Below are positions 1-64,000 of a DNA stretch of 64,000 nucleotides, in pieces. This DNA is from Rhizobiales bacterium SYSU XM002. GTDB lineage: Bacteria; Pseudomonadota; Alphaproteobacteria; Rhizobiales; Beijerinckiaceae. Location of the stretch: assembly GCA_009846685.1 (NCBI GenBank), contig VWVY01000001.1, forward strand, positions 1 to 64,000. The letters run 5' to 3'. The notes beneath the pieces were generated by a model. The model saw only the letters and a program-made list of their open reading frames with translations. It ran no database searches and was not told the DNA's origin. Positions within the stretch are counted from its first letter, which is position 1, and every line of letters starts with the position of its first letter. The position numbers and the translations under genes are program-made.

Positions 1-62
1 TCGGCAACAAGACACCCGCCGAGTTCGCCGCACAAATCTATCTGGAAACCAGGGCCGCATAG
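1..62 (+). CDS. IS3-family transposase OrfB, C-terminal end (5' outside window)
   Basis: The last 19 residues of an open frame, ending at TAG 60-62, read GNKTPAEFAAQIYLETRAA, the usual end of the integrase-core OrfB of IS3-family elements (IS407-like group by resemblance). The rest lies before the window, so it cannot be judged whether the copy is intact. The sequence to about 120 ends in TCTCAGGTCA, which resembles the terminal repeat of such elements. An OrfA of the same type is at 7860. Confidence 0.55.
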   Translation, partial: GNKTPAEFAAQIYLETRAA

Positions 63-121
63 GCCCTAAATCAACCCAAGGACTCTCCCCATAACCGGAG
101 GAAAGTCGGGTCTCAGGTCAC

Positions 122-413
122 AAGCGCGAGACCGGCCGCTGGTTGAACAACCCGGCGGAGAATTCGCATCAGCCGGTTCGATGACGGGAGCGGGCGATGC
201 TCCGCTTCAGGCGGATGCAAAGTTTGCAGAAATTCGCCGCCGTTCACGGCTCCATTCACAACCACTTCAACCAGGAACGCCACCTCTCATCCCGGCCTAC
301 ATTCAAGGAACGCCGCACCGCTGCTCTTGCTGAGTGGCGTCAACTTTGCGCGGCCTGAACGATGCCGGGGTAGGGTGCTTTCCGAGACTTTTTTGATTAG
401 TCTGACAGCACCC
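122..413 (+). mobile_element. IS6-family remnant: transposase C-terminus and right end
   Basis: The frame ending at TGA 356-358 encodes the C-terminal part of an IS6-family DDE transposase (RWLNNPAENSHQP, then RRMQSLQKFAAVHGSIHNH). It is broken: an in-frame TGA occurs at 182-184 inside the conserved RRRERAM segment, and the N-terminal two thirds are missing. A right-end inverted repeat (reverse complement begins GGTGCTGTCAGAC) closes at about 412. The adjoining IS3 end suggests IS3 inserted into or recombined with this element. It cannot be active. Closely similar tails occur at 19145-19353. Confidence 0.8.
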
Positions 414-423
414 AAGCGACCGC

Positions 424-1245
424 TTAGTCGGGGAGCAGGGGATAATAGGGCGAAACTGCCGCTGGGTCGGTCTGGCGAAAGAAATCGAGAATCGAGAAGT
501 GGTTGAGGCCGGGAAGCTCCGAGAGCATCGCCGGCAGCCCCGCCGCTGTGCGCGCGGCGGCGTAATCGGCGGATTGCCGGCGAAGTTCGGGCAGTTCGGC
601 ACCGCCGACGATCAGCGAGATCGGCTTGCCGGCATTCGCGAGGCGGTGGATCGGGCTTTGTTCCTTTGCCTCTTCAGGCGTGAGCTGAAGTTTCTCCTGC
701 AGGTAACAATGCTGGATTGGCTCGAGATCGAAGACCCCGGAGATAGACAGGGCGGCATCGACTTCAGGCATTTCCAGCAATCGCGCGGCGAGGTGTCCGC
801 CGGCGGACCAGCCGCTGACGACCAGCGGCCCCGGATGCGCGCGCTTGAGTAGCCGGATCGCCGTCTCGCATTCCGCGACGATCCCGGTGAGACTGGCGTC
901 CGGCGCGAGGGTGTAGCCGATCAACGCGGCATCGAAGCCGAGCGCCATTGGCCCTTCGGCAAGCACGGAAAACATCTCCTTGGCGTTGCGCTGCCAATAG
1001 CCGCCGTGAACGAACACGAGCAGTGGTGTCCCCGCTTTGCCGGCCGAGAACAGGTCAATCTTCTGGCGCGGCGCCGGTCCGTAGGGCCAGTCGAGCCGCG
1101 TGCCGAAGCGCTTGCGGGTGCCTTCCGATAGCGCGGTCAGGTTGGCGAGGGTTTCGGCCGAATGCGAGACGGCGGCCGTGTTGTTGTAGGCGACATCGAG
1201 TGCCGCGCGGGTGAAGCCGTTCCAGACGGGTGGTTCAGGTGTCAT
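424..1245 (-). CDS. Alpha/beta hydrolase, kynurenine-formamidase-like
   Basis: A 273-residue cytoplasmic alpha/beta-hydrolase. Visible signatures are the oxyanion motif HGGYW (near residue 80), the nucleophile elbow GWSAGGH (near 145) and a C-terminal catalytic-His segment GLNHFS. HGGYW with GxSAGGH is typical of the arylformamidase/esterase branch, so amide or formyl-amide hydrolysis is a reasonable family-level guess. Its start overlaps the end of the preceding deacetylase-like gene by 11 bases, making it the last gene of the allophanate-hydrolase/ABC operon. In that setting it may hydrolyse an acyclic amide intermediate (inference). No kynurenine-pathway gene is nearby, so a true tryptophan role is unlikely. 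Confidence 0.75.
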   Translation of the reverse strand: MTPEPPVWNGFTRAALDVAYNNTAAVSHSAETLANLTALSEGTRKRFGTRLDWPYGPAPRQKIDLFSAGKAGTPLLVFVHGGYWQRNAKEMFSVLAEGPMALGFDAALIGYTLAPDASLTGIVAECETAIRLLKRAHPGPLVVSGWSAGGHLAARLLEMPEVDAALSISGVFDLEPIQHCYLQEKLQLTPEEAKEQSPIHRLANAGKPISLIVGGAELPELRRQSADYAAARTAAGLPAMLSELPGLNHFSILDFFRQTDPAAVSPYYPLLPD

Positions 1246-2116
1246 CGCCGGAAGCCTCGTACCATGTCAGGATATCGCGCCCCTGCATCACCGCAAGATC
1301 GCCGCGCGCGAGGAGATCGTCGAGCAGCGCCTCGAAGGCGTCGATCCGGTGCGGAACGCCGGTGATGTAGGGGTGGATGGCGAGGCTCATCACCTTCGCA
1401 CCCCTGCCGGCGGCGACCTCGTGCGCCAGCCTGTCCGCCGTGCGGCGCGCACGGGCCTCAAGCTCGCCGCCGGCGTGATGCTGGATCATCTGCACCGGAA
1501 TATCGTTGAGTTCCACCGTATAGGGCATGGAAAAGACCGTTCCATGCGCTGTCCTGAGCCGGCAGGGGAGATCGTCGATGACGAAATCGGCGATGTAGCG
1601 GATACCGGCCTCCGCGAGGTGGTCCGGGGTCTCCAACGTCTCGGTGAGGCCTGGACCAAGCCAGCCTACGCAAGGCTCGCCTGTGAAGGCGCGGATCGTC
1701 TCGACCGTCTGCCGGATCATCCCACGCTGATCCTCGATCTTGTGCGTCGGCACCTGAACGAAGCCATGGCCCATGAACTCCCAGCCGGCGTCGCGAGCCG
1801 CGCCGGCGACGCGCGGATACGCGGTGCAGACCGAACCGTTGACGGAAAGCGTCGGGCGGATGCCGCGCTTCTCGAAGGCGTCGAGCAGCCGCCAGAAGCC
1901 GGCGCGCATCCCGTATTCATGCCAGGCCCAGTTGGCGATATCCGGTTGCAGGGCGGCGCCCGTCGGCGCGACCAGCACCTGACGCGGCATCGGATTCTCG
2001 ATCAGCCAGTTCTCGACGTTGACGATCGGCCAGAAGATCACCGCCTTGCCGTCCGGCGCCGCGATCGGCTTGCGGTCGATCGACGCGCGATAAGGCAAGC
2101 GTTCGCCGGGGCGCAT
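1235..2116 (-). CDS. Polysaccharide-deacetylase-fold hydrolase, PuuE/allantoinase-like
   Basis: A 293-residue protein of the NodB/polysaccharide-deacetylase superfamily. It lacks a signal peptide and resembles the cytosolic PuuE (metal-independent allantoinase) branch: an N-terminal NVENW segment, the central EFMGHGFVQ strand, and GWLGPGLTET as in the substrate loop of that group. The ATG at 2116 overlaps the ATPase stop (ATGA), so translation is coupled; a longer in-frame extension upstream is an antisense-like artefact of high GC. PuuE opens the ring of the cyclic ureide allantoin. With allophanate hydrolase in the same operon, ring opening of a ureide or related cyclic amide is the likeliest role, substrate unknown. 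Confidence 0.75.
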   Translation of the reverse strand: MRPGERLPYRASIDRKPIAAPDGKAVIFWPIVNVENWLIENPMPRQVLVAPTGAALQPDIANWAWHEYGMRAGFWRLLDAFEKRGIRPTLSVNGSVCTAYPRVAGAARDAGWEFMGHGFVQVPTHKIEDQRGMIRQTVETIRAFTGEPCVGWLGPGLTETLETPDHLAEAGIRYIADFVIDDLPCRLRTAHGTVFSMPYTVELNDIPVQMIQHHAGGELEARARRTADRLAHEVAAGRGAKVMSLAIHPYITGVPHRIDAFEALLDDLLARGDLAVMQGRDILTWYEASGDDT

Positions 2117-2901
2117 CAGGCGGCCTTCTTGCCGTGGTGCGAGTGCAGCTTCGCCGAGAGTTCGCGCCGGATTTCGTTGAACTCGGGCGAAGCGACGTCG
2201 CGCGGGCGCGGCAGGGTCAGGCGGTTGTCGCTCTCGATCCGTCCCGGTCCCGGGGACATCACCACCACGCGGTCGGCGAGGAAGATCGCTTCCTCGATGG
2301 CGTGGGTCACGAAGACGACCGTGAGCTTCGTGCGCTGCCAGATGTCGAGCAACTCGTCCTGCAGGCGCTCGCGCGTCATTGCGTCGAGCGCGCCGAACGG
2401 CTCGTCCATCAGCACGAGTTCGGCGTCGTTCGCGAGCACGCGGGCGATGGCGACACGCTGGCGCATGCCGCCCGAAAGCTGGTGCGGGTAAGCATCGGCG
2501 AACTTCTGGAGGCCGACCATCTCGATGAAGCGGTCGCAGATGTCCTTCACCTCCGCGGTTGAACGGCCTAGCGACTTCGGTCCGAAGGCGATGTTGTTGC
2601 GCACCGAGAGCCAGGGGAACAGCGCGTAATCCTGAAACACCATGCCCCGGCTCGGGCCGGGTTCGTCGATCGGCTTGCCCCACATCAGCGCCTCGCCCGA
2701 TGTCGGCTGCTCGAAGCCCGCCATGATACGCAGCAGGGTGGATTTGCCGCAGCCGGAGGCGCCAATCAGGCAGATGAATTCGCCCTTGCAGATCTGCAGG
2801 TTGGCACCGGAGAGCGCCTGAATTTTCTGGTCGCCGAAAGTGAAGGACTTCGACACGTCGCGGATGTCGATGATCGGCAGTGGTTGGTTGGTTTCAGCCA
2901 T
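2116..2901 (-). CDS. ABC transporter ATP-binding protein (SsuB/TauB/NrtD family)
   Basis: A 261-residue ATPase with Walker A GASGCGKST (near residue 48), Q-loop, signature LSGGMRQR, Walker B VLMDEPFGALD and the H-loop TH. It belongs to the nitrate/sulfonate/taurine/pyrimidine-precursor importer family. It overlaps the permease gene by 8 bases and the deacetylase gene by an ATGA, so all are co-translated. It energises uptake of the unknown N-containing substrate of this operon. The family does not allow the substrate to be named; NMT1-type partners include both sulfonates and thiamine pyrimidine precursors. Confidence 0.92.
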   Translation of the reverse strand: MAETNQPLPIIDIRDVSKSFTFGDQKIQALSGANLQICKGEFICLIGASGCGKSTLLRIMAGFEQPTSGEALMWGKPIDEPGPSRGMVFQDYALFPWLSVRNNIAFGPKSLGRSTAEVKDICDRFIEMVGLQKFADAYPHQLSGGMRQRVAIARVLANDAELVLMDEPFGALDAMTRERLQDELLDIWQRTKLTVVFVTHAIEEAIFLADRVVVMSPGPGRIESDNRLTLPRPRDVASPEFNEIRRELSAKLHSHHGKKAA

Positions 2902-3718
2902 GGTGGGTCGGGCTCCAGCGCAGGAGGTAATTGCCGAGCATCATCACCAGCCGGTCGGAGATATAGCCGACCACACCGATGACGATCATGCCACAGATGA
3001 CGAGCTCGGTGCGCGAGAGCGTCCGCCCGTCCATGATCACCGCGCCGAGTCCCTGCGGCACGCCCGTCATTTCGCCAACCACGATGACAAACCAGGCAAG
3101 GCCGAGGCCGAGCCTCAGCCCGGTGAAGATCGAGGGAAGGGCCGCGGGCAGCACCACGCGGAAGAATTGCGCGTTGCCGCGGCAGCCGAGCATAGAAGCG
3201 GCTTCGAAGAGCTTGGGATCGACATTCTTCACCCCGAAAATCGTGTTGAGAAGAATGGGATAGAACGATCCGAGAAAGACCAGCGAAAAGGCCGATTTCG
3301 CGCCCAGCCCGAACAGGATCATCGAGAGTGGCAGCCAGGCCGTCACCGGAATTGGGCGCATGAGTTGAAAGAACGGATCGAGCGTCGCCCGCGCGAGCGG
3401 AATGCGCCCGATCAGCATGCCAATCGGCAGCGCGAACAGCGCCGCGAGCAGGAAGCCGCCATAGACCCGTCCCATCGAGGCAAGGAGGTGAATGTGCAGC
3501 GTCGCAGAGAACGCGTCGTCATAGATGCCGCCGAACGCGAAATCACGCATGTATTCGGCGGTTTCCGCCGGGCTGGGGATCAGCCGCGTCCAGTTGCGTG
3601 TCGTCGCGACGTGCCAAAGGAGCAGCAGCGCGCCCGGCACCACCAACGCCAGCGCGGTGCTCTTAAGCCTCGCGAACCAGCGCAGCGAAGTCGTCGGGAG
3701 GACCGTGGTATCGGACAT
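2894..3718 (-). CDS. ABC transporter permease (SsuC/TauC type)
   Basis: A 274-residue inner-membrane permease with about six hydrophobic segments and the EAA-type cytoplasmic loop (EAASMLGCRGNAQFFRVVLPAA reduced: EAAS...LG...FRVVLPAALP) that docks the ATPase. Starts at ATG 3718, 62 bases after the binding-protein gene. Together with the neighbouring binding protein and ATPase it forms one importer. Confidence 0.92.
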   Translation of the reverse strand: MSDTTVLPTTSLRWFARLKSTALALVVPGALLLLWHVATTRNWTRLIPSPAETAEYMRDFAFGGIYDDAFSATLHIHLLASMGRVYGGFLLAALFALPIGMLIGRIPLARATLDPFFQLMRPIPVTAWLPLSMILFGLGAKSAFSLVFLGSFYPILLNTIFGVKNVDPKLFEAASMLGCRGNAQFFRVVLPAALPSIFTGLRLGLGLAWFVIVVGEMTGVPQGLGAVIMDGRTLSRTELVICGMIVIGVVGYISDRLVMMLGNYLLRWSPTHHG

Positions 3719-3780
3719 GCCAGGCTCCTTTCGGGGCAGGACGCCGCGGAAGTGTCAGGGCTCCCGCGGCGGTTGCGAGA

Positions 3781-4737
3781 TCAGGACGCGGCGACGGCGT
3801 TCGAGAAGCTCGGGTTGAGGAACTTGTCGAATTCTGGCAGGCGGCGGATCTGCTTGAGCGCCAGCATCTGCTCGGCGTAAGTCCGCGATTGCTTGAGCAC
3901 GGTCTCGTCGAGCTTCCAGGTGTATTCGACGTTGTCCGCCGCGAGCGCGTTCTCGACCGCCGCCTTGTTGGCGCCGAGCTTAGCGACCGTCATCTCGGCG
4001 ACCGCAGCCTTGTCCTTCATCATGAACTCCGAGGCCTTGCGATGGACGCCGAGCATGGTTTTGACGAGGTCGGGGTCCTTGGCGATCATGTCCTCGGAGG
4101 TCGCGAAGATCATGTTCAGGCCACCCATCGCCGTGCCGTAGGGGTATTCGACGAGCTGGCCGACGCCGCTCGAAAGCGAAAGGCCGGGGCCCGGTTCGGC
4201 GCCGACATAGGCGTCGATGTCGCCGCGCGAGAGCATGGCATGCATCTCGCCGAAGGGGACGCGCGTCGCCACCACATCCTTGATCGACATGCCTTCGAGG
4301 CGCAGGCGTTCCATGATGAAAACTTCTTGCGTCGAGCCCGGCCAGATGCCGACCTTCTTGCCTTTGAGATCCTTGACAGTTTTGATCTCGGAGCCCTTCT
4401 TTGCGATCACGCCCATGCCCTTGTTGCAGAACGCGCCGACGACGACCACCGGCTCACCCGCCGCTGCGCCGAGCGTCGCCGCCGCGATTCCGAAGGCGCC
4501 GAAATCAACCGACTTCGTCACGACGGCGTTCTTGCCGTCGGTCGGGCTGTCGAAGGTGATGATCTCGATCTTGAGGTTTGAGGGCGCGAATTTTTCGTAG
4601 AAGTGAGGGGTCATCGAGTGGATGAGCCGCAGCGAACCCATCTTTACAGTGCGGGTCTGCGCCCGGAGCACGCTCGGCATGGCAATGAGGCCGAGCCCGG
4701 CACCGGCGCTGGCAATGATTTGACGACGATTGATCAT
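3781..4737 (-). CDS. ABC transporter substrate-binding protein, NMT1/SsuA-like
   Basis: A 318-residue periplasmic binding protein. The N-terminus NRRQIIASAGAGLGLIAMP carries a twin-arginine-like signal followed by the cleavage region VLRAQ. The mature part shows family hallmarks: TFDSPTDGKNAVVTKSVDFGAFG, LKGKKVGIWPGS, and the RGDIDAYVGAEP motif. NMT1/THI5-like proteins bind small planar heterocycles or sulfonates. Placed directly after the split allophanate hydrolase, it probably captures a nitrogen-rich compound that is degraded to allophanate (inference). The start is supported by GAGGA about 9 bases upstream. Confidence 0.88.
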   Translation of the reverse strand: MINRRQIIASAGAGLGLIAMPSVLRAQTRTVKMGSLRLIHSMTPHFYEKFAPSNLKIEIITFDSPTDGKNAVVTKSVDFGAFGIAAATLGAAAGEPVVVVGAFCNKGMGVIAKKGSEIKTVKDLKGKKVGIWPGSTQEVFIMERLRLEGMSIKDVVATRVPFGEMHAMLSRGDIDAYVGAEPGPGLSLSSGVGQLVEYPYGTAMGGLNMIFATSEDMIAKDPDLVKTMLGVHRKASEFMMKDKAAVAEMTVAKLGANKAAVENALAADNVEYTWKLDETVLKQSRTYAEQMLALKQIRRLPEFDKFLNPSFSNAVAAS

Positions 4738-4779
4738 GGTGTGTCCTCGCTGTTGGCGTGAGAGTTCTGGGCAGGCGTG

Positions 4780-5184
4780 TCAGGAAGAAAGGCTGGCGAT
4801 GTAGGTCCGCCAGCCGCCGAAATGGGAAATGTCGGAAGCGCCCTTCAGCCCTTCCGGCTCGACCAGGAAGCCCTTGGGCGTCGTGCCGTCGGCAAGCCGC
4901 AGTGTGCCGATGCAAAGCGGTGCGGGCACGCCGGCAACAAAGGTGCCGAACCCTGCCGGCGGCAGCGCCCAGACCTCGACCGCGATGGCGTGGCCTTGCC
5001 CTTCCGCGACCCGCAGCAGGCCCGGCCGCTTCGGCGGTCCGCCCGGCAGGGCGCTCAGCGTGTAGGATTTCTCGGTCTCGCCCTTGCGCACCAGCACGCC
5101 GCCGCGCGAGGTCAGTTCGCCGTTGAGGGGCATGCCGGAGAGATGCGCGCCGACGACCGCAATTTCGATGGAAGCGTCGTTCAT
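4780..5184 (-). CDS. atzF: Allophanate hydrolase C-terminal domain, separate gene
   Basis: A 134-residue protein equal to the C-terminal domain of AtzF/DUR1,2-type allophanate hydrolases. Recognisable parts are the opening IAVVGAHLSGMPLNGEL, a central LRVAEGQGHAIAVEVWALP, and LRLADGTTPKGFLVEPEG. In fused enzymes this domain handles decarboxylation of the N-carboxyurea intermediate made by the amidase domain. Here its ATG overlaps the amidase-domain stop (ATGA at 5181-5184), so the two halves are translationally coupled. Their lengths sum to about 590 residues, the usual length of one AtzF. A clean ATGA and start argue for real gene fission rather than sequencing error, though a frameshift cannot be excluded. 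Confidence 0.85.
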   Translation of the reverse strand: MNDASIEIAVVGAHLSGMPLNGELTSRGGVLVRKGETEKSYTLSALPGGPPKRPGLLRVAEGQGHAIAVEVWALPPAGFGTFVAGVPAPLCIGTLRLADGTTPKGFLVEPEGLKGASDISHFGGWRTYIASLSS

Positions 5185-6551
5185 CAGGCGGCCTCGTTGG
5201 CTGGAATGGCGGCGCGTCCGCCGACACCGGGGAAGAATCGGGCGCCGAATGCGGCAAGGCGATGATCGCTCCCGCGCGGCGCGATGAGGGTGATGCCGGC
5301 CGGAAATCCGTCGGCCCGGAACGGCCCCGGCACCGCGAGCGCGGCAAGGTCGAGCAGGTTGACGAAGTTGGTGTAGGTTCCGAGCCTGGAATTGGGGCCG
5401 ATAGGGTCCGCTTCGAGGTCCGCAAGCGTCGGCGCAATGGGGGCGGTCGGCACGACCAGCGCGTCGATGGCCTGCCAAACGGGCTCGGTCCGGCGCTTCA
5501 GCGCGGCGAGGCGGTAGAGCGCCTCGAAGGTATCGGTCGCGGAGAGGCCGTCGGCCTTGGCGAGAATAGCACGCGTGACGGGGTGCATCGCATCCGGCTG
5601 CGTATCCATGAATGCACGGACGGCGGCGCGCCGTTCGGCCACCCACGGGCCTTCGTAGAGCAGTCGTGCGACCTCGAAGAAGGCCGACATGTCGATCTCA
5701 CGCAGCGTTACGCCGAGTGGTTCGATCTGCGCCAGTGCGGCCTCGAACACTGCCTCCATCAGGCTGTCGCCAAAGAACATGCGATCCGCCTTGCGTGGCA
5801 CGCCGATCACGCGCAGCGGACGGGGTTCGGCCTGTGCGACCGGGCGTGAATAGGGGTCGTCCGCGTCGAAACCTGCCGCCACGTCGAAAACGATGCGTGC
5901 ATCCGTGACCGTCGTGGCGAACACTGAGACGCAGTCGAGCGTGCGGCAGGCCGGCACCACACCCCGCGTCGAGAGCGCGCCGAGGCTTGGCTTGAGGCCG
6001 ACGAGGTTGTTCAGGCCCGCCGGCACGCGTCCTGAACCGGCCGTGTCCGTCCCAAGCGAGAAACTCGCGAGCCCCTGCGCCACCGCAATCGCCGACCCGG
6101 AACTGGAACCGCCCGGCACGATCTTGGCATCGAAGGCGTTCCGGGGGATCGGGTAGGGCGAGCGCACACCGACGAGCCCGGTCGCGAACTGGTCGAGATT
6201 GGCCTTGCCAGTAACGATGGCGCCCGCAGCCTTGAGACGCGCGACGACTGGCGCATCCTCGCGAGGCGCATAGGAGTATGTGGGGCAGGCGGCCGTGGTC
6301 GGGCAGCCAGCGACGTCGATGTTGTCCTTCACGGCGAAGGGCACGCCCCAGAGCGGATAGGCGAGCGGGTCGAAAGCCGGCAACGCCGCAAGGGCAGCGT
6401 CGATCTCGGCCGAGGTCGACAGATGGATATAGATGCCATCATCGCCCAGCGCCGCCTGCCGTGCAGAAAGCAAATCGAACACCGCGCGCGGCGAGCCGCC
6501 CTTGCCGTAGAAGGCGTGAAGCGAGGCGATATCGAGCGATCCCCTGTCCAT
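5184..6551 (-). CDS. atzF: Allophanate hydrolase, amidase-signature domain
   Basis: A 455-residue amidase-signature protein. The Ser-cisSer-Lys triad is visible: Lys75 in AVKDNIDVAG, Ser149 in PGGSSSGSA, Ser173 in GTDTAGSGR. The fold continues to PAGITLIAPRGSDHRLAA, as in allophanate hydrolases, then stops where the C-terminal domain should begin; that domain is the next, overlapping gene. It hydrolyses allophanate (urea-1-carboxylate) towards ammonia and CO2 in the cytoplasm. I chose ATG 6551 (GGAG upstream) rather than the longer TTG at 6587, because a sigma-54 promoter at 6588-6603 places transcription initiation near 6577, downstream of that TTG. Confidence 0.9.
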   Translation of the reverse strand: MDRGSLDIASLHAFYGKGGSPRAVFDLLSARQAALGDDGIYIHLSTSAEIDAALAALPAFDPLAYPLWGVPFAVKDNIDVAGCPTTAACPTYSYAPREDAPVVARLKAAGAIVTGKANLDQFATGLVGVRSPYPIPRNAFDAKIVPGGSSSGSAIAVAQGLASFSLGTDTAGSGRVPAGLNNLVGLKPSLGALSTRGVVPACRTLDCVSVFATTVTDARIVFDVAAGFDADDPYSRPVAQAEPRPLRVIGVPRKADRMFFGDSLMEAVFEAALAQIEPLGVTLREIDMSAFFEVARLLYEGPWVAERRAAVRAFMDTQPDAMHPVTRAILAKADGLSATDTFEALYRLAALKRRTEPVWQAIDALVVPTAPIAPTLADLEADPIGPNSRLGTYTNFVNLLDLAALAVPGPFRADGFPAGITLIAPRGSDHRLAAFGARFFPGVGGRAAIPANEAA

Positions 6552-6587
6552 CGGCTCCGTTGCCCCTCCCTTGGTCGAAAGGAGCAA

Positions 6588-6603
6588 TGCAAGGGTGGTG
6601 CCA
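6588..6603 (-). promoter_or_regulatory. Sigma-54 (-24/-12) promoter of the atzF operon
   Basis: On the minus strand this reads TGGCACCACCCTTGCA, an exact match to the RpoN consensus TGGCAC-N5-TTGCW with GG and GC separated by 10 bases. Predicted initiation is near 6577, giving a leader of roughly 26 bases before the chosen ATG at 6551. It implies activation by an enhancer-binding protein, for example under nitrogen limitation. Confidence 0.75.
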
Positions 6604-6689
6604 GCCCGAGGATGGCCGAATTCCCGGGGATTCCCGGCGGGAGGGGCCCCGGAATGCCGGCCTAATTGTATGCAGAAGCGGATATCAGC

Positions 6690-7376
6690 CTATTTTTCGG
6701 GCAGATCGCGCGATTTGTGATCCTGGTTCAATCCTGCCAGCGTCGTCTGCGTTTCGGCGAGATGGCGGCGCATCACCCCGGCTGCCGTTGCCCCGTCGCC
6801 GCGCAGGATCGCCTCCAGAATCTCCCCGTGCTCGCGATGCGATTGGGTAAGGCGTGCCGGCGCCTCAAGCTGCACGCCGCGGTGCGGTGCGAGGCGATCG
6901 CGCGTCAGAGTCGCCAGCTCTTCGAGATAGGAATTTCCGGTTCCGCGATAGATCAGCGCATGAAACTCGACGTTCGCGACGCGATATGCGGTGACGTTGC
7001 CGTCCCGGACGTTTTCTGCCATCGCTTCGTGCTGCGCTTCGAGCGCGGCTCGTTCGGCGGAGCGCATTGACACGGCCGCGCGAGCGGCGCAGAGCGCCTC
7101 CAACTCCGCCATCACATCGAACATATCCTCGAGCCGCCGCGCGTCCAGCCGCGCGACCTGCGGCGCGCGATGGGGGCGCAAGGCGATCAGCCCGCTCGCC
7201 GCCATCTGCCGGAGCGCCTCGCGCACCGGCGTTCGCGACGCCCCGAATTCGCGCGCGAGGCAGGTTTCGTCCAGTGGCATACCCGGTTCGAGCCGACCGC
7301 TGACAATCTGTTGCGTGAGGTCATTGACGATCGCCTCCGCCAGAGTCCCGTTCTTCGTAAGGGCCTTCCGCGTCAT
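6690..7376 (-). CDS. GntR-family regulator (FadR subfamily, FCD domain)
   Basis: A 228-residue transcription factor. An N-terminal winged helix-turn-helix (residues ~10-75: GMPLDETCLAREFGASRTPVREALRQM) is followed by an all-helical FCD effector domain with metal-site-type histidines (EFHALIYRGTGNSYL, HREHGEIL). It lies upstream of and in the same direction as atzF, 100-odd bases away, and probably controls that operon in response to a carboxylic or amide metabolite (inference). The atzF gene has its own sigma-54 promoter, so the regulator could repress it or act independently. Confidence 0.88.
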   Translation of the reverse strand: MTRKALTKNGTLAEAIVNDLTQQIVSGRLEPGMPLDETCLAREFGASRTPVREALRQMAASGLIALRPHRAPQVARLDARRLEDMFDVMAELEALCAARAAVSMRSAERAALEAQHEAMAENVRDGNVTAYRVANVEFHALIYRGTGNSYLEELATLTRDRLAPHRGVQLEAPARLTQSHREHGEILEAILRGDGATAAGVMRRHLAETQTTLAGLNQDHKSRDLPEK

Positions 7377-7444
7377 GCTGCCTCCCTGAGGCCGGTACGT
7401 CGCCGGCCTTTTCGATGTAAGAGCAAAAGCGACGCCAAATTCCT

Positions 7445-7850
7445 GGCACTGTCAGAAGAAGGCAACGTCAGAGGAAAATCGGCTTGGGGTCGGGCAGGGT
7501 AGGGGTACCCTCGGAGCCATGCCGAACGCCCGCATTTTCCGATACTTCAAGACCTCGTCTGAGATCATCCGTCTCGCGGTGATGATGTACGTTCGATACC
7601 CGCTGTCGTTGCGGAATGTCGAAGACCTGCTGCATGAGCGGGGTATCGATATCACGCATGAGACAGTGCGGTTCTGGTGGAACCGGTTCGGGACGATTTT
7701 CGCTGCCGAGATCCGACGAAGCCGCGTTCAGGCCATGCGATCATTCCAGCATCGACGCTGGCACCTTGATGAGGTCTTTGTGACGATCAACGGAGAGCGG
7801 CACTACCTCTGGCGGGCCGTCGATCACGAAGGCGAAGTACTTGATCCATC
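7445..7850 (+). mobile_element. IS6-family remnant: left end and transposase N-terminus
   Basis: A left terminal repeat begins at 7445 with GGCACTGTCAGAAG. From ATG 7519 the frame gives the N-terminal ~110 residues of an IS6-family transposase (RYPLSLRNVEDLLHERGIDI, WHLDEVFVTINGERHYLWRA, DHEGEVL), including the first catalytic Asp in HLDEV. The IS6 frame loses similarity after DHEGEVL (about 7845) where IS3 sequence begins. Remaining DDE residues are absent, so it is dead. The stretch GTCAGAGGAAAATCGGCTTG at 7467-7486 recurs at 38060. Confidence 0.82.
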
Positions 7851-7859
7851 CGCACTGAA

Positions 7860-8135
7860 TTGGTCCACCTTCCCGAAGAGATCGTCGCGAAGCTGCGACA
7901 GGTCGATGTCCTGGTTTCGCAGGGCAAATCCGTCGCCGATTCCGTGCGCGATATTGGCGTGACGGAGGTCACGTATTACCGCGGGCGGCAGGAGTTCGGC
8001 GGGCTGAAGAGTGATCAGGTCAAGCGGATGAAGGACCTTGAGGCGGAAAATGCCCGGCTTCGGCGCGCCGTCTCCGCCACTCACCCCCTCAAGAAGGCTC
8101 GGTTCGCTGATGCGCCGCGCAAACGGCGGGAATGA
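7860..8135 (+). pseudogene. IS3-family OrfA, truncated
   Basis: From TTG 7860 the frame encodes the HTH OrfA of an IS3 (IS407-like) element: PEEIVAKLRQVDVLVSQGKS, VTYYRGRQEFGGLKSDQ, and the leucine-zipper-like DLEAENARLRRAVS. After RRAVS (about 8073) the normal LTLDKLILKEA tail is replaced by unrelated sequence, and no OrfB follows. It therefore is a 5' fragment joined to foreign DNA. It abuts the truncated IS6 element, mirroring the IS3-end/IS6-tail junction at 1-130. Confidence 0.75.
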
Positions 8136-8325
8136 GGCGGCTTTTGCGGCTGACGGGAAGGTCGGTCAGATCGTGACCGGTCACCTAGCCGCGCACGAAG
8201 TCCTCCAACCCGATCAGCGCCATCATTTGAATGGGCAACTAGTTGACTGAACAAGGAGAGGACGACTGGCAGGGTCGCGAAGCCTGCGTTGAGCGTGAAC
8301 TCGGCGCGCTCAATAAGGATGGCTC

Positions 8326-9342
8326 GTGTCTTCCCCTTCCGCCAACACAGCCGCTTCGACCTCGGTGTCAGACATCTTGCCGGGCGTCGTGCTCGCCGGA
8401 GGTCTGGCCCTCGCGGCCTATCTCGCCGGGGTTGTGCAGGGCCATATTCCGCCAGCTGTCATAGCGGTGATGTTGGGCATGGCCATTTTTCCCTTCGCGA
8501 CTGCAGAACGCCTCGCTCCGGGATTGAAATTGAGCACGGGTCCTCTGCTGCGCATTGCAGTGGCCCTTCTGGGCTTGCGCCTCTCGCTGACGGACGTGAT
8601 GGACATCGGATTGCTTCGCGTGACCGGGGTGGTTCTCGCGATGCTGGTCACCATCACAGCTTGCCGCGTTCTGGCGCGGCGGTTGGGGCTGGGCGAAGGT
8701 GCGGGACTAGTCATGGGGGCCTCTAATGCCATCTGCGGTGCGGCGGCCGCCTTCGCCATGACCGCAGCGATGCCCGAAAGACTGCGCGAGCGACGCATAC
8801 TTCTTATCACCGTTGTAATGGCCAACGCTGTGTCCACTTTGGCCATGGTGGCCTACCCGGCGCTTGCAAAGCTCCTTGCGCTCTCCCCCACGCAAACCGG
8901 AGTGCTGATCGGCGCGGCGATACAGGATATGGCGCAGGTTGTAGCGACAACAGCCCCCATGTCAGCGGAGGCCACCAAGGCGGGCATCACCGTAAAGATG
9001 TTGCGCGTCATGATGCTCTTGCCGATGGTCGTCCTTTTCACCAGATCTCTTGGCGGATCGGGCTCCGCCCCGACCCTGCCACGGTTCGCACTGTGGTTTC
9101 TCGCGCTATGTCTGCTCAACACCGCCCTCGAGGCCCTGCCGGACCTTGCGCCGATCTATGGACCGATCCGGGCGACGCTGGGTCAGCTTTCCGGCGCACT
9201 GCTTCTGATGGCGCTGGCGGCCATGGGGATGAGTACAAGCCTGCGCGGTTTGCTTGAGTGCGGCTTGCGCCCGCTGGTGTTGTTCGGCGCCGGCGCCGCG
9301 ACCATCTTGCTGAGCGGTGCGTTGGTTGCGTGCTTTGCCTGA
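8326..9342 (+). CDS. YeiH/UPF0324-family membrane protein, putative sulfate/sulfite exporter
   Basis: A 338-residue polytopic membrane protein with about ten hydrophobic segments. Family signatures of the UPF0324/PSE group are present: ILPGVVLAGGLALAAYLA, LLRIAVALLGLRLS, GASNAICGAAAAFA and AIQDMAQVVATTA. Relatives TauZ and SuyZ are proposed sulfate or sulfite exporters in sulfonate catabolism. A GTG start at 8326 is preceded by AAGGA. It converges on the Crp-family gene and adjoins the transporter/AprBA-like cluster, compatible with exporting oxyanion waste (inference). Confidence 0.85.
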   Translation: MSSPSANTAASTSVSDILPGVVLAGGLALAAYLAGVVQGHIPPAVIAVMLGMAIFPFATAERLAPGLKLSTGPLLRIAVALLGLRLSLTDVMDIGLLRVTGVVLAMLVTITACRVLARRLGLGEGAGLVMGASNAICGAAAAFAMTAAMPERLRERRILLITVVMANAVSTLAMVAYPALAKLLALSPTQTGVLIGAAIQDMAQVVATTAPMSAEATKAGITVKMLRVMMLLPMVVLFTRSLGGSGSAPTLPRFALWFLALCLLNTALEALPDLAPIYGPIRATLGQLSGALLLMALAAMGMSTSLRGLLECGLRPLVLFGAGAATILLSGALVACFA

Positions 9343-9348
9343 AACCGT

Positions 9349-10101
9349 TCAGGTTTGCAGCGGCAGTTTGTCGGGTTCCAGAATGACGATCTGCCCACGC
9401 TGGATGTGGACGATACCCCGGTCCTGGAAGCGGGAAAGCGTAGTTGTCACCCACTGCCGGGTTGAGCCGACAATTGCCGCCAGTTGGTCGTGCGTGATGC
9501 GCCGGTCCACCACGAGGCGAGAGCCGTTGTCCTTGCCCTCGACGGAAGCCAGAATGACGAGAAGTTGTGCGAGCCGCTCGGTGACAGAGCGGGTTCCCAG
9601 CATCTGGACCAGAGCCGAATAGCATTTCCCCTTGCTCACCAGCCCGTCGATCAAGGCCAGCGCGACGGCGGGAACATGAGTCGCGAGTTGGCGCAGCCGC
9701 GGCGCGGAGAGATAGGCAAGCACGGCTTTCTGCGTGGCGACAGCCGACCACATATGGACACCACCGCCGAACACTTCCGGTCCGCCGATAAAATGTCCCG
9801 GCGACCAGTAGGCCAACGTGATTTCCCGTCCGGCGGGACCGGCGTAGAACACACGGACGCGTCCCTGCTCGATGAGGAAGATGCCGTTGTGGACATCGCC
9901 CTGCATGAAGATGCTTTCGCCCGCCTCAACCTCGATATGAGAAGCGGCGCGGCGCAGCATGGTGGCCTCGTCGAGGGAAAGCCGGTCGAGGAAACCCGCA
10001 CCTTGGTTGATGTCGTCCAGGACCTCGGAGAGGTAGACCGCCGAACTCCCGGTCTCGCGTGTGCTCATGGGGTCGACCTGAACAAGCTGCAAGCGGTTCA
10101 T
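9349..10101 (-). CDS. Crp/Fnr-family transcriptional regulator
   Basis: A 250-residue regulator: cyclic-nucleotide-binding-type beta roll (residues ~40-155, including FMQGDVHNGIFLIEQGRVRV and SPGHFIGGPEVFG) and a C-terminal winged helix with the recognition helix near GSTRQWVTTTLSRFQDRGIV. Only one cysteine is present, so it lacks the four-cysteine cluster of oxygen-sensing Fnr. Its start lies 9 bases after the ATPase stop, so it is probably the last gene of the sigma-54-driven ABC operon and may autoregulate it. The effector is unknown. Confidence 0.88.
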   Translation of the reverse strand: MNRLQLVQVDPMSTRETGSSAVYLSEVLDDINQGAGFLDRLSLDEATMLRRAASHIEVEAGESIFMQGDVHNGIFLIEQGRVRVFYAGPAGREITLAYWSPGHFIGGPEVFGGGVHMWSAVATQKAVLAYLSAPRLRQLATHVPAVALALIDGLVSKGKCYSALVQMLGTRSVTERLAQLLVILASVEGKDNGSRLVVDRRITHDQLAAIVGSTRQWVTTTLSRFQDRGIVHIQRGQIVILEPDKLPLQT

Positions 10102-10110
10102 GGTGCCTCC

Positions 10111-10980
10111 TCAGGTGTTCTGCTGCTCGAAGGCCTTCATGCTCTCCTGCCGGATTGTTTCATGGCAGAGGCGGCGCAGGGCCATGAAGCGCTCGTCGAC
10201 GGCGAGTTCGGGCTCCCGCGGGCGCGGAAGGTCGATGGTGATGTCAGCGATGATGGTGCCGGGGCTGGCGCTCATCACCAGCACGCGGTCGCCCAGAAAG
10301 ACCGCCTCGTCGATGTCATGGGTCACGAACAGCACGGTGATGCGGAATTCGGCCCAGATTTTGAGCAGGTTTTCCTGCATCACGTGGCGCGTCTGGCTGT
10401 CGAGCGCACCGAAGGGTTCGTCCATCAGAAGAACGCGCGGATAGTTGGCGAGCGCGCGCGCGATGCCGACGCGCTGCTGCATGCCGCCCGACAGTTCCGC
10501 CGGATAGCGGTTGGCGAATTTCGCCAGTCCCACCATTTCGAGCAACGTATCGGCAGTTGCTTCAGGGGAGGGATCGTACCGGCCGAGAATCCGAGGTCCA
10601 AATGCGACGTTCTCGCGCACTGTCTTCCACGGAAACAGCGAATATTGCTGGAAAACCATGCCGCGATCCGGACCGGGCGCATCGACCGGTGTCCCATCGA
10701 CCAATACTTGCCCGACAGTGGGTTTGACGTAACCGGCCACCGCATTGAGCAGGGTCGATTTGCCGCAGCCGCTGGGACCGAGAATGCAGACAAATTGCCC
10801 GGGCGGGATTTCGATCGAGGTGGGCGAAACTGCGATATGCCGCCGGCCCTCGGGACCGAAGGCAATGCCGACATTGTTTATCTCGATGCGTCCGTCCCGG
10901 GCCTCACGCCAGGTCGAGAGCGACGACGGCGCGGAAACCGGAACGGCCTTGCGAAACGGGGCGCCGAGCATATGCATCAT
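10111..10980 (-). CDS. ABC transporter ATP-binding protein (SsuB/NrtD family)
   Basis: A 289-residue ATPase with Walker A GPSGCGKST, signature AELSGGMQQR, Walker B LLMDEPFGALD and the switch His in VTHDIDEA. ATG ATG at 10975-10980 is the start, preceded by AGGAGA; a further 25 in-frame residues upstream overlap the permease gene and are not needed. It is the third gene of the importer operon 13341 to 9349. Confidence 0.9.
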   Translation of the reverse strand: MMHMLGAPFRKAVPVSAPSSLSTWREARDGRIEINNVGIAFGPEGRRHIAVSPTSIEIPPGQFVCILGPSGCGKSTLLNAVAGYVKPTVGQVLVDGTPVDAPGPDRGMVFQQYSLFPWKTVRENVAFGPRILGRYDPSPEATADTLLEMVGLAKFANRYPAELSGGMQQRVGIARALANYPRVLLMDEPFGALDSQTRHVMQENLLKIWAEFRITVLFVTHDIDEAVFLGDRVLVMSASPGTIIADITIDLPRPREPELAVDERFMALRRLCHETIRQESMKAFEQQNT

Positions 10981-10999
10981 CCCTTGTCTCCTTCCCAGG

Positions 11000-11932
11000 T
11001 TAGCGGGCGCGGGCCTGCCAACGCAGGAACGGCTTGGTGGCGAGCGTGACGGCAAAAGTGGAGGCTGTGCCGAGAAAGCCGATCGAGAGCATGCCGACGA
11101 TGATGTCGGGGTATTTGATCAGGTGATAAGCGGTCCAGGTGAAATAGCCGATGCCGTATTGACCCGAGATGATCTCGCCGGCGAGCAGCGAGAACCAGGC
11201 GACGCCCATGCCGACGCTCAGCCCCGTGGCGATGCTGGGCAAGGCGGCCGGCAGCACCACATGGCGGAATATTTGACCCTGCCGCGCCCCCAGCGAGCGT
11301 GCGGCGCGCACCAGCACCTCGGGTGTCTGCTGAACGCCGGCGACCGTGTTCAGGATGATCGGGAAGAGCGCACCGAGAAAGGTGATGTAGAGGATCGAGC
11401 TTTCCTCTGTCGGCCACATCAGGATCGCCAGCGGAATCCATGCCACGGCCGGGATCGGTCGCAGGATCTCGACATAGGGCATGACGAAATCGTTGATGAT
11501 GCGCGAACGCCCCATCAGCAACCCCAGCGGAATACCGATTGACACCGCGAAGCAGTAGGCGATGGCAATGCGCTGGAGACTGACGAACAGGTGGCGGTAG
11601 AAAATCTTGCCGTTAAGCTGCTTGACGAAACTCGCCCAGACCTCGGCCGGTGAGGAGACGTTGTCGAACTTGACGATGACATTGAGCTGATACTTGACCG
11701 CCAGGTGCCACCAGAGAATACCCAGCGCGATGGCCAGCAGCCGGCGTGTCCAGCGCATCAGCGGCGAAGGGCTGGCGACGACCGCGAGAAACGCGGCCCA
11801 GCCGTGCAGTTTCTCCGGTTTCGAGCGTTGTAGCGCCTCGATAGCCTCGGGGGTTGCGCGCGGCGGCGAGACAACCTGAAGCGGCGGCTGCGCGGGCGGG
11901 GTCACACCGGGTTCTATGGTTTTCGCCAACAT
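11000..11932 (-). CDS. ABC transporter permease (SsuC/NrtB type)
   Basis: A 310-residue permease with six or so membrane segments and the EAA loop (RAARSLGARQGQIFRHVVLP). An N-terminal cytoplasmic extension of about 60 residues is proline-rich at first. ATG 11932 has AAGGAT upstream; an in-frame extension to 12013 would overlap the binding-protein gene and a hairpin, so I rejected it. It pairs with the ATPase at 10111 and the binding protein at 11992. Confidence 0.9.
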   Translation of the reverse strand: MLAKTIEPGVTPPAQPPLQVVSPPRATPEAIEALQRSKPEKLHGWAAFLAVVASPSPLMRWTRRLLAIALGILWWHLAVKYQLNVIVKFDNVSSPAEVWASFVKQLNGKIFYRHLFVSLQRIAIAYCFAVSIGIPLGLLMGRSRIINDFVMPYVEILRPIPAVAWIPLAILMWPTEESSILYITFLGALFPIILNTVAGVQQTPEVLVRAARSLGARQGQIFRHVVLPAALPSIATGLSVGMGVAWFSLLAGEIISGQYGIGYFTWTAYHLIKYPDIIVGMLSIGFLGTASTFAVTLATKPFLRWQARAR

Positions 11933-11960
11933 CGAACCGATCCTTCGGGGGGTTGGATAA

Positions 11961-11982
11961 CGGGGCGCGTCACCGCGCCCCG
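11961..11982 (-). terminator. Intergenic hairpin between binding-protein and permease genes
   Basis: A perfect 9-bp stem (CGGGGCGCG / CGCGCCCCG) with a 4-base loop lies between the end of the binding-protein gene and the permease start, with no T tract. Such hairpins often stabilise the 3' end of the binding-protein message or cause partial termination, giving more binding protein than membrane components. The role here is inferred. Confidence 0.55.
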
Positions 11983-11991
11983 CATGGTGGA

Positions 11992-13341
11992 TCAGGCTGT
12001 GATATCGCCCCAAGAAACCAGCTTGCCTTTCGCCTTGGCGGCAAAGGCATCCGCGTCGCCCTTCTTCATGAAGGCGCTGAGCTTGCCCTCGGCCTCGACG
12101 AAGAACGCGACATTGCTGAAGAGCTTGAGGCCGGTTGCCTTGTCGTAAACATAGGTGGCGTTGACCTTCTTGCCGGCTTTGGCGGCCTCCTTGACCGCAG
12201 CCGTCGCCTCCTTGATCGAGCCATAGGTCTTGATCCCGCCCTCGGCGAACCAGACCTCGGCAGCCGGCAGTGATGTGTCATCGGGCTTATTGGTGACGAC
12301 CGTCTTGACGATGGCGTCGTAGTCCTTGCCGGCGGCCTTGAACCCGGCCTTGACGAAGCTCGCGTCGACCCACTTGTCGAAATCGAGCGGCGGGATTTCC
12401 TTCTCTTTGGCCAGCAGGCCGTGATCATATTTCAGGGCTTCAACCCATTGCGCCTTCATCGAGCCTTCGAAGGTCGAAATGCCGCCCTTCGAGAAATAGA
12501 GATAGAGAACCTCCTTCTCGATACCGGTCCATTCCGAAACCTTGGTGGCGGCTTCGACGGGATCCTTCTCGATCCACGCCTGAGCTTCCATCGTCGCGTT
12601 CACATAGGCCTGCACGATTTCGGGGTATTTGTCGGAGAAGTCTTTGGTCACGACTGTGCCGTGGAAGGTGGGAATCCCCGCCTCGGAACCGTCGAAAATC
12701 TTGCGGCCGGTGCCGCGGAATTCCATCACCTCCGACCAGGGGCAGAAATCGGCATGCGCGTCGATCTTGTTCTGCGCAATGTTGGTCACGCCGACCGGGG
12801 GCGACTGGCCGAGCATTTCCACCTTGTCGTAGATGCCTTTGTCGCGCAGCACCTTGAGGGCCATACCCCAGGCCGCCGAACCGATCGGGGTCGAGAGCTG
12901 CTTGCCCGCGAGCTGCTCCACCGAATAGACGCTGGAGCCGACCGGCACGACGATGGCGTTGCCCGTGCCCTTGAGGTTGTATCCCGTGATCATGATGAGG
13001 CGGCTCTGGTTCTTGCCGCTTTTCTGGAAGTTCGCGCCATTCACGATCAGCGGGTAATCACCCATGACGCCGAAGGCGAGCTTGCCGGCGAGCATCTGGT
13101 TGGTGATCGGCGGGCCAGATGTATAATCTTGATAGACGAGCTTGTACTCGGCGCCGGCGTACTTGCCGCTCTTGGGCAGGTGCTTTTCCAGAAGCTTGAG
13201 CTTCTCGAGGATGACGCCTCCCGGCACGGTATTTGTGACAGTGCTCTGGTGACCGATACCGATTTCGATCGTTTCGGCGCGAGCCAATGCCGAGCCGGCA
13301 AGGAGGGCGGCGAGGGTAAGGGCGAGGCTTGTCTTGCTCAT
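11992..13341 (-). CDS. ABC substrate-binding protein with NosL-like C-terminal tail
   Basis: A 449-residue exported protein. The signal peptide (MSKTSLALTLAALLAGSALARA) precedes a NMT1/SsuA-like binding domain (residues ~23-340: TVTNTVPGGVILEKL, KLAFGVMGDYPLIVNGA, NKIDAHADFCPWSEV). Family members usually end near 330-350 residues. The extra ~100 residues contain VKEAAKAGKKVNATYVYDK, LFSNVAFFVEAEGKLSAF and FAAKAKGKLVSWGDITA, which resembles the NosL-like fold (an accessory domain otherwise seen in nitrous-oxide-reductase copper chaperones). The methionine ligand motif of true NosL is not evident. First gene of an importer operon driven by the sigma-54 promoter at 13395-13410. Substrate unknown. 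Confidence 0.82.
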   Translation of the reverse strand: MSKTSLALTLAALLAGSALARAETIEIGIGHQSTVTNTVPGGVILEKLKLLEKHLPKSGKYAGAEYKLVYQDYTSGPPITNQMLAGKLAFGVMGDYPLIVNGANFQKSGKNQSRLIMITGYNLKGTGNAIVVPVGSSVYSVEQLAGKQLSTPIGSAAWGMALKVLRDKGIYDKVEMLGQSPPVGVTNIAQNKIDAHADFCPWSEVMEFRGTGRKIFDGSEAGIPTFHGTVVTKDFSDKYPEIVQAYVNATMEAQAWIEKDPVEAATKVSEWTGIEKEVLYLYFSKGGISTFEGSMKAQWVEALKYDHGLLAKEKEIPPLDFDKWVDASFVKAGFKAAGKDYDAIVKTVVTNKPDDTSLPAAEVWFAEGGIKTYGSIKEATAAVKEAAKAGKKVNATYVYDKATGLKLFSNVAFFVEAEGKLSAFMKKGDADAFAAKAKGKLVSWGDITA

Positions 13342-13394
13342 GTCTTGCTCCCGTGGGCATCTCATGAAGGAAAGTTCATGCCGGAAGGAAGATC

Positions 13395-13410
13395 AGCAAC
13401 TGCCGTGCCA
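13395..13410 (-). promoter_or_regulatory. Sigma-54 promoter of the NosL-tailed ABC operon
   Basis: Reads TGGCACGGCAGTTGCT on the minus strand, a perfect RpoN -24/-12 element. Predicted initiation is near 13383, about 40 bases before the ATG at 13341. Confidence 0.8.
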
Positions 13411-13428
13411 AGAGCGGATAGCTGTCGA

Positions 13429-13447
13429 GTTTTGAATCGCTCAAAAC
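13429..13447. promoter_or_regulatory. Inverted repeat upstream of the sigma-54 promoter
   Basis: GTTTTGA-N5-TCAAAAC, a perfect 7-bp dyad centred about 35 bases upstream of the -24 element. It could bind an enhancer-binding protein or the Crp/GntR regulators of the locus. Crp-type sites are TGTGA-N6-TCACA, so the fit to Crp is only partial. Confidence 0.45.
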
Positions 13448-13661
13448 ATTGAAAATAAATTTGTTTTTCCAATTCTATGCGAGGTTTTCGGCGGTGTGCG
13501 CGCGGACGGTCGATGATGTGAATTGAGGCCGATTGCCTCGTGACTGTGCAGCGAAAAAAGTCAGTGATTTCCGCATGATAATACAAGTATCGTCCCGCAT
13601 CGCGAGCCGACGCCGAAAGGCCCCATAGAGGGGCCTGAAGTCCTTCACAATAGCGCGCGCC

Positions 13662-14429
13662 TCAGCGTTCGGCGCGCATTTGGAAGCGCAGCACCCCGGG
13701 GCGTGCGAAGCTTGTTTGCACCATGATCGCGCGGCCACATGCATCATGCGGCACGCGGGTCACCGTCAGTGCTGGCTCCCCCGGCACGAGGCCGATCATG
13801 GGTGCAAATGCGTCTGGAGGCGGTGTCAGGTCGAGCGTGATGTCGGCATGGGTGAGCACGATGCCAAGGCGCTCTTCCAGCAAGGTCAGAATGTCGCGCC
13901 GGGCGAGATCAAGCTTGATGAGCTGACGTCCGAAGGTCACCGGCAAATAACATTCGTCAACACTCACCGTTACGCCCGCGGCCTGACGCGTTCGCACGAT
14001 ACGGATGACATGTCGGAGAGGATCGAGCCCCAGCGCCAGGGCGACACCGGCGGGGGAGCTGGTTTCGGAAATTTCGATCACCTCCGCGCCAAGCGGGGCA
14101 CCGAGAGTTGCCATCATCTCATCGAGACTCTGGAGGCGGTCGAGGCCGGCGGTCGCGGTCATGGGGCGGACGTAGTAGCCCTTGCCCTGCCGCGCTTCGA
14201 CTCGACCCTCGGCACGCAGCATGTCAAGGGCCTGCCGGGTGGTGACACGCGACACCGAGAAGCGCGCCATGATCTCATGCTCGGACGGAAGTTGCGCACC
14301 GGGGCGCAGCGCGCCTGACAGGATCTCGCCCAGAAAGTGATTGCGGATTGCGACGTACTTGACCAGACGGGCGCCATCCTCGCGGGAGGCAGGAGCCAAC
14401 AGGGTTCCGGTCTGTGCGCGCGCCATCAT
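13662..14429 (-). CDS. GntR-family regulator (HutC/UTRA subfamily)
   Basis: A 255-residue regulator: N-terminal winged helix (residues ~25-90: GAQLPSEHEIMARFSVSRVT, RQGKGYYV) and a C-terminal UTRA ligand-binding domain (VDECYLPVTFGRQL, PGEPALTVTRVPHDACGR). It starts one base after the HEAT-gene stop, so it is the last gene of the DUF971/AprBA-like operon and likely regulates it or the ABC operon in response to a pathway metabolite. The effector cannot be read from sequence. Confidence 0.88.
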   Translation of the reverse strand: MMARAQTGTLLAPASREDGARLVKYVAIRNHFLGEILSGALRPGAQLPSEHEIMARFSVSRVTTRQALDMLRAEGRVEARQGKGYYVRPMTATAGLDRLQSLDEMMATLGAPLGAEVIEISETSSPAGVALALGLDPLRHVIRIVRTRQAAGVTVSVDECYLPVTFGRQLIKLDLARRDILTLLEERLGIVLTHADITLDLTPPPDAFAPMIGLVPGEPALTVTRVPHDACGRAIMVQTSFARPGVLRFQMRAER

Positions 14430-14430
14430 C

Positions 14431-15408
14431 TCACTCTGCAGGTCGCGAGGCTGCTTGCGCGATCTGGGTCAACGCCCAGCGCGCGTTCTTGCGCACTTCG
14501 GGGTCGGAATCGTCGAGCACCGCCTCGAGAGCTGGAATGCTGTTCACGTCGGCGATCTCGCCAAGCGCGAAGGCGCTTTCCTTGCGCAGGTTCGCCTGCT
14601 CGTGTTTCAGGCCCGCCGCGATGGGCGTTGCGGCGGCGACAACCTTGAGTTTGCCGAGGCTGCGCGTTGCTTTCAAGCGCACCTGCCAGAATTCGTCGGC
14701 GAGCAGCGCGATCAGATCCGCGCTCGCCTGGGCACCCGATGCCGATTTTCCAAGCGTGTCCGCGGCGATCTCGCGCACGGCCCAATCGCTGTCCTTGAGC
14801 GCGGAGCGAATGGTCTCGCCAGCGGGCGCGGTATGGGAAAAGGCGAGTGCGCTCACGGCGGCGCGGCGCACATCGGCGTTGGCATCGCCGGTGGCGGCGC
14901 GCAGGGCGGGCACGGATTCCTCGAGCTTGAGAAACCCGATCACCCCCACCGCCTGCACACGGACCTCAGGTTCCGCATCCTGGAGTGCGGGCAGCGCCAG
15001 CGACAGCGAGTCGCGCCGGCGCAGCTCCTTGAGCGCACGCAATGCGGCAGCCCGGACAAAGGCATCCGCATGCGTGACCAGCGGGAAAAGTGGCTCGGCG
15101 CTGGCCGGATCCTTGAGTTCGGCGGCGCTCCATGCGGCGGCAGCGGCCACCTCCGCGTCGGGATCGACAAGCGCCTTGGCAAGGGCCTCGGCGGCGGCGA
15201 AACCATCGTAGTTCTCGAGCGCGCGGGCAACCTGAAGCCGCACCTCGGCGCTGTGATCATCAAGGAGGGCCGCAAGCAGCGGCACGGCTGCCGGGTCGCC
15301 GAGGTCACCGAGCTCGATGATCGCGACACGGCGCTCGCCAGGATCGGGCGAGGCGAGCTGCTCCTTCAGATCATCGAGATCGGTATAGCTTTCAAAGACG
15401 TCGGACAT
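14431..15408 (-). CDS. HEAT-repeat protein
   Basis: A 325-residue cytoplasmic protein made almost wholly of about nine to ten PBS-lyase-type HEAT repeats of ~31 residues (recurring patterns such as DPAAVPLLAALLDDHSAEVR and VRLKATRSLGKLK). No catalytic motif is visible. It follows the ferredoxin gene by 12 bases. Such solenoids act as scaffolds or as chaperone-like maturation partners; its position suggests it serves the AprBA-like flavoprotein/ferredoxin pair, perhaps in cofactor insertion (inference). Confidence 0.88.
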   Translation of the reverse strand: MSDVFESYTDLDDLKEQLASPDPGERRVAIIELGDLGDPAAVPLLAALLDDHSAEVRLQVARALENYDGFAAAEALAKALVDPDAEVAAAAAWSAAELKDPASAEPLFPLVTHADAFVRAAALRALKELRRRDSLSLALPALQDAEPEVRVQAVGVIGFLKLEESVPALRAATGDANADVRRAAVSALAFSHTAPAGETIRSALKDSDWAVREIAADTLGKSASGAQASADLIALLADEFWQVRLKATRSLGKLKVVAAATPIAAGLKHEQANLRKESAFALGEIADVNSIPALEAVLDDSDPEVRKNARWALTQIAQAASRPAE

Positions 15409-15420
15409 CGCGCGTCTCCC

Positions 15421-15654
15421 TCACTTGAGAAGATAGGGGATGTTCACCTTGACCGCGCCGGTGGGGCAGTCGGCCTCGCAGGGCATGCAGTACCAGCATT
15501 CGTCATACGCCATGTAGGCCTTGCCGGTGAGGTCGGAGAGGCGGAGCACGTCGAGCGGGCAGACATCGATGCACACGCGGCAACCCTTTTCGGCGATGCA
15601 TTTGGCGTCGTCGACGATAACCGGAACGGCAGAGGGGGATTGGGCGAAGGGCAT
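15421..15654 (-). CDS. Two-[4Fe-4S] ferredoxin subunit, AprB-like
   Basis: A 77-residue iron-sulfur protein with eight cysteines in two clusters: KCIAEKGCRVCIDVCP and CWYCMPCEADCP. The second motif (CWxCxxCxxxCP-GA) and the charged first motif resemble the beta subunit of adenylylsulfate reductase. True AprB is about twice as long because of a C-terminal tail that wraps AprA, and that tail is absent. It lies 15 bases downstream of the flavoprotein gene and probably is its electron-transfer partner. Donor or acceptor could be FdxA/Fpr encoded divergently nearby. Confidence 0.85.
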   Translation of the reverse strand: MPFAQSPSAVPVIVDDAKCIAEKGCRVCIDVCPLDVLRLSDLTGKAYMAYDECWYCMPCEADCPTGAVKVNIPYLLK

Positions 15655-15669
15655 GTTCGTTTCTCCGTC

Positions 15670-17421
15670 TCAGGCCGAAGCGCGGATGCGCTGTTTGGCG
15701 TAAAGGTCCTTTTCCTCGTCGGCGACGGGGACGACATAATCCTCGACTGCCTTTTTCTCCGAGGTCATGCGGCCGTCCTGCTTGGAGAGCAGCGTGTGGC
15801 AGAACCAGTTTTCGTTGTCTTTTTCAGGGTAGTCGGTCCGCAGGTGATAGAGACCCCAGCGGCTCTCGGTGCGGTAGAGCGAGGCATGGGCCGCCATCTC
15901 GGCGCAATCGAGAATCGAGGTTGCCTCCAGCGAGCGCATCAGCTCGTGCGCATTCTTCACGACCATGGTGTTTTCCATGTCCTCACGCACTTCGGCGAGG
16001 CGCGCCTGCCCGAGTTCGAACTTCCGCGTCACCTTGGGTGGTTGGAAATAGTCGTTTACGAGGCGTCGCGTCTTGAACTCGATCTGGTTGGGCGGGATGC
16101 CGTCCTCGCGCTTGGTCGGGGCGAGCACGCGCGCCTGCTCCAGCTTCACGTCGGCGGCATCGAACGCTTCGAAATCGTGGTTGAGGGCGAACTCGGCCGC
16201 ATCCTCGCCGGCCACTGCGCCGTTGGTGAAGGCGCCAAGCATGTAGTTGTGCGGCACGCTGGCCATGTCGCCCGCTGCGTAGAGACCGGGAATGGTCGTG
16301 CGGGCAAAATCATCGACATAGACGCCGGAAGCCGAATGCCCGGAGCAGAAGCCGATCTCGGAGATATGCATCTCCACCATGTCCTTGCGGTAGTCGGTCT
16401 TGCGCCCCTCATGGAACAGGCCGCGCGTCGGACGCTCCACCGTGTGCAAGATGGTCTCGATCTCGCCCACGGTGTCGGAGTGCAGGTGGTTGAGCTTGAG
16501 GAACACCGGGCCCTTGCCGGATTGGAGTTCGTTGAAGAACTCCAGCATCATCTGGCCGGACCAGTAGTCGCATTCGATGAAGCGCTTGCCCTCGTTGTTC
16601 GCGGTATAGGCGCCGAACGGCCCCGCGACATAGGCGCAGGCAGGGCCATTGTAGTCCTTGATGAGCGGATTGATCTGGAAGCACTCGAGGTTCGCGAGTT
16701 TGGCGCCGGCGTGATAGGCCATCGCATAGCCGTCGCCCGAGTTGGCGGCATTCTCGTAGGTGCCGAACATGTAGCCGGAGGTCGGCAGGCCCAGCCGCCC
16801 TGCCGCACCCATGCACAGGATCACGGCCTTGGCCTTGATGACGAGAAACTCTGCGGTGCGGGTGTTGACCGCGATCGCCCCGGCGATGCGGCCCGAGGCG
16901 CCGGTGAGCAGGCGCGTCGCCATGTAGCGGTTCGAAATCAGCATCTGCGCGCGCCTGAGTTGGCGGTAGAGCGCCTTCTTGACCGTTTCACCGTTAGGCA
17001 TCGGCAGGACGTAGGTGCCGATATGATGCACCTTCTTGACGTCGAAATCGCCGTTCTCGTTCTTCTGGAAACGGATGCCGAAACTGTCGAGTTCCTCGAT
17101 GATTCCGTAGCAGTTCCGCGCGTATTTGAGCACCGCCTTCTGGTCGACGATGCCGTCGTTCGCGATGGTGATTTCCTTGGTGTATTGCTCCGGCGTCGCG
17201 TAGCCGGGAATGACGGCGTTGTTCAGCCCGTCCATCCCCATGGAGATGGCACCGGAGCGCTTCACGTTGGCCTTTTCCAGCAGGATCACCTTGGCTTTCG
17301 GGTTCTTCTGCTTGGCCTTGAGCGCGGCCATCGGTCCGGCGGTGCCGCCGCCGATAACAAGGACATCGCAATCGACTTCCGAGAGGCCATCGACGATCGT
17401 ATCGAACGAGGGAGAGGTCAT
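15670..17421 (-). CDS. FAD-dependent AprA/fumarate-reductase-family flavoprotein
   Basis: A 583-residue flavoprotein. The dinucleotide motif DVLVIGGGTAGPMAAL (residues ~19-34) is followed by NPKAKVILLEKANVKRSGAI, strongly reminiscent of AprA, and by ATRLLTG and YAAGDMASVPHNYMLGAF, the second FAD-binding region. A helical C-terminal domain (residues ~450-583: LVNDYFQPPKV, RTESRWGLYHLRTDYPEKD) is typical of SDH/FRD/Apr flavosubunits. Annotated relatives are usually called fumarate reductase, but no membrane anchor genes are nearby and the partner is a small two-cluster ferredoxin. The substrate is unknown; adenylylsulfate, sulfite or an organic acid are all conceivable. Confidence 0.85.
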   Translation of the reverse strand: MTSPSFDTIVDGLSEVDCDVLVIGGGTAGPMAALKAKQKNPKAKVILLEKANVKRSGAISMGMDGLNNAVIPGYATPEQYTKEITIANDGIVDQKAVLKYARNCYGIIEELDSFGIRFQKNENGDFDVKKVHHIGTYVLPMPNGETVKKALYRQLRRAQMLISNRYMATRLLTGASGRIAGAIAVNTRTAEFLVIKAKAVILCMGAAGRLGLPTSGYMFGTYENAANSGDGYAMAYHAGAKLANLECFQINPLIKDYNGPACAYVAGPFGAYTANNEGKRFIECDYWSGQMMLEFFNELQSGKGPVFLKLNHLHSDTVGEIETILHTVERPTRGLFHEGRKTDYRKDMVEMHISEIGFCSGHSASGVYVDDFARTTIPGLYAAGDMASVPHNYMLGAFTNGAVAGEDAAEFALNHDFEAFDAADVKLEQARVLAPTKREDGIPPNQIEFKTRRLVNDYFQPPKVTRKFELGQARLAEVREDMENTMVVKNAHELMRSLEATSILDCAEMAAHASLYRTESRWGLYHLRTDYPEKDNENWFCHTLLSKQDGRMTSEKKAVEDYVVPVADEEKDLYAKQRIRASA

Positions 17422-17436
17422 GTGTCGCTCCGAAAT

Positions 17437-17775
17437 TCAGGCTGCCGCGCGCGTGCCGGCAATCTGCCGGGCGGCGAGCTGGGTCAGCAGGGAAAAGGGG
17501 TAGATGCCGCGTATTTCTCCATCGGAGAACGCGATGTTGACGGCGTACTCGCCGACTGGCTGCAATGCCGTGATTATGACGCTCGCCGGGGCAAGCACGC
17601 CTTGGAGACGCCGCAGCACGCCATCCGCCGATCGGCACTCGCACCAAAGTGCCGGGGCCGAAAGTTCGGCACTGACACCGCAAGCAAAGGTAAGGCGCAA
17701 ACCGTCCCCTCCGGCGAGGCGGCGGATTTCCTCAAGCGTTCCGAGTTCAAGCAGGGGATCTTGCATCCGGCTCAT
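17437..17775 (-). CDS. DUF971 (GBBH-like N-terminal domain) protein
   Basis: A small protein whose pattern LRLTFACGVSAELSAPALWC, VGEYAVNIAFSDGEIRGIYP fits DUF971, the domain found at the N-terminus of gamma-butyrobetaine hydroxylase and in some Mrp-type Fe-S carriers. Stand-alone DUF971 proteins are linked to iron-sulfur assembly. I prefer ATG 17775 (112 residues); an in-frame start at 17838 would add residues across a CCCCG/CGGGG hairpin. It is the first gene of the operon leading to the AprBA-like pair, consistent with a role in cluster maturation (inference). Confidence 0.7.
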   Translation of the reverse strand: MSRMQDPLLELGTLEEIRRLAGGDGLRLTFACGVSAELSAPALWCECRSADGVLRRLQGVLAPASVIITALQPVGEYAVNIAFSDGEIRGIYPFSLLTQLAARQIAGTRAAA

Positions 17776-17953
17776 CCTCGCCCCGCTTATTCGGGGCATG
17801 GCACGAGCTTGGCCGGGATCGGCACGGGGCAATAGCAACTAGTTTGCAGGTGCGAAATTTTGTCCGCGATCGCGAGCTTGCGCAATTTCTTGACGGACGC
17901 GCGGGCGGATTTCGTGTCTTCCTGAGCGCACGCTGGCCTCACAGGAGTGCGCC

Positions 17954-18292
17954 ATGACCTATGTGGTCACTGACAACTGCATCCGCTGCAAATACATGGA
18001 TTGCGTCGCCGTTTGCCCCGTGAACTGCTTTTACGAGGGTGAGCACATGCTGGTGATCCACCCGGACGAGTGCATCGACTGCGGTGTGTGCGAGCCGGAA
18101 TGTCCGGCAGACGCCATCCGTGCGGACACGGTCGAGGGCATGGCACCCTGGATCGAGCTCAATGCCCGCATGGCGCCATTGCTACCCAATATCGATACCC
18201 CCGGAGAGCCGCCCGCCGATCGCGAAAGCTGGCTCGGCATGCCGGACAAACTCACGAAGGTCTATGGCGGACCGCAGCCGGAGCGCATCTGA
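17954..18292 (+). CDS. fdxA: 7Fe ferredoxin FdxA
   Basis: A 112-residue [3Fe-4S][4Fe-4S] ferredoxin of the Azotobacter FdI/FdxA type: [18 protein letters not shown] and [12 protein letters not shown], with the usual C-terminal extension ending [10 protein letters not shown]-like. AGGAG precedes the ATG. Its stop overlaps the fpr start (TGATG), so both are co-translated. It is divergent from the DUF971/flavoprotein operon and is a plausible electron donor to it. Confidence 0.93.
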
Positions 18293-19068
18293 TGAGCAAT
18301 TTCTACGAGGAGAAGGTCACGGCCGTTCATCATTGGACGGACCGTCTGTTTTCCTTCACCACCACCCGCCATGACGGCCTGCGCTTCGAGAATGGCCAGT
18401 TCGTAATGATGGGTATTCGGGACGACGACGGGCGCCCGCTGCTGCGCGCCTATTCCGTCGCAAGCCCGAACTACGAGGAACATCTCGAGTTCCTCTCGAT
18501 CAAGGTGCCGAACGGACCGCTCACCTCGCGCCTTCAGCACATCAAGATCGGGGACACGATCCTGATGTCCAAGAAACCGACCGGCACGCTCCTGCTCGAC
18601 AATCTTGAGCCGGGACGCAATCTCTACCTGCTTGGAACCGGCACTGGCCTCGCGCCGTTCATGGCGCTGGTGCGTGACCCTGATGCCTATACCCGCTTCG
18701 AGAAGGTGATCGTCATGCACGGCGTGCGGCAGGTGAGCGAACTTGCCTACCATGCCTATCTGACCGAAGAACTGCCGGAAGACGAGTTTCTGGGCGAGGA
18801 TGTGAAGGCCAAGCTCGTCTATTATCCGACCGTAACGCGCGAGCCCTACAGGAATCAGGGCCGCATCCCCGACCTTCTGGCGAGCGGCAAGTTCTTTCAG
18901 GACACAGGTCTTCCGGCGCTCGATCCAGCCCATGACCGCGTGATGCTGTGTGGCAGCCCGGAGATGATTGCCACACTCAAGACGAATCTCGAGAGCTGGG
19001 GTTTCGAGGAGGGCTCTTCCGGCCGCCCGGCCCAGTACGTTGTGGAGCGCGCATTTGTGGAGAAATAG
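18292..19068 (+). CDS. fpr: Ferredoxin--NADP+ reductase
   Basis: A 258-residue FAD enzyme of the bacterial Fpr type. The FAD motif RAYSVASP (near residue 55), the NADP-binding GTGTGLAPF (near 115), MLCGSPEM and a C-terminal YVVERAFVEK are all present; the last aromatic-poor tail with a VE-K end is typical of alphaproteobacterial Fpr. It transfers electrons between NADPH and FdxA. I start it at ATG 18292, which overlaps the fdxA stop by one base; longer readings overlap fdxA. Confidence 0.93.
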   Translation: MSNFYEEKVTAVHHWTDRLFSFTTTRHDGLRFENGQFVMMGIRDDDGRPLLRAYSVASPNYEEHLEFLSIKVPNGPLTSRLQHIKIGDTILMSKKPTGTLLLDNLEPGRNLYLLGTGTGLAPFMALVRDPDAYTRFEKVIVMHGVRQVSELAYHAYLTEELPEDEFLGEDVKAKLVYYPTVTREPYRNQGRIPDLLASGKFFQDTGLPALDPAHDRVMLCGSPEMIATLKTNLESWGFEEGSSGRPAQYVVERAFVEK

Positions 19069-19071
19069 TGA

Positions 19072-19353
19072 GGCACTTTCAGAGGCAGATCTGTTGGGTG
19101 CTCGCGGGAAGGCTGCAAGCCGCCTCGGGTTTGCCGGAGACTCCACGGCGGATGCGAAGTTGGCAGAAATTCGCCGCAGTGCACGGCTCGATCCACAACC
19201 ACTGCAATCAGGAACGACAGCTCTCATCCAGAACAGCATTCAACGAACGCCGCGCCGCCGTTCTCACTGAGTGGCGTCAACCTTTGGCGGTATGATCCAT
19301 GCCAGCCGGGGTAGGGGACATTCCGAGACCATTTTGGTTCGTCTGACGGCACC
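19072..19353 (+). mobile_element. Internally deleted IS6-family element with both ends
   Basis: The left end GGCACTTTCAGAGG begins at 19072, immediately after the fpr stop. The right end, reverse complement GGTGCCGTCAGACGAACC, closes at 19353. Between them only the transposase C-terminus remains (MRSWQKFAAVHGSIHNHCNQ ... ending at TGA 19293-19295). At about 280 bases it is a MITE-like deletion derivative that could be moved only in trans. Its tail is closely similar to the copy at 190-413. Confidence 0.72.
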
Positions 19354-19378
19354 GAGTCCTGTCGCCAACCAACGGAAG

Positions 19379-19858
19379 CTAGAAGTCAAGAAGCGCGTTG
19401 TCGACGACCTCTTTCATGACGAAGAAGGTTCGGGTTTGCCGCACACCAGGCAGCGCTATCAACTGCTCGCCATGCAGGCGATTGAAATCGGCCATGTCCC
19501 GCACGCGGATTTTCAGGAAAAAATCGAAATCGCCTGCCACAAGGTGACAGTCGAGGACAAAAGGCAGTGTCCTGATCACGGCCTCGAAAGCTGCAAAGCT
19601 CTCAGGGGTCGAGCGATCCAGCTCCACACCGACGATGACCAGTGCTCCGCGATTGACCTTCTGTGGCGCGATCTCGGCCCTTACGGATCGGATGTAGCCT
19701 TCGTCGAACAGGCGTTGCGTCCGCCGGTGGCAGGTTGCTGCACTGACATGCACCGTCTCGGCCAGTTCCGCGTTCGAGACGCGGCCATTCCTTTGTAATT
19801 GCTGGAGAATTTTTCGATCAATCCGATCGATTTCGTATGAATTGGAAGATTCTTTCAT
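19379..19858 (-). CDS. acdR: Lrp/AsnC-family regulator of acdS
   Basis: A 159-residue Lrp-type protein: N-terminal HTH (residues ~10-55: [35 protein letters not shown]) and a C-terminal RAM domain ([20 protein letters not shown]). It is transcribed divergently from ACC deaminase, the arrangement of acdR-acdS in proteobacteria, where Lrp-like AcdR senses ACC and oxygen status. I chose ATG 19858; an in-frame extension to 20014 would run across the acdS promoter. Confidence 0.88.
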
Positions 19859-19880
19859 TTTCCATGACACTGATGATTGC

Positions 19881-19912
19881 TTCTTACGAATAAAGTCGAA
19901 TTTACGTAAGAA
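19881..19912. promoter_or_regulatory. Candidate AcdR operator in the acdR-acdS interval
   Basis: TTCTTACG-N16-CGTAAGAA is a perfect 8-bp inverted repeat in the middle of the 139-base divergent promoter region. Lrp-family dimers bind such AT-flanked dyads, so this is the best candidate for the site controlling both genes. Confidence 0.6.
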
Positions 19913-19997
19913 TAGAGAAACATGCTGGCCAAGTATGATAACACCTTTCTCCATGTTTTTGCTAGCTTTCCGGTATTCCAATTCAGGAGCACCGGAC

Positions 19998-21017
19998 ATG
20001 CTGAGGCTAGACAAGTTTGAACGTTATCCGCTGACTTTCGGCCCGACGCCGATCGAGCACCTTCCACGCCTGACCGCCGCTCTGGGTGGGAAAGTCCAGC
20101 TTTATGCCAAGCGGGACGATTGCAATTCAGGTCTGGCCTTCGGCGGAAACAAGCTGCGCAAACTCGAATACATCGTGCCCGACGCCATTGCCGCGAATGC
20201 GGATACACTCGTTTCGATTGGTGGTGTGCAATCCAATCATACCCGCATGGTTGCCGCGACAGCCGCCAAGATCGGTATGAAATGCGTTGTGGTGCAGGAA
20301 AGCTGGGTGCCACACGAGGATGCTGTCTATGACCGCGTTGGCAATATCCTGCTGACCCGTCTGATGGGGGCTGACAGTCGGATTGTCTCGGACGGTTTCG
20401 ACATCGGCATCCGCGAGAGCTGGGAAACTGCGATCCAGTCTGTCAGAGACGCGGGCGGCAAGCCCTACGGCATTCCGGCCGGTGCTTCCGTCCATAAATA
20501 TGGTGGGCTTGGCTATGTCGCCTTTGCCGAGGAAGTGCGGGCGCAGGAAGCGGAGATGGGGATCAGGTTCAATTATATCGTCGTTTGTGTCGTCACCGGC
20601 TCCACTCAGGCCGGCATGATTGTCGGTTTCGCGGCGGATGGCCGCGCGGATCGGGTGATCGGCATCGATGCTTCCGGGACACCGGCCCAAACCCGCGCGC
20701 AGGTACGCGGGATCGTCGACAATACCGCCGAACTGGTCGAACTCGGCCGCAAGGTCCGCGACGACGAAATCGTGATCCTTGAGGACTACGCCTATCCCGC
20801 TTACGGCGTTCCCAGCCATGAGACCAATGAAGCGATCCGCCTGGCCGCCCGGACTGAGGCGATGATCACGGATCCGGTCTACGAGGGAAAATCCATGCAG
20901 GGCATGATTGATCTCGTGAAGAAGGGCTATTTTCCAGAGGGATCGAAGGTTCTTTACGCGCATCTGGGGGGCGCTCCAGCCATCAATGGTTACAGCTACA
21001 CCTACCGAAACGGATGA
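19998..21017 (+). CDS. acdS: 1-aminocyclopropane-1-carboxylate deaminase
   Basis: A 339-residue PLP enzyme, the normal AcdS length. [20 protein letters not shown] contains the PLP lysine (about residue 51-52), [15 protein letters not shown] binds the cofactor phosphate/substrate, and [20 protein letters not shown] carries a catalytic-tyrosine region that helps separate ACC deaminases from D-cysteine desulfhydrases. It cleaves ACC, the ethylene precursor, to ammonia and 2-oxobutanoate, suggesting contact with plants. ATG 19998 has CAGGAG upstream. Confidence 0.95.
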
Positions 21018-21337
21018 GCGCCATGAGCATCGTGGTCTTGTGCCGGCTTGGCCTCATGAATGACGAAGCAAGGCTGAAGCTGTTCGAAACAGCGCGGCTT
21101 GCGATGCCCTATTCCGGCGCGGAACTGCTTCTTGCGGGTGATGACCTGCCCGGCGGGGAGGAACCTCGCCGGAGTACTTTTGCCATCAGCTTTCGCGAAA
21201 TGGGTGGAGCGCTGCAGTTCACAGATCGAATGCGGGGGATTGATTTCAGGGAACTGACAGGCTCGGGTGTTGAGTTTCAACTGCTCAAGCCGTGGCCACC
21301 GACCATTGGACAGTTGCCGCTCATGCTGTTTCCTTAG
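21014..21337 (+). CDS. Small protein coupled to acdS, function unknown
   Basis: A 107-residue frame whose ATG (21014) overlaps the acdS stop as ATGA, so it could be translated by re-initiation. It shows no motif I recognise, no signal peptide and no membrane segment; the middle is acidic/glycine-rich ([12 protein letters not shown]). The coupling is the main support. No antisense gene competes for this stretch. Confidence 0.4.
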
Positions 21338-21487
21338 CTGCACGTGCGACGTCTGCTCAGGGGTGCAGTGTATAGACAATGGCGGGTTTTCAGGATCCGC
21401 AGCGTCATCGCCCAGTTTTTACGCTTCGGCACCGTCCCAGGCCATTCAACCGGCCGCGCCACCGCCGGGCGATCGCCGCCTTCGGCT

Positions 21488-23839
21488 CTACTTCTCGGCC
21501 TCCGCCGCAAGCATCTTGCGGACATCGCTGACGGTGAAGGGCTTTTCAAGAAAAGCTGCTGCGCGACCTCCCGCAGCGACGAGCGGGCCACGCACTGTAT
21601 CCCCCGTCATCAACACTGTGCGCGCCGCGAGCCTGTGGTTGATCGCGTCGAGCTTCTCGATGAAGGTTTGCCCGTTCATTTCGGGCATCCGCAAATCGAC
21701 GAAGACGCGATCGAAGCGCTCGCGCGCAACCAGTTCAAGGGCAGCTTCCGCGGATTCGACGACCACGACCCGTTGCCCCATCATTTCGAGAATTTCCGCC
21801 AGACTTTCGCCGACATCTCTTTCGTCATCGATAATCAGGATGCGGTCGGACTCGTCTGGCCCCTGTTCCTCATCGACGATAACGGCATGGTCTTTGGCGA
21901 CCGGCAACGTGATGCGGAACATGGCGCCGTTCCCGGCACTGTTCACAAGCTCGAGCTTTCCATTGTGCGCCAGCACGATGTCCTTGCAGATCGCAAGACC
22001 GATGCCGGTTCCGACGCCTGCGGGCTTGGTAGTGAAAAACGGATCAAAGATCCGCGCTGCGGCTTCCGCCGGGACACCCGGCCCGTTGTCCTCGATCTCG
22101 ATGACGACGTAATCAGGTACGACGCAGCTGCGCACCGCAAGCCTGCGCGGTTGCGCGGCACTGGCGAGCGCCTGCTGTGCGTTGATCACGACATTCGCTA
22201 GCACCTGCCGCATCATGTCGCCGTCCGCGCTGACCATCGGCAGGTCCGCCTGCAACTCCCGCGCAACCTCGATGCCGGCAGAGCGCAACCCATAGGCCAA
22301 CATCTCCAGCGTGTCGGCCATCAGGAGGTTGAGGTTGATGGGCGCGCGCTCGGGAGCGTTTTGCCGCGCCATTGCCAGGAAGCTTTTGATGATCCTTCCC
22401 GCGCGCTCCGAGGCGGCGTAGATGCGATCCGCGCGCTGGCGTACGTCATTCGTAGGTGCCTTGTCCTTCAGAAGCGTCGACTGCGCGACGAGAATGGCGA
22501 GGGGATTATTGAGTTCGTGAGCGACGCCGGCCAGCAATGAGCCCATGGCGGACAGCTTCTCGACCTGATGGATGCGTTCGCGCTGGCGTTCGATCTCGGC
22601 CTGCGCCTTGCGGCTTTCGCGTAAATCGCGCAGGTGGGCCGTGAAGAGATGCTGGTCCGGCAGCTTCACCTCATTGATCGTCACCTCGACGGGTATGAGT
22701 TCACCGTCCGCGGTCAGCGCGTCAAGTTGAAGGCGCTTACCCATTACAGTCGACACGCCTGTCGCCATGTAGCGGGCCATCCCCGCGTCATGCGCAGCGC
22801 GGTGATGTTCCGGAATGATCAACTCGGACAGGGGCTTGCCGATGACGTCGGCGCGGGTATGGCCAAACATCGTCTCGGCAGCCGGATTAAAGTCCCGTAC
22901 GATGCCATTGCTGTCGGCCAGCACGAAACCATCGAGCGCGCTGTGGATGACCTGCGTGCTGACCTGCTCGGAAACCGCAAGGGCGGCCTCGCTCTTTGCA
23001 AGATCGCGTCGCCGCTGGACATCCGGGGTGATGTCCCGGCCGTGCGCCATGAATAGTTCGCGCTCGCCCAGTATGACCTTCATCAAGGTCAGCTCGATCA
23101 ACAGGGTGCGACCGTCCTTCGTGACGGTATGACGCCTGATGGCCTGGCCAAGGGTGTCCCGCGCCATCAAGGCCCTGAACAGGTCCGTCTTGGTCGCCGC
23201 GCTGCCCCGCACATCGTATGGCACGATGAGATCAATGATTGATTGGCCGATCGCTTCGGCTCGCGTGAAACCGAATGTTGTCTCCGAGCTTGGGTTGAAT
23301 TCCAGCACAACGCCGCTTTCGTCCATCAGGAAAATGCAATCGAGCGAAGACGTGATCATCGCCTGATGGAGTGACATCGTGTCCGACAGTTGCTTGACGG
23401 TTCTGGCAAGATCGCGTTCGTGCAGTTTCAGGTCGGTCAGGTCGCGCGTGAAGACGAAAATCGCCACAACTTCGTCGCCGCCCGGAGCGTAGGGGGCCAT
23501 CTTGACCTGAAGGTAGTGCTCATGGCCGCCAGCGAAGGCAACCCAGCCCTCCCATGTCGATTCCTTCGAGGCCGTTACCGCGCTAGCCGTTTTGCTGAAG
23601 GCAGCATAGACCTCGTCACCCAGCACGTCTCGGGCACTGCGCCCGACCAGTTCGGATAGGGAGAGGCCGACGAATCCGAGGAACTCGCGGTTGGCGTAAA
23701 GGTAATTGTGGCTCGGTGTAACGAGGGAAACGCGCGAGGGGGTGGCATCTACGATGGCGCGCAGTTCGGCGACATCAGGTTCCGACAGTGCGTTGGGCCA
23801 GGATATGGCGGGGGGCACTGTCAGCATGAATCCTCGCAA
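21488..23839 (-). CDS. Hybrid sensor histidine kinase with three PAS domains
   Basis: A 783-residue soluble hybrid kinase. Three PAS domains (about 20-135, 155-285, 300-420; for example LEFNPSSETTFGFTRAEAIG and RDFNPAAETMFGHTRADVIG) precede a HisKA domain with phospho-accepting His near 441 in GVAHELNNPLA. The HATPase_c domain has N-box VINAQQAL and G-box EDNGPGVP / GVGTGIGLAI. A C-terminal receiver has its phosphorylatable Asp near 715 in VDLRMPEMNG. No membrane segment is seen, so the signal is probably internal (redox or small molecule). No cognate regulator is adjacent, hence an orphan kinase. The upper starts are ambiguous by a few residues. Confidence 0.9.
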   Translation of the reverse strand: MRGFMLTVPPAISWPNALSEPDVAELRAIVDATPSRVSLVTPSHNYLYANREFLGFVGLSLSELVGRSARDVLGDEVYAAFSKTASAVTASKESTWEGWVAFAGGHEHYLQVKMAPYAPGGDEVVAIFVFTRDLTDLKLHERDLARTVKQLSDTMSLHQAMITSSLDCIFLMDESGVVLEFNPSSETTFGFTRAEAIGQSIIDLIVPYDVRGSAATKTDLFRALMARDTLGQAIRRHTVTKDGRTLLIELTLMKVILGERELFMAHGRDITPDVQRRRDLAKSEAALAVSEQVSTQVIHSALDGFVLADSNGIVRDFNPAAETMFGHTRADVIGKPLSELIIPEHHRAAHDAGMARYMATGVSTVMGKRLQLDALTADGELIPVEVTINEVKLPDQHLFTAHLRDLRESRKAQAEIERQRERIHQVEKLSAMGSLLAGVAHELNNPLAILVAQSTLLKDKAPTNDVRQRADRIYAASERAGRIIKSFLAMARQNAPERAPINLNLLMADTLEMLAYGLRSAGIEVARELQADLPMVSADGDMMRQVLANVVINAQQALASAAQPRRLAVRSCVVPDYVVIEIEDNGPGVPAEAAARIFDPFFTTKPAGVGTGIGLAICKDIVLAHNGKLELVNSAGNGAMFRITLPVAKDHAVIVDEEQGPDESDRILIIDDERDVGESLAEILEMMGQRVVVVESAEAALELVARERFDRVFVDLRMPEMNGQTFIEKLDAINHRLAARTVLMTGDTVRGPLVAAGGRAAAFLEKPFTVSDVRKMLAAEAEK

Positions 23840-24140
23840 GTCCTACCCTTATCGGAGCGAAAATTGCCTCATTGCTGGCGTCAAGGCAATCGCGACCTGA
23901 TCTGGAGGCGGCTCTCGCGGAGCGAAGGTCACGGCGGGTTTCGATTTATTCGGCCGGGCACTAGAGCTTCAGGCTTTCCGCGCGTGACCATTGAACGGAT
24001 TCAGTATTGGCTCAAACCTGCGCCGGGATCCCGGCAAGTATCGCCAAATTGCGAACCCGACGTTCGCACTCCCGAACATCCGTCCGAAGCCTCCTTTCTT
24101 TTCCTGTGACGATACGCGGGATTGGCAAGCCCTTCGGGGC
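23840..24140. other. Intergenic gap with no identified feature
   Basis: About 300 bases between the hybrid-kinase start and the end of the SH3-like gene. I see no supported gene, repeat or promoter motif here beyond what must serve the kinase gene. Confidence 0.5.
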
Positions 24141-24461
24141 TCAGCCGCAATCCTTGAGCAGGCTTCCATGAACCCAGCCGGTTCCGGCGGGTTTCTCGAA
24201 GCCCTTTTCATGTCGATCCTGTCCGCGCCACCAGTACACCTTGAACCAACGGCCGCGTGGGGCTGCGTCCCCGACGATCATGACCTCGTCTCCCGCTTTC
24301 ATGCGGGCCATCATTCCGGCGGATGTCGATGGTGCTTTTCGCAGCGCGACAAAACCGTCGGATGTCGACGGCACCTCGCAAAATCCGGTGGCGGCGGCTT
24401 GGCCAGCCGAGCCGATGATCAGCAGTACGGCCAGACAGGCAGTTCGCGGCATCTCGGTCAT
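24141..24461 (-). CDS. Secreted SH3-like domain protein A
   Basis: A 106-residue protein: signal peptide (TACLAVLLIIGSAGQAAATG) then one bacterial SH3-like domain with CEVPSTSDGFVALRKAPSTS, ARMKAGDEVMIVG and a C-terminal GTGWVHGSLLKDCG; two cysteines bracket the domain and may form a disulfide. It starts 5 bases after the stop of the membrane-protein gene 24467, so they are co-transcribed. Clearly paralogous to 25128-25466 (both have SSDGFVALR-like, ARMK and GWV...LIDC/LKDC). Ligand unknown. Confidence 0.75.
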   Translation of the reverse strand: MTEMPRTACLAVLLIIGSAGQAAATGFCEVPSTSDGFVALRKAPSTSAGMMARMKAGDEVMIVGDAAPRGRWFKVYWWRGQDRHEKGFEKPAGTGWVHGSLLKDCG

Positions 24462-24466
24462 GATCT

Positions 24467-24988
24467 TCAATCCTTCAGGACTTGGGGGGAAGCGCTGGTC
24501 GCTCCAGGGCGCGAACGACCTGCAAGCCGCCAGGCAAGGGCGGCGCTCAGGATCGCCATGACGATCGGCAGCCAACCGTAGATCACTGCCAGAAAGTAGG
24601 AGGTTCTCACCGGGCCGAAAACAAGCCAGACAATTACGAACCCGACGAGGTAGCCCATTGCGGCGGCAGGAACGGCGGCGAGCGCGATCAGCGTCCCGCG
24701 ACCGAGACCGGTCGCTCGCGGCCCTGTCATGGCCTGACGTTTCAGCTTGGCTGCACCCCAGAAGGCGCTGCAAATGCCCCCGAACAGCCCGACGACTGGC
24801 GCGATGAAGAAAACGAGCGTCATCACGCCGCCTCCGTCATGATCACGGATGCCGGCGAGGTCCCAGTACAGCAGCGTGCCGAAAAAAGTCGCGAAGAATG
24901 TCGCGACCGTGCCGGCGAGGAAGGCCAGGAACACAAGCAATGCAATGCGCCCCGCTCCGGAACCTCGCGTGTCAGACCGGGCGCTCAT
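24467..24988 (-). CDS. Small inner-membrane protein, function unknown
   Basis: A 173-residue protein with four clear hydrophobic segments (IALLVFLAFLAGTVATFFAT; LVFFIAPVVGLFGGICSAFW; ALAAVPAAAMGYLVGFVIVW; FLAVIYGWLPIVMAILSAAL). No recognised motif. It sits between and with the two secreted SH3-like genes on the same strand. Confidence 0.65.
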   Translation of the reverse strand: MSARSDTRGSGAGRIALLVFLAFLAGTVATFFATFFGTLLYWDLAGIRDHDGGGVMTLVFFIAPVVGLFGGICSAFWGAAKLKRQAMTGPRATGLGRGTLIALAAVPAAAMGYLVGFVIVWLVFGPVRTSYFLAVIYGWLPIVMAILSAALAWRLAGRSRPGATSASPQVLKD

Positions 24989-25127
24989 GGGAGCACTGCC
25001 ACTGGCGCGCGAACGGGGAATTCCTGGCTGGTGCGTTGGGCCATCGTGCTTCTGCGCATTGTCTTTCTCCGGGATGGTCTTTTCTGTCTGGCAACATGTG
25101 AAGGCGTTTCGCGACCGGTCGCCGCCG

Positions 25128-25466
25128 CTACTCGAAGCAATCGATCAGCCGCTTGTTCACCCATCCAGAGCGCGACTTGGACTCGTCCATTTCGGGCACG
25201 TGCATGGCGGTGCGCTTCGTTCCGGGGTACCAGCGTGCGAGCACCCAGTTACCTTCCTGAACGATGTCGGTGTAATCCGGCGGGTGCAGCAAACCCACCA
25301 ACTCCTGTGGCTTCATGCGCGCCACAAGGGAATGTTTCGCCGAGGGGCCGTCGCGCAGCGCTACGAATCCGTCGGATGAGCGCTTTACGGCGCAGGCGTA
25401 GTTCGCTTCCGCGACAGCGCCCGAGATCAGAAAACAAAGCAACGCGGGGAAAGTCTTGCGGATCAT
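25128..25466 (-). CDS. Secreted SH3-like domain protein B
   Basis: A 112-residue exported protein: signal peptide (MIRKTFPALLCFLISGAVAEA), then one SH3-like domain beginning CAVKRSSDGFVALRDGPSAK and ending SGWVNKRLIDCFE. Cysteines at both ends as in its paralogue at 24141. ATG 25466 is chosen because the signal peptide begins there; an in-frame extension to 25541 has no such feature. Confidence 0.72.
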   Translation of the reverse strand: MIRKTFPALLCFLISGAVAEANYACAVKRSSDGFVALRDGPSAKHSLVARMKPQELVGLLHPPDYTDIVQEGNWVLARWYPGTKRTAMHVPEMDESKSRSGWVNKRLIDCFE

Positions 25467-25721
25467 GGCGGGCAACTCCGGTCGTTCCAAGGCTGATAGG
25501 TGACAGGCAAGCCACCCTGATTGACCTCGCTTGTCGCGCATTCATGTTTCCGCTGAATGCCGTGCCGCGGGCGATTTGTTTCAGCGCACCAAAGCCCGTT
25601 CGAGGCCTTCTGTTTCAGCGCGGAAACAATCGGGGCTCCGCGCGGGCATCAGACGAAACATGCCGGCGTCAGAAAGGAGCGCATAGGCCGCCACGCGGCG
25701 ACGAGTGAAAGGAAGACCAAA

Positions 25722-27314
25722 ATGCCACTCCCAATGACCCAAGCGCAGCGCGCTTCGTCCCGGTGTGTGATGCGGTTTATGGCGGCAACCGTTTGCGCAG
25801 CGGCTCTCCTTGCCATCCCTGGCTTCCTTGGCCGAGGTCACGCTCAGCCGGCACAGGCGCAGACGACGATGCAGCAAGGCGTTGCGCTCGATACCAGCAA
25901 GTTGCCGCGGCTACCGGCCATGAAGGTTCTCGTGGCGCTGCCGCAGACGACCATCATTCTCTCGGCGGAAACGGTGCCCACCGCGACCAAGGCGGCGCTG
26001 GACCTGCTGGAGGCCAACGGCTGGCAACGCTATGAGAGCCCCGGCGCGCAGGCGGGCGGACCCATCCATCAGATGAAGAAAGGGCAACAGGCGCTCACCG
26101 TTTTCGTGCAGGCGGCGCCAGCCCACAACAACGCAACCTCGATAAGCTACACCGAGATGCCGCTTTCGCGGGACTTGCCGTTCCCGGTCCGGTCCTCGGG
26201 CATCCGTTTTGCGCCCGATTCGCTGCATCTCGACGCGACCGTGCCGATGCCGCATACGGCCGTGCTGGCGTCTTATCGCGCCGAACTCGTGGCCCTTGGC
26301 TGGGTCCTCCATTCGGCGAGCGACGGCAGCGCGGCCATGAAAATCCCGACGGGTGATGGCATGCATCACGCATTTTTCACCCATCCAGCGCAGGGCGCGC
26401 TGCACGTCACGGCAAAGGGACTGGGACAGGACGCCTCCAGCCTCACGGTCCGCGCTGTACCGTTGTCTGTTCTGCCGGGCGCTCCGACGGCGCGTGTGCC
26501 AGCCGTTCCCGCACCGCAACCGCCCCCGCAGACTGAGGATCACGCGCGGCTCAACCGGCAGTTCGACGCCCTGACACAGGACGTGATGCGACAGGCGTTG
26601 CAGCCGTCGCCAGCGGCGCCGGGCTCGGGCATCGACGCCGCGCTTGCGGCCGCGCGCGCGGCAGGTGTTCGTGTTGACATCGCGGGTCGCACGCAACCCA
26701 CGGCGAAAGCCGACGCCGAGCCAGCGTTGGAGCGAGATCAGGCAGGCGGTCTGCCAGTTCCGAAAGGAGCGACCTCGAAAAGTCACGAGACAACTAACTG
26801 GCGGATTGAAGTCACTGCCACGCTCAAGGCAAGCCCGGACAGTGTCTTGGCGTTCTACGGTCGCGAGCTTGCAGCGCTTGGCTGGCGTGAGGCCGCTCCC
26901 GTGAAGTCCGAAGGCAACCGCGTGTCCGCATCCTATGCTTCAGCGGAAGGCCCCGCATTCCTGACAATTGAGCGCAAGGGCCGCGAGACAACAGTCACGC
27001 TGCTGTTGCGCAAGGAAGCCGAGGCGCGCAAGGCCGGTGTAATGCCGAAGACCGGCCATGCGCGGATCCTGTTCGGCAACACGATGGATGCTGAAGCGAC
27101 CGTTTTCGTCGGTGGAAAAACGCTGAAAGTCGGATCCGGTGTCGGTGCGAAGAAGCCCGACGGACCTTCACTGGAGGTGCTGCCCGGTGTCCACCGGATC
27201 ACGTTCCGCAGTCCCAACCAGCCGGAGGTCGTTGAGACGGTAACTGTCCGTGCTGACGATGTCTGGGGCGTTCTGTTGGGTCCGGGCGGGGCGCTACCCC
27301 TGCCGATGTACTGA
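25722..27314 (+). CDS. Exported protein with three repeats of an unnamed alpha/beta unit
   Basis: A 530-residue protein. An N-terminal hydrophobic segment (VMRFMAATVCAAALLAIPGF) and AQPAQAQ look like a signal peptide. Three similar units follow: about 50-120 (KAALDLLEANGWQRYES ... LTVFVQ), 165-260 (VLASYRAELVALGWVLHSAS ... LHVTAKG) and 375-450 (SVLAFYGRELAALGWREAA ... TVTLLLRK). Proline-rich and Ala/Gln-rich linkers separate them. The last ~80 residues (ARILFGNTMDAEATVFVGGK) form a small beta-rich domain resembling PEGA-type surface domains. No catalytic motif is seen. GGAAG precedes ATG 25722. Function unknown. Confidence 0.7.
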   Translation: MPLPMTQAQRASSRCVMRFMAATVCAAALLAIPGFLGRGHAQPAQAQTTMQQGVALDTSKLPRLPAMKVLVALPQTTIILSAETVPTATKAALDLLEANGWQRYESPGAQAGGPIHQMKKGQQALTVFVQAAPAHNNATSISYTEMPLSRDLPFPVRSSGIRFAPDSLHLDATVPMPHTAVLASYRAELVALGWVLHSASDGSAAMKIPTGDGMHHAFFTHPAQGALHVTAKGLGQDASSLTVRAVPLSVLPGAPTARVPAVPAPQPPPQTEDHARLNRQFDALTQDVMRQALQPSPAAPGSGIDAALAAARAAGVRVDIAGRTQPTAKADAEPALERDQAGGLPVPKGATSKSHETTNWRIEVTATLKASPDSVLAFYGRELAALGWREAAPVKSEGNRVSASYASAEGPAFLTIERKGRETTVTLLLRKEAEARKAGVMPKTGHARILFGNTMDAEATVFVGGKTLKVGSGVGAKKPDGPSLEVLPGVHRITFRSPNQPEVVETVTVRADDVWGVLLGPGGALPLPMY

Positions 27315-27410
27315 ACCGGGGGGGGAGGGTGACATGTGCAATTCAGGACCGGCACTCAACCCTCGGCTTTTGCGGTGCTGTTCTCGTCGCGCTGTCCGGC
27401 CAGGCCAGCC

Positions 27411-27640
27411 TTTGCCTGAGTTATCCGCCTAACGGTTTTGATGTATGTCCGGTATCCGCTGTCGCGGCGGTATGTTGAGGACCTGCTGCCGACAAACGCC
27501 AAGTCAGTCGCTGGTCGAACAACCGGGCCAAGAACTCCTGCCACCATCCCGGCGGCGAGAGGGGGCAGTGCTCTCAGTCCGACAGTGTGAAGTTCGCAAG
27601 AGTTCGCGACTATTCACGGAGACGGCTCGGAAAGGCTAAC
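27411..27640 (+). pseudogene. IS6-family transposase remnant with internal deletion
   Basis: After an in-frame TGA the frame reads VIRLTVLMYVRYPLSRRYVE DLL, the N-terminal HTH region of an IS6 transposase, then jumps to a degraded C-terminal section (SVAGRTTGPRTPATI corresponds to GRWSNNRAENSHQP read with a frame change; RRREGAVL.. corresponds to RRRERAML). The middle DDE core is deleted. It lies between the secreted-protein gene and the cyanate operon. Confidence 0.65.
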
Positions 27641-28062
27641 GAGAAGGCGTTCTGCCTATTTCTTGAGCTACAGCGCCACTGAATATTCAGTGTGCGACAT
27701 CAAGCATCAGCCCGCTGCGCTGCTCCCGCCATCTTTGGCAATTCCTTTTTTCAAGGTGATGTCGGTGGAGACGGCCCTGGCAGCCCATCGATGGGGACGG
27801 CGCGCCCTTGCTGATACCGAAAAATGGAAATTCCATCGAATAGCCAGACAGTTCGATGGCATTCAGCGCGCTATAACTGATAAGACCGCGCTCTCGAAAT
27901 CCAATGGGCTCAGGAGGGCACAATGCCGGTCCATCCTCATGGGCTCCGAGCGTCGGCGAGCCCTTTGCGCTTGGTAGCGGTTCGGGACATGCCTCCGCCA
28001 TGAGCACGAAGACAATCCCACATCTAATTGAAAAAGCTTATAAATAAGAGATGAGTTCAGAA
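27641..28062. other. Intergenic region upstream of the cyanate operon
   Basis: About 420 bases follow the IS6 remnant before the sigma-54 promoter. No supported gene. A 106-residue minus-strand frame at 27687-28007 has no recognisable features. The stretch may be further decayed insertion-sequence DNA, but I cannot prove that. Confidence 0.4.
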
Positions 28063-28078
28063 TGGCATATCCGTTGCT
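28063..28078 (+). promoter_or_regulatory. Sigma-54 promoter of the cyanate operon
   Basis: TGGCATATCCGTTGCT matches the RpoN -24/-12 consensus with GG-N10-GC spacing. Initiation is predicted near 28090, giving a short leader that includes AGGAG before ATG 28114. Confidence 0.75.
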
Positions 28079-28113
28079 GAGCTTCCGCTTGTTTCAGGCA
28101 GGAGAGCAGCGCC

Positions 28114-29496
28114 ATGTCGGCATTTTCGAATCCTTTTTCCAGTGCAGTCCGCTTCATGAAAGGCTGCATCTGCGGCCAGCACCGCTCCGCCGAGGAACAT
28201 GTACAAGCCATGAAGGCTGAAGCCGTCGAGGCTCCGCTGGACAATGACGAGAAGCGCTATGGCCGGGTGATCGAACGAGCGGTGATGCAGGCCTTGTTCC
28301 CGCGCGATGCCGAACGTCGGGCCTTCCTCAAGGCGGTTGGCGCTTCGACGGCCTATGCTGCCATCGCCTCGCTGTTCCCGCTCGCAACCGCAACCGAGGT
28401 GCTGGCGCAAGGCGCGCCGCTCGAAAAGAAGGATCTGAAGGTCGGCTTTATACCGATCACCTGCGCAACGCCGATCATCATGGCGAAGCCGATGGGCTTC
28501 TACGAGAAGCATGGGCTCAACGTCGACGTCATCAAGACCGCCGGTTGGGCGGTCGTCCGCGACAAGACGCTGAACAAGGAATACGACGCCGCGCACATGC
28601 TCTCGCCGATGCCGCTGGCGATCACGCTCGGTGCCGGTTCAAACCCGATTCCCTATACGATGCCGGCGGTCGAGAACATCAACGGCCAGGCCATCACGCT
28701 GTCGATGAAGCACAAGGACAAGCGCGACCCAAAGAGCTGGAAAGGCTTCAAGTTCGCCGTTCCCTTCGACTACTCCATGCACAACTATCTACTGCGCTAT
28801 TATCTCGCCGAGCACGGCATTGATCCCGATACGGATGTGCAGATCCGTGCCGTGCCGCCGCCGGAGATGGTCGCGAACCTGCGGGCCGACAACATTGACG
28901 GGTTCCTTGCTCCCGATCCGGTCAACCAGCGCGCGGTCTACGACGGCGTCGGTTTCATCCACATCCTGTCCAAGGAGATCTGGGACCGGCACCCCTGCTG
29001 CGCATTCGCTGCGTCGAAGGAATTCGTGATGGGTTCGCCCAACACCTACGCCGCGTTGCTCAAGGCGATCATCGATGCGACCGCCTTTGCGACAAAGCAG
29101 GAAAACCGCAAGCAGATCGCTGAGGCGATCGCACCTGCGAACTATCTCAATCAGCCGGTGACGGTGGTCGAGCAGGTCCTCACGGGGACCTTCGCAGATG
29201 GCCTCGGCAAGGTACAGAAGGTGCCAGACCGGATCGACTTCGATCCGTTCCCTTACGAGAGCTTCGCGATCTGGATTCTCACGCAGATGAAGCGTTGGGG
29301 GCAGATCAAGGGCGATGTCGATTACGCTGGCGTTGCCAAGCAGGTCTATCTCGCGACCGACGCCGCCAAGCTGATGAAGGATGTGGGCCTCACCCCGCCG
29401 ACCGACTCGCGCAAGACCTTCGCCGTGATGGGCAAGACGTTCGATCCGGCAAAGCCCGAGGACTACGTCAACTCCTTCAAGATCAAGCGGACCTGA
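28114..29496 (+). CDS. NrtA/CynA-type substrate-binding protein (cyanate operon)
   Basis: A 460-residue binding protein of the nitrate/cyanate/bicarbonate (NrtA-CmpA) group. A ~65-residue N-terminal extension with KGCICGQH precedes an internal twin-arginine signal (ERRAFLKAVGAS, near 68). The mature part has KVGFIPITCATPIIMAKPMG, VIKTAGWAVVRDKTLNKEYD and FKFAVPFDYSMHNYLLRYYL. It is followed 3 bases later by the permease, then ATPase and cyanase, so cyanate is the probable ligand; nitrate cannot be excluded. It is about 80% alike, by eye, to the second copy at 31870-33237. Confidence 0.9.
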   Translation: MSAFSNPFSSAVRFMKGCICGQHRSAEEHVQAMKAEAVEAPLDNDEKRYGRVIERAVMQALFPRDAERRAFLKAVGASTAYAAIASLFPLATATEVLAQGAPLEKKDLKVGFIPITCATPIIMAKPMGFYEKHGLNVDVIKTAGWAVVRDKTLNKEYDAAHMLSPMPLAITLGAGSNPIPYTMPAVENINGQAITLSMKHKDKRDPKSWKGFKFAVPFDYSMHNYLLRYYLAEHGIDPDTDVQIRAVPPPEMVANLRADNIDGFLAPDPVNQRAVYDGVGFIHILSKEIWDRHPCCAFAASKEFVMGSPNTYAALLKAIIDATAFATKQENRKQIAEAIAPANYLNQPVTVVEQVLTGTFADGLGKVQKVPDRIDFDPFPYESFAIWILTQMKRWGQIKGDVDYAGVAKQVYLATDAAKLMKDVGLTPPTDSRKTFAVMGKTFDPAKPEDYVNSFKIKRT

Positions 29497-29499
29497 GCC

Positions 29500-30342
29500 A
29501 TGCGGGAGAGCAATCTCGGATTTCGCGCGGGGATCGTCTCGATTGCGATCCTCGTGATCTTCGGCCTCGCCTGGCACCTTGCGGTATCCGGCACAGGGCC
29601 GGCGCAGAACATCGATCCGGAATACGCCAAGCTGCTCGGCCAGACGGCAGTGCAGGGCAAATCCGCGATGCCGGGCCCGATCGACGTGCTCAAGACGATC
29701 TGGGGGCACCTCAAGGAGCCGTTTTATGATCGTGGACCCAACGACAAGGGCATCGGTATCCAGTTGGCGTATTCGATCGGCCGCGTTCTGATCGGCTATG
29801 CCCTCGCGATTGTCGTGGCGCTGCCGCTTGGTTTCGTGATCGGCATGTCGCCGCTGATGAGTCGGGCGCTCGATCCGTTCATCCAGATCATGAAGCCAGT
29901 CTCGCCGCTCGCCTGGATGCCGCTCGCGCTCTACACGATCAAGGATTCCTCGATCTCCTCCATCTTCGTGATCTTCATCTGCTCGCTCTGGCCGATGCTG
30001 ATCAATACCGCTTTCGGCGTCGCGTCTGTCCGGAAGGAATGGATCAACGTCGCGCGGACGCTGGAGGTCGGCAACCTGCGCCGGGCTTTCACCGTCATTC
30101 TTCCGGCGGCGGCACCCACCATCGTCACCGGCATGCGGATCTCGATCGGCATTGCATGGCTGGTGATCGTCGCGGCCGAGATGCTCGTGGGCGGCACCGG
30201 GATCGGCTACTTCGTCTGGAACGAGTGGAACAATCTCTCGATCACTAATGTGATCACCTCGATCCTCGTTATCGGCCTTGTCGGCATGCTGCTCGACCAG
30301 GCGCTTGCGCGCGTCGGCCGCGCCGTCTCATTCCCGGAGTAA
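29500..30342 (+). CDS. ABC transporter permease, NrtB/CynB type
   Basis: A 280-residue inner-membrane permease. One N-terminal membrane helix ([16 protein letters not shown]) precedes a periplasmic stretch and five more helices; the EAA loop is [23 protein letters not shown] 29500 is 3 bases after the binding-protein stop. It partners the ATPase at 30347 for cyanate (or nitrate) import. Confidence 0.92.
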
Positions 30343-30346
30343 GCCG

Positions 30347-31243
30347 ATGAGCGATGAGAAGTTCATTTCCATCGAGGGCATTTCCCGCCATTTCGATGCG
30401 CCTGGCGGCGGCAAGACGACCGTGTTCGAGGACGTCTGGTTCCGCATCGCCAAAGGCGAGTTCGTCTGCATGATCGGTCATTCCGGCTGCGGCAAGACGA
30501 CCGTGCTCAACATCCTCTCCGGGCTCGACCTCCCGGATGAGGGCGCGGCGATCGTTGACAACAAGGCGATAGAAGGCCCCTCGCTCGACCGGGCGGTGAT
30601 TTTCCAGAGCCACGCGCTGCTGCCTTGGCGAACCGTGCTCGGCAACGTCGCCTACGCCGTTTCCTCGAAATGGCGCGACTGGACGAAGGCCAGGATCGAG
30701 GAGCATGCCAAAGGCTTTATCGAGAAGGTCGGTCTGAAGGGTTCGGAGGGCAAGCGGCCGGCCCAGTTATCCGGCGGGATGAAGCAGCGCGTCGGCATCG
30801 CCCGCGCGCTCTCCATCGAACCGAAAATCCTGCTGATGGACGAGCCGTTCTCCGCGCTCGACGCGCTCACCCGCGGGACCTTGCAGGATGAGGTTCGTCG
30901 CATCTGCCTTGATACGGGGCAGACGGTTTTCATGATCACCCATGATGTCGATGAGGCCATCTATCTCGCCGACAAGATCATTCTGATGACAAACGGCCCT
31001 GAGGCGATGGTGGCGGAAATCGTCGAGAACCCGCTGCCGAAGGAGCGCGACCGCAACCAGATTCACAAGCATCCGAGCTACTACGCGATCCGGAACCACC
31101 TGATCGATTTCCTGGTCACGCGCTCGAAGACCTTCAAGTCCGAGGTGCCAAACGACTACGACCGGCGCAGGCCGCCCGTCGTCCGCCCGCAAGGGCAACC
31201 CCAGCCGGTTCCGCCCGGCGAGGCTGGCCGCAAGGTCGCCTGA
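30347..31243 (+). CDS. ABC transporter ATP-binding protein, NrtD/CynD type
   Basis: A 298-residue ATPase: Walker [10 protein letters not shown], signature QLSGGMKQR, Walker [12 protein letters not shown] and TH switch in [12 protein letters not shown]. The C-terminal ~50 residues ([16 protein letters not shown]) are a proline/arginine-rich tail. ATG 30347 lies 4 bases after the permease stop. It energises the cyanate-operon importer. Confidence 0.92.
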
Positions 31244-31274
31244 TCCCCGTCAACAAGCCAACTGGAGAAACGCC

Positions 31275-31763
31275 ATGAAGCGTTCCGACCTCACCGAGAA
31301 GATCCTCGACATCAAGCGCGAGAAAGGCTGGAGCTGGTCCTATATCTGCGAGGAGATCGGCGGTATGTCGCCGGTGCTCGTCGTCGGTGCGCTGATCGGC
31401 GAGCACAAGCTCGTCAAGCCGCTGGCGAAGAAGGCCGCGACACTTTTCGGGCTTTCCGCCGTCGAGGAGGCCATGCTGAACGAAGTGCCGATGCGTGGCC
31501 AATCAACACCAATGCCGCCGACCGATCCGCTGATCTACCGCCTGTATGAACTCGTGATGGTCAACGGTCCGGCGATGAAGCTGCTCATTGAGGAAGAGTT
31601 CGGCGACGGCATCATGTCCGCCATCGATTTCAATATGGAGATCGAACGCGAGGCGAACCCGAAGGGCGATCGCGTGAAGCTAGGCATGTCGGGCAAGTTC
31701 CTGCCGTTCAAGTATTACGGCAACGAGCAGGGCATCCCGGATTACGGCTTCAAGGAATCCTGA
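31275..31763 (+). CDS. cynS: Cyanate hydratase (cyanase)
   Basis: A 162-residue cyanase, close to the usual 156. The catalytic residues are visible: Arg89 and Glu92 in IYRLYELV and Ser115 in GIMSAIDF, with the same spacing as Arg96/Glu99/Ser122 of E. coli CynS. It converts cyanate and bicarbonate to ammonia and two CO2, so the operon detoxifies cyanate and uses it as nitrogen. An N-terminal HTH-like region is part of the decamer fold, not DNA binding. A strong terminator follows. Confidence 0.97.
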   Translation: MKRSDLTEKILDIKREKGWSWSYICEEIGGMSPVLVVGALIGEHKLVKPLAKKAATLFGLSAVEEAMLNEVPMRGQSTPMPPTDPLIYRLYELVMVNGPAMKLLIEEEFGDGIMSAIDFNMEIEREANPKGDRVKLGMSGKFLPFKYYGNEQGIPDYGFKES

Positions 31764-31783
31764 TCCCAACCGACCCGAAAAAG

Positions 31784-31814
31784 AACCGCCGTGCTCGCTG
31801 CACGGCGGTTTTTT
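31784..31814. terminator. Bidirectional rho-independent terminator
   Basis: AACCGCCGTG / CACGGCGGTT forms a perfect 10-bp stem with a 7-base loop, flanked by TTTT on the right and AAAAAG on the left. It serves cynS on the plus strand and, through the A run, the convergent minus-strand operon ending at 31870. Confidence 0.9.
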
Positions 31815-31869
31815 GTTGCCCGGAGAAATCGGAAAAGGAGGCGCCGGATGAAGCGCCTCCTCTGATCAT

Positions 31870-33237
31870 TCAGCTCCGCTTGATCGCGAAGGAGTTCGCA
31901 TAGTCCTCCGGCTTTGCCGGATCGAAGACCTTGCCCATCACCGAGAAGCTCTTGGATGTCGTGGCCGGCGGGGTCAGCCCCATCTGCTTCATGACCTTGG
32001 CGGCGTCGGTTGCCAGGAAGACCTCCTTGGCGATCTTGGCGTAATCGACATCGCCCTTCACCTGCCCCCAGCGCTTCATCTGCGTGAGCATCCAGACGGC
32101 GAAGCTCTCCCACGGGAATGGGTCGAAGTCGACGCGTTTCGGATCCTTCTTGATCGCACCCTTGCCGTCGGCGTAGGTGCCGGTCAGCGCTTGTTCGAGC
32201 ACGATCTGCGGCTGGTTGAGGTAGGCCGCCGGGGCGATAGCCTCGGCGATGGCCTTGCGGTTCTCGCTCTTCGAGGCATAGCCGGTGGCATCGACGATCG
32301 CACGCAGCAGCGCCGCATAGCTGTTCGGGTGGGTGGTGATGAACTCCTTCGAGGCTGCGAAGGAACAGCAGGGGTGACCATCCCACATCTCCTTGGAGAG
32401 AACGTGCAGGAAGCCGGCGCCATCATAGATCGCGCGCTGGCAAACGTTATCCGGCGCGAGGAACCCGTCGATGTTGTCGGCGCGCAGGTTCGCGACCATC
32501 TCCGGCGGCGGGACAACACGAAGCTGCACATCGGTGTCCGGGTCGATGCCGTGCTCGGCGAGGTAGTAGCGCAGCAGGTAGTTGTGCATCGAGAATTCGA
32601 AGGGAATGGCGAACTTGAAGCCCTTCCAGGTCTTTGGGTCGGTCTTGTCCTTGTGTTTCATCGCCAGGGTGATGCCCTGGCCGTTGATGTTCTCGATCGC
32701 GGCGGTAGCGAAGGGAACCGGGTTTGAGCCAAGCCCCATCGAGATCGCCAGCGGCATCGGCGAGAGCATGTGCGCAGCGTCATATTCCTTGTTGATCGTC
32801 TTGTCGCGGACCACCGCCCAACCGGCGGTCTTGATGACTTCAACGTCGAGACCGTGCTTCGAATAGAAACCCATCGGATGCGCCATGATGATCGGCGTCG
32901 CACAGGTAATCGGGATGAAACCGACCTTGAGCTTGGTCTTTTCCAGCGGGCCGGTCTGCGCGAATACCTCGGTCGCGGTCGCCAGCGGGAAGAAGGTCGA
33001 GACAGCCGCCGCTGCGGTCGAGGCACCGACGGCCTTGAGGAAGCCGCGGCGCTGCATATCGTTCGGGAACAGCGCCCGCATCACGGCGGAGGCCACGACG
33101 TCCTTGTAGCGTCCTTCCTCACCGAGCGCCTCGCAGCGTGTCGCCGCTTCATGCGCGGCCTCACTCTCGTGCTCGCCGCAGGAACAGCGCTGCCGGAGCC
33201 GCGATTTGAGAGAGAAGGGATCAGAGAACATCGACAT
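31870..33237 (-). CDS. Second NrtA-type binding protein without its own permease
   Basis: A 455-residue paralogue of the binding protein at 28114. It has the same extended N-terminus, with RQRCSCGEHE replacing KGCICGQH, the twin-arginine signal QRRGFLKAVGAS, and near-identical core motifs. It ends the OsmC/ACAD/rhodanese/oxidoreductase operon and has no adjacent permease or ATPase, so it may feed the cyn importer or act as a sensor-like binding protein. AAGGAGG precedes ATG 33237. Likely ligand is cyanate, nitrate or a related small anion such as thiocyanate (inference). Confidence 0.88.
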   Translation of the reverse strand: MSMFSDPFSLKSRLRQRCSCGEHESEAAHEAATRCEALGEEGRYKDVVASAVMRALFPNDMQRRGFLKAVGASTAAAAVSTFFPLATATEVFAQTGPLEKTKLKVGFIPITCATPIIMAHPMGFYSKHGLDVEVIKTAGWAVVRDKTINKEYDAAHMLSPMPLAISMGLGSNPVPFATAAIENINGQGITLAMKHKDKTDPKTWKGFKFAIPFEFSMHNYLLRYYLAEHGIDPDTDVQLRVVPPPEMVANLRADNIDGFLAPDNVCQRAIYDGAGFLHVLSKEMWDGHPCCSFAASKEFITTHPNSYAALLRAIVDATGYASKSENRKAIAEAIAPAAYLNQPQIVLEQALTGTYADGKGAIKKDPKRVDFDPFPWESFAVWMLTQMKRWGQVKGDVDYAKIAKEVFLATDAAKVMKQMGLTPPATTSKSFSVMGKVFDPAKPEDYANSFAIKRS

Positions 33238-33285
33238 GCAAACCTCCTTTGAAACAACCGGAACGGAAAAGGGCATTGCCGCGCG

Positions 33286-34464
33286 TCATGCGGCCTCCTG
33301 CGGCGAGGCGCGTTCGGAGAGGGCGCGGCGCGCGAGTAAATGGACTTTGGGGTCGTTGATCGCATCGACTGCGATCAGCTTGCCGCATCGAAAGTAGCGG
33401 GCCGAAAAGCGGCTATCGTCGGTGGCGCGATCGACCTCGATCCGGTCAAAACCGTCGCTCAGACCGGCGATCTGGAGCTTGGCGTCATACTGGTCCGACC
33501 AGAACCACGGCACCGGGTCATAGACCACGGGGCTGCCGAGCATCGCCGAGGCCGCAGTTTTCGCCTGATCGTTGGCGTTCTGGACGGATTCTAGTCGAAC
33601 AGGCCGACCGTAGAGCCTGCTTGGAAAGCTCGCGACATCGCCGGCAGCATGAATATCGGGCGCGCTGGTGCGTGTGCACGCATCGACGACGATGCCGTTC
33701 GCAACCGCGATCCCGGCGCTGTCCGCCAATTCCACGTTCGGCAACGCGCCGATCGCGACCAGCACCACGTCGGCGGGTACGCGGCTGCCGTCGCCAAGTT
33801 CCACGGCCTCAACGCGGTGCTCGCCTATAAAGCGTGCGGCCACCGATGAAGGGCGGATCACAACACCATGCGCTTCATGCAGCGCAGCGAGGAATTGCGC
33901 CGTCTCCTGGGTTACGACGCGCTTGAGGATGCGGTCGGCAGTTTCGAGAACCGTCACGTCGAGGCCCATCTTGCGGGCCTTGGCCGCGACTTCGAGGCCG
34001 ATATAACCACCGCCGATGATCACAAGCCGCGCACCCGGCCAGAACTCTGCCCGGAAGCGCTCGACATCGCGGATCGCGCGGATGTGGTGGACGCCTTCGA
34101 GTCCGTCACCGGGGACTGGCAGTGGGCGCGGGCGGGTTCCCGTCGCCAGGAGCAGCTTCGAATAGCGCCAGGCGCGACCGCGCGCACATTCGACCGTATG
34201 GGCAGATGGATCGATCCGGGCGATCCGGCAGCCGAGCTGCAACTCGACCGCCTTGTCTTCGTAGAAGGATGCAGGCCGCAGTTCCAAGCGCTCCGGTGTC
34301 GTCTCGCCTGCCAGAAAGGCCTTCGAGAGCGGCGGGCGCTGATAGGGCAGGAAAGGCTCGTCCCCGAACAGCTGGATCGGTCCGTCATAGCCTTCCCCGC
34401 GCAGGCTTGCGACAGCCTGCGCGGCGCTTTGACCGGCTCCGACGATGATGATCGGTTCGGGCAT
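33286..34464 (-). CDS. FAD-dependent pyridine nucleotide-disulfide-type oxidoreductase (ferredoxin reductase family)
   Basis: A 392-residue enzyme: N-terminal FAD motif IIIVGAGQSAAQAVASL, substrate-side LPYQRPPLSKAFL, the NAD(P)H-binding VIIGGGYIGLEVAA (near 150), the GD motif DIHAAGDVASF (near 275) and a C-terminal reductase domain ending in a conserved PWFWSDQYDAKLQIAGL. This architecture is that of rubredoxin/ferredoxin reductases that serve monooxygenases or dioxygenases. It lies between the rhodanese and binding-protein genes and probably delivers NAD(P)H electrons to an unseen partner in this pathway. Confidence 0.9.
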   Translation of the reverse strand: MPEPIIIVGAGQSAAQAVASLRGEGYDGPIQLFGDEPFLPYQRPPLSKAFLAGETTPERLELRPASFYEDKAVELQLGCRIARIDPSAHTVECARGRAWRYSKLLLATGTRPRPLPVPGDGLEGVHHIRAIRDVERFRAEFWPGARLVIIGGGYIGLEVAAKARKMGLDVTVLETADRILKRVVTQETAQFLAALHEAHGVVIRPSSVAARFIGEHRVEAVELGDGSRVPADVVLVAIGALPNVELADSAGIAVANGIVVDACTRTSAPDIHAAGDVASFPSRLYGRPVRLESVQNANDQAKTAASAMLGSPVVYDPVPWFWSDQYDAKLQIAGLSDGFDRIEVDRATDDSRFSARYFRCGKLIAVDAINDPKVHLLARRALSERASPQEAA

Positions 34465-34490
34465 GGCTTGCCTTCCGCTGTTTCCGGTAC

Positions 34491-35357
34491 TCAAGCCGTC
34501 GCCAAGACCTTGGGTGGCCCTTCCTCGACGGGCAGCGCTGGATCGCGCGACCATTCGTTCCATGAGCCGAAATACATCTTCACGTCCTTCACACCCGCCT
34601 CCTTGAGCGCGAGGAAGGTGTTCGAGGCGCGCGCGCCCTTGAAGCAGTAGAGATAGACCGGTGTATCCGGGGTGATGCCGACGCTGGCGCATTCGGCGAG
34701 GATTTCGGGTTTCGATTTGAAGCGTGGCCCATCGGCCGTTGGCTTCATCATGCGATACCACTCGATCCACTTCGCGCCGGGAATACGCCCCTTGCGCGGG
34801 CAGAAATCCTTGCCGTAGGGCGAGGAGCTTTCGCCGATCCATTCGTCGACGTCGCGCACGTCAAGCTTGGCGATGGCGCTGTCCTTGACCGCCGAGAGCA
34901 TGGCGGACGCGTCAATGATGAGTTTGCCGGCTGCGAGATCGACCGGGAAGGTCGCGGATTTCTCTGCAGGAACCTCGTCCGTGATCGGGAATCCGCCGGC
35001 GACCCAGGCGGCATATCCGCCATGCAGCACCTTGGCTTTCGGATAACCGAGAAAACTCAGAAGGAAATAGCCACGGCACGACTGGCCGAAGCCGGTGTTC
35101 ATCGACTGCTCGTAGATCACCGCCGTTTCTGCGCCGGAAAGCCCCGCCTTTCCAAAGGCCTCGGCGAATTTGCCGCGCAATTCGGCGAACCCCTCGGGGG
35201 TCGAGGTCGCAAGGTAGGTGAAGATTTCGTGGAGGTTGACCGCGCCGGGCAGATGGCCGGCGGCATAACTGTCCGGGTCGCGCGTATCGATCAGGACGAT
35301 TTTCTCGGACTTCATCGCTTCGGCGAGTTCCGCCGGAGATATCAGGACGTCGCTCAT
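34491..35357 (-). CDS. Thiosulfate/3-mercaptopyruvate sulfurtransferase (tandem rhodanese)
   Basis: A 288-residue protein of two rhodanese domains. The first (about 1-125: LIDTRDPDSYAAGHLPGAVN, NTGFGQSCRGYFLL) is non-canonical. The second has the active-site loop YLYCFKGARASN near residue 235, with catalytic Cys. It moves sulfane sulfur from thiosulfate or mercaptopyruvate to thiols or cyanide; the latter gives thiocyanate. Its location in a sigma-54-driven operon beside cyanate genes suggests a role in cyanide/thiocyanate or organosulfur metabolism (inference). Confidence 0.88.
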   Translation of the reverse strand: MSDVLISPAELAEAMKSEKIVLIDTRDPDSYAAGHLPGAVNLHEIFTYLATSTPEGFAELRGKFAEAFGKAGLSGAETAVIYEQSMNTGFGQSCRGYFLLSFLGYPKAKVLHGGYAAWVAGGFPITDEVPAEKSATFPVDLAAGKLIIDASAMLSAVKDSAIAKLDVRDVDEWIGESSSPYGKDFCPRKGRIPGAKWIEWYRMMKPTADGPRFKSKPEILAECASVGITPDTPVYLYCFKGARASNTFLALKEAGVKDVKMYFGSWNEWSRDPALPVEEGPPKVLATA

Positions 35358-35459
35358 GCTCTCTCCATTCCGAGTTGTGCCGCGATGCGCTGCCGCGCCC
35401 CGGCGTTGTGGGCTTCTGTTCCTCCTGTGGTGTTTCCCCTTGGCGTCGTTGCGCCAGTC

Positions 35460-36587
35460 TCAGGCCATTTCGGCCAGCATCTTTCTGAGCTGCTTGGTCG
35501 CCGGCGTGACGATCGCCACGAAATAGGCCTCGCGTAGGCGGCGCTGGCACCGGTGGGCCGCGACATAGCCGCGCGCGCCGCAATGAAGCATCGCATGATG
35601 AGCCGCCGCGACCGTCGCCTCGCCACCCTCAAGCCGCATCGCTACCACGCGCTTCCAGAACGCGTCGGAGGGATCGTAGGGTGTTGCCGCCAGTTCGAAG
35701 ACCTCCGCCTCGATTGCCGCCAGCTTCTCGGCGATATCCTCGGGCTGTACGTCGAGGAAGCGGTTCACATGCCCGAGAGCGGGCCGAACCTCTTCCATCA
35801 TCCGAACACAATCGCGCACAAGGCCGATCGCCATGCCGGCCTGAAGCAGGATGAACCCGGCGCGGATCTTCCTGATGTAAGGCATCGCCGGATCGGCGAG
35901 GATCATGTCTTGCGGAATGAAAAGATCCCGCACCTGCACGCCGAAGGTGCCGGTGCCATCGAGCGCGAGGAAGGGTTCGCAGGGCTTCAGCGTCACCGCC
36001 GGATCGGCACAATCGATCAGGCACATCACCCGGCCACCATCATCCGTGTCGAACACGGCGCCGAAGAGATGATCCGGCCCGAGATTGGATACCCAGGGCA
36101 GGGCACCCTTGATCCGGTAGCCGCCCTCGACCTTGGTGCCTTTCAGGCGCATTTGCTCGATGCCGAAAATGGTCTTCATCGGGTTGGAAAGACCCGTGCC
36201 GCCGAGCACTTTGCCTTCGGCCGCCGGGGCAAGGAACTTCGCCTTGAGCGCCTCGTTGTCTGAGTTCAGGATGTACCAGACCAGTGTGTTCTGGCACCAG
36301 TCCATGAACCCGGTCGAGAGGCAGGTCTCCGAAATCGCGGCCATGCTTTCGATCGTCGGACCGAGTGTATGTCCGGCCGTGAGATGAAGCCCGTATCCAC
36401 CTGCTACGCCGAAAGCTCTCAAGACGGCGGCCGGATAGGCTCCTTTGTCGATGTCGGCGACGATCGGCGTGAGATCCGAGGCCGCGAGCCGCCGGATTTC
36501 AGCGATCGTCGCGCCTGCCGGGCCGGAGAATCTTCCGGCCGCGGACGGTTGCGGTGCGAGTGCGACGACGTTCTGTGCAAGCTGCAT
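35460..36587 (-). CDS. Acyl-CoA dehydrogenase-fold flavoprotein
   Basis: A 375-residue protein of the acyl-CoA dehydrogenase superfamily. It shows the helical N-terminal domain (PTIESMAAISETCLSTGFMD), the beta domain (GGTGLSNPMKTIFGIEQM, VSNLGPDHLFGAVFDTDDGG) and the C-terminal four-helix bundle. Closest in pattern to the flavin-dependent desulfurisation/SfnB-like or hydroxylase branch rather than canonical fatty-acid enzymes (tentative). I prefer ATG 36587 with GGGGGA 5 bases upstream; ATG 36599 is possible. Probably FMN/FAD-dependent, possibly fed by the neighbouring oxidoreductase. Confidence 0.78.
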   Translation of the reverse strand: MQLAQNVVALAPQPSAAGRFSGPAGATIAEIRRLAASDLTPIVADIDKGAYPAAVLRAFGVAGGYGLHLTAGHTLGPTIESMAAISETCLSTGFMDWCQNTLVWYILNSDNEALKAKFLAPAAEGKVLGGTGLSNPMKTIFGIEQMRLKGTKVEGGYRIKGALPWVSNLGPDHLFGAVFDTDDGGRVMCLIDCADPAVTLKPCEPFLALDGTGTFGVQVRDLFIPQDMILADPAMPYIRKIRAGFILLQAGMAIGLVRDCVRMMEEVRPALGHVNRFLDVQPEDIAEKLAAIEAEVFELAATPYDPSDAFWKRVVAMRLEGGEATVAAAHHAMLHCGARGYVAAHRCQRRLREAYFVAIVTPATKQLRKMLAEMA

Positions 36588-36644
36588 GACATCCCCCATC
36601 AGAGAACCGGGAAGGAGCCCGGGAACCGGCGTATTCCGCGCGCT

Positions 36645-37220
36645 TTAGCCGAGCCCGACCTCCAGATTGACCGGGCGGGTGAAGGTATTAGCGACCGGCG
36701 ACCATTTTTGGACATGCTTGATCAGCGCATCGATCTCGGCTTTCGGAATGTCGTCGCATTCCATGTCCACCTTCACGCGGACATCGGTGAAACCGACCGG
36801 CTTCTCGCTGACATCGCCCGTGCCCCAGACGGCGGTGATGTTTAGATCGCCTTCGAGCTCGAGTTCGAGCTTGCGCACAGTCCAGCCCCTGTGCACCGCG
36901 TTGGCATGCAGCCCCACCGCGAGGCAGGAGCCGAGCGCGGCCAGCGAAGCCTCCGATGGGTTCGGTGCGGTATCGTCACCAAGCAGACCCGGCGGCTCGT
37001 CGACGATATAGGGCGGCAGCGAGCGGATGTAGTTGAGATGCCGGAACTTGCCCTCGGCGACCGTCTTGCACTTGAGCGTCTTGACGACCTTGGGGTTTGC
37101 CTTGCCCGCAGCGATCAGCCCTTCGAGCCCGGTCCTGTCGATCGGCGCGAGGCAGCCGGTCGGCGCGACATCCGGTACGAGGCATCCGGTCAGGGCGGTC
37201 TTGGCAGTGATCGTGGACAT
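36645..37220 (-). CDS. OsmC-family protein
   Basis: A 191-residue OsmC/Ohr-fold protein. The two reactive cysteines are recognisable: SLAALGSCLAVGLHA and VDMECDDIP. Family members reduce organic hydroperoxides or bind persulfides. Extra cysteines occur in the N-terminal region (GCLVPDVAPTGCLAP, a repeated motif). It is the first gene of an operon with ACAD-like, rhodanese and oxidoreductase genes, so persulfide or sulfenate handling is plausible. A sigma-54 promoter and TetR-like operators lie just upstream. Confidence 0.85.
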   Translation of the reverse strand: MSTITAKTALTGCLVPDVAPTGCLAPIDRTGLEGLIAAGKANPKVVKTLKCKTVAEGKFRHLNYIRSLPPYIVDEPPGLLGDDTAPNPSEASLAALGSCLAVGLHANAVHRGWTVRKLELELEGDLNITAVWGTGDVSEKPVGFTDVRVKVDMECDDIPKAEIDALIKHVQKWSPVANTFTRPVNLEVGLG

Positions 37221-37246
37221 GACATTCTCCGATGCTTATCAGGTGA

Positions 37247-37317
37247 ACAGAACGGTCTGTTTGTTAAAAGCAACTGCTGTGCCAATCTCACGCGTCAACG
37301 CAGGCAGACCGTTCTGT
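37247..37317. promoter_or_regulatory. Paired operators flanking the OsmC-operon promoter
   Basis: Two sites, 37247-37260 (ACAGAACGGTCTGT) and 37305-37317 (CAGACCGTTCTGT), are near-identical in opposite orientation and each is close to palindromic. Such pseudo-palindromes are typical TetR-family operators; the divergent TetR gene starts at about 37359. The left site overlaps the predicted initiation point of the OsmC operon, so binding should repress it. Confidence 0.75.
37269..37284 (-). promoter_or_regulatory. Sigma-54 promoter of the OsmC/rhodanese operon
   Basis: On the minus strand TGGCACAGCAGTTGCT, a perfect RpoN -24/-12 element. Initiation is predicted near 37257, about 37 bases before ATG 37220, inside the left TetR-like operator. 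Confidence 0.8.
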
Positions 37318-37358
37318 CTTGAGAACTCAAGGAGAATCCGCCACATTCCGCCTCCGCA

Positions 37359-38006
37359 ATGCGATCGGACGTCCAGAGGTATCCCGTGGAGATTGTGCAT
37401 CAGGCAGGCAGGGCTGCAAAAAAACAGGGCGTTTCGGCCGAGATTTCAGCCCGAGCGCGCCTGATCGACGCGGCTACTCGGCTCTTCTGTCGCTTCGGCA
37501 TCAATGCCGTCGGGGTAGATGCTGTCGTTGCCGAGGCTGGCACCGCGAAGGCATCGCTCTACAAGAATTTCGGTTCCAAGGAAGGGCTGGTCGAGGCCGT
37601 GCTGACCCATGAGGGCGCATGCTGGCGCGACTGGTTTCTCGATCGCCTGTCCGATGGAGATGCGCCGCCGGAGCAAAGGCTGGCTCGCATCTTTCCGATC
37701 CTTAAGGAGTGGTTCGCCAAGGAGAGCTTTTTCGGTTGCCCATTCATCAACGCCATTGGTGAACACGACAAGGCGGACGATCGCCTACGTCAACTGACAA
37801 TCAGCCACAAGCTTGTTGTCCTTGAGGCGATCGAAGATCTTGCGCGCGAAGCCCAAGCGCCGGATCCCGCCTTGCTCGCCCATCAGATCGGTTTGCTGAT
37901 GGACGGTGCCATAGTCGCCGCGATGGTCACGAAAGATCCCGGCACGGCGGATCTCGCACAGGCTGCGGCTTTGCAACTGATACGGGTCTCATTGCCCAAA
38001 GGGTAG
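37359..38006 (+). CDS. TetR-family transcriptional regulator
   Basis: A TetR-type protein: HTH near residues 35-80 (LIDAATRLFCRFGINAVGVD, TAKASLYKNFGSKEGLVEAV) and a helical C-terminal ligand domain containing FAKESFFGCPFINAI. Divergent from the OsmC operon with paired palindromic sites between them, so it most likely represses itself and that operon. The true start may be a GTG near 37386 rather than the ATG at 37359. The ligand is unknown. Confidence 0.85.
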   Translation: MRSDVQRYPVEIVHQAGRAAKKQGVSAEISARARLIDAATRLFCRFGINAVGVDAVVAEAGTAKASLYKNFGSKEGLVEAVLTHEGACWRDWFLDRLSDGDAPPEQRLARIFPILKEWFAKESFFGCPFINAIGEHDKADDRLRQLTISHKLVVLEAIEDLAREAQAPDPALLAHQIGLLMDGAIVAAMVTKDPGTADLAQAAALQLIRVSLPKG

Positions 38007-38390
38007 GCCTGCCGGGACAGTTCAGGAGTATCGCACCGCCAGGCTCGCGGAGTGGCACAGTCAGAGGAAAATCGGCTTGCCGTTCGGATGGCGGCGTGCA
38101 GACGCGAATGCTCCTGGAACTCAAGCGACGGTATGGCGACTGTACTGATATTACCGGGTGCATTCTGTGGCCGACAGATCCAGCCGCTTGATCCAAGGCA
38201 ACATCGTTTTCCGGTTATCTGATCGAGCGTTGCGAAAAGGCCCGAGGCGAGCATTTCCGGAAAGCAAGGAACGTCAGCGCAACAAATTTCCAATCAACGG
38301 GGTGCAGTGTTAGACGGCTGCGGCCGAGCACCATAAAATTCCCCCTCGTTAGCGTCGAAACTGAATTGGACGATTCAGTCGGAGTACTTG
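38007..38390. other. Gap with IS6 left-end fragment
   Basis: Contains an IS6-family left end at 38054-38079 (GGCACAGTCAGAGGAAAATC), sharing 20 bases with the copy at 7467-7486, but no following transposase. The rest, to the epimerase-like start at 38391, shows no supported gene. CGGAG precedes that start. Confidence 0.6.
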
Positions 38391-38828
38391 ATGCGTTCAA
38401 CTTTCATTGCTGACGTCGCCGTCCGCGAACTGACCTCGCATGTCGACGGACGCGGGTGTTTCACCGAAATCTACCGTGAAAGCTGGAAAAGCCATCCTCC
38501 CTACGTGCAGTGGAACTGCGTGCAGAGCGATGCATGTGTGCTGCGCGGTGTGCATGTCCACGCGGTCCATCACGATTATCTCTTTGCCGCCTCGGGCACA
38601 CTTGTGCTCGGTTTGCACGACATCCGGCCAGAAAGCGCGACCTACGCGGGCTCCGATATGATCGTCATCGAAGCGGGGCAGCCGCTGGTTATCGCCATTC
38701 CACCAAGTGTGCGCCACGGCTTCTATTTTCCTGTCCCCACGATCCATGTCTACGCCGTATCGAGTTATTGGAATACCGACGACGAACTGGGCTGTCGTTT
38801 CGACTGCCAGGAACTCGCGCTGGACTGA
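38391..38828 (+). CDS. RmlC-like sugar-epimerase/cupin protein
   Basis: A 145-residue cupin of the dTDP-4-dehydrorhamnose 3,5-epimerase family. ELTSHVDGRGCFTEIYRESW, VLRGVHVHAVHHDYLF and IPPSVRHGFYF are family patterns. It is shorter than typical RmlC (~180), fitting a WxcM/FdtA-like isomerase as an alternative. It is followed by a truncated sugar-type oxidoreductase, so the pair looks like a fragment of a surface-polysaccharide locus. Confidence 0.72.
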   Translation: MRSTFIADVAVRELTSHVDGRGCFTEIYRESWKSHPPYVQWNCVQSDACVLRGVHVHAVHHDYLFAASGTLVLGLHDIRPESATYAGSDMIVIEAGQPLVIAIPPSVRHGFYFPVPTIHVYAVSSYWNTDDELGCRFDCQELALD

Positions 38829-38941
38829 CCCGATCGGAACCCTCGCCTCTCCGAACGTGATGCAAACGCCAGCGATTACGCGCAGATGTGCCAGGACTAT
38901 GCACAGGCGGTCCAAGAATCCGGCGCCGGGAAGACCAGCTG

Positions 38942-39430
38942 ATGGCGACGATCGGCCTGTTCGGTTTCGGTCGGTGGGGAAAGCTGATTTTTCGCGATTT
39001 GCGCGTTCTCGGCGCCGAAGTCCGCGTCATTGTCCCGAGCGAGGAAAGCCGGCGGGCGGCGCTGGCGGCGGGAGCGGTGTCTGCGCAAGCGGTCTATACA
39101 ACGCGTGACGAAATCGCAGCACTTGCAGACGTCGACGGCTTTATTGTCGCCGCACCGACGGTTCTACACGCTCAAATTCTATTTACGCTGGTGGCGACGG
39201 GCAAACCGATCTTCGTCGAAAAACCCTTCGCGACCGATACCGACGCCTGTCGCACGCTGGTCGACGCTGCAGGCGAGCGAATCTTTGTGATGGACAAGTG
39301 GCGCTATCACCCTGGTATCGACAAACTCACCGAACTTGTTCGCTCCGGTACGCTCGGAGACATCCTAGCGCTGCGTGTTTCCATGCACAGGCACTTGGCA
39401 ATCACCAATCACCCTGGGGTCAACGGATGA
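38942..39430 (+). pseudogene. Gfo/Idh/MocA oxidoreductase, C-terminally truncated
   Basis: The Rossmann domain of a Gfo/Idh/MocA enzyme: ATIGLFGFGRWGKLIFRDL, GFIVAAPTVLH, GKPIFVEKPFATD with the catalytic-type EKP, and MDKWRYHPGIDKL. After about residue 158 it ends in the border of the minus-strand GntR gene (39420), about half the normal ~330 residues. The domain needed for substrate binding is gone, so a rearrangement joined this fragment to the next module near 39410-39430. Confidence 0.75.
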
Positions 39431-40136
39431 CGGTCCGAACCGAGTAGCGGCTTGCCGGGTAAAGGTTGGCGGAAATCTCGAAGGTGGAACTGGGCGCGGC
39501 GACATAACGCCTTTTGACCAGAAGAGCGGCAGAATCCGACTCGACCGACAGCAGTCGCGCGATCGCTGCGGGCAGGGAGGCGGCCTGAATCTCCTGCTCG
39601 ACGTGCCGGAGCTTTAGCCCGAAGCGCTCGATGCACAATTGGTAGACCGCCGAGAGGCCGTCCCGAATATCTTCGCGATCGAGCGGAAACGTGGAAGGTA
39701 CGTAGATCTCCGACCAGCAAAGCGGAACGTTATCGCCGCGCCGGGTCCTCACGCCGGCGACCCGCAGCCAGCGGGCCGGTTTCGGGAGGTCGTCGAAACT
39801 ATCCATCGGAAAGTTCAGCTCGCGGACAAAGCCGACATAGTCCGGTTTGAGCACCGTGTCGTCCGCGAAATCGAACAGGCCGCGCGCGTCGCCAAGCGTA
39901 TGCGAATAACGTGTGAACGGTGAGAGGGCCAGCACACGGGTTCCAGCCTTCTGGCGACGGCCCAGAAGCCCCTGTTCGGAGAGCGTCTTGAGAGCCTCGC
40001 GGGCAGTATGGCGTCCGACACTGAAGCGTTGTTGCAGTTCGAGTTCGCTCGGAAAACGCGAGCCGACGGGAAAATGTCCCTCGGCGATTTCCTTGGCCAA
40101 AGTCTCGCTCAGTGCGCGGTGGCGCGGAATCGGCAC
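39420..40136 (-). CDS. GntR/UTRA-family regulator of the TRAP/CoA operon
   Basis: A 238-residue regulator: winged helix (GSRFPSELELQQRFSVGRHT, AREALKTLSEQGLL) and UTRA domain (VPLCWSEIYVPSTFPLDRED, SSTFEISANLYPASRYSVRT). I start it at GTG 40136, preceded by AAGGGGAA; longer readings run through the divergent promoter. It is transcribed away from the CoA-transferase gene and presumably controls that operon in response to its substrate. Confidence 0.85.
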   Translation of the reverse strand: MPIPRHRALSETLAKEIAEGHFPVGSRFPSELELQQRFSVGRHTAREALKTLSEQGLLGRRQKAGTRVLALSPFTRYSHTLGDARGLFDFADDTVLKPDYVGFVRELNFPMDSFDDLPKPARWLRVAGVRTRRGDNVPLCWSEIYVPSTFPLDREDIRDGLSAVYQLCIERFGLKLRHVEQEIQAASLPAAIARLLSVESDSAALLVKRRYVAAPSSTFEISANLYPASRYSVRTVIR

Positions 40137-40306
40137 GTCGTTTCCCCTTACGAAAATCAGGCGGGCCGGGCGGCTGAAAAGAGGATCTGCTCCTCTGCCA
40201 GTGCCTCTGTTGGCCAATTCTCCGTCTTTATGACAGAGCGCGGCGCCTTCATCAATCGCTGGATCAATGATGAGGGGCGCACGCATACCCGCGACAATAA
40301 TAAATC

Positions 40307-40399
40307 CGAATAATAAGTGGATATCGTTCGGCTGGCAGCCGAACGGCGGTTCATCGGCGATTGACTCAACCGGTTCCCCATATAAAATACGAATAATAA
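40307..40399. promoter_or_regulatory. Direct repeats in the GntR-CoA-transferase interval
   Basis: CGAATAATAA occurs at 40307-40316 and again at 40390-40399, with a related ACAATAATAA at 40294-40303. AT-rich repeats of this sort in a GC-rich genome are candidate regulator sites or promoter elements. The second copy lies about 20 bases before the CoA-transferase start. Confidence 0.5.
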
Positions 40400-40419
40400 A
40401 AATGCCTGGGAGGGCGCCG

Positions 40420-41613
40420 ATGCTGGAACAGACCCTCGCGGGAATCCGGGTTCTCGACATTACCCAGAACGTCGCCGGTCCGTACTGCACGCAGATTCTT
40501 GGAGACCTCGGCGCCGAGGTCATCAAGCTCGAGCGTCCGGGAGGCGGCGACGATGCACGTGACTGGCGACCGCCGGAAATCGGGGGGGAATCGGCAACCT
40601 TCTTGGCGCTCAACCGGAACAAGCGCAGCATCTGCGTCGATCTCGATGCTGCCGAAGGGCAGGAAATCGTCCGCGATCTGGCGCGCAGCATCGACGTCGT
40701 CATTCATTCGATGAAGCCCGGGAGCGCCGAACAACGAGGGATCGGTCATGCCGATCTGGCGAGAGTCAACCCCGCGCTCATCTACTGCCCGATCTCGGCA
40801 TTCGGGCAGGTCGGGCCGCTTCGCGGGTTGCCTGGCTATGACCCCCTGATGCAGGCCTTCACCGGCATCATGAGCACGACCGGGCGCGACGGGGAAGACC
40901 CTGTCCGGGTCGCCGTATCGTTGATCGACATGGGGACAGGGGTTTGGGCGGCGCTCGGCATTCTCGCGGCCCTGACGCAGCGAGCGAAAACGGGGCGCGG
41001 GACACTGGTCGAGACCAGCCTGATGGAGACCGGAGTTTGCTGGATGACGATCTTCGTCGCGACGTATGGCGCGACGGGGAAGCTCCCGCGGAAGATGGGT
41101 TCGGCCATGTCCATCACCGCACCGTATGAACTGTTTCGCACGGCAGATGGCCATGTCTTCGTTGCCGCAGGGAATGACCGGTTATTCGCGCGGGTGTGTC
41201 AGGGGCTGGGCATCGGCGGGCTCGCAAGCGATCCGCGTTTTGCCACCAATCCCCTGCGGGTGAAGCATCGCGACGCTCTTCACGAGGCCATAGAGGCTGT
41301 GACCAGCCGCCATCCGGCCGGGGTTGTTGTCGAAAAATTACGGCGGGCCGGAGCGCCGTGCAGCCAACTCAATTCCGTTGCGGATGTTCTCGATCACGAG
41401 CAGGTCAAGGCTGCCGGCATTATCGCCGATCTTCCGCTTCATGACGCGCCCGGGCACCGTGTTGTCGCTTTGCCGTTGAAAGCGGACGGCAGGCGGTCGG
41501 CTCGGATGGAGCCGCCGCCGGTTCTCGGAAGCGATACCGATCCTGTTCTTTCCGGCCTTGGCTATGCGCCTGAGCGGTTGGCCGCCTTGCGCCGCGCCGG
41601 GACGATTGCCTGA
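40420..41613 (+). CDS. CaiB/BaiF-family CoA-transferase
   Basis: A 397-residue class III CoA-transferase. Signatures include LAGIRVLDITQNVAGPYCTQ, LGDLGAEVIKLERPGGGDDA with the catalytic Asp region, ALNRNKRSICVDL, and LIYCPISAFGQVGPL. ATG 40420 has GGGAGGG upstream. It activates a carboxylic acid by CoA transfer and opens a catabolic operon with acyl-CoA dehydrogenase, MmgE/PrpD, enoyl-CoA hydratase, HMG-CoA lyase and a TRAP importer. Confidence 0.92.
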   Translation: MLEQTLAGIRVLDITQNVAGPYCTQILGDLGAEVIKLERPGGGDDARDWRPPEIGGESATFLALNRNKRSICVDLDAAEGQEIVRDLARSIDVVIHSMKPGSAEQRGIGHADLARVNPALIYCPISAFGQVGPLRGLPGYDPLMQAFTGIMSTTGRDGEDPVRVAVSLIDMGTGVWAALGILAALTQRAKTGRGTLVETSLMETGVCWMTIFVATYGATGKLPRKMGSAMSITAPYELFRTADGHVFVAAGNDRLFARVCQGLGIGGLASDPRFATNPLRVKHRDALHEAIEAVTSRHPAGVVVEKLRRAGAPCSQLNSVADVLDHEQVKAAGIIADLPLHDAPGHRVVALPLKADGRRSARMEPPPVLGSDTDPVLSGLGYAPERLAALRRAGTIA

Positions 41614-41642
41614 AGCCGAAACACCCAGATGCGAGTTGGGCG

Positions 41643-42803
41643 ATGAATCTCGATTACAATGAAACGCAGATCGCGATCCGCGAGGCCGTCCGGGGTCTTT
41701 GCGCTGGTTTCGGGGCCGACTACTGGCGGGAATGCGAGGAGAAATCCGCTTATCCCGAGCGCTTCGTCGATAAGATGACCGAGGCCGGCTGGCTCGCGGC
41801 ATTGATCCCCGAGGAGTACGGTGGCGCGGGTCTCGGCGTTTTCGAGGGATGCCTTATCCTCGAAGAGATCAATCGCTCGGGTGGCAATGGCGCAGCCTGC
41901 CACGCGCAGATGTACACGATGGCATCGCTGCTTCGGCATGGCTCGCAGGCACAGAAGCGTGCTTACCTGCCGAAGATCGCTTCCGGCGAGATCCGCCTGC
42001 AGGCCTTCGGCGTCACGGAGCCGGATGCCGGTTCCAACACGCTGAAGATAAGAACCTTCGCCCGCAAGGTGAACGGCGGTTATGTGATCGACGGTCAGAA
42101 GATCTGGACCTCGCGCTTCCGGCAGTCGCACATGTATCTTCTGATTGCGCGGACGACGCCTTACGAGGAGGTCACGCGCAAGACCGACGGTCTGACGCTC
42201 TTTCTGGTCGATATCGCCCGCGCCGGGGCATCGCTGCGGTCAACGCCGATCCGGACGATGATCAATCACCACACCAATCAGGTGTTCATCGAGAACCTCG
42301 AAGTATCGGATGAGGATCGCATCGGCGAAGAGGGCAAGGGCTTCCAATATCTTCTCGACACGTTGAACTCGGAGCGTTTGCTAGTCTCCAGCGAGGCGTT
42401 GGGGGACGGCAAGTGGTTTGTCGAGCAGGCTTCCCGCTACGCCGGCGACCGCGTGGTTTTCGACCGGCCGATCGGCGCCAATCAGGGCATCCAGTTTCCG
42501 ATCGCGCGGGCGCACATGAACCTTCAGGCGGCGGAACTCATGCGCAACCGCGCCGCAACGTTGTTCGATGCCGGTCAACCCTGCGGGTCCGAAACCAGCA
42601 TGACGAAATACCTCGCGACGGAGGCGTCATGGGAAGCGGCGGAGGCCTGTATGACGACGTTCGGCGGCTTCGGTTACGCGACCGAATATCACGTCGAGCG
42701 GAAATGGAAGGAGGCGCGCCTGTTCAGGACGGCGCCGCTTTCGAACAACCTCATCCTGGCGCAGATCGCGCAGCATTCCCTCGGAATGCCGAGATCCTAT
42801 TGA
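41643..42803 (+). CDS. Acyl-CoA dehydrogenase
   Basis: A 386-residue FAD enzyme: ALIPEEYGGAGLGVFEGCLI, LQAFGVTEPDAGSNTLKIRT and DGQKIWTSRF are the acyl-CoA dehydrogenase signatures, with the C-terminal FGGFGYATEYHVERKWKEAR. It oxidises an acyl-CoA to the 2,3-enoyl-CoA, feeding the hydratase of the same operon. Gene order and short spacing (30 bases) show co-transcription. Confidence 0.92.
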   Translation: MNLDYNETQIAIREAVRGLCAGFGADYWRECEEKSAYPERFVDKMTEAGWLAALIPEEYGGAGLGVFEGCLILEEINRSGGNGAACHAQMYTMASLLRHGSQAQKRAYLPKIASGEIRLQAFGVTEPDAGSNTLKIRTFARKVNGGYVIDGQKIWTSRFRQSHMYLLIARTTPYEEVTRKTDGLTLFLVDIARAGASLRSTPIRTMINHHTNQVFIENLEVSDEDRIGEEGKGFQYLLDTLNSERLLVSSEALGDGKWFVEQASRYAGDRVVFDRPIGANQGIQFPIARAHMNLQAAELMRNRAATLFDAGQPCGSETSMTKYLATEASWEAAEACMTTFGGFGYATEYHVERKWKEARLFRTAPLSNNLILAQIAQHSLGMPRSY

Positions 42804-42810
42804 GGTCGCG

Positions 42811-44220
42811 ATGAACAGTCCTCTCCGGGTTCCCCCTACTGCGACCGCTCTTTCGCCAAATCGCAGGCTGGCCGAGTTCATCGTGACGGCGTCTCCGCCG
42901 GCCGAAGTCAGGATGCGTGCTGTCTCGGCGATACTCGATACGCTCTGCGTGATGATTGCCGGGAGCGGCGAACCAGCCGTCCGTTCTGTCGAGAGGACGC
43001 TGGAGGAATCCTCCGGTCGCCATGCTGTTTCTGGCCTGTGGAACGGCCGTCGCCTAAGGCCCGAGGACGCAGCTTTGCTGTTCGGAACAGCCAGCCATGT
43101 GCTCGATTACGACGACGTTTCGATGCTGACGGTCTGCCATCCGAGCGCGCCGGTTCTGTCGGCTTTGCTGTCCGTTGCCGGTGAGACACCGGGCGCCGCA
43201 CTCGTCGATGCCTTCGCTATCGGGACGGAAGTGTTGAATCGGGTAGGCGAAGCCATGGGATTCCGGCACTACGCGCTTGGGTTCCACGCGACGGCCACAC
43301 TTGGCGCCATAGGGGCGGCCGCCGCCTGCGCGCGCCTGCTTGCGCTCGATGCGATGCAGACCCGCCACGCGCTGGCAATCGCGGCGAGCCTCGCCGGCGG
43401 GCTGCGCAAGAATTTCGGTTCGATGGTGAAGTCGCTGCATGTCGGTTTCGCGGCGACGAACGGCGTCCGGGCCGCCCGCCTCGCGGCGGCTGGGATCGTT
43501 GGCGCCGAAGAGCCGTTCGACGGCGAGGGCTTTTTCCACGCCATGAGTGGCGGCGAGACGGATCGCTTGCCGGCGGGGGCGGCATTTGGGCAACCCTATG
43601 CGCTGGTGACGCCTGGTTTCGAGCAGAAGCGCTATCCCTGCTGCTATATGCTGCACAAGATGATCGAAGCCACACTGGCCTGGCGGCGCGAGAGCGGCTG
43701 TGTGCTCGACGATGTCGCCCGGATCCGGGTTATCCTGCCAGTGGGCGGATCGAAGCCCCTGATCCATCCCTGTCCACGTAGCGGGCTGAACGCACTTTTC
43801 AGCGCGCCCTATGCCGTGCTTGCCGCGCTGGAGGACGGGCGCATCGATCTTGCCAGTTTTACCGACAGTGCGGTGCTGCGGCCGAAGATCCAGGCGCGTC
43901 TCCCTGACGTCGAGGTCATCGAGGCTGGCGAGCGGTTGGAGCATGGAGCTGACATCGGCAAGGCGCCGGTTACCGTTTCGTTCCGGCTGCAGACCGGCAC
44001 TTCTCAGGACCGTGCCGTCCGGATCTCGCCCGGATCTTCCGAAGACCCGCTCACATCCGAGCAGGCCTTGGCGAAGTGGCTGGATTGCCTCCGCCGGGGG
44101 CTGCCGCAGATCGAGGACGCTGCATCGGCCCACCTCTTCACTCGTGGTCAGATGCTTCTCGACATGCCGGATGTGCAGGATTGGCTCGGATCATTCAAGG
44201 ATGCCGGAGGGCGGCCATGA
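42811..44220 (+). CDS. MmgE/PrpD-family protein
   Basis: A 469-residue member of the MmgE/PrpD family, which includes 2-methylcitrate dehydratase, cis-aconitate decarboxylase and iminodisuccinate epimerase. Typical segments are HVLDYDDVSMLTVCHPSAPV, GFHATATLGAIGAAAACARL and KRYPCCYMLHKM. It lies 7 bases after the dehydrogenase and overlaps the hydratase gene by ATGA. It probably hydrates, dehydrates or isomerises a hydroxy-acid intermediate or its free acid before activation. Confidence 0.9.
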   Translation: MNSPLRVPPTATALSPNRRLAEFIVTASPPAEVRMRAVSAILDTLCVMIAGSGEPAVRSVERTLEESSGRHAVSGLWNGRRLRPEDAALLFGTASHVLDYDDVSMLTVCHPSAPVLSALLSVAGETPGAALVDAFAIGTEVLNRVGEAMGFRHYALGFHATATLGAIGAAAACARLLALDAMQTRHALAIAASLAGGLRKNFGSMVKSLHVGFAATNGVRAARLAAAGIVGAEEPFDGEGFFHAMSGGETDRLPAGAAFGQPYALVTPGFEQKRYPCCYMLHKMIEATLAWRRESGCVLDDVARIRVILPVGGSKPLIHPCPRSGLNALFSAPYAVLAALEDGRIDLASFTDSAVLRPKIQARLPDVEVIEAGERLEHGADIGKAPVTVSFRLQTGTSQDRAVRISPGSSEDPLTSEQALAKWLDCLRRGLPQIEDAASAHLFTRGQMLLDMPDVQDWLGSFKDAGGRP

Positions 44221-45017
44221 CAGACGACAGCGTATTCCGGATGCTTCAGCTCCGGAAGATCGAGCCCCATGTCCTGATCGTGACATTGGCGCGCGAGGAG
44301 GTTCGCAACGCGCTCAACACCGAAATGGGGCGGGAGCTCATGGCTCTGTTCGAGTCGATTGCGATCGGTGCCTGGCAGACGCGGTGCATTGTGCTGACGG
44401 GGGCAGGGGACAAGGCGTTCTGCGCCGGGGGCGATCTTAAGGAACGGAAGGGAATGACGGATGCCGACTGGCAACTTCAGCACCTCGTCTTTGAGCGAAT
44501 GATCCGCGCGATTATCGATTGTCCAGTTCCGGTCATTGCCGCCGTTAACGGGGCGGCTTTCGGTGGCGGATGCGAAATCGCTGGCGCCTGCGATTTCGTT
44601 TATGCTGCCCATGATGCCCGTTTCGCCCTGAGCGAGGTGACGCTTGGCATCATGCCCGGCGGTGGCGGAACCCAGACGTTGCCGCGGGCGACCGGGGAAA
44701 GGCGAGCCAAGGAACTGATCCTCACCGGTCGGTCGTTCAGTGCGGCGGAGGCGGAAGCCTGGGGGTTGGTCAATGCCTGTTTCCCGCGCGAAGCACTGAT
44801 GGATGCCGCGCTGGATGTGGCGACATCGATCGCCCACAATGCGCCGATCGCCGTCCGACAGGCCAAACAATCGATCCATCGCGGTCTCCAGATGTCCATT
44901 TCCGATGGTCTGGCCTTCGAGATCGAAGCCTACAACCGCCTTGTCCCGACGCTTGATCGCCGGGAGGGCGTCCTCGCCTTCAATGAGAAGCGCCCCCCGC
45001 GCTTCAAGGGTCATTGA
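44217..45017 (+). CDS. Enoyl-CoA hydratase/isomerase family protein
   Basis: A 266-residue crotonase. The oxyanion-hole motifs CIVLTGAGDKAFCAGGDLKE and AAVNGAAFGGGCEIAGACDF, and catalytic-Glu region FALSEVTLGIMPGGGGTQTL (both Glu positions present) are visible. Overlaps the PrpD-like gene. With HMG-CoA lyase next, it fits a 3-methylglutaconyl-CoA hydratase role (inference). Confidence 0.92.
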   Translation: MTDDSVFRMLQLRKIEPHVLIVTLAREEVRNALNTEMGRELMALFESIAIGAWQTRCIVLTGAGDKAFCAGGDLKERKGMTDADWQLQHLVFERMIRAIIDCPVPVIAAVNGAAFGGGCEIAGACDFVYAAHDARFALSEVTLGIMPGGGGTQTLPRATGERRAKELILTGRSFSAAEAEAWGLVNACFPREALMDAALDVATSIAHNAPIAVRQAKQSIHRGLQMSISDGLAFEIEAYNRLVPTLDRREGVLAFNEKRPPRFKGH

Positions 45018-45027
45018 GGGCGTGGGA

Positions 45028-45957
45028 ATGCAAGGCGACGTTTTGATCCGGGAGGTGGGGCCAAGGGACGGACTTCAGATGGTCCGGACAATCCTGCCGA
45101 CCCAACAGAAACTGGATTGGTGTCGCCTCGCGGTTGCCGCCGGTCTCCATGCGGTCGAGGTGACATCCTTCGTTCCGGCAGCCGTCATTCCCCAGTTCGC
45201 CGATGCGGAAGCGGTCGCCGCAGGCGCGCTCCGCATCGACGGTCTCGATCCTTCCGCGCTGGTCGTCAATCTCAAAGGTACACGGCGGGCCCTGGAGGCC
45301 GGTCTTCGCAAGCTGACCTATGTGATTTCGGCAAGCGAGGCGCACAGCGCGGCAAATGCACGCCGTTCGACCGATATGGCGATCGCAGAATATGCGCGCA
45401 TTCGGGAGGAATTCGATACGCTTTTCCGCACCGGCGAAGCCGAACTCGCGTTTGGAATCGCGACCGCCTTTGGATGCACGATCCAGGGCGCCGTGTCGAC
45501 GGAGCGAGTGCTTCGCCTCGTCGATGCCGCTTGCGAGCTTGGTGCCGAGGAGATCATGCTGGCCGACACGGTTGGCTATGCGCATCCGGATCAGGTCAGT
45601 GCACTTTTCGTGAAGGCGCGTGCGCGCGCCGCAGTGCCACTCGCCGCGCACTTTCACGATACCCGTGGGCTCGGCCTCGCCAATGTCCTCGCCGCGCTTC
45701 AGGCAGGTGTCCGGCGCTTCGATGCCTCTCTCTCGGGACTGGGGGGGTGCCCGTTCGCACCCGGAGCAACCGGCAACATCGCGACCGAAGACCTAGCCTA
45801 CATGCTTGAAGCAATGGGGTGGAAGACGGGCATCGATCTTCCGGCCCTGCTCGCTCTCCAGGCCCGGATCAGGCCTTGGCTGCACGGCGAGCGGATGGAA
45901 AGCGCTGTCGTGCGTGCAGGACTTCCATTGACCATGGCGTCAGAAGAAAGTCATTGA
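45028..45957 (+). CDS. Hydroxymethylglutaryl-CoA lyase-family protein
   Basis: A 309-residue HMGL/DRE-TIM enzyme. REVGPRDGLQ binds the metal/substrate (Arg, Asp), AHFHDTRGLGLAN has the metal histidines, and SLSGLGGCPFAPGATGN is the HMG-CoA lyase signature with catalytic Cys. ATG 45028 is 11 bases after the hydratase stop. It would split a 3-hydroxy-3-methylglutaryl-type CoA ester into acetoacetate and acetyl-CoA. Confidence 0.92.
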   Translation: MQGDVLIREVGPRDGLQMVRTILPTQQKLDWCRLAVAAGLHAVEVTSFVPAAVIPQFADAEAVAAGALRIDGLDPSALVVNLKGTRRALEAGLRKLTYVISASEAHSAANARRSTDMAIAEYARIREEFDTLFRTGEAELAFGIATAFGCTIQGAVSTERVLRLVDAACELGAEEIMLADTVGYAHPDQVSALFVKARARAAVPLAAHFHDTRGLGLANVLAALQAGVRRFDASLSGLGGCPFAPGATGNIATEDLAYMLEAMGWKTGIDLPALLALQARIRPWLHGERMESAVVRAGLPLTMASEESH

Positions 45958-45979
45958 TTTTATTAATGAAAATATAAAT

Positions 45980-45997
45980 TCGGGTAGCAAGACCCGA
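45980..45997 (+). other. Small hairpin before the TRAP genes
   Basis: TCGGGT-N6-ACCCGA, a 6-bp stem with a 6-base loop, in the 66-base AT-rich gap between the lyase and dctP-like genes. It might set differential expression of the transporter; it has no T tract. Confidence 0.35.
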
Positions 45998-46023
45998 GGA
46001 GATAGAAACGAAAGGAGAGGAAA

Positions 46024-47076
46024 ATGTCGAGATCGAGTAATGCAGGATACCTGTCGGTGCTGGCAGGGGTTGCTATGGCGGCGCTCTTGCTCCTGTGCCC
46101 GACGACGGGTGCGCGCGCGCAGCAACGCGAAAGCCCTGTCACGATCGCCTACAACCTTCCGCGCGATCATGCGACCGGAACGTTTTTCGAAGTGCTGGCC
46201 CGAGAGATCGCCGAACGGACAGCGCGTACGTCGCTGAAGCTCATTCCGAGAACCTTCCCGGACGGCCAGCTCTACAATGATAGCCAGTTGCCCGAGGCCA
46301 TCGGCAGTGGTGCGGTCGATATCGGGCAGGTCAATCTCGGCTTTGTATCCGGGCCGGACGCCCGGGTTCTCCGAATTTGGGCGCTTCCTTTTCTCTACAC
46401 ATCCTGGGAAGCCGAATGGGCAAGCGAAGATAGTCCGGAATTCCGGGAAATCTTCACCCGGCAGCTCGGCAAATACGGGCAGAAGATGCTCGGCTGGGTG
46501 CAATATGGCGTCGTTGAGATTTACGCCAACAAGTCGATTCAGAAGCCCGCCGACGTGAAAGGCTTGCGGCTGAGGGGGTTTGGCGTCGATTCCGTTACGC
46601 TGCTGCGCGACCTCGGCGCATCGCCTGTGACCATGAGTTCGCAGGAAATCTATCAGGGCGTGATGCGCGGGATCATCGATGGATTTTCCACGGGCCCTTC
46701 GTCGGTTATCGATCGGAAACTCTACGAAGTCACCAAATTCGGCACCGATGTAGGCCTCAGCTTCATTCCCTTCATCGCATCCGCGAACCAGAAATGGTGG
46801 GAAAGCTTGCCGAAAGACACGCAGGAGGCTGTCGAACAGGCCGCGCTGGCGGCCCAGAAGGCGGCCCGATCTCAGGCAAAGGCCGATAACGAAAAACTCC
46901 GCGAGAAACTTGTCGGTCACGGCGTGAAGATTCACACACCGACGCCGGCCGAGCGGCAGCTATGGCTCGACGCGGCGAAGAGCCGGCAGTCCGATTACCT
47001 GAAAACCGCCGGTGAAGATGGCAAGCGGATGCTGGATGTCGTCGCGCGGGAAAATGCCAAGTGGGCGCCCCGCTAG
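46024..47076 (+). CDS. TRAP transporter solute-binding protein (DctP type)
   Basis: A 350-residue periplasmic protein with a signal peptide (YLSVLAGVAMAALLLLCPTT). SGAVDIGQVNLGF, LPFLYTSWEAEWA, LKGLRLRGFGV and the C-terminal VEQAALAAQKAARSQA are DctP-family patterns. The carboxylate-binding arginine region is present near KPADVKGLRLRGFG. Strong AAGGAGAGG precedes the ATG. It probably binds the dicarboxylic or hydroxy acid degraded by the upstream CoA-transferase pathway. Confidence 0.9.
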   Translation: MSRSSNAGYLSVLAGVAMAALLLLCPTTGARAQQRESPVTIAYNLPRDHATGTFFEVLAREIAERTARTSLKLIPRTFPDGQLYNDSQLPEAIGSGAVDIGQVNLGFVSGPDARVLRIWALPFLYTSWEAEWASEDSPEFREIFTRQLGKYGQKMLGWVQYGVVEIYANKSIQKPADVKGLRLRGFGVDSVTLLRDLGASPVTMSSQEIYQGVMRGIIDGFSTGPSSVIDRKLYEVTKFGTDVGLSFIPFIASANQKWWESLPKDTQEAVEQAALAAQKAARSQAKADNEKLREKLVGHGVKIHTPTPAERQLWLDAAKSRQSDYLKTAGEDGKRMLDVVARENAKWAPR

Positions 47077-47162
47077 GTTCGGCGTGATAGGGGGTGCGCT
47101 GTCGCGCACCCTCTCGCTTGCCGCGGCCGCGGATGGGTATCGACAGGAGGGATTTTGAGATC

Positions 47163-47687
47163 ATGAGATCGCTGGCGCGTGTTGTTGATCGCATTCAATC
47201 GGTGTTCGTGGTGGCCGCCGCGATCGTGCTCGGTCTGTTGCCGCTCTTGACCTTCTACGACGTTATCATGCGGTACTTCTTTCACGCGCCAACGATCTGG
47301 GTCAGCGAGATCTCCCTTTACATGCTTCAGTTCCTTGTCTTTTCGACGCTCGGCGCGCTTCTGATGCACGGCGAACATGTCAGGGTCACGTTCTGGATCG
47401 AAGGACTGGGCGGCGCGAGCCGACGGCGGGCTGAGGCGTTCGCATTGGCACTCGTGCTGCCCTTGGCGGGCGTGCTCGTCTGGCAGGGCTATCTCTATGC
47501 CGCCCATGCCTACAGGCGGGAGATGGAATCGCCGACGCTTTTGCAGGTGCCGCTCTGGATTCCCTATTCCTTTATTCCGCTCGGCGGTTTTCTCCTGATC
47601 CTTGGTGTTCTCGCCAAGATCATCGTTGTTCTGGAAGGCGGTCCGCTGCCGCATCACGATCATGCTGATGGGGGGGAGCGGCCATGA
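47163..47687 (+). CDS. TRAP transporter small permease (DctQ type)
   Basis: A 174-residue membrane protein with four hydrophobic segments (VVAAAIVLGLLPLLTFYDVI, ISLYMLQFLVFSTLGALLMH, AEAFALALVLPLAGVLVWQG, IPLGGFLLILGVLAKIIVVL), the topology of DctQ. I start it at ATG 47163, 12 bases after AGGAGG; an in-frame ATG at 47094 overlaps the preceding spacer. It associates with the large permease. Confidence 0.85.
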   Translation: MRSLARVVDRIQSVFVVAAAIVLGLLPLLTFYDVIMRYFFHAPTIWVSEISLYMLQFLVFSTLGALLMHGEHVRVTFWIEGLGGASRRRAEAFALALVLPLAGVLVWQGYLYAAHAYRREMESPTLLQVPLWIPYSFIPLGGFLLILGVLAKIIVVLEGGPLPHHDHADGGERP

Positions 47688-48973
47688 CCGGCGCAACTGT
47701 TTTCGCTATCCTTCCTGCAGTCCTGCTGCTCTGCTTCGTCGCGGGCGTCCCGATCGCGTTCTCGCTCGGGCTGGCGGGTGTCGCCACCATTCTGGCCGCT
47801 GGCGGTGAACGGTTTCTGGTTCAATTGCCGTTGACGCTCAACCGCTCGCTTTCCGATCCGATCATTCTTGCTATCCCGCTCTACATCCTGATGGGCGAAA
47901 TGCTCTATCGGGGAAAGGTCGGTCAGCAGCTGTTCGGTGTGGCGAATGTCTGGCTCCGGGGGGTGCGGGGCGGGACGGGCGTTGCAGCCGTCGCGGCCTT
48001 CACCTTCTTCGCCGCTATCGTCGGCTCGTCCATGGCCTCGGTTCTGACCATCGGCAAAATCGCGATCCCGGAAATGCAAGCGCTCGGATACAGCAAGCGG
48101 CTGAGCTACGGGTTGTCGGCCGTGGGTGGCGCGTTGGGCATTCTCATTCCGCCCAGCATTCCGATGATCATCTATGCCTCGTTGAGCGATGCATCGCCGG
48201 GCAAACTGTTTACCGCCGGCATTATTCCGGGCCTCATGCTGGCTACCATGTTGGCAATATGGGCCATGATCTCGGCTCCGCCGCTCAATTCCAAGGATGA
48301 AAAGCCATGGTCGCTGAGCGAGGCCATCCGAGCGACCGTGGCCTGCCTGCCGGATCTCGCGCTGCCGGGCGTCGTGCTGGGTGGCATCTATCTCGGCATC
48401 TACACGCCAACCGAGGCGGCGGCGGTTGGCGTGGTCTATGCGGCGCTCATTACCATGGTGCTTCGGCGGACTTTGACTGTCTCGGACTTGCCGGACCTTC
48501 TCGTCGCGGCTGCCAAGTCCAGTTCTATGTTGCTCGCCGTCGTGCTGGGAGCATTGATCCTTGGTTCGGCGCTGACCCTTATTGGCCTGCCGCAGATGCT
48601 GGCCTCCTACGTCGTCGCGTCGAAGATCGAGCCTTGGTTGGTCATGCTCATCATGAACGTGATCTGGTTCATCCTCGGCTGTTTTCTGGAGGTGATCTCA
48701 ATTCTCCTGATCACGGTGCCGGTCTTCTATCCTGTTGCCAAGGCGGTTGGGTTCGATCCGATCTGGTTCGGGATCATCCTCGTCATCAACATGGAGCTGG
48801 CCGTTATCACACCGCCCGTTGGCATGAATCTCTTCGCGTTGAAGTCCATCCTGCCGCATGAGCGAATGGAAGAAATCACCCGAGGGGCCTTGCCGTCGGT
48901 TCTGCTTGTTTTGCTGGCACTTGTGCTGGTCTGGGCATTCCCCGGACTGGCCTTGTATCTCGTTGGAGGCTAA
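47684..48973 (+). CDS. TRAP transporter large permease (DctM type)
   Basis: A 429-residue, about 12-helix DctM-family permease: AAVAAFTFFAAIVGSSMASV, GALGILIPPSIPMIIYASLS, YTPTEAAAVGVVYAAL and LGCFLEVISILLITVPVFYP are characteristic. Its ATG overlaps the DctQ stop (ATGA). It is the final gene of the catabolic operon and moves substrate with sodium or protons. Confidence 0.93.
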   Translation: MTGATVFAILPAVLLLCFVAGVPIAFSLGLAGVATILAAGGERFLVQLPLTLNRSLSDPIILAIPLYILMGEMLYRGKVGQQLFGVANVWLRGVRGGTGVAAVAAFTFFAAIVGSSMASVLTIGKIAIPEMQALGYSKRLSYGLSAVGGALGILIPPSIPMIIYASLSDASPGKLFTAGIIPGLMLATMLAIWAMISAPPLNSKDEKPWSLSEAIRATVACLPDLALPGVVLGGIYLGIYTPTEAAAVGVVYAALITMVLRRTLTVSDLPDLLVAAAKSSSMLLAVVLGALILGSALTLIGLPQMLASYVVASKIEPWLVMLIMNVIWFILGCFLEVISILLITVPVFYPVAKAVGFDPIWFGIILVINMELAVITPPVGMNLFALKSILPHERMEEITRGALPSVLLVLLALVLVWAFPGLALYLVGG

Positions 48974-49001
48974 GGACGCCGGCGTCGTCCGGACGCGTCC
49001 T
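48973..49001 (+). terminator. Candidate terminator after the TRAP operon
   Basis: AGGACGC / GCGTCCT forms a 7-bp stem across a 15-base internally pairing loop immediately after the DctM stop. There is no T tract, so it may act with Rho or merely stabilise the 3' end. Confidence 0.35.
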
Positions 49002-49045
49002 GAGTAAATCGGTCTCGTACCGGATCGACTTGCGCAACGGGTTCA

Positions 49046-49081
49046 CACAGGAAACAATGCTCTTGCGCATGGTTTCCTGTG
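49046..49081. repeat. Long palindromic hairpin
   Basis: CACAGGAAAC and GTTTCCTGTG form a perfect 10-bp outer stem; inside it, ATGC and GCAT pair around a 6-base loop. The whole 36-base unit could fold as one hairpin on either strand. It lies 45 bases before the secreted-protein start and is followed by no T tract. Function unknown. Confidence 0.55.
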
Positions 49082-49125
49082 CCCGGCAGCGGGGCGCCTC
49101 GTCCCCGCAGGAAGAACGTCACACA

Positions 49126-49575
49126 ATGAAGCAGCCGGTTCTCCTCGCAGCAGCTCTTGTGAGCGGCCTTGTGGCAAGCCCGTCCGCCAAGGCGCAGAAC
49201 ACGGTACCGGCGGCCTTTGCCGGAACGTGGCTACCGGACGGAACGGCGCCTTCCCCCTGGAGCCCGGATGCCAAGCCCAACCCGGCGTTGGTGAAAGCGA
49301 GGCTTCATTTTGCCCGACGCGCTCTCCGCAGCGCGAGCCTGTTCGGCTGCAGCCCGGCCCGATACGAACTAATCAACATGGAGCCGACAGACCTGTTCGA
49401 AGGCAATCTGCCCGAGGGCAAGCAGGCTGACGAAGCGAAGCGCCTCGGCTTTGCCACAAAAATCGAGACGATCCGCGTTCTCTGTCCCAATGCCGCCTTC
49501 GATTTCCATCGCACGGGCGATGGGCGGCTCAAGATCGCCATCGACAACGTCATCTACACCTTCAGGCGGAAATGA
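49126..49575 (+). CDS. Secreted protein of unknown function
   Basis: A 149-residue protein with a signal peptide (MKQPVLLAAALVSGLVASPSAKAQ) and a mature part containing FAGTWLPDGTAP, a cysteine pair (FGCSPA, VLCPNAAFDFH) that may form a disulfide, and a beta-rich end (LKIAIDNVIYTFRRK). The FAGTW start and small beta fold resemble lipocalin-like/MliC-type periplasmic proteins only loosely. Convergent with fmdB. GGAAGAACGTC lies upstream of the ATG. Confidence 0.6.
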   Translation: MKQPVLLAAALVSGLVASPSAKAQNTVPAAFAGTWLPDGTAPSPWSPDAKPNPALVKARLHFARRALRSASLFGCSPARYELINMEPTDLFEGNLPEGKQADEAKRLGFATKIETIRVLCPNAAFDFHRTGDGRLKIAIDNVIYTFRRK

Positions 49576-49680
49576 AGGGCGGAGGCGGCGAAAGTTTCCT
49601 CACGAAACGGCGAGACAAGAGATCGGCGTTGAAGTTTTCGCGAAAATCGCTTCGCCGTCGCGGGTGCCGTTGCGTTCGGA

Positions 49681-50031
49681 CTAGTGACTGATCATCCACG
49701 GGCGCGAGGCGGGAAAGGCCTTGGCGCCATCGGCGCGGTAGAGTGTCTTGCCGTTCTTGCTCTTGCCGGAGCAGCAACTGCAGTTGGCGCCGTGTTTCAG
49801 GCGATATTTCTCGCTTTTCGAGGAGAGTTTCGGAGCGTGCCGGCTTTCCTCGTTGATGGCGAGAGCCTTTTTCGTGTTGCCGTCCATGCCCAGCACCGTC
49901 GGTGGCGTGAAATAGCCGCGTGGGGCTAAGAGGCCGCACGCAGGGCATTCGCAGGGCTCCGCCGCGAGCGCCATCGGTCGAAGCTCGGTGAAGGGCCCGC
50001 AGTCCGGGCATTCGAAGTCGTAATATGGCAT
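49681..50031 (-). CDS. fmdB: FmdB-family zinc-ribbon protein
   Basis: A 116-residue FmdB protein: N-terminal zinc ribbon YYDFECPDCGPFTEL and EPCECPACG (four cysteines), then ANCSCCSGKSKNGK, a Cys-rich C-terminal segment. FmdB is a putative regulator of formamide and urea utilisation in Methylophilus. It lies 68 bases downstream of the formamidase gene in the same direction. Confidence 0.9.
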   Translation of the reverse strand: MPYYDFECPDCGPFTELRPMALAAEPCECPACGLLAPRGYFTPPTVLGMDGNTKKALAINEESRHAPKLSSKSEKYRLKHGANCSCCSGKSKNGKTLYRADGAKAFPASRPWMISH

Positions 50032-50099
50032 CCTTGACCCCGTTGGTTCTGGCGGAAAGACAGCCGGGAGGCGGGCTCGGCCGCCTCCCGGCGGCTAGC

Positions 50100-51329
50100 T
50101 TATTTGTCTGGCGAGATCGGCATCTTCACCGAGCCGTCGAGGAACTTCTTGGGGCCCTCGGCGCCGGGATTGATGTCGAAATCGAAAATCTCGGTCGGAA
50201 TCCAGAGGGTCGCGCAGGCATTGGGAATATCGACCACGCCCGAGATATGCCCCTGAACCGGCGCTGTGCCGAGGATGGAGTAAGCCTGATCCGGCGCATA
50301 ACCGAATTTGGTCAGGTAGTTGATCGCATTGAGGCACGCCTGCTTGTAGGCGACGTTGACGTCGAGATAGTGCTGCTTGCCTTGTTCATCGACCGAGATG
50401 CCCTCGAAGATCAGGTAATCTTTGTAGTTGGGCGTGATGGGCGAGGGCTTGAAGACCGGGTTCTTGATCCCGTACTTCGACATGCCGTCCTTGATGATCT
50501 CGACGCGCAGGTGCAGCCAGCCGGCCATCTCGATCGCACCGCAGAAGGTGATTTCGCCGTCGCCCTGGCTGAAGTGCAGGTCGCCCATCGAAAGGCCAGC
50601 ACCCGGCACATATACAGGAAAATAGATTTTCGAACCGCGCGAGAGGTCCTTGATGTCGCAGTTTCCGCCGTGCTCGCGCGGCGGCACGGTGCGTGCGCCG
50701 GTCAGCGCGGCCTTGTCCTTCTCTGCGCCCTTGAGCTTGCCCATGTGGGCCGTCGAGGGGAAGGGCGGGTTGGCGAGCGGGGGCACACGCGTGGGATTGG
50801 TGGCGATGAAATCCACCTCACGCTTGTTCCATGTCTCCAGCATCTTCTTGTCGGGCAGGCAGCCGATCAGGCCGGGGTGGATCAGCCCGGCGAACTCCAC
50901 GCCCGGCACGTGGCGCGACGAGGTGAACATGCCCTTGAAGTCCCAGATCGACTTCTGCGCCAGCGGGAAATGGTCGGTCAGGAAGCCGCCGCCGTTCTGC
51001 TTGGAGAAGAAGCCGTTGAAGCCCCATTGGCTGTCCGGCTTCGCGCCGATGTCGAGCAGGTCCACCACGAGCAGGTCGCCGGGTTCCGCGCCCTTGACGC
51101 CGACAGGGCCAGAGAGGAAGTGGACGATGGACAGGTCAATGTCGCGCACGTCGTCGGCGGAATCGTTGTTCTTGATGAACCCGCCGGTCCAGTCGTAGGT
51201 CTCGATGATGAAATCATCGCCCGGATTGACCCAGCAGGCCATCGGGATATCCGGGTGCCAGCGGTTGTGCACCATCTCGTTGGTGTAGGCGGATTGGGTC
51301 AGATCGACCTTGATGAGGGTCTCGGCCAT
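50100..51329 (-). CDS. fmdA: Formamidase / acetamidase
   Basis: A 409-residue FmdA: VHNRWHPDIPMACWVNPGDD, VHFLSGPVGVKGAEPGDLLV, WDFKGMFTSSRHVPG, PGRREHGGNCDIKDL-like REHGGNCD, and SMGDLHFSQGDGEITFCGAI are family patterns. It hydrolyses formamide to formate and ammonia, also short aliphatic amides. Immediately downstream of urtE and upstream of fmdB on the same strand, so the transporter may import formamide or short amides besides urea. Confidence 0.96.
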   Translation of the reverse strand: MAETLIKVDLTQSAYTNEMVHNRWHPDIPMACWVNPGDDFIIETYDWTGGFIKNNDSADDVRDIDLSIVHFLSGPVGVKGAEPGDLLVVDLLDIGAKPDSQWGFNGFFSKQNGGGFLTDHFPLAQKSIWDFKGMFTSSRHVPGVEFAGLIHPGLIGCLPDKKMLETWNKREVDFIATNPTRVPPLANPPFPSTAHMGKLKGAEKDKAALTGARTVPPREHGGNCDIKDLSRGSKIYFPVYVPGAGLSMGDLHFSQGDGEITFCGAIEMAGWLHLRVEIIKDGMSKYGIKNPVFKPSPITPNYKDYLIFEGISVDEQGKQHYLDVNVAYKQACLNAINYLTKFGYAPDQAYSILGTAPVQGHISGVVDIPNACATLWIPTEIFDFDINPGAEGPKKFLDGSVKMPISPDK

Positions 51330-51414
51330 GGGCTTTCTCCTTCGAATTCGGGCGCCTTGATCTCGGGCCGCGGCGCGGGGCGTCCGCCGCGCGTGCGGGG
51401 CGGTTGGAAACGGG

Positions 51415-52104
51415 TCAGACGGAAAGGAACGAGGCCACCTTCGCCTCGTCGATGGTGGCGCGGTTCTCTTCGTGGACGATCTCGCCGTTCTCGATCACGA
51501 GCACGCGGTCGGCGATGTCGAGCGCGAAGCTGAGCACCTGCTCCGAGACGACGATCGAGAGGCCGCGCTCGTCGCGGATGCGCTTCAGGGTGCGCGCCAT
51601 ATCCTTGATGATCGAGGGCTGGATGCCCTCGGTGGGCTCGTCGAGCAGCAGCACCTTGGGTTTGCTGGCCAGCGCGCGGGCAATGGCGAGCTGCTGCTGC
51701 TGGCCGCCGGAGAGGTTGCCGCCGCGCCGGTGCTTCATTTCGAGCAGCACGGGAAAGATCTCGTAGAGTTCACCCGGCACCGCGCTTTCGCCTGTGACGG
51801 TGAGGCCGGTCTTGATGTTCTCCTCTACAGTCATGGTGCCGAAGATCATCCGGCCTTGCGGCACGAAGGCCATGCCTCGCGCCACACGCTCGTGGCTCTT
51901 GAGGTTGGTGATCTCGCCGTCTCCCACGCGCACGGTGCCGCTCTTGGTTGGAACCAGCCCCATCAGCGACTTCATCAGAGTGGTCTTGCCCATGCCGTTG
52001 CGCCCCATGATGGCGACGATCTCGTCGGGCCTGACCTTGAAGTCGAGGCCATGCAGCACCTCGGACTGGCCATAGGCAACATGAAGGTTTTCGACGTTCA
52101 ACAT
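51415..52104 (-). CDS. urtE: Urea/short-amide ABC transporter ATPase UrtE
   Basis: A 229-residue LivF-type ATPase. NVENLHVAYGQSEVLHGLDF, Walker A GRNGMGKTT, signature GGNLSGGQQQQLAIARAL and Walker B VLLLDEPTEGIQPSI are visible; the EGIQPSI following Walker B is typical of UrtE. Ends of urtD and this gene are 21 bases apart. It shares substrate with the other urt genes. Confidence 0.93.
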   Translation of the reverse strand: MLNVENLHVAYGQSEVLHGLDFKVRPDEIVAIMGRNGMGKTTLMKSLMGLVPTKSGTVRVGDGEITNLKSHERVARGMAFVPQGRMIFGTMTVEENIKTGLTVTGESAVPGELYEIFPVLLEMKHRRGGNLSGGQQQQLAIARALASKPKVLLLDEPTEGIQPSIIKDMARTLKRIRDERGLSIVVSEQVLSFALDIADRVLVIENGEIVHEENRATIDEAKVASFLSV

Positions 52105-52125
52105 GCTGGAACCCTTCTGTTTTTC

Positions 52126-52941
52126 TCAATGGCCGAGATAGACTTCGATGACCTTGGGGTCGCTCTTCACATGGGCAATGGACCCTTCCGAAAGCAGCTT
52201 GCCCTGGTGGAGCACGGTGACGCGGTGGGCGATGTCCTCGACGAATTTCATGTCGTGCTCGATGACCAGCACCGAGCGGCCGACGATGATCTTGTTGAGG
52301 AGTTCCGCAGTCTTCTTGCGCTCCGCGACCGACATGCCGGCCACCGGTTCGTCGAGCATCAGGAGTTCCGGGTCCTGGATCAGCAGCATGCCGATCTCAA
52401 GCCACTGCTTCTGTCCGTGCGAAAGGAACTCTGCGCGGGTTTGCAGCCTGTCGGCGAGGAAGATCATGTGGGCGACCTCCTCGATACGGTCGCGCACCTC
52501 GGCGTCGCGCCGGAAAGTCAGCGCACCGAACACCGAGCGTCCGCGCGGAAACGAGATCTCGAGGTTCTCGAAAACGGTGAGATCCTCGTAGATCGAGGGG
52601 GTCTGGAACTTGCGTCCGACCCCGGCAAGAACGATGCCGTTCTCGCTCATTTTCGTCAGTTCCCGGCCTTTGAACTGGATCGAGCCGGCGGTGGCGCGGG
52701 TGCGTCCGCAGATCAGATCCAGAACCGTGGTCTTGCCGGCGCCGTTCGGACCGATGATCACCCGGATCTCGTTGGGATCGACATAGAAGGAGAGATCGTT
52801 CACCGCCTTGAACCCGTCGAAGGAGACCGTGAGGCCTTCGACCGTGAGAAGAAAATCCGGGGCCATAGCATCGCTGACCCGTCCCGGGCGTTGAGGCGAG
52901 ATCTCGTGCGACGGCTGGGTATTCGTGGGTTGCGCGTTCAT
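52126..52941 (-). CDS. urtD: Urea/short-amide ABC transporter ATPase UrtD
   Basis: A LivG-type ATPase: Walker A GPNGAGKTT, LSHGQKQWLEIGM in place of the standard signature (typical for UrtD), LMLDEPVAGMSVAERKKTAE and IVGRSVLVIEHDMKFVEDIA. I start it at ATG 52941 with AGGAGAG upstream; ATG 52956 overlaps the urtC stop and is also possible. It has an extra ~30-residue N-terminus. Confidence 0.93.
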   Translation of the reverse strand: MNAQPTNTQPSHEISPQRPGRVSDAMAPDFLLTVEGLTVSFDGFKAVNDLSFYVDPNEIRVIIGPNGAGKTTVLDLICGRTRATAGSIQFKGRELTKMSENGIVLAGVGRKFQTPSIYEDLTVFENLEISFPRGRSVFGALTFRRDAEVRDRIEEVAHMIFLADRLQTRAEFLSHGQKQWLEIGMLLIQDPELLMLDEPVAGMSVAERKKTAELLNKIIVGRSVLVIEHDMKFVEDIAHRVTVLHQGKLLSEGSIAHVKSDPKVIEVYLGH

Positions 52942-52952
52942 CGCCGCTCTCC

Positions 52953-54098
52953 TCATTCAGCCGGTGTGGACACGGGCATCGCCGGCGTCGGCGTGCGGCC
53001 CTTACGGGAGAACCACTTCGCGAGACGCGGGGCGATATGGCTGTCGTAGATGCCGGCAAGCCCTGCCGGGAAAGCGAGCACAACGGCAATGAACAGCCCG
53101 CCGAGACCCAGCAGCCACAACTCCGGAAAGCTCTCCGAGAAGGTGGTCTTGGCGAAATTGACCAGCAGCGTGCCGTAGACCGCGCCGAGAATGGAAAGCC
53201 GACCGCCCACCGCGGTGTAGATCACCATTTCGACCGAGGGGACGATGCCCACGAAGCTTGGCGACATGAAACCGACCTGAAGCGTGAACATCGCACCGCC
53301 GATCGCCGAAAGCGCAGCGGCAAAGGCAAAGACGAAGATCTTGAACGAGGCGACGTCATAGCCGGAGAAGCGGACGCGGTCCTCCTTGTCGCGCATGGCG
53401 ACCAGAATGCGCCCGAGCTTGGACTGGCGAACGAGGAAGCACAGTCCGATCACCCCGAAGAGCAGCGCCGCGTTGACGAAATAGAGGATGAACTTGGCGT
53501 GGTCGGTGCGGATGTCCCAGCCGTGCAGGGTGCGCAGGTCGGTGATCCCGTTGATGCCACCGGTATAGCCCTGCTGGCCGATGATGAGGATGGTGAGGAT
53601 TGCGGCGATTGCCTGGGTGATGATGCCGAAATAGACCCCGCCCACGCGCCGACGGAACATCGCGGTGCCAATGATGAAGGCGAAGAGCGTCGGCACCAGG
53701 ATCACGGCCACCAGCGTGAAGGGAAAGCTGGCAAACGGCTTCCAGAACCACGGCAGGGCGGTGAGCTGGTTCCAGTCCATGAAGTCCGGGATGCCGGGGG
53801 TGGACTGGATCTTCGTGTTCTCGACCGACGAGGCCTCCAGCTTCAGGAACATCGCCATGCAGTAGCCGCCGAGCCCGAAGAAGATGCCCTGACCGAGCGA
53901 GAGGATGCCGCCGTAGCCCCAGCACATCACCAATCCGATGGCGACGAACGCGTAGGTGAGATACTTGCCGACGAGGTTGAGGCGGAAAATGTCGAGGGTG
54001 AGTGGCAGCAGCACCACAATCAGCAGGGCGAGGAGAGCGATACCGACGAGCTGAGAGCGGGTCAGGAAGCCGGTACGGGGCGTCGTTTCGGGGTTCAT
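52953..54098 (-). CDS. urtC: Urea/short-amide ABC transporter permease UrtC
   Basis: A 381-residue LivM-type permease with ~9 hydrophobic segments (LLALLIVVLLPLTLDIFRLN; YLTYAFVAIGLVMCWGYGGI; VMCWGYGGILSLGQGIFFGLG). YTGGINGITDL, KLGRILVAMRDKEDRVRFSG and GGRLSILGAVYGTLLVNFAK are UrtC signatures. ATG 54098 is 2 bases after the urtB stop. It forms the membrane channel with UrtB. Confidence 0.93.
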   Translation of the reverse strand: MNPETTPRTGFLTRSQLVGIALLALLIVVLLPLTLDIFRLNLVGKYLTYAFVAIGLVMCWGYGGILSLGQGIFFGLGGYCMAMFLKLEASSVENTKIQSTPGIPDFMDWNQLTALPWFWKPFASFPFTLVAVILVPTLFAFIIGTAMFRRRVGGVYFGIITQAIAAILTILIIGQQGYTGGINGITDLRTLHGWDIRTDHAKFILYFVNAALLFGVIGLCFLVRQSKLGRILVAMRDKEDRVRFSGYDVASFKIFVFAFAAALSAIGGAMFTLQVGFMSPSFVGIVPSVEMVIYTAVGGRLSILGAVYGTLLVNFAKTTFSESFPELWLLGLGGLFIAVVLAFPAGLAGIYDSHIAPRLAKWFSRKGRTPTPAMPVSTPAE

Positions 54099-54100
54099 GA

Positions 54101-55027
54101 TTACCTCCGGACCTTGAGGGTGAAGAGGCCCTGCGGCCGCAGCATCAGGATGCCGACGACACCGAGCAGGGTGATGACCTTGGCGATCGAGCCGGAAAGG
54201 AAGAACTCGAGCGTCGATTGGGTCTGGGAGATGGAAAGGGCGGAGAGGATGGTGCCGATCAGGCTCTGCGCGCCACCGAAGACGACTACGAGGAAGGTAT
54301 CGACGATGTAGAGCTGGCCGGCCGTCGGCCCGGTGGAGCCGATCATGGTGAAGGCCGAACCGGCGACTCCGGCGATGCCGCAGCCGATACCGAAGGTGAG
54401 GCGGTCGACGCGTTCGGTGTTGATGCCAACCGCCGAAGCCATCATGCGGTTGAGCACCACGGCGCGCACCTGCATGCCCCAACGCGAGCGGAACATCATG
54501 ACCGCCACGACGGCGGTGATGATGACGGTGAGAGTCATCACGAACAGGCCGTTGATCTGCACTTCGATGGTATCGGTCAGCTTGAGCGAACCCATCATCC
54601 AGGCCGGCAGTTCAACGCCGACCTCACGTGGACCGAATACCGAGCGGTAGACCTGTTGCAGGATCAGGCTCAGGCCCCAGGTCGCCAGGAGCGTGTCGAG
54701 CGGTCGCTTGTAGAGGTGCCGGATCAGCCCCCACTCGACGATCATTCCGAGCGTGCCGGAGGCAACGAACGCCAGGGCCATCGCGACGAAGAAATACGCG
54801 GGAAACAGCGCCGGCAGGAAATGCTGGAAAGCCTGCGAGGTGAAATAGGTGACATAGGCCCCCAGGATCATGAACTCGCCGTGGGCCATGTTAATGACAC
54901 CCATCTGGCCGAAGATGATCGCCAGACCGAGCGCCATGAGCAGGTAGACCGAAAACAGGATCAGCCCGGCGAAACCCTGCATGACGAAAATCGAGCCCAG
55001 CTCGGAAATCGAATAGCTGTCGAACAT
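54101..55027 (-). CDS. urtB: Urea/short-amide ABC transporter permease UrtB
   Basis: A 308-residue LivH-type permease: LMALGLAIIFGQMGVINMAH, PLDTLLATWGLSLILQQVYR, FGPREVGVELPAWM and GAQSLIGTILSALSISQTQS are UrtB patterns. Unlike many UrtB proteins it lacks the long periplasmic N-terminal region, as in the FmdE-type amide transporter permeases. ATG 55027 is chosen by family match. Confidence 0.93.
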   Translation of the reverse strand: MFDSYSISELGSIFVMQGFAGLILFSVYLLMALGLAIIFGQMGVINMAHGEFMILGAYVTYFTSQAFQHFLPALFPAYFFVAMALAFVASGTLGMIVEWGLIRHLYKRPLDTLLATWGLSLILQQVYRSVFGPREVGVELPAWMMGSLKLTDTIEVQINGLFVMTLTVIITAVVAVMMFRSRWGMQVRAVVLNRMMASAVGINTERVDRLTFGIGCGIAGVAGSAFTMIGSTGPTAGQLYIVDTFLVVVFGGAQSLIGTILSALSISQTQSTLEFFLSGSIAKVITLLGVVGILMLRPQGLFTLKVRR

Positions 55028-55140
55028 CGGCTTAACTCCCTCGTGGGGGCGGGATGGGCGGGGCGCGACGTCTCGGGGGAAAGGTCGCGCCCCCTGGGCA
55101 GTAGGCGGGGGATGACCCCCGCAACCGCTGCCAACAGGGC

Positions 55141-56400
55141 TTACTGGTAGCCCTTGGGGAAGGGGTCCGGCTCGACGAGGTCGGCGGTTTCGTAGATCAA
55201 CTCGAACTGGCCATCGAGCTTGGCCTTGCCGACACGCGTCTTGGACCAGAGGTGATGGTTCGGGTGGATCTTGACGTAACCTTCCGGCGCGCCCTTGAAC
55301 TCGACGTCCGGGGAGGCCGCAGCCACCTTGTCGATATCGAACGAACCGGCCTTCTCGACGGTCGCTTTCCAGAGCCACGGCCCGAGATAGGCTGCCTGCG
55401 TCACGTCGCCGATGACGGTCTTGTCGCCCCACATCTTCTTGAAGGCGGCGACGAAGGCCTTGTTGTTCGCGTTGTCGAGCGACTGGAAGTACTTCATGCA
55501 GGCGAAGGCGCCCGCGATGTTCTCGCCGCCGATGCCGTCGATCTCGTCCTCGGTCACGGAGATTGTCAGCAGCGTCTGCTTGGAGAGGTCGATGCCGGCG
55601 GCCTTCAGTTGCTTGTAGAAGGCGACGTTCGAGCCGCCGACGATGATCGCGTAGATCACATCGGGCTTGGTAAGCTTGATCTTGTTGATCACCGAGTTGA
55701 ACTGGGTGTGACCAAGCGGGAAATACTCCTCGCCGACGACCTTGCAGCCCTTGAGATATTTCTCAATGTGCTTGCGCGCGATCTTGTTGGAGGTGCGCGG
55801 CCAGATGTAGTCCGAGCCGAGCAGGTAGAAGGTCTTGGCGTTCTTGGTCTTGTTGACCCAGTCGAGACCGGCGATGATCTGCTGCGTGGCTTCCTGCCCG
55901 GTGTAGATCACGTTCTTGGACTGCTCGAGCCCCTCGTAGAAGGTCGGGTAGTAGAGCATGCCGTTGTACTGCTCGAACACCGGCAGCACCGCCTTGCGCG
56001 AGGCCGAGGTCCAGCAGCCGAACACCGAAGCGCACTTGTCGTTCACCAGCAGCTTCTTGGCTTTTTCGGCGAAGGTCGGCCAATCCGAAGCGCCGTCCTC
56101 CTGGATGAATTTGATCTTGCGGCCGAGCACGCCACCCATGGCGTTGATCTGCTCGATGGCGAGTTTCTCGGCCTGCACCGAACCGGTTTCGGAAATGGCC
56201 ATGGTGCCGGTTACAGAGTGGAGGATGCCAACCGTGACTTCCGTATCGGTAACGGCGAGCCCGGTGGTGTTCACGGCAGCGGTTGCCGGCGCGGCAAGAA
56301 CGCTCTTGGGCAGGAGGCCCGCCAGCGGAAGGGCCGCCGCACCCATGAGCAGCCTGCGGCGGGTTTGGTCAACAGGACCGGAAGTCGGGTCTTTCGGCAT
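55141..56400 (-). CDS. urtA: Urea/short-amide ABC transporter binding protein UrtA
   Basis: A 419-residue binding protein with a twin-arginine signal (TRRRLLMGAAALPLAGLLPK). ILHSVTGTMAISETGSVQAE, FIQEDGASDWPTFAEKAKKL, CASVFGCWTSASRKAVLPVF and YLLGSDYIWPRTSNKIARKH are signatures of the UrtA/AmiC/FmdD group. ATG 56400 is the natural start before the signal. Co-occurrence with fmdA suggests that formamide or acetamide is bound as well as urea. Divergent from the permease-kinase fusion. Confidence 0.93.
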   Translation of the reverse strand: MPKDPTSGPVDQTRRRLLMGAAALPLAGLLPKSVLAAPATAAVNTTGLAVTDTEVTVGILHSVTGTMAISETGSVQAEKLAIEQINAMGGVLGRKIKFIQEDGASDWPTFAEKAKKLLVNDKCASVFGCWTSASRKAVLPVFEQYNGMLYYPTFYEGLEQSKNVIYTGQEATQQIIAGLDWVNKTKNAKTFYLLGSDYIWPRTSNKIARKHIEKYLKGCKVVGEEYFPLGHTQFNSVINKIKLTKPDVIYAIIVGGSNVAFYKQLKAAGIDLSKQTLLTISVTEDEIDGIGGENIAGAFACMKYFQSLDNANNKAFVAAFKKMWGDKTVIGDVTQAAYLGPWLWKATVEKAGSFDIDKVAAASPDVEFKGAPEGYVKIHPNHHLWSKTRVGKAKLDGQFELIYETADLVEPDPFPKGYQ

Positions 56401-56508
56401 CGTGCGTCTCCCTGATTGTGCCGGTCTTTCCGGCTGAGGCGATTTCGATGCTCTCGATGGTTTCGATGTTTGTGCGATGCAGCAATACGTCATCCGGGAA
56501 GCGCGATG

Positions 56509-56544
56509 CGTCGTTTGACGGCGCGGCTGATACGTCATTTGACG
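56509..56544. promoter_or_regulatory. Tandem CGTC-N4-GACG dyads
   Basis: CGTCGTTTGACG (56509-56520) and CGTCATTTGACG (56533-56544) are two near-identical dyads with centres 24 bases apart. They lie in the 263-base interval between urtA and the permease-kinase gene, so a dimeric regulator binding both could control both directions; the LuxR-type response regulator encoded at 60004 is the obvious candidate. Confidence 0.6.
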
Positions 56545-56558
56545 ACTTGCCGACCCCA

Positions 56559-56574
56559 AGCGTGTGCGATGCCA
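56559..56574 (-). promoter_or_regulatory. Weak sigma-54 candidate for urtA
   Basis: On the minus strand TGGCATCGCACACGCT keeps GG-N10-GC spacing and a good -24 block, but the -12 block is ACGCT rather than TTGCT. Possible RpoN site, not certain. Confidence 0.4.
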
Positions 56575-56590
56575 TGCTGTCGTCGCGACT

Positions 56591-56606
56591 TGGCATTGAT
56601 CCTGCA
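56591..56606 (+). promoter_or_regulatory. Sigma-54 candidate for the permease-kinase gene
   Basis: TGGCATTGATCCTGCA retains GG-N10-GC with one mismatch in each block (CAT for CAC, CTGCA for TTGCA). It is about 58 bases upstream of the GTG start at 56664. An inverted repeat CATCAGT / ACTGATG at 56608-56631 follows it closely. Confidence 0.5.
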
Positions 56607-56607
56607 T

Positions 56608-56631
56608 CATCAGTTACTTAAGCGACTGATG
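56608..56631. promoter_or_regulatory. Inverted repeat at the permease-kinase start region
   Basis: CATCAGT-N10-ACTGATG, a perfect 7-bp dyad centred on TTAA, just downstream of the -12 block of the candidate sigma-54 promoter. It would overlap the transcription start, a typical repressor position. Confidence 0.45.
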
Positions 56632-56663
56632 CGTAGTCGAGGGTTTCGAGGGGCCTGAACGAC

Positions 56664-59600
56664 GTGGAACCCATCCGTCCCATCGCGGAGGCCCGGCGCA
56701 CCTACAACCAGTGGGTCGCCAACCAGACGCTGGAGGACTACGCCCTGCGGTTCACCGCGAAGGCGGCGCGGCGATGGTCCTCCTTTCGAGTGGCGAACAC
56801 GGCGATCGGCGGTATTTCCTTTCTGGCGCTGGAGGCGGTCGGCGGAGCGATCACGCTGACCTATGGCTTCTCGAACGCTGTAGCTGCCATCGCCGCGGTC
56901 AGCGTGCTGATCTTCCTGCTCGGTCTGCCGGTATCGATCTACGCCGCGCGCTGCGGGGTGGATATCGATCTGCTCACGCGCGGCGCGGGCTTCGGCTATC
57001 TCGGTTCCACCATCACCTCGCTGATCTACGCGACCTTTACCTTCATCTTCTTCGCGATCGAGGCGGCGATCATGGCGAAGGCCCTTAACCTCGCCCTTGG
57101 CATCCCGGAAGCGCTGGGTTTCGTCTTGTCATCGGTGGTGGTCATCCCGCTGGTGACGCACGGCTTCGCGGGAATTTCCCGCTTCCAGATGATCACACAG
57201 CCGTTCTGGGTCGTGCTGCACGTCATCCCTTTCGTCGTGCTGGTGGCGCTGGACGATGGCACGATCGCTGCTTGGACGGGCTATACCGGGCGGCTGGGGC
57301 ATGTCGACGGTCATTTTGACCTCATGCTGTTCGGCGCGGCCTCCGGTGTTTGCTTTGCGCTCGTGGCGCAGATCGGAGAACAGGTCGACTATCTACGCTT
57401 TTTGCCCGAGAAACGGCCGGACCAGCCCGCTCGCTGGTGGCTCGCCCTGATCACCGCCGGGCCGGGCTGGATCGTCCTTGGCGGGCTCAAGATGCTGGCC
57501 GGTTCGTTCCTCGCTTATCTCGCCTTTCGCTCGGGGGTGCCGCCGCAGGACGCCGCCGAGCCAACCCATATGTACATGGTCGCCTTCGCCAAGGTGACCC
57601 AGAATCCGACCTTTGGGCTGGCGCTGGCGGCGATCTTCGTCATCCTCTCGCAACTCAAGATCAACGTGACGAACGCCTATGCTGGGTCGATCGCATGGTC
57701 GAATTTTTTTTCGCGTCTCACCCATTCACATCCCGGCCGTGTGGTCTGGGTTGTGTTTAACGTGATGATCGCCCTGCTGCTGATGGAGCTGGGCATCTAT
57801 CGCAGCTTGGAGAAGATTCTCGGGCTCTACGCCCATGTCGCGGTGGCGTGGCTCGGCGCAATCGTCGCCGATCTCGTCATTTCGAAGCCACTCGGCCTTT
57901 CCCCGCCTGGCATCGAGTTCAAGCGCGCGCATCTTTACGATATCAACCCGGCCGGGCTTGGGGCCATGGTCGGTGCGAGCTTGCTGGCCATCGCCGCGCA
58001 TCTGGGCAGCTTCGGCGCATATGCTCAGGCGCTCTCCTCCTATCTCGCGTTGGCGGCGGCGCTCGTGCTTGCGCCACTCATCGCCTTTCTCACACGCGGC
58101 CGCTACTACCTCGCGCGACAGCCCGATCCCTCGTTGAAGCTGGTCGCGCAATGCACATGTTCGGTCTGCGTCAACACCTTCGAAGCCGAGGACATCGCGC
58201 AATGCCCGGCCTATGGTGGCCCGATCTGTTCGCTCTGCTGCACGCTTGACGCGCGTTGCCACGACAAGTGCAAGGTGAAGAGCCGTGTGGACGAGCAGTT
58301 CACCGAGGTGGGGGGGCGCCGGCCACCTTGGTTTTCTCTGCTTTCGCCGTCCCTGGCGCGCTATTTCGCGCTTCTGCTGATCGTCACCTCGGTCATGGCG
58401 ACCGTGATGGTGCTGGTCTACTGGCAAAGCCTCGACGATCCCGGTATCAATGCCCAGGCGCTGGGTCTGGTGCTCGCCAAGGCATTCCTCGGGCTCTTCC
58501 TCATTACCGGCATCGTGAGCTGGCTTCTGGTGCTGGCGCACGAGAGTCGCGAGATGGCGCTGGCGGAAACCGAACGTCAGACCGGATTGCTGATGTCCGA
58601 AATCGCCGCGCATGAGGAAACGGACCGTGCATTGCAGGCTGCCAAGGAGGTCGCCGAGGCAGCCAACTTTGCCAAATCGCGTTATCTCGTGGGGATATCT
58701 CATGAATTCCGCACACCGCTCAACGCGATCCTCGGTTACGCGCAACTGACGGAGGCGGACGAACTGCCGCCCGAGCGCAAGCAGGCCGCCATCCGCACCA
58801 TCCGCCGTTCAGGCGAGCATCTTGCCGGGCTGGTTGACGGACTGCTCGACATCGCCCGCATCGAGGCGGGACGGTTCCAGCTTCAGCGCGACACCGTCGC
58901 CTTTCCAGAGTTCATTGAGGAACTGGCGGACATGTTCCGCCTGCAGGCACAGATGAAGGGCATCGCCTTTCGTTTCACACCGCCGGCGCATCCGCCTGCC
59001 TTCGTGCGCGCGGACGAGAAGCGGCTACGCCAGGTGCTGATCAACCTTCTTTCCAACGCCATCAAGTACACCGAAAAGGGAGAAGTCTGCCTGACGATTT
59101 CCTTGCGCAACGACGTGGCAAGGATCGCGGTCGAGGACACCGGCTGCGGTATCGCGCCCGAGAATCTGGAACGCATCTTCGTGCCGTTCGAACGCATCGA
59201 GAATCCCGACATGCCGTGGGTGCCCGGCACCGGGCTCGGCCTGACCCTGACGAAGCTGATGAGCGAGATGATGGGCGGCGCGATCACCGTTGAAAGCACG
59301 CCGGGGAAGGGGAGCTGTTTCAGGCTGCGTCTGCATCTGCCGAGCGTGCAGCCGGAGGCCGCTTCCGCCGTACCGGAGGAGCGTATCACCGGCTATGCGG
59401 GGCCCCGCCTCAAGGTTCTGGTGATCGACGATGAAGCCAGCCATCGCGAGCTGATACGGGATGTTCTTTCTCCGCTCGGCTTCGTTGTCACCGACGTAAG
59501 CGGCGGGCAGGAGGGACTGACCGTCTTTCCCGTGCTTGTGCCGGATATCGTGCTTCTCGATGTGACAATGCCGGGCCTCTCGGGGTGGGAGGTTGCGCGG

Positions 59601-60029
59601 CTGCTGCGTGAGGCGCACGCCTTTTCCGGCACCATCCTGATGATGTCGGCCATTGGCGGCCCTCGGCAGGACATGGCTCCGCATGAGGCGGATCACGATG
59701 GGTTTGTCGCCAAGCCAGTGCGCATCGAACGTCTTCTTGAGACGATCGGTGAGGCAGCGGGGATCAATTGGCTTCGCGGCGCGGGCGCGGCACGGGATGT
59801 AAGTGGTTCGACGCTGCCCGTGTTGCCGGCGCCGGTGGTGAGCGAGTTGCGCCGGATGGCGGAACTGGGGCTGGCCCACCCGCTGCTACGACGGCTGGAG
59901 GCGCTCCGGATCGAGTTCCCCGGACAAACCGGCGCGATCGACGACCTGATCCTCCGCGCCTCCGTCCTCGATTTTGAAGCTGTTCTCAGGTTGAGCGAGT
60001 CCGATGCCGATGAATGCCACCCCGCGTAG
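56664..60029 (+). CDS. NCS1-permease / hybrid histidine kinase / receiver fusion
   Basis: A 1121-residue protein. Residues ~10-485 form a complete NCS1 nucleobase/hydantoin-type permease of about 12 helices (ANTAIGGISFLALEAVGGAI, THGFAGISRFQMITQPFWVV, INVTNAYAGSIAWSNFFSRL). A Cys-rich segment follows at ~496-536 with ten cysteines (CTCSVCVNTF, CPAYGGPICSLCC, CHDKC), then two more helices (~565-635), a HisKA domain with His ~680 in GISHEFRTPL, a HATPase_c domain (N-box LLSNAIKYTEKGE, G-box DTGCGIAP / GTGLGLTL), a receiver (Asp ~966 in LLDVTMPG), and a ~75-residue tail. GTG start. It most likely senses or transports a nucleobase, ureide or urea-like solute and controls urt/fmd through the next gene, whose ATG lies inside it (overlap 26 bases). 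Confidence 0.9.
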   Translation: MEPIRPIAEARRTYNQWVANQTLEDYALRFTAKAARRWSSFRVANTAIGGISFLALEAVGGAITLTYGFSNAVAAIAAVSVLIFLLGLPVSIYAARCGVDIDLLTRGAGFGYLGSTITSLIYATFTFIFFAIEAAIMAKALNLALGIPEALGFVLSSVVVIPLVTHGFAGISRFQMITQPFWVVLHVIPFVVLVALDDGTIAAWTGYTGRLGHVDGHFDLMLFGAASGVCFALVAQIGEQVDYLRFLPEKRPDQPARWWLALITAGPGWIVLGGLKMLAGSFLAYLAFRSGVPPQDAAEPTHMYMVAFAKVTQNPTFGLALAAIFVILSQLKINVTNAYAGSIAWSNFFSRLTHSHPGRVVWVVFNVMIALLLMELGIYRSLEKILGLYAHVAVAWLGAIVADLVISKPLGLSPPGIEFKRAHLYDINPAGLGAMVGASLLAIAAHLGSFGAYAQALSSYLALAAALVLAPLIAFLTRGRYYLARQPDPSLKLVAQCTCSVCVNTFEAEDIAQCPAYGGPICSLCCTLDARCHDKCKVKSRVDEQFTEVGGRRPPWFSLLSPSLARYFALLLIVTSVMATVMVLVYWQSLDDPGINAQALGLVLAKAFLGLFLITGIVSWLLVLAHESREMALAETERQTGLLMSEIAAHEETDRALQAAKEVAEAANFAKSRYLVGISHEFRTPLNAILGYAQLTEADELPPERKQAAIRTIRRSGEHLAGLVDGLLDIARIEAGRFQLQRDTVAFPEFIEELADMFRLQAQMKGIAFRFTPPAHPPAFVRADEKRLRQVLINLLSNAIKYTEKGEVCLTISLRNDVARIAVEDTGCGIAPENLERIFVPFERIENPDMPWVPGTGLGLTLTKLMSEMMGGAITVESTPGKGSCFRLRLHLPSVQPEAASAVPEERITGYAGPRLKVLVIDDEASHRELIRDVLSPLGFVVTDVSGGQEGLTVFPVLVPDIVLLDVTMPGLSGWEVARLLREAHAFSGTILMMSAIGGPRQDMAPHEADHDGFVAKPVRIERLLETIGEAAGINWLRGAGAARDVSGSTLPVLPAPVVSELRRMAELGLAHPLLRRLEALRIEFPGQTGAIDDLILRASVLDFEAVLRLSESDADECHPA

Positions 60030-60918
60030 CGCCATCCTCGTCGCGGACGATTCCGCGGAGACCCTGTCAATGCTCTCCGATGTGCTGGAAGGCGCGGGTT
60101 TCACCGCGTTCGTGGCGCTGCGGGGTGACCGCGCGCTTTCGATTGCCAAGCAGGTGACCCCCGATCTCGTTCTGCTTGATGCGATGATGCCGGGTATGGA
60201 CGGATTCGAGACCTGCCGTGCCTTGAAACGCGACGCGGCACTTTCCCGCGTGCCAGTGATTTTCATGACCGGACTCGCGGAGCCGGAGGATGTCGTACGC
60301 GGGCTGGAAGCCGGCGGCGTGGACTACGTCACCAAACCGGTGGTGCCGCAGGAACTTCTTGCCCGCATTAGGGTCCACCTTGCCAATGCTCGGCTGGAGC
60401 GCTCTGCCCGCGCCGCTCTCGATTCCTCGGGTCGCTACCTGCTGGCGGCGGACGAAACCGGCAACCTGCTGTGGTGGACGCCGCAGGCCGGCGCACTGAT
60501 GGTCGGCGTTCTCGATGAGCCGCTTTCGGAGCGTGCTCCGCTGCCGGAAGCGCTGGCGACGGCGCTTGCCGACACGCCTGATCCCGCACGGCTCAGCATT
60601 GCATTGCCGCGTGCCGGTGGTGTCGGTGTGAAGGTACAGGGCGTTGCGCGCCTCGCGCCGGGCGAAATCCTGCTCCGCGTGAGCGAGGCCGATACGGCCC
60701 CCGGCGTGGAAGAACGCCTGCGAGAAACGTATCAGGTTTCGGCGCGCGAGGTCGAGGTGCTGAGCTGGATCGCGCAGGGTAAGACCAACCGTGACATCGC
60801 TGAAATCCTTGATGTCTCGCCACGCACGGTCAACAAGCACCTTGAACGCATCTTCCGCAAGATCGGCGTGGAGAACCGCACAGCCGCTGCTGCGGTCGTA
60901 TTGGGCATGAGGCGTTAA
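60004..60918 (+). CDS. LuxR-type response regulator paired with the permease-kinase
   Basis: A 304-residue regulator. The receiver (about 1-125) has acidic pair ADDS, phosphorylatable Asp59 in LLDAMMPGMDGFE and the Lys in DYVTKPVV. A non-standard middle region (~130-225) leads to a C-terminal LuxR HTH (~235-300: VSAREVEVLSWIAQGKTNRD, VSPRTVNKHLERIFRKIGV). Overlaps the kinase gene by 26 bases. It probably binds the dyads in the divergent urtA/kinase region. Confidence 0.92.
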   Translation: MPMNATPRSAILVADDSAETLSMLSDVLEGAGFTAFVALRGDRALSIAKQVTPDLVLLDAMMPGMDGFETCRALKRDAALSRVPVIFMTGLAEPEDVVRGLEAGGVDYVTKPVVPQELLARIRVHLANARLERSARAALDSSGRYLLAADETGNLLWWTPQAGALMVGVLDEPLSERAPLPEALATALADTPDPARLSIALPRAGGVGVKVQGVARLAPGEILLRVSEADTAPGVEERLRETYQVSAREVEVLSWIAQGKTNRDIAEILDVSPRTVNKHLERIFRKIGVENRTAAAAVVLGMRR

Positions 60919-60950
60919 ACCTGCCCGCTGCATCCGTTGCCGGTTCTTCG

Positions 60951-61010
60951 AACGCCCGCATCTTCCGCTGGTTCAAGATCAACCCCGAGACGCTCCGGTT
61001 GGCGTTGTTG
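60951..61010 (+). pseudogene. IS6-family transposase N-terminal fragment
   Basis: The frame reads NARIFRWFKINPETLRLALL, matching the N-terminus of the IS6 transposase at 7522 (NARIFRYFKTSSEIIRLAVM). Only some 20 codons remain. It lies just after the response-regulator gene, again at the edge of a functional module, and again on the plus strand. Confidence 0.55.
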
Positions 61011-61021
61011 GACTGTGGCCG

Positions 61022-63349
61022 CTAGGCGTGCAGCGCTATTCCGATGTCAGTGTGCCGTTCAGGCGGCTTGGTCGCGAACCTGTCCGGCGGAGTTGAATGG
61101 ACCCGATTTGTTTCGCGACGCGCGATCCGATTGGGCTTGCCATAGAGATAGCCCTGCTGAAGGCGACATCCCGCAGCGTACATGCATTGAGCTTGCTCGG
61201 TGGTCTCGATGCCTTCCACTACCAGTTCGATATCAAGTTCGACGGAAAGAGCGACCATCGCTCGCACGATTGCTGCATTGGCGCGCGACAGCGGCACGCC
61301 GACGAAGCATCGGTCGATCTTGATCTTGTCGAACGGAAAGCGCTGGAGGTAGCTCAGGGATGAATAGCCCGTTCCGAAGTCATCGAGCGAAACCCGGACG
61401 CCAAGGCTCTTGAGATCACGCAGGACGTCGAGCACGGCCTTGTCGTCCGAAATGAGAACGTTTTCGGTGATCTCAAGCTCCAGCAGGCGCGGGTTGAGGC
61501 CGCTGGCGGCAAGTGCCCCGATCACGAAGGACTTGAACTGGGGTGCCTTGAGCTGAACCGACGAGATGTTGACGGCAATCGCCTGGCTCGGGAAATGGGT
61601 CATCGCATCGACGCATGCCGTGCGCAAAGCCCAGTTTCCCAAGGCATGAATGAGCCCCGATTCCTCGGCAACGGGAATAAACTCCGCCGGACTGACCGGG
61701 CCCAGTTCCGCACTCTCCCAGCGCATGAGCGCTTCATTCATCAGAATGCGACCGTCCGCGCCATCGACGATGGGCTGGTAGGCGAGATAAATTTCGTCAC
61801 CCAGCAGCGCGTTGCGCAACCCGCTCTCGAGCAACTGTTTTCTGCGTGCATTCGCCCGCATGCTCTCGTCGAAAACCGCAGCCTGCCCCTTGCCGCGCGC
61901 CTTTGCCGCATAGAGCGCCATGTCCGCCATTTTCAGCAGGTCATCAGGATCGCCTCTGCCTGACGTTGAGGTGACAATACCGATGCTGACACCGATGAGG
62001 ACGCTCTGGTTCTGCGTGACATAGGAACGGCTGATGGCGTCGATGAGCGTCTGTGCGAAGGCGTCCACATTCTGCACTGCATCCAAAGGCACCAGTATGG
62101 CGAATTCGTCGCCGCCCAGACGAGCCAGAATGCCTCTGTCCGAGAGGACCGATTGCATGCGACGTGTCACCGAACGCAGGATCAGGTCTCCGGCCGCGTG
62201 GCCGAGCGTGTCATTGACGAGCTTGAACCCGTCCAGATCGAGGCAAAGAACGGCGAAGGGCCGGGAGGATGCGTGCGCGCGTTTGAGGAAAGTTGAGATT
62301 TCCTCCATCAGGGTGCGCCGGTTGAGCAAGCCGGTCAGCGGGTCTTTTCTGGAGAGTTCGACCGTGCGCCTTTCAGCCCGGACACGCTCGGTCGCGTCGG
62401 TGATCATTCCCTCGTAATAGATGATCTTGTCGTCATCATCCCGGACCAACCAGGCCGTTTCCGAAATCCAGATCTTGTCATGCCGGGGGTCGAACTGCAC
62501 CTCGGAGAGAAAATCGTCCACCCGTCCGACCGTTGTCAGGGTGTTGAGAAAATCGACACGACGAGACGGGTCGACATACCAATCGGAGGCCTTGAGGCCG
62601 GATTCACGCAGCAGGTCGTTTTCGTTCTCGAAGCCGTGCAGCTTCGCAAAGGCCGGGTTCGCCTTGATAAGCGTGCCATCGAGGCCGGCACGATAGATGC
62701 CGAGGACGGCATTCTCGAATAGGGTGCGGAACTCGCGTTCGGCGGCGATGAGAGCCTTTTCCCGCTCGCAGGCTTCGGTGATGTCGACATATGTCCGGAC
62801 ACAGGCGCCGTCCGGAAGCTGTACCGTCCGGACTTCGATCTGCGCGCCGTCCGGGCGCGACCGGGTATAAAGCGCCGGCTGTTCGTGGATTTCCATTCTC
62901 AGCCACGCCTCGACCTGCTCTCTGGAGGCCGTCGAGAATTCGCCTGCGGCGTAAAGCCGCCCGATAAGGTCTCGGAACTTCAAGGAGCCGTCGAGATCGG
63001 CGGAACCAAGTCCGAGAAGGTCTCGCGCCATGCGGTTGGCGGTCTCGATGAAACCTTCCCGGCTGACGAGAAGGATGCCCTGGCTGATGCTGTCGAGTGC
63101 GTTGTCGAAGCGATGGCGAAGCGAGAGCGCCTCTTTCGTGCGTTCTTCGATTTTCCGCTCAAGACCGTCCGTCAGCTCCTCGACCTCTTCGGCCATGATG
63201 GCGAGCGCGCGTTGGGAGCGCAGGCGGTTCTGGTTCAGTTCATGATAGGTATCGCTGACCAAGGTGAGCAGATGGTCCGCATCCAGCGTGTCATCCGGAT
63301 TCCGGCATTGCTCGACCTGGCGAAGAAGCAGGGCGGCTCTCTCGTTCAT
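61022..63349 (-). CDS. PAS-GGDEF-EAL cyclic-di-GMP protein
   Basis: A 775-residue cytoplasmic protein: N-terminal coiled coil (~30-80), PAS domains (~85-200 and ~205-325), a GGDEF domain with intact RLGGDEF (~430) and an EAL domain (~510-750) with NEALMRW, the DDFGTGYSSLSYLQ loop and IVVEGIET-like VVEGIETTEQA metal/substrate motifs. Both domains look catalytically competent, so synthesis and breakdown of c-di-GMP are both possible. Its ATG overlaps the FIST-gene stop. Confidence 0.92.
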   Translation of the reverse strand: MNERAALLLRQVEQCRNPDDTLDADHLLTLVSDTYHELNQNRLRSQRALAIMAEEVEELTDGLERKIEERTKEALSLRHRFDNALDSISQGILLVSREGFIETANRMARDLLGLGSADLDGSLKFRDLIGRLYAAGEFSTASREQVEAWLRMEIHEQPALYTRSRPDGAQIEVRTVQLPDGACVRTYVDITEACEREKALIAAEREFRTLFENAVLGIYRAGLDGTLIKANPAFAKLHGFENENDLLRESGLKASDWYVDPSRRVDFLNTLTTVGRVDDFLSEVQFDPRHDKIWISETAWLVRDDDDKIIYYEGMITDATERVRAERRTVELSRKDPLTGLLNRRTLMEEISTFLKRAHASSRPFAVLCLDLDGFKLVNDTLGHAAGDLILRSVTRRMQSVLSDRGILARLGGDEFAILVPLDAVQNVDAFAQTLIDAISRSYVTQNQSVLIGVSIGIVTSTSGRGDPDDLLKMADMALYAAKARGKGQAAVFDESMRANARRKQLLESGLRNALLGDEIYLAYQPIVDGADGRILMNEALMRWESAELGPVSPAEFIPVAEESGLIHALGNWALRTACVDAMTHFPSQAIAVNISSVQLKAPQFKSFVIGALAASGLNPRLLELEITENVLISDDKAVLDVLRDLKSLGVRVSLDDFGTGYSSLSYLQRFPFDKIKIDRCFVGVPLSRANAAIVRAMVALSVELDIELVVEGIETTEQAQCMYAAGCRLQQGYLYGKPNRIARRETNRVHSTPPDRFATKPPERHTDIGIALHA

Positions 63350-64000
63350 GGCACTTCGGCGAGGGTTGTCACGGTCATGGTCTGATTGTGGATATCGCAG
63401 CGTCCGGAAAAGGACTGCGGCGAGATCTCTCCGTAAGAATAGAAGCCGATGGTCGGCACGCGGGCACCCAGAATCTCCATCGCCGTGTCGATTTCAGAGC
63501 CGACGTTCTGTCCCAACAGCAGGCGTCGCCCGATGCAGCTCACAAGAATATTGACCTCGGGCAGAACGCCTTCCGGCAGCATAGCGCGTGCTGCCATGCC
63601 GGCCTTGCCGGCCCCGGCCTTCAATTCCTCCGCCATGCCATGCATCAGACGCGCGGACCAACCGACCGGGACGTCGCCCGCGAACGTCATCGAGCGCTTC
63701 TCCCGATCAATCGCAAGTACGGTTCGCACGACTTCGTGTTCGGGCTCGTTCGGATCGTTGATCTGCAAGGGATAGAAAAGACCGCTCGCCGGCAGCGCCT
63801 GCGCTTCCTCCTCGCCGAGATAGCGCTCGTAGAGATCAAGCGCCGGCTTTCCGTCGAGTTCGAACAGCACATTGTCGTGCGATTTGGTGATCGTCCGGCG
63901 CGGTCCGAAAAACTGCCATCCGCCAAAGCTGCCATGCCCGATACGGATCTTGTCGCCGTAGAATCCGATACCGGCTATCCTCCCATAGCCCGCTCCACCG
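63346..64000 (-). CDS. FIST-domain sensory protein, 5' end outside window
   Basis: The C-terminal ~215 residues of a FIST-N/FIST-C protein: IGFYGDKIRIGHGSFGGWQF, DLYERYLGEEEAQALPASGL, NILVSCIGRRLLLGQ and TIGFYSYGEISPQSFSG are FIST_C signatures. FIST proteins are proposed small-ligand sensors. The stop overlaps the GGDEF-EAL start (ATGA), so the two are translated together and presumably couple ligand sensing to c-di-GMP. The frame is open to the window end. Confidence 0.9.
   Translation of the reverse strand, partial: GGAGYGRIAGIGFYGDKIRIGHGSFGGWQFFGPRRTITKSHDNVLFELDGKPALDLYERYLGEEEAQALPASGLFYPLQINDPNEPEHEVVRTVLAIDREKRSMTFAGDVPVGWSARLMHGMAEELKAGAGKAGMAARAMLPEGVLPEVNILVSCIGRRLLLGQNVGSEIDTAMEILGARVPTIGFYSYGEISPQSFSGRCDIHNQTMTVTTLAEVP

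What the first reader, a model, noticed from the sequence alone, without database searches (positions are those of the whole stretch)
56664..60918. A complete NCS1 nucleobase-type transporter fused to a hybrid histidine kinase
One frame encodes about 12 transporter helices, a ten-cysteine cluster, two further helices, HisKA, HATPase_c and a receiver, followed by an overlapping LuxR-type response regulator. Transporter-kinases of the SLC5 type (CbrA) are known, but an NCS1 version with a Cys-rich connector is unusual. It sits divergent to urtABCDE-fmdAB, so it may be a transceptor for urea, formamide, a ureide or a nucleobase. The Cys-rich linker could bind zinc or a redox cluster and gate signalling.
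Basis: partly seen in the sequence, partly recalled or inferred. Interest (0 to 1): 0.92.

Follow-up and report, generated by a model that had tools for sequence, protein, structure and literature searches.

The report
Transporter-shaped sensor kinase for small amides
A bacterial protein that looks like a nucleobase transporter joined to a signalling kinase belongs to a large, little-noticed family that usually sits beside genes for using urea, formamide or similar small amides, and so is very probably their sensor.

Summary
The 1121-aa fusion is real and typical of a large proteobacterial family: in a phylum-wide sample 56 of 56 strong matches lie in fused-length frames. Pfam does not recognise the N-terminal domain, but profile comparison (98.6% probability against NCS1 permeases, 0.7% against SLC5) and an AlphaFold model (best five PDB hits all NCS1) place it as a divergent NCS1-like branch.

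Neighbours point to the function: 53 of 53 informative phylum-sample loci carry urea/amide genes, 49 of them a hydrolase, against 0 of 40 control windows. Later loci gave exceptions (2 of 5 fused ones). Kinase-free homologues sit beside urease, formamidase or amidase genes in 8 of 10 loci inspected.

A palindrome, TACGTCA-N2-TGACGTA, marks many of the divergent promoters, with an imperfect copy here: a likely response-regulator operator.

Eight cysteines are conserved, but some kinase-free permeases carry them too. An invariant lysine replaces a usual Na+-site hydroxyl.

Best reading: a small-amide receptor (formamide most likely here) driving urt-fmdAB. Ligand, transport, phosphotransfer and DNA binding are inferred.

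The parts
56664..60029 (+). NCS1-like transporter / hybrid histidine kinase fusion, 1121 aa, GTG start
56664..58118 (+). NCS1-fold domain, residues 1-485; invariant E239-Q240-x-D242-x-x-R245 (helix 6) and K332, N334, N337 (helix 8)
58152..58274 (+). Cys module, residues 497-537; eight conserved Cys (499,502,514,522,525,526,532,536)
58347..58538 (+). two further predicted transmembrane helices (562-589 and the first part of 597-697); the second runs unbroken into the kinase helix in the model
58674..58871 (+). HisKA; phosphoacceptor His680 at 58701-58703
59013..59342 (+). HATPase_c
59415..59747 (+). receiver domain, residues 918-1028; Asp966 at 59559-59561
59811..60002 (+). C-terminal helical tail without a conserved His, so no HPt signature
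60010..60918 (+). response regulator, REC + GerE (LuxR type); alternative ATG at 60004
56531..56546 (.). predicted operator TACGTCATTTGACGAC, 2 mismatches to TACGTCA-N2-TGACGTA; the only match this good in the 64-kb window
56507..56522 (.). weaker second operator-like site, 4 mismatches (six other 4-mismatch sites lie elsewhere in the window)
56486..56492 (+). lone half-site TACGTCA
56591..56606 (+). sigma-54-like -24/-12 element TGGCATTGATCCTGCA upstream of the kinase gene (motif recalled)
55141..56400 (-). urtA, substrate-binding protein; the longer ORF start at 56610 would swallow the operator
54101..55027 (-). urtB permease
52953..54098 (-). urtC permease
52126..52956 (-). urtD ATPase (by similarity to annotated UrtD in relatives)
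51415..52104 (-). urtE ATPase (by similarity to annotated UrtE in relatives)
50100..51329 (-). fmdA formamidase (NF045496, 767 bits, cut-off 500); the only PF03069 match in this genome
49681..50031 (-). fmdB, FmdB-family zinc ribbon protein

Best explanation
The protein is a small-amide transceptor. A divergent NCS1-fold domain binds a urea-shaped amide, most likely formamide in this strain. It passes the change through the last membrane helix, which in the model runs unbroken into the kinase helix bearing His680, to a kinase that phosphorylates the overlapping LuxR-type regulator. That regulator binds TACGTCA-N2-TGACGTA sites in the 263-bp divergent promoter and switches on urtABCDE-fmdAB and its own operon, so uptake and hydrolysis of the amide start when the amide is present. 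Shown here by sequence: the fusion, fold class, gene association, shared palindrome and invariant residues. Inferred: ligand identity, direction of regulation, phosphotransfer, regulator-DNA binding, and whether the NCS1 domain still transports.
For: Fold. Association: 53 of 53 informative phylum-sample loci carry urea/amide genes, 49 a hydrolase, against 0 of 40 control windows; 76 of 78 informative loci among the 80 closest relatives, 58 a hydrolase. Hydrolases of three kinds share the sensor: FmdA, nitrilase-type AmiE/AmiF, urease. Kinase-free homologues sit beside urease, fmdA or amidase genes in 8 of 10 loci inspected; in L325 one is followed by fmdA-fmdB-amidase, opposite the sensor, where urt usually is. 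In this genome a second urt set (39-51% identical) belongs to a urease cluster elsewhere, without this sensor. Operator: at most 2 mismatches in 50 of 125 non-redundant upstream regions against 1 of 2000 control pieces; 89 of 91 such sites in 3.18 Mb lie within 600 bp upstream of a typed gene, nearly all urtA, the sensor or fmdA; seen again in 3 of 6 loci fetched afterwards, at 1, 0 and 0 mismatches. Modularity: the same NCS1+Cys unit is fused to PAS-GGDEF-EAL in L329 and to kinases without a receiver in L023, L266, L268, L327. In L030 kinase and regulator form one open frame.
Against: No ligand, transport or phosphorylation data. K332 replaces a Na+-site hydroxyl, but kinase-free homologues have it too, so it does not show loss of transport. 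Fused sensors with no urea/amide gene typed nearby: L027, L079 and L092, L208 of A. baumannii, which has only a kinase-free homologue beside it, and L327 and L329, that is 2 of the 5 fused loci fetched last. Four of the 53 (L229, L231, L234, L241) rest only on a more distant urt-type transporter. The operator is weak or absent near many urease-linked copies (8 of 34 at 3 mismatches or fewer). The window's own operator is imperfect (2 mismatches); the own genome has 4 places at 2 mismatches or fewer against 3 for the reversed-pattern control, and the best of them (1 mismatch, C15:23279) lies elsewhere, 74 bp before a 714-aa frame without a Pfam hit.
Confidence: 0.74

Rival explanations
1. The NCS1 domain is a working transporter and the signal is sensed elsewhere (inside the cell, through the Cys module or kinase, or as flux). 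The amide link would then reflect transport, not ligand sensing by the NCS1 fold.
For: CbrA precedent: passages of PMC9100948 report that the SLC5 domain is not essential for signal perception and the kinase is not needed for uptake. Kinase-free homologues next to urease or amidase genes look like real transporters.
Against: Three kinds of output arrangement are fused to the same NCS1+Cys unit, which favours an input role; a separate urt transporter is present in 44 of 53 informative phylum-sample loci.
Confidence: 0.18
2. The Cys module senses zinc, iron or redox state and is the main switch; the NCS1 domain is an anchor or a secondary input.
For: All eight cysteines present in 150 of 152 rows; four of them are absent together in the two exceptions, as expected if two four-Cys sites exist.
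Against: The module is also complete in kinase-free permeases of L213 and L325, so it belongs to the permease unit. The conserved neighbours are amide and urea genes; metal genes were not searched for.
Confidence: 0.06
3. It senses a nucleobase, hydantoin or ureide, as typical NCS1 proteins transport.
For: NCS1 fold, nearest solved structures Mhp1 and CodB; homologues are annotated 'allantoin permease' or 'cytosine permease'.
Against: Urea/amide genes in 53 of 53 informative loci. My typing used only urea/amide reference proteins; nucleobase and ureide genes were looked for only by eye in 17 annotated regions, none seen.
Confidence: 0.04
4. Chance fusion or assembly artefact with no functional link to urt-fmd.
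For: None found.
Against: 56 of 56 strong phylum-sample matches lie in frames of 894-1365 aa; conserved in named plasmids and genomes.
Confidence: 0.01

Closest known systems
SLC5/STAC histidine kinases: CbrA, CrbS, RpuS (passages of PMC13022988 and PMC9100948; PMC5715377 and PMC7096432 from the search listing only)
   Same: Transporter domain joined to a kinase; in S. fredii the kinases are hybrid and RpuS is paired with a LuxR-type regulator; they regulate use of a small nutrient; 'transceptor' concept
   Different: Here the domain is NCS1-like, not SLC5; a Cys module and two helices lie where those have STAC and PAS; targets are amide/urea genes
Ks-Amt5 ammonium sensor kinase (passages of PMC5764959)
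   Same: Transporter fold reused as a receptor fused to a histidine kinase; nitrogen compound
   Different: Different transporter family; its regulator was yet to be identified in that paper, whereas here a regulator and a candidate operator are in hand
NCS1 transporters Mhp1 (2jln) and CodB (7qoa)
   Same: Best five PDB hits of the model; related helix-8 pattern
   Different: 17-18% identity; Lys-Ile where these have Ser/Thr-Thr; added Cys module; no Pfam PF02133 hit
Methylophilus methylotrophus fmdCABDEF, short-chain amide and urea uptake plus formamidase (passages of the review PMC10781810)
   Same: [quoted passage not shown] induced by formamide and urea, repressed by ammonia
   Different: The review has 0 occurrences of 'two-component' and 'histidine kinase'
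Pseudomonas-type loci already noticed in print (passages of PMC13296017 and PMC13209695)
   Same: PMC13296017 lists a hybrid kinase and LuxR-type regulator beside a second urtABCDE; PMC13209695 notes urt-fmdA-amiE co-location, guesses formamide uptake, and reports growth of P. veronii Yu15 on formamide
   Different: The passages I saw do not describe the transporter-like domain, a family or an operator

Membership tests
NCS1 transporters | NCS1 fold | tested here: met
   AlphaFold model pLDDT 82.6, pTM 0.84; top five Foldseek PDB hits are Mhp1 and CodB, TMt 0.68-0.79
NCS1 transporters | profile similarity to PF02133 proteins | tested here: met
   hhalign 98.6%, E 1.4e-15 over 380 columns against seven permeases; SLC5 control 0.7%, E 0.079
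NCS1 transporters | match to Pfam PF02133 above cut-off | tested here: not met
   not among the matches at E<=1 of any of 16 members; no match at E<=0.001 in the own genome
NCS1 transporters | Na+-site hydroxyls in helix 8 (Mhp1 S312/T313; the role of these residues is recalled) | tested here: not met
   K-I in 50 of 50 sensor rows and 8 of 8 kinase-free rows; Ser/Thr-Thr in 5 of 9 typical NCS1 rows, the others G-T (2), T-M (1), K-A (1). I therefore call it a divergent NCS1-like branch, not a typical member
NCS1 transporters | substrate transport | not testable with these tools
   needs an uptake assay
Hybrid histidine kinases | HisKA + HATPase_c + REC with catalytic residues | tested here: met
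   Pfam; H680 and N798 in 148 of 148 rows that reach the kinase, D966 in 145
SLC5/STAC histidine kinases | SLC5 domain | tested here: not met
   hhalign 0.7%; no PF00474 match
SLC5/STAC histidine kinases | STAC domain | not tested
   no STAC model or alignment was compared directly
LuxR/NarL-type response regulators | REC + GerE | tested here: met
FmdA formamidases | NF045496 equivalog | tested here: met
   767 bits, cut-off 500
UrtA urea-binding proteins | TIGR03407 | tested here: met
   546 bits, cut-off 493; a match does not settle urea against formamide

The most novel reading that the evidence does not exclude
NCS1-like proteins hold a whole class of urea/formamide receptors. A Na+-independent, possibly non-transporting NCS1 core with its own zinc-type module serves as a plug-in sensor for kinases and for c-di-GMP enzymes, is kin to amide permeases that still stand beside urease and amidase genes, and acts through a dedicated palindrome as an inducer-sensing system of bacterial formamide and urea operons.
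Probability: 0.45. Interest if true: 0.82.

Novelty: new variant of a known kind. Interest (0 to 1): 0.7.

Why it matters
Few kinds of transporter-kinase are known, and for the SLC5 kind it is disputed whether the transporter part is the sensor. This family offers a receptor and a kinase-free homologue, sometimes side by side, a small ligand set, a cognate regulator and a predicted DNA site, so sensing and transport can be separated by experiment. It also gives a candidate answer to how many soil, plant-associated and clinical bacteria detect urea and formamide, and a function to proteins now annotated only as 'ATP-binding protein', 'cytosine permease' or 'allantoin permease'.

Tried and rejected
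Pfam, NCBIfam and PDB sequence searches of the N-terminal domain gave no transporter family, so I turned to profile-profile and structure. SLC5 kinship was rejected. HPt-type phosphorelay through the C-terminal tail was considered and not supported: no conserved His there. A sigma-70 promoter scan of 56380-56680 found none. A sigma-54-like element on the kinase strand is enriched (15 of 125 regions against 7 of 2000 control pieces) but present in few copies, so it is only noted. Residues separating urease-linked from formamidase-linked copies were listed but not interpreted, because the labels follow the tree. The own-genome operator search gave no convincing extra regulon: 4 places against 3 for the control. 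Ten paper searches listed no paper that describes an NCS1-kinase family; the library is open-licence PMC only. GrtK, an ammonia sensor kinase (PMC12918730, abstract and passages), was checked and is a different kind.
Full report
WHAT IS THERE. The window holds one 1121-aa frame from 56664 to 60029 (+). Pfam finds HisKA, HATPase_c and a receiver in its second half and REC + GerE in the overlapping downstream gene. On the other strand, starting 263 bp away, are urtA-E, fmdA and fmdB.

WHAT THE N-TERMINAL PART IS. An alignment of 47 relatives compared with seven PF02133-type permeases gives 98.6% probability, E 1.4e-15 over 380 columns; ten SLC5 proteins give 0.7%, E 0.079. AlphaFold of residues 1-640 is fairly confident (pLDDT 82.6, pTM 0.84), and the best five PDB hits are Mhp1 and CodB, the NCS1 structures. 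So the fold is NCS1, but as a distant branch: PF02133 is matched by none of 16 members, and the helix-8 pair that in Mhp1 helps hold Na+ (S312/T313, recalled) is Lys-Ile in 50 of 50 sensor rows and 8 of 8 kinase-free rows. In a larger set K332 is present in 152 of 152 and I333 in 151. Among nine typical NCS1 rows five have Ser/Thr-Thr, and one (L136) also has Lys, so the trait is not unique to this family. In ApcT a lysine is thought to stand in for Na+ (recalled). The sodium idea is a hint, not a test.

THE CYS MODULE. C499, C502, C514, C522, C525, C526, C532 and C536 are all present in 150 of 152 rows; the two exceptions, kinase-free homologues of A. baumannii and K. pneumoniae, lack 514, 526, 532 and 536 together and keep the CxxC...CxxC pair. 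Two four-Cys sites are the simplest reading. The kinase-free rows of Arthrobacter and Tsukamurella have lost most of the module, while those of L213 and L325 keep all eight. So the module belongs to the permease unit and is not a connector invented for the kinase. In the full-length model (pLDDT 80.4, pTM 0.58) residues 597-697 form one helix from the last membrane pass to past His680, the likely route of the signal; the low pTM means domain placement is not reliable.

HOW COMMON. Genomes with a match at E<=0.001, own genome included: 18 of 100 near relatives, 27 of 385 alphaproteobacteria, 55 of 398 in the phylum; these tallies include a few weak hits, fragments and other NCS1 proteins. In one search, 56 of 56 strong matches (756 bits or more, own genome included) lie in frames of 894-1365 aa. 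Of the 55 of these outside the window, a kinase was matched in 54 by my typing and in the last, L268, by Pfam. With a kinase-free query 16 of 350 gammaproteobacterial genomes match, 17 of 19 places in frames of 1007-1272 aa. 531 plasmid records match, 342 of them Klebsiella. The 80 loci are the closest of at least 586, so they are a biased set; the phylum sample is the fairer one.

NEIGHBOURS. In the phylum sample of 55 loci, two (L222, L270) are cut off by contig ends; the other 53 all carry urea/amide genes within about 9 kb: FmdA in 36, the closer urt type in 34, AmiE-type amidase in 20, urease in 13, the more distant urt type in 10, AmiS in 2. A hydrolase is present in 49; four (L229, L231, L234, L241) rest only on the more distant urt type. 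Forty control windows from genomes of the same sample held none. Among the 80 closest, 76 of 78 informative loci have such genes, 58 of them a hydrolase; L079 and L092 have none, and L074 and L109 are cut off. Also without: L027, L208 of A. baumannii apart from a kinase-free homologue, and two of the five fused loci among six gammaproteobacterial stretches fetched last, L327 and L329 (of 19 places listed). So the link is strong but not universal, least so in divergent gammaproteobacterial copies. The nearest typed upstream gene is urtA on the opposite strand in 37 of 53. The linked hydrolases are of three kinds (FmdA; nitrilase-type AmiE, and AmiF in a Klebsiella plasmid; urease), which points to a common substrate type rather than one enzyme.

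TREE. In a tree of 110 rows the urease label needs at least five changes on well-supported branches (quick method). Single genomes hold one copy at urease and one at urt-fmdA: G674 (L250, L255), G693 (L254, L246), G812 (L256, L249), G612 (L264, L247). The sensor thus seems to switch between urea and formamide operons, as expected of a receptor for urea-shaped amides whose selectivity is easily shifted. The three kinase-free rows in the tree form one group (99).

WHY FORMAMIDE HERE. This genome has one FmdA, in the window, and a urease cluster at about 318-331 kb of the same contig with its own urt set, 39-51% identical to the window's subunits and without this sensor. The window's urt is therefore best read as a short-chain-amide importer. 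PMC13209695 (passages) makes the same guess for a Pseudomonas, and the M. [quoted passage not shown] On the Moraxella plasmid the fmdA-permease pair lies about 10 kb from hutI-hutG, whose annotation names formamide as a product.

THE KINASE-FREE HOMOLOGUES. I inspected ten, chosen from hits rather than drawn at random. Eight lie beside urea/amide genes: after ureG in K. pneumoniae and in L326, before urease genes in A. johnsonii, beside fmdA in Moraxella, Tsukamurella and L325, beside an amidase in Arthrobacter and in Methylovirgula, where the sensor and fmdAB are also near. Two do not: a Streptomyces plasmid copy and A. baumannii L208, where it is divergent to the sensor itself. In L325 the sensor is divergent to the kinase-free homologue, which precedes fmdA-fmdB-amidase where urt usually stands, with a 1-mismatch operator between.

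OPERATOR. In 125 non-redundant 350-bp upstream regions the commonest dyads combine to TACGTCA-N2-TGACGTA (best dyad in 34 regions, maximum 3 in ten simple base shuffles). Sites with 2 mismatches or fewer occur in 50 of 125 regions and 1 of 2000 control pieces. Over 3.18 Mb of loci, near-copies included, 89 of 91 such sites lie within 600 bp upstream of typed genes, nearly all urtA, the sensor or fmdA (one upstream of urtC); control windows hold 1 in 0.79 Mb. The motif was found and counted on the same set; of six loci fetched later three show it, at 1, 0 and 0 mismatches, and three do not. It is weaker near urease-linked copies: 8 of 34 at 3 mismatches or fewer, against 51 of 84 formamidase-linked ones. 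The window has a 2-mismatch site at 56531-56546, a 4-mismatch site at 56507-56522 and a half-site at 56486, and no other site at 2 mismatches or fewer in 64 kb. In the whole genome there are four such places, little more than the control's three, and one at C15:23279 is better (1 mismatch; next to a 714-aa frame without a Pfam hit). The nearest relative L030 has two TGCGTCG-type palindromes 25 bp apart.

MODULARITY. The NCS1+Cys unit is joined to kinase+receiver in most copies, to kinase without receiver in L023, L266, L268 and L327, and to PAS-GGDEF-EAL in L329 (48% identical N-terminal part, all eight Cys, K332). The same input on different outputs is the strongest sequence argument that it is a receptor. 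In L030 kinase and regulator are one frame; as a metagenome assembly this could be a one-base error.

NOVELTY. Transporter-kinases are known with SLC5 (CbrA, CrbS, RpuS; passages of PMC13022988 and PMC9100948) and Amt (Ks-Amt5; passages of PMC5764959). Ten searches of the library listed no description of an NCS1 version; PMC13296017 lists a hybrid kinase and LuxR regulator beside urtABCDE, and the passages I saw say nothing of a transporter part. Papers outside the open-licence library may exist. I rate it a new variant of a known kind.

Noticed in passing
L329:7052-10720: The NCS1+Cys unit fused to PAS-GGDEF-EAL instead of a kinase, near a RuBisCO large-subunit gene in a gammaproteobacterium.
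   Followed up: partly
L030:10001-14290: Kinase and LuxR-type regulator in one 1430-aa open frame; natural fusion or a one-base assembly error.
   Followed up: partly
L209:9956-11563: K. pneumoniae: kinase-free homologue right after ureG, annotated 'cytosine permease'; possibly a urea permease.
   Followed up: no
L020:7885-18240: A Klebsiella IncFIB plasmid carries urt + amiF + the sensor and regulator; 342 Klebsiella plasmid records match the N-terminal query, only this one was opened for the sensor.
   Followed up: no
L210:8075-21566: Moraxella plasmid: fmdB-fmdA-permease about 10 kb from hutI-hutG, whose annotation names formamide as a product.
   Followed up: no
window 56591-56606: Sigma-54-like element upstream of the kinase gene; such elements are enriched on that strand (15 of 125 regions against 7 of 2000 control pieces), which may tie the sensor to nitrogen limitation.
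   Followed up: partly
L320:4280 (own genome, C15:23279): A 1-mismatch operator-like site, better than the window's, 74 bp before a 714-aa frame without a Pfam hit.
   Followed up: partly
L323 (own genome, C1:318000-336000): Second urt set plus a urease cluster without this sensor.
   Followed up: yes
window 61022-63349 (-): PAS-GGDEF-EAL protein just downstream of the regulator, convergent.
   Followed up: no
window 46024-48973 (+): TRAP-type transporter genes (DctP and DctM, with a small membrane gene between).
   Followed up: no
L047, L074: L047: frame interrupted after 689 aa; L074: a stop inside the stretch matched by tblastn; metagenome assemblies, left as they are.
   Followed up: no
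L027, L079, L092, L208, L327: Fused kinases with no urea/amide hydrolase or urt gene typed nearby; their targets are unknown.
   Followed up: no
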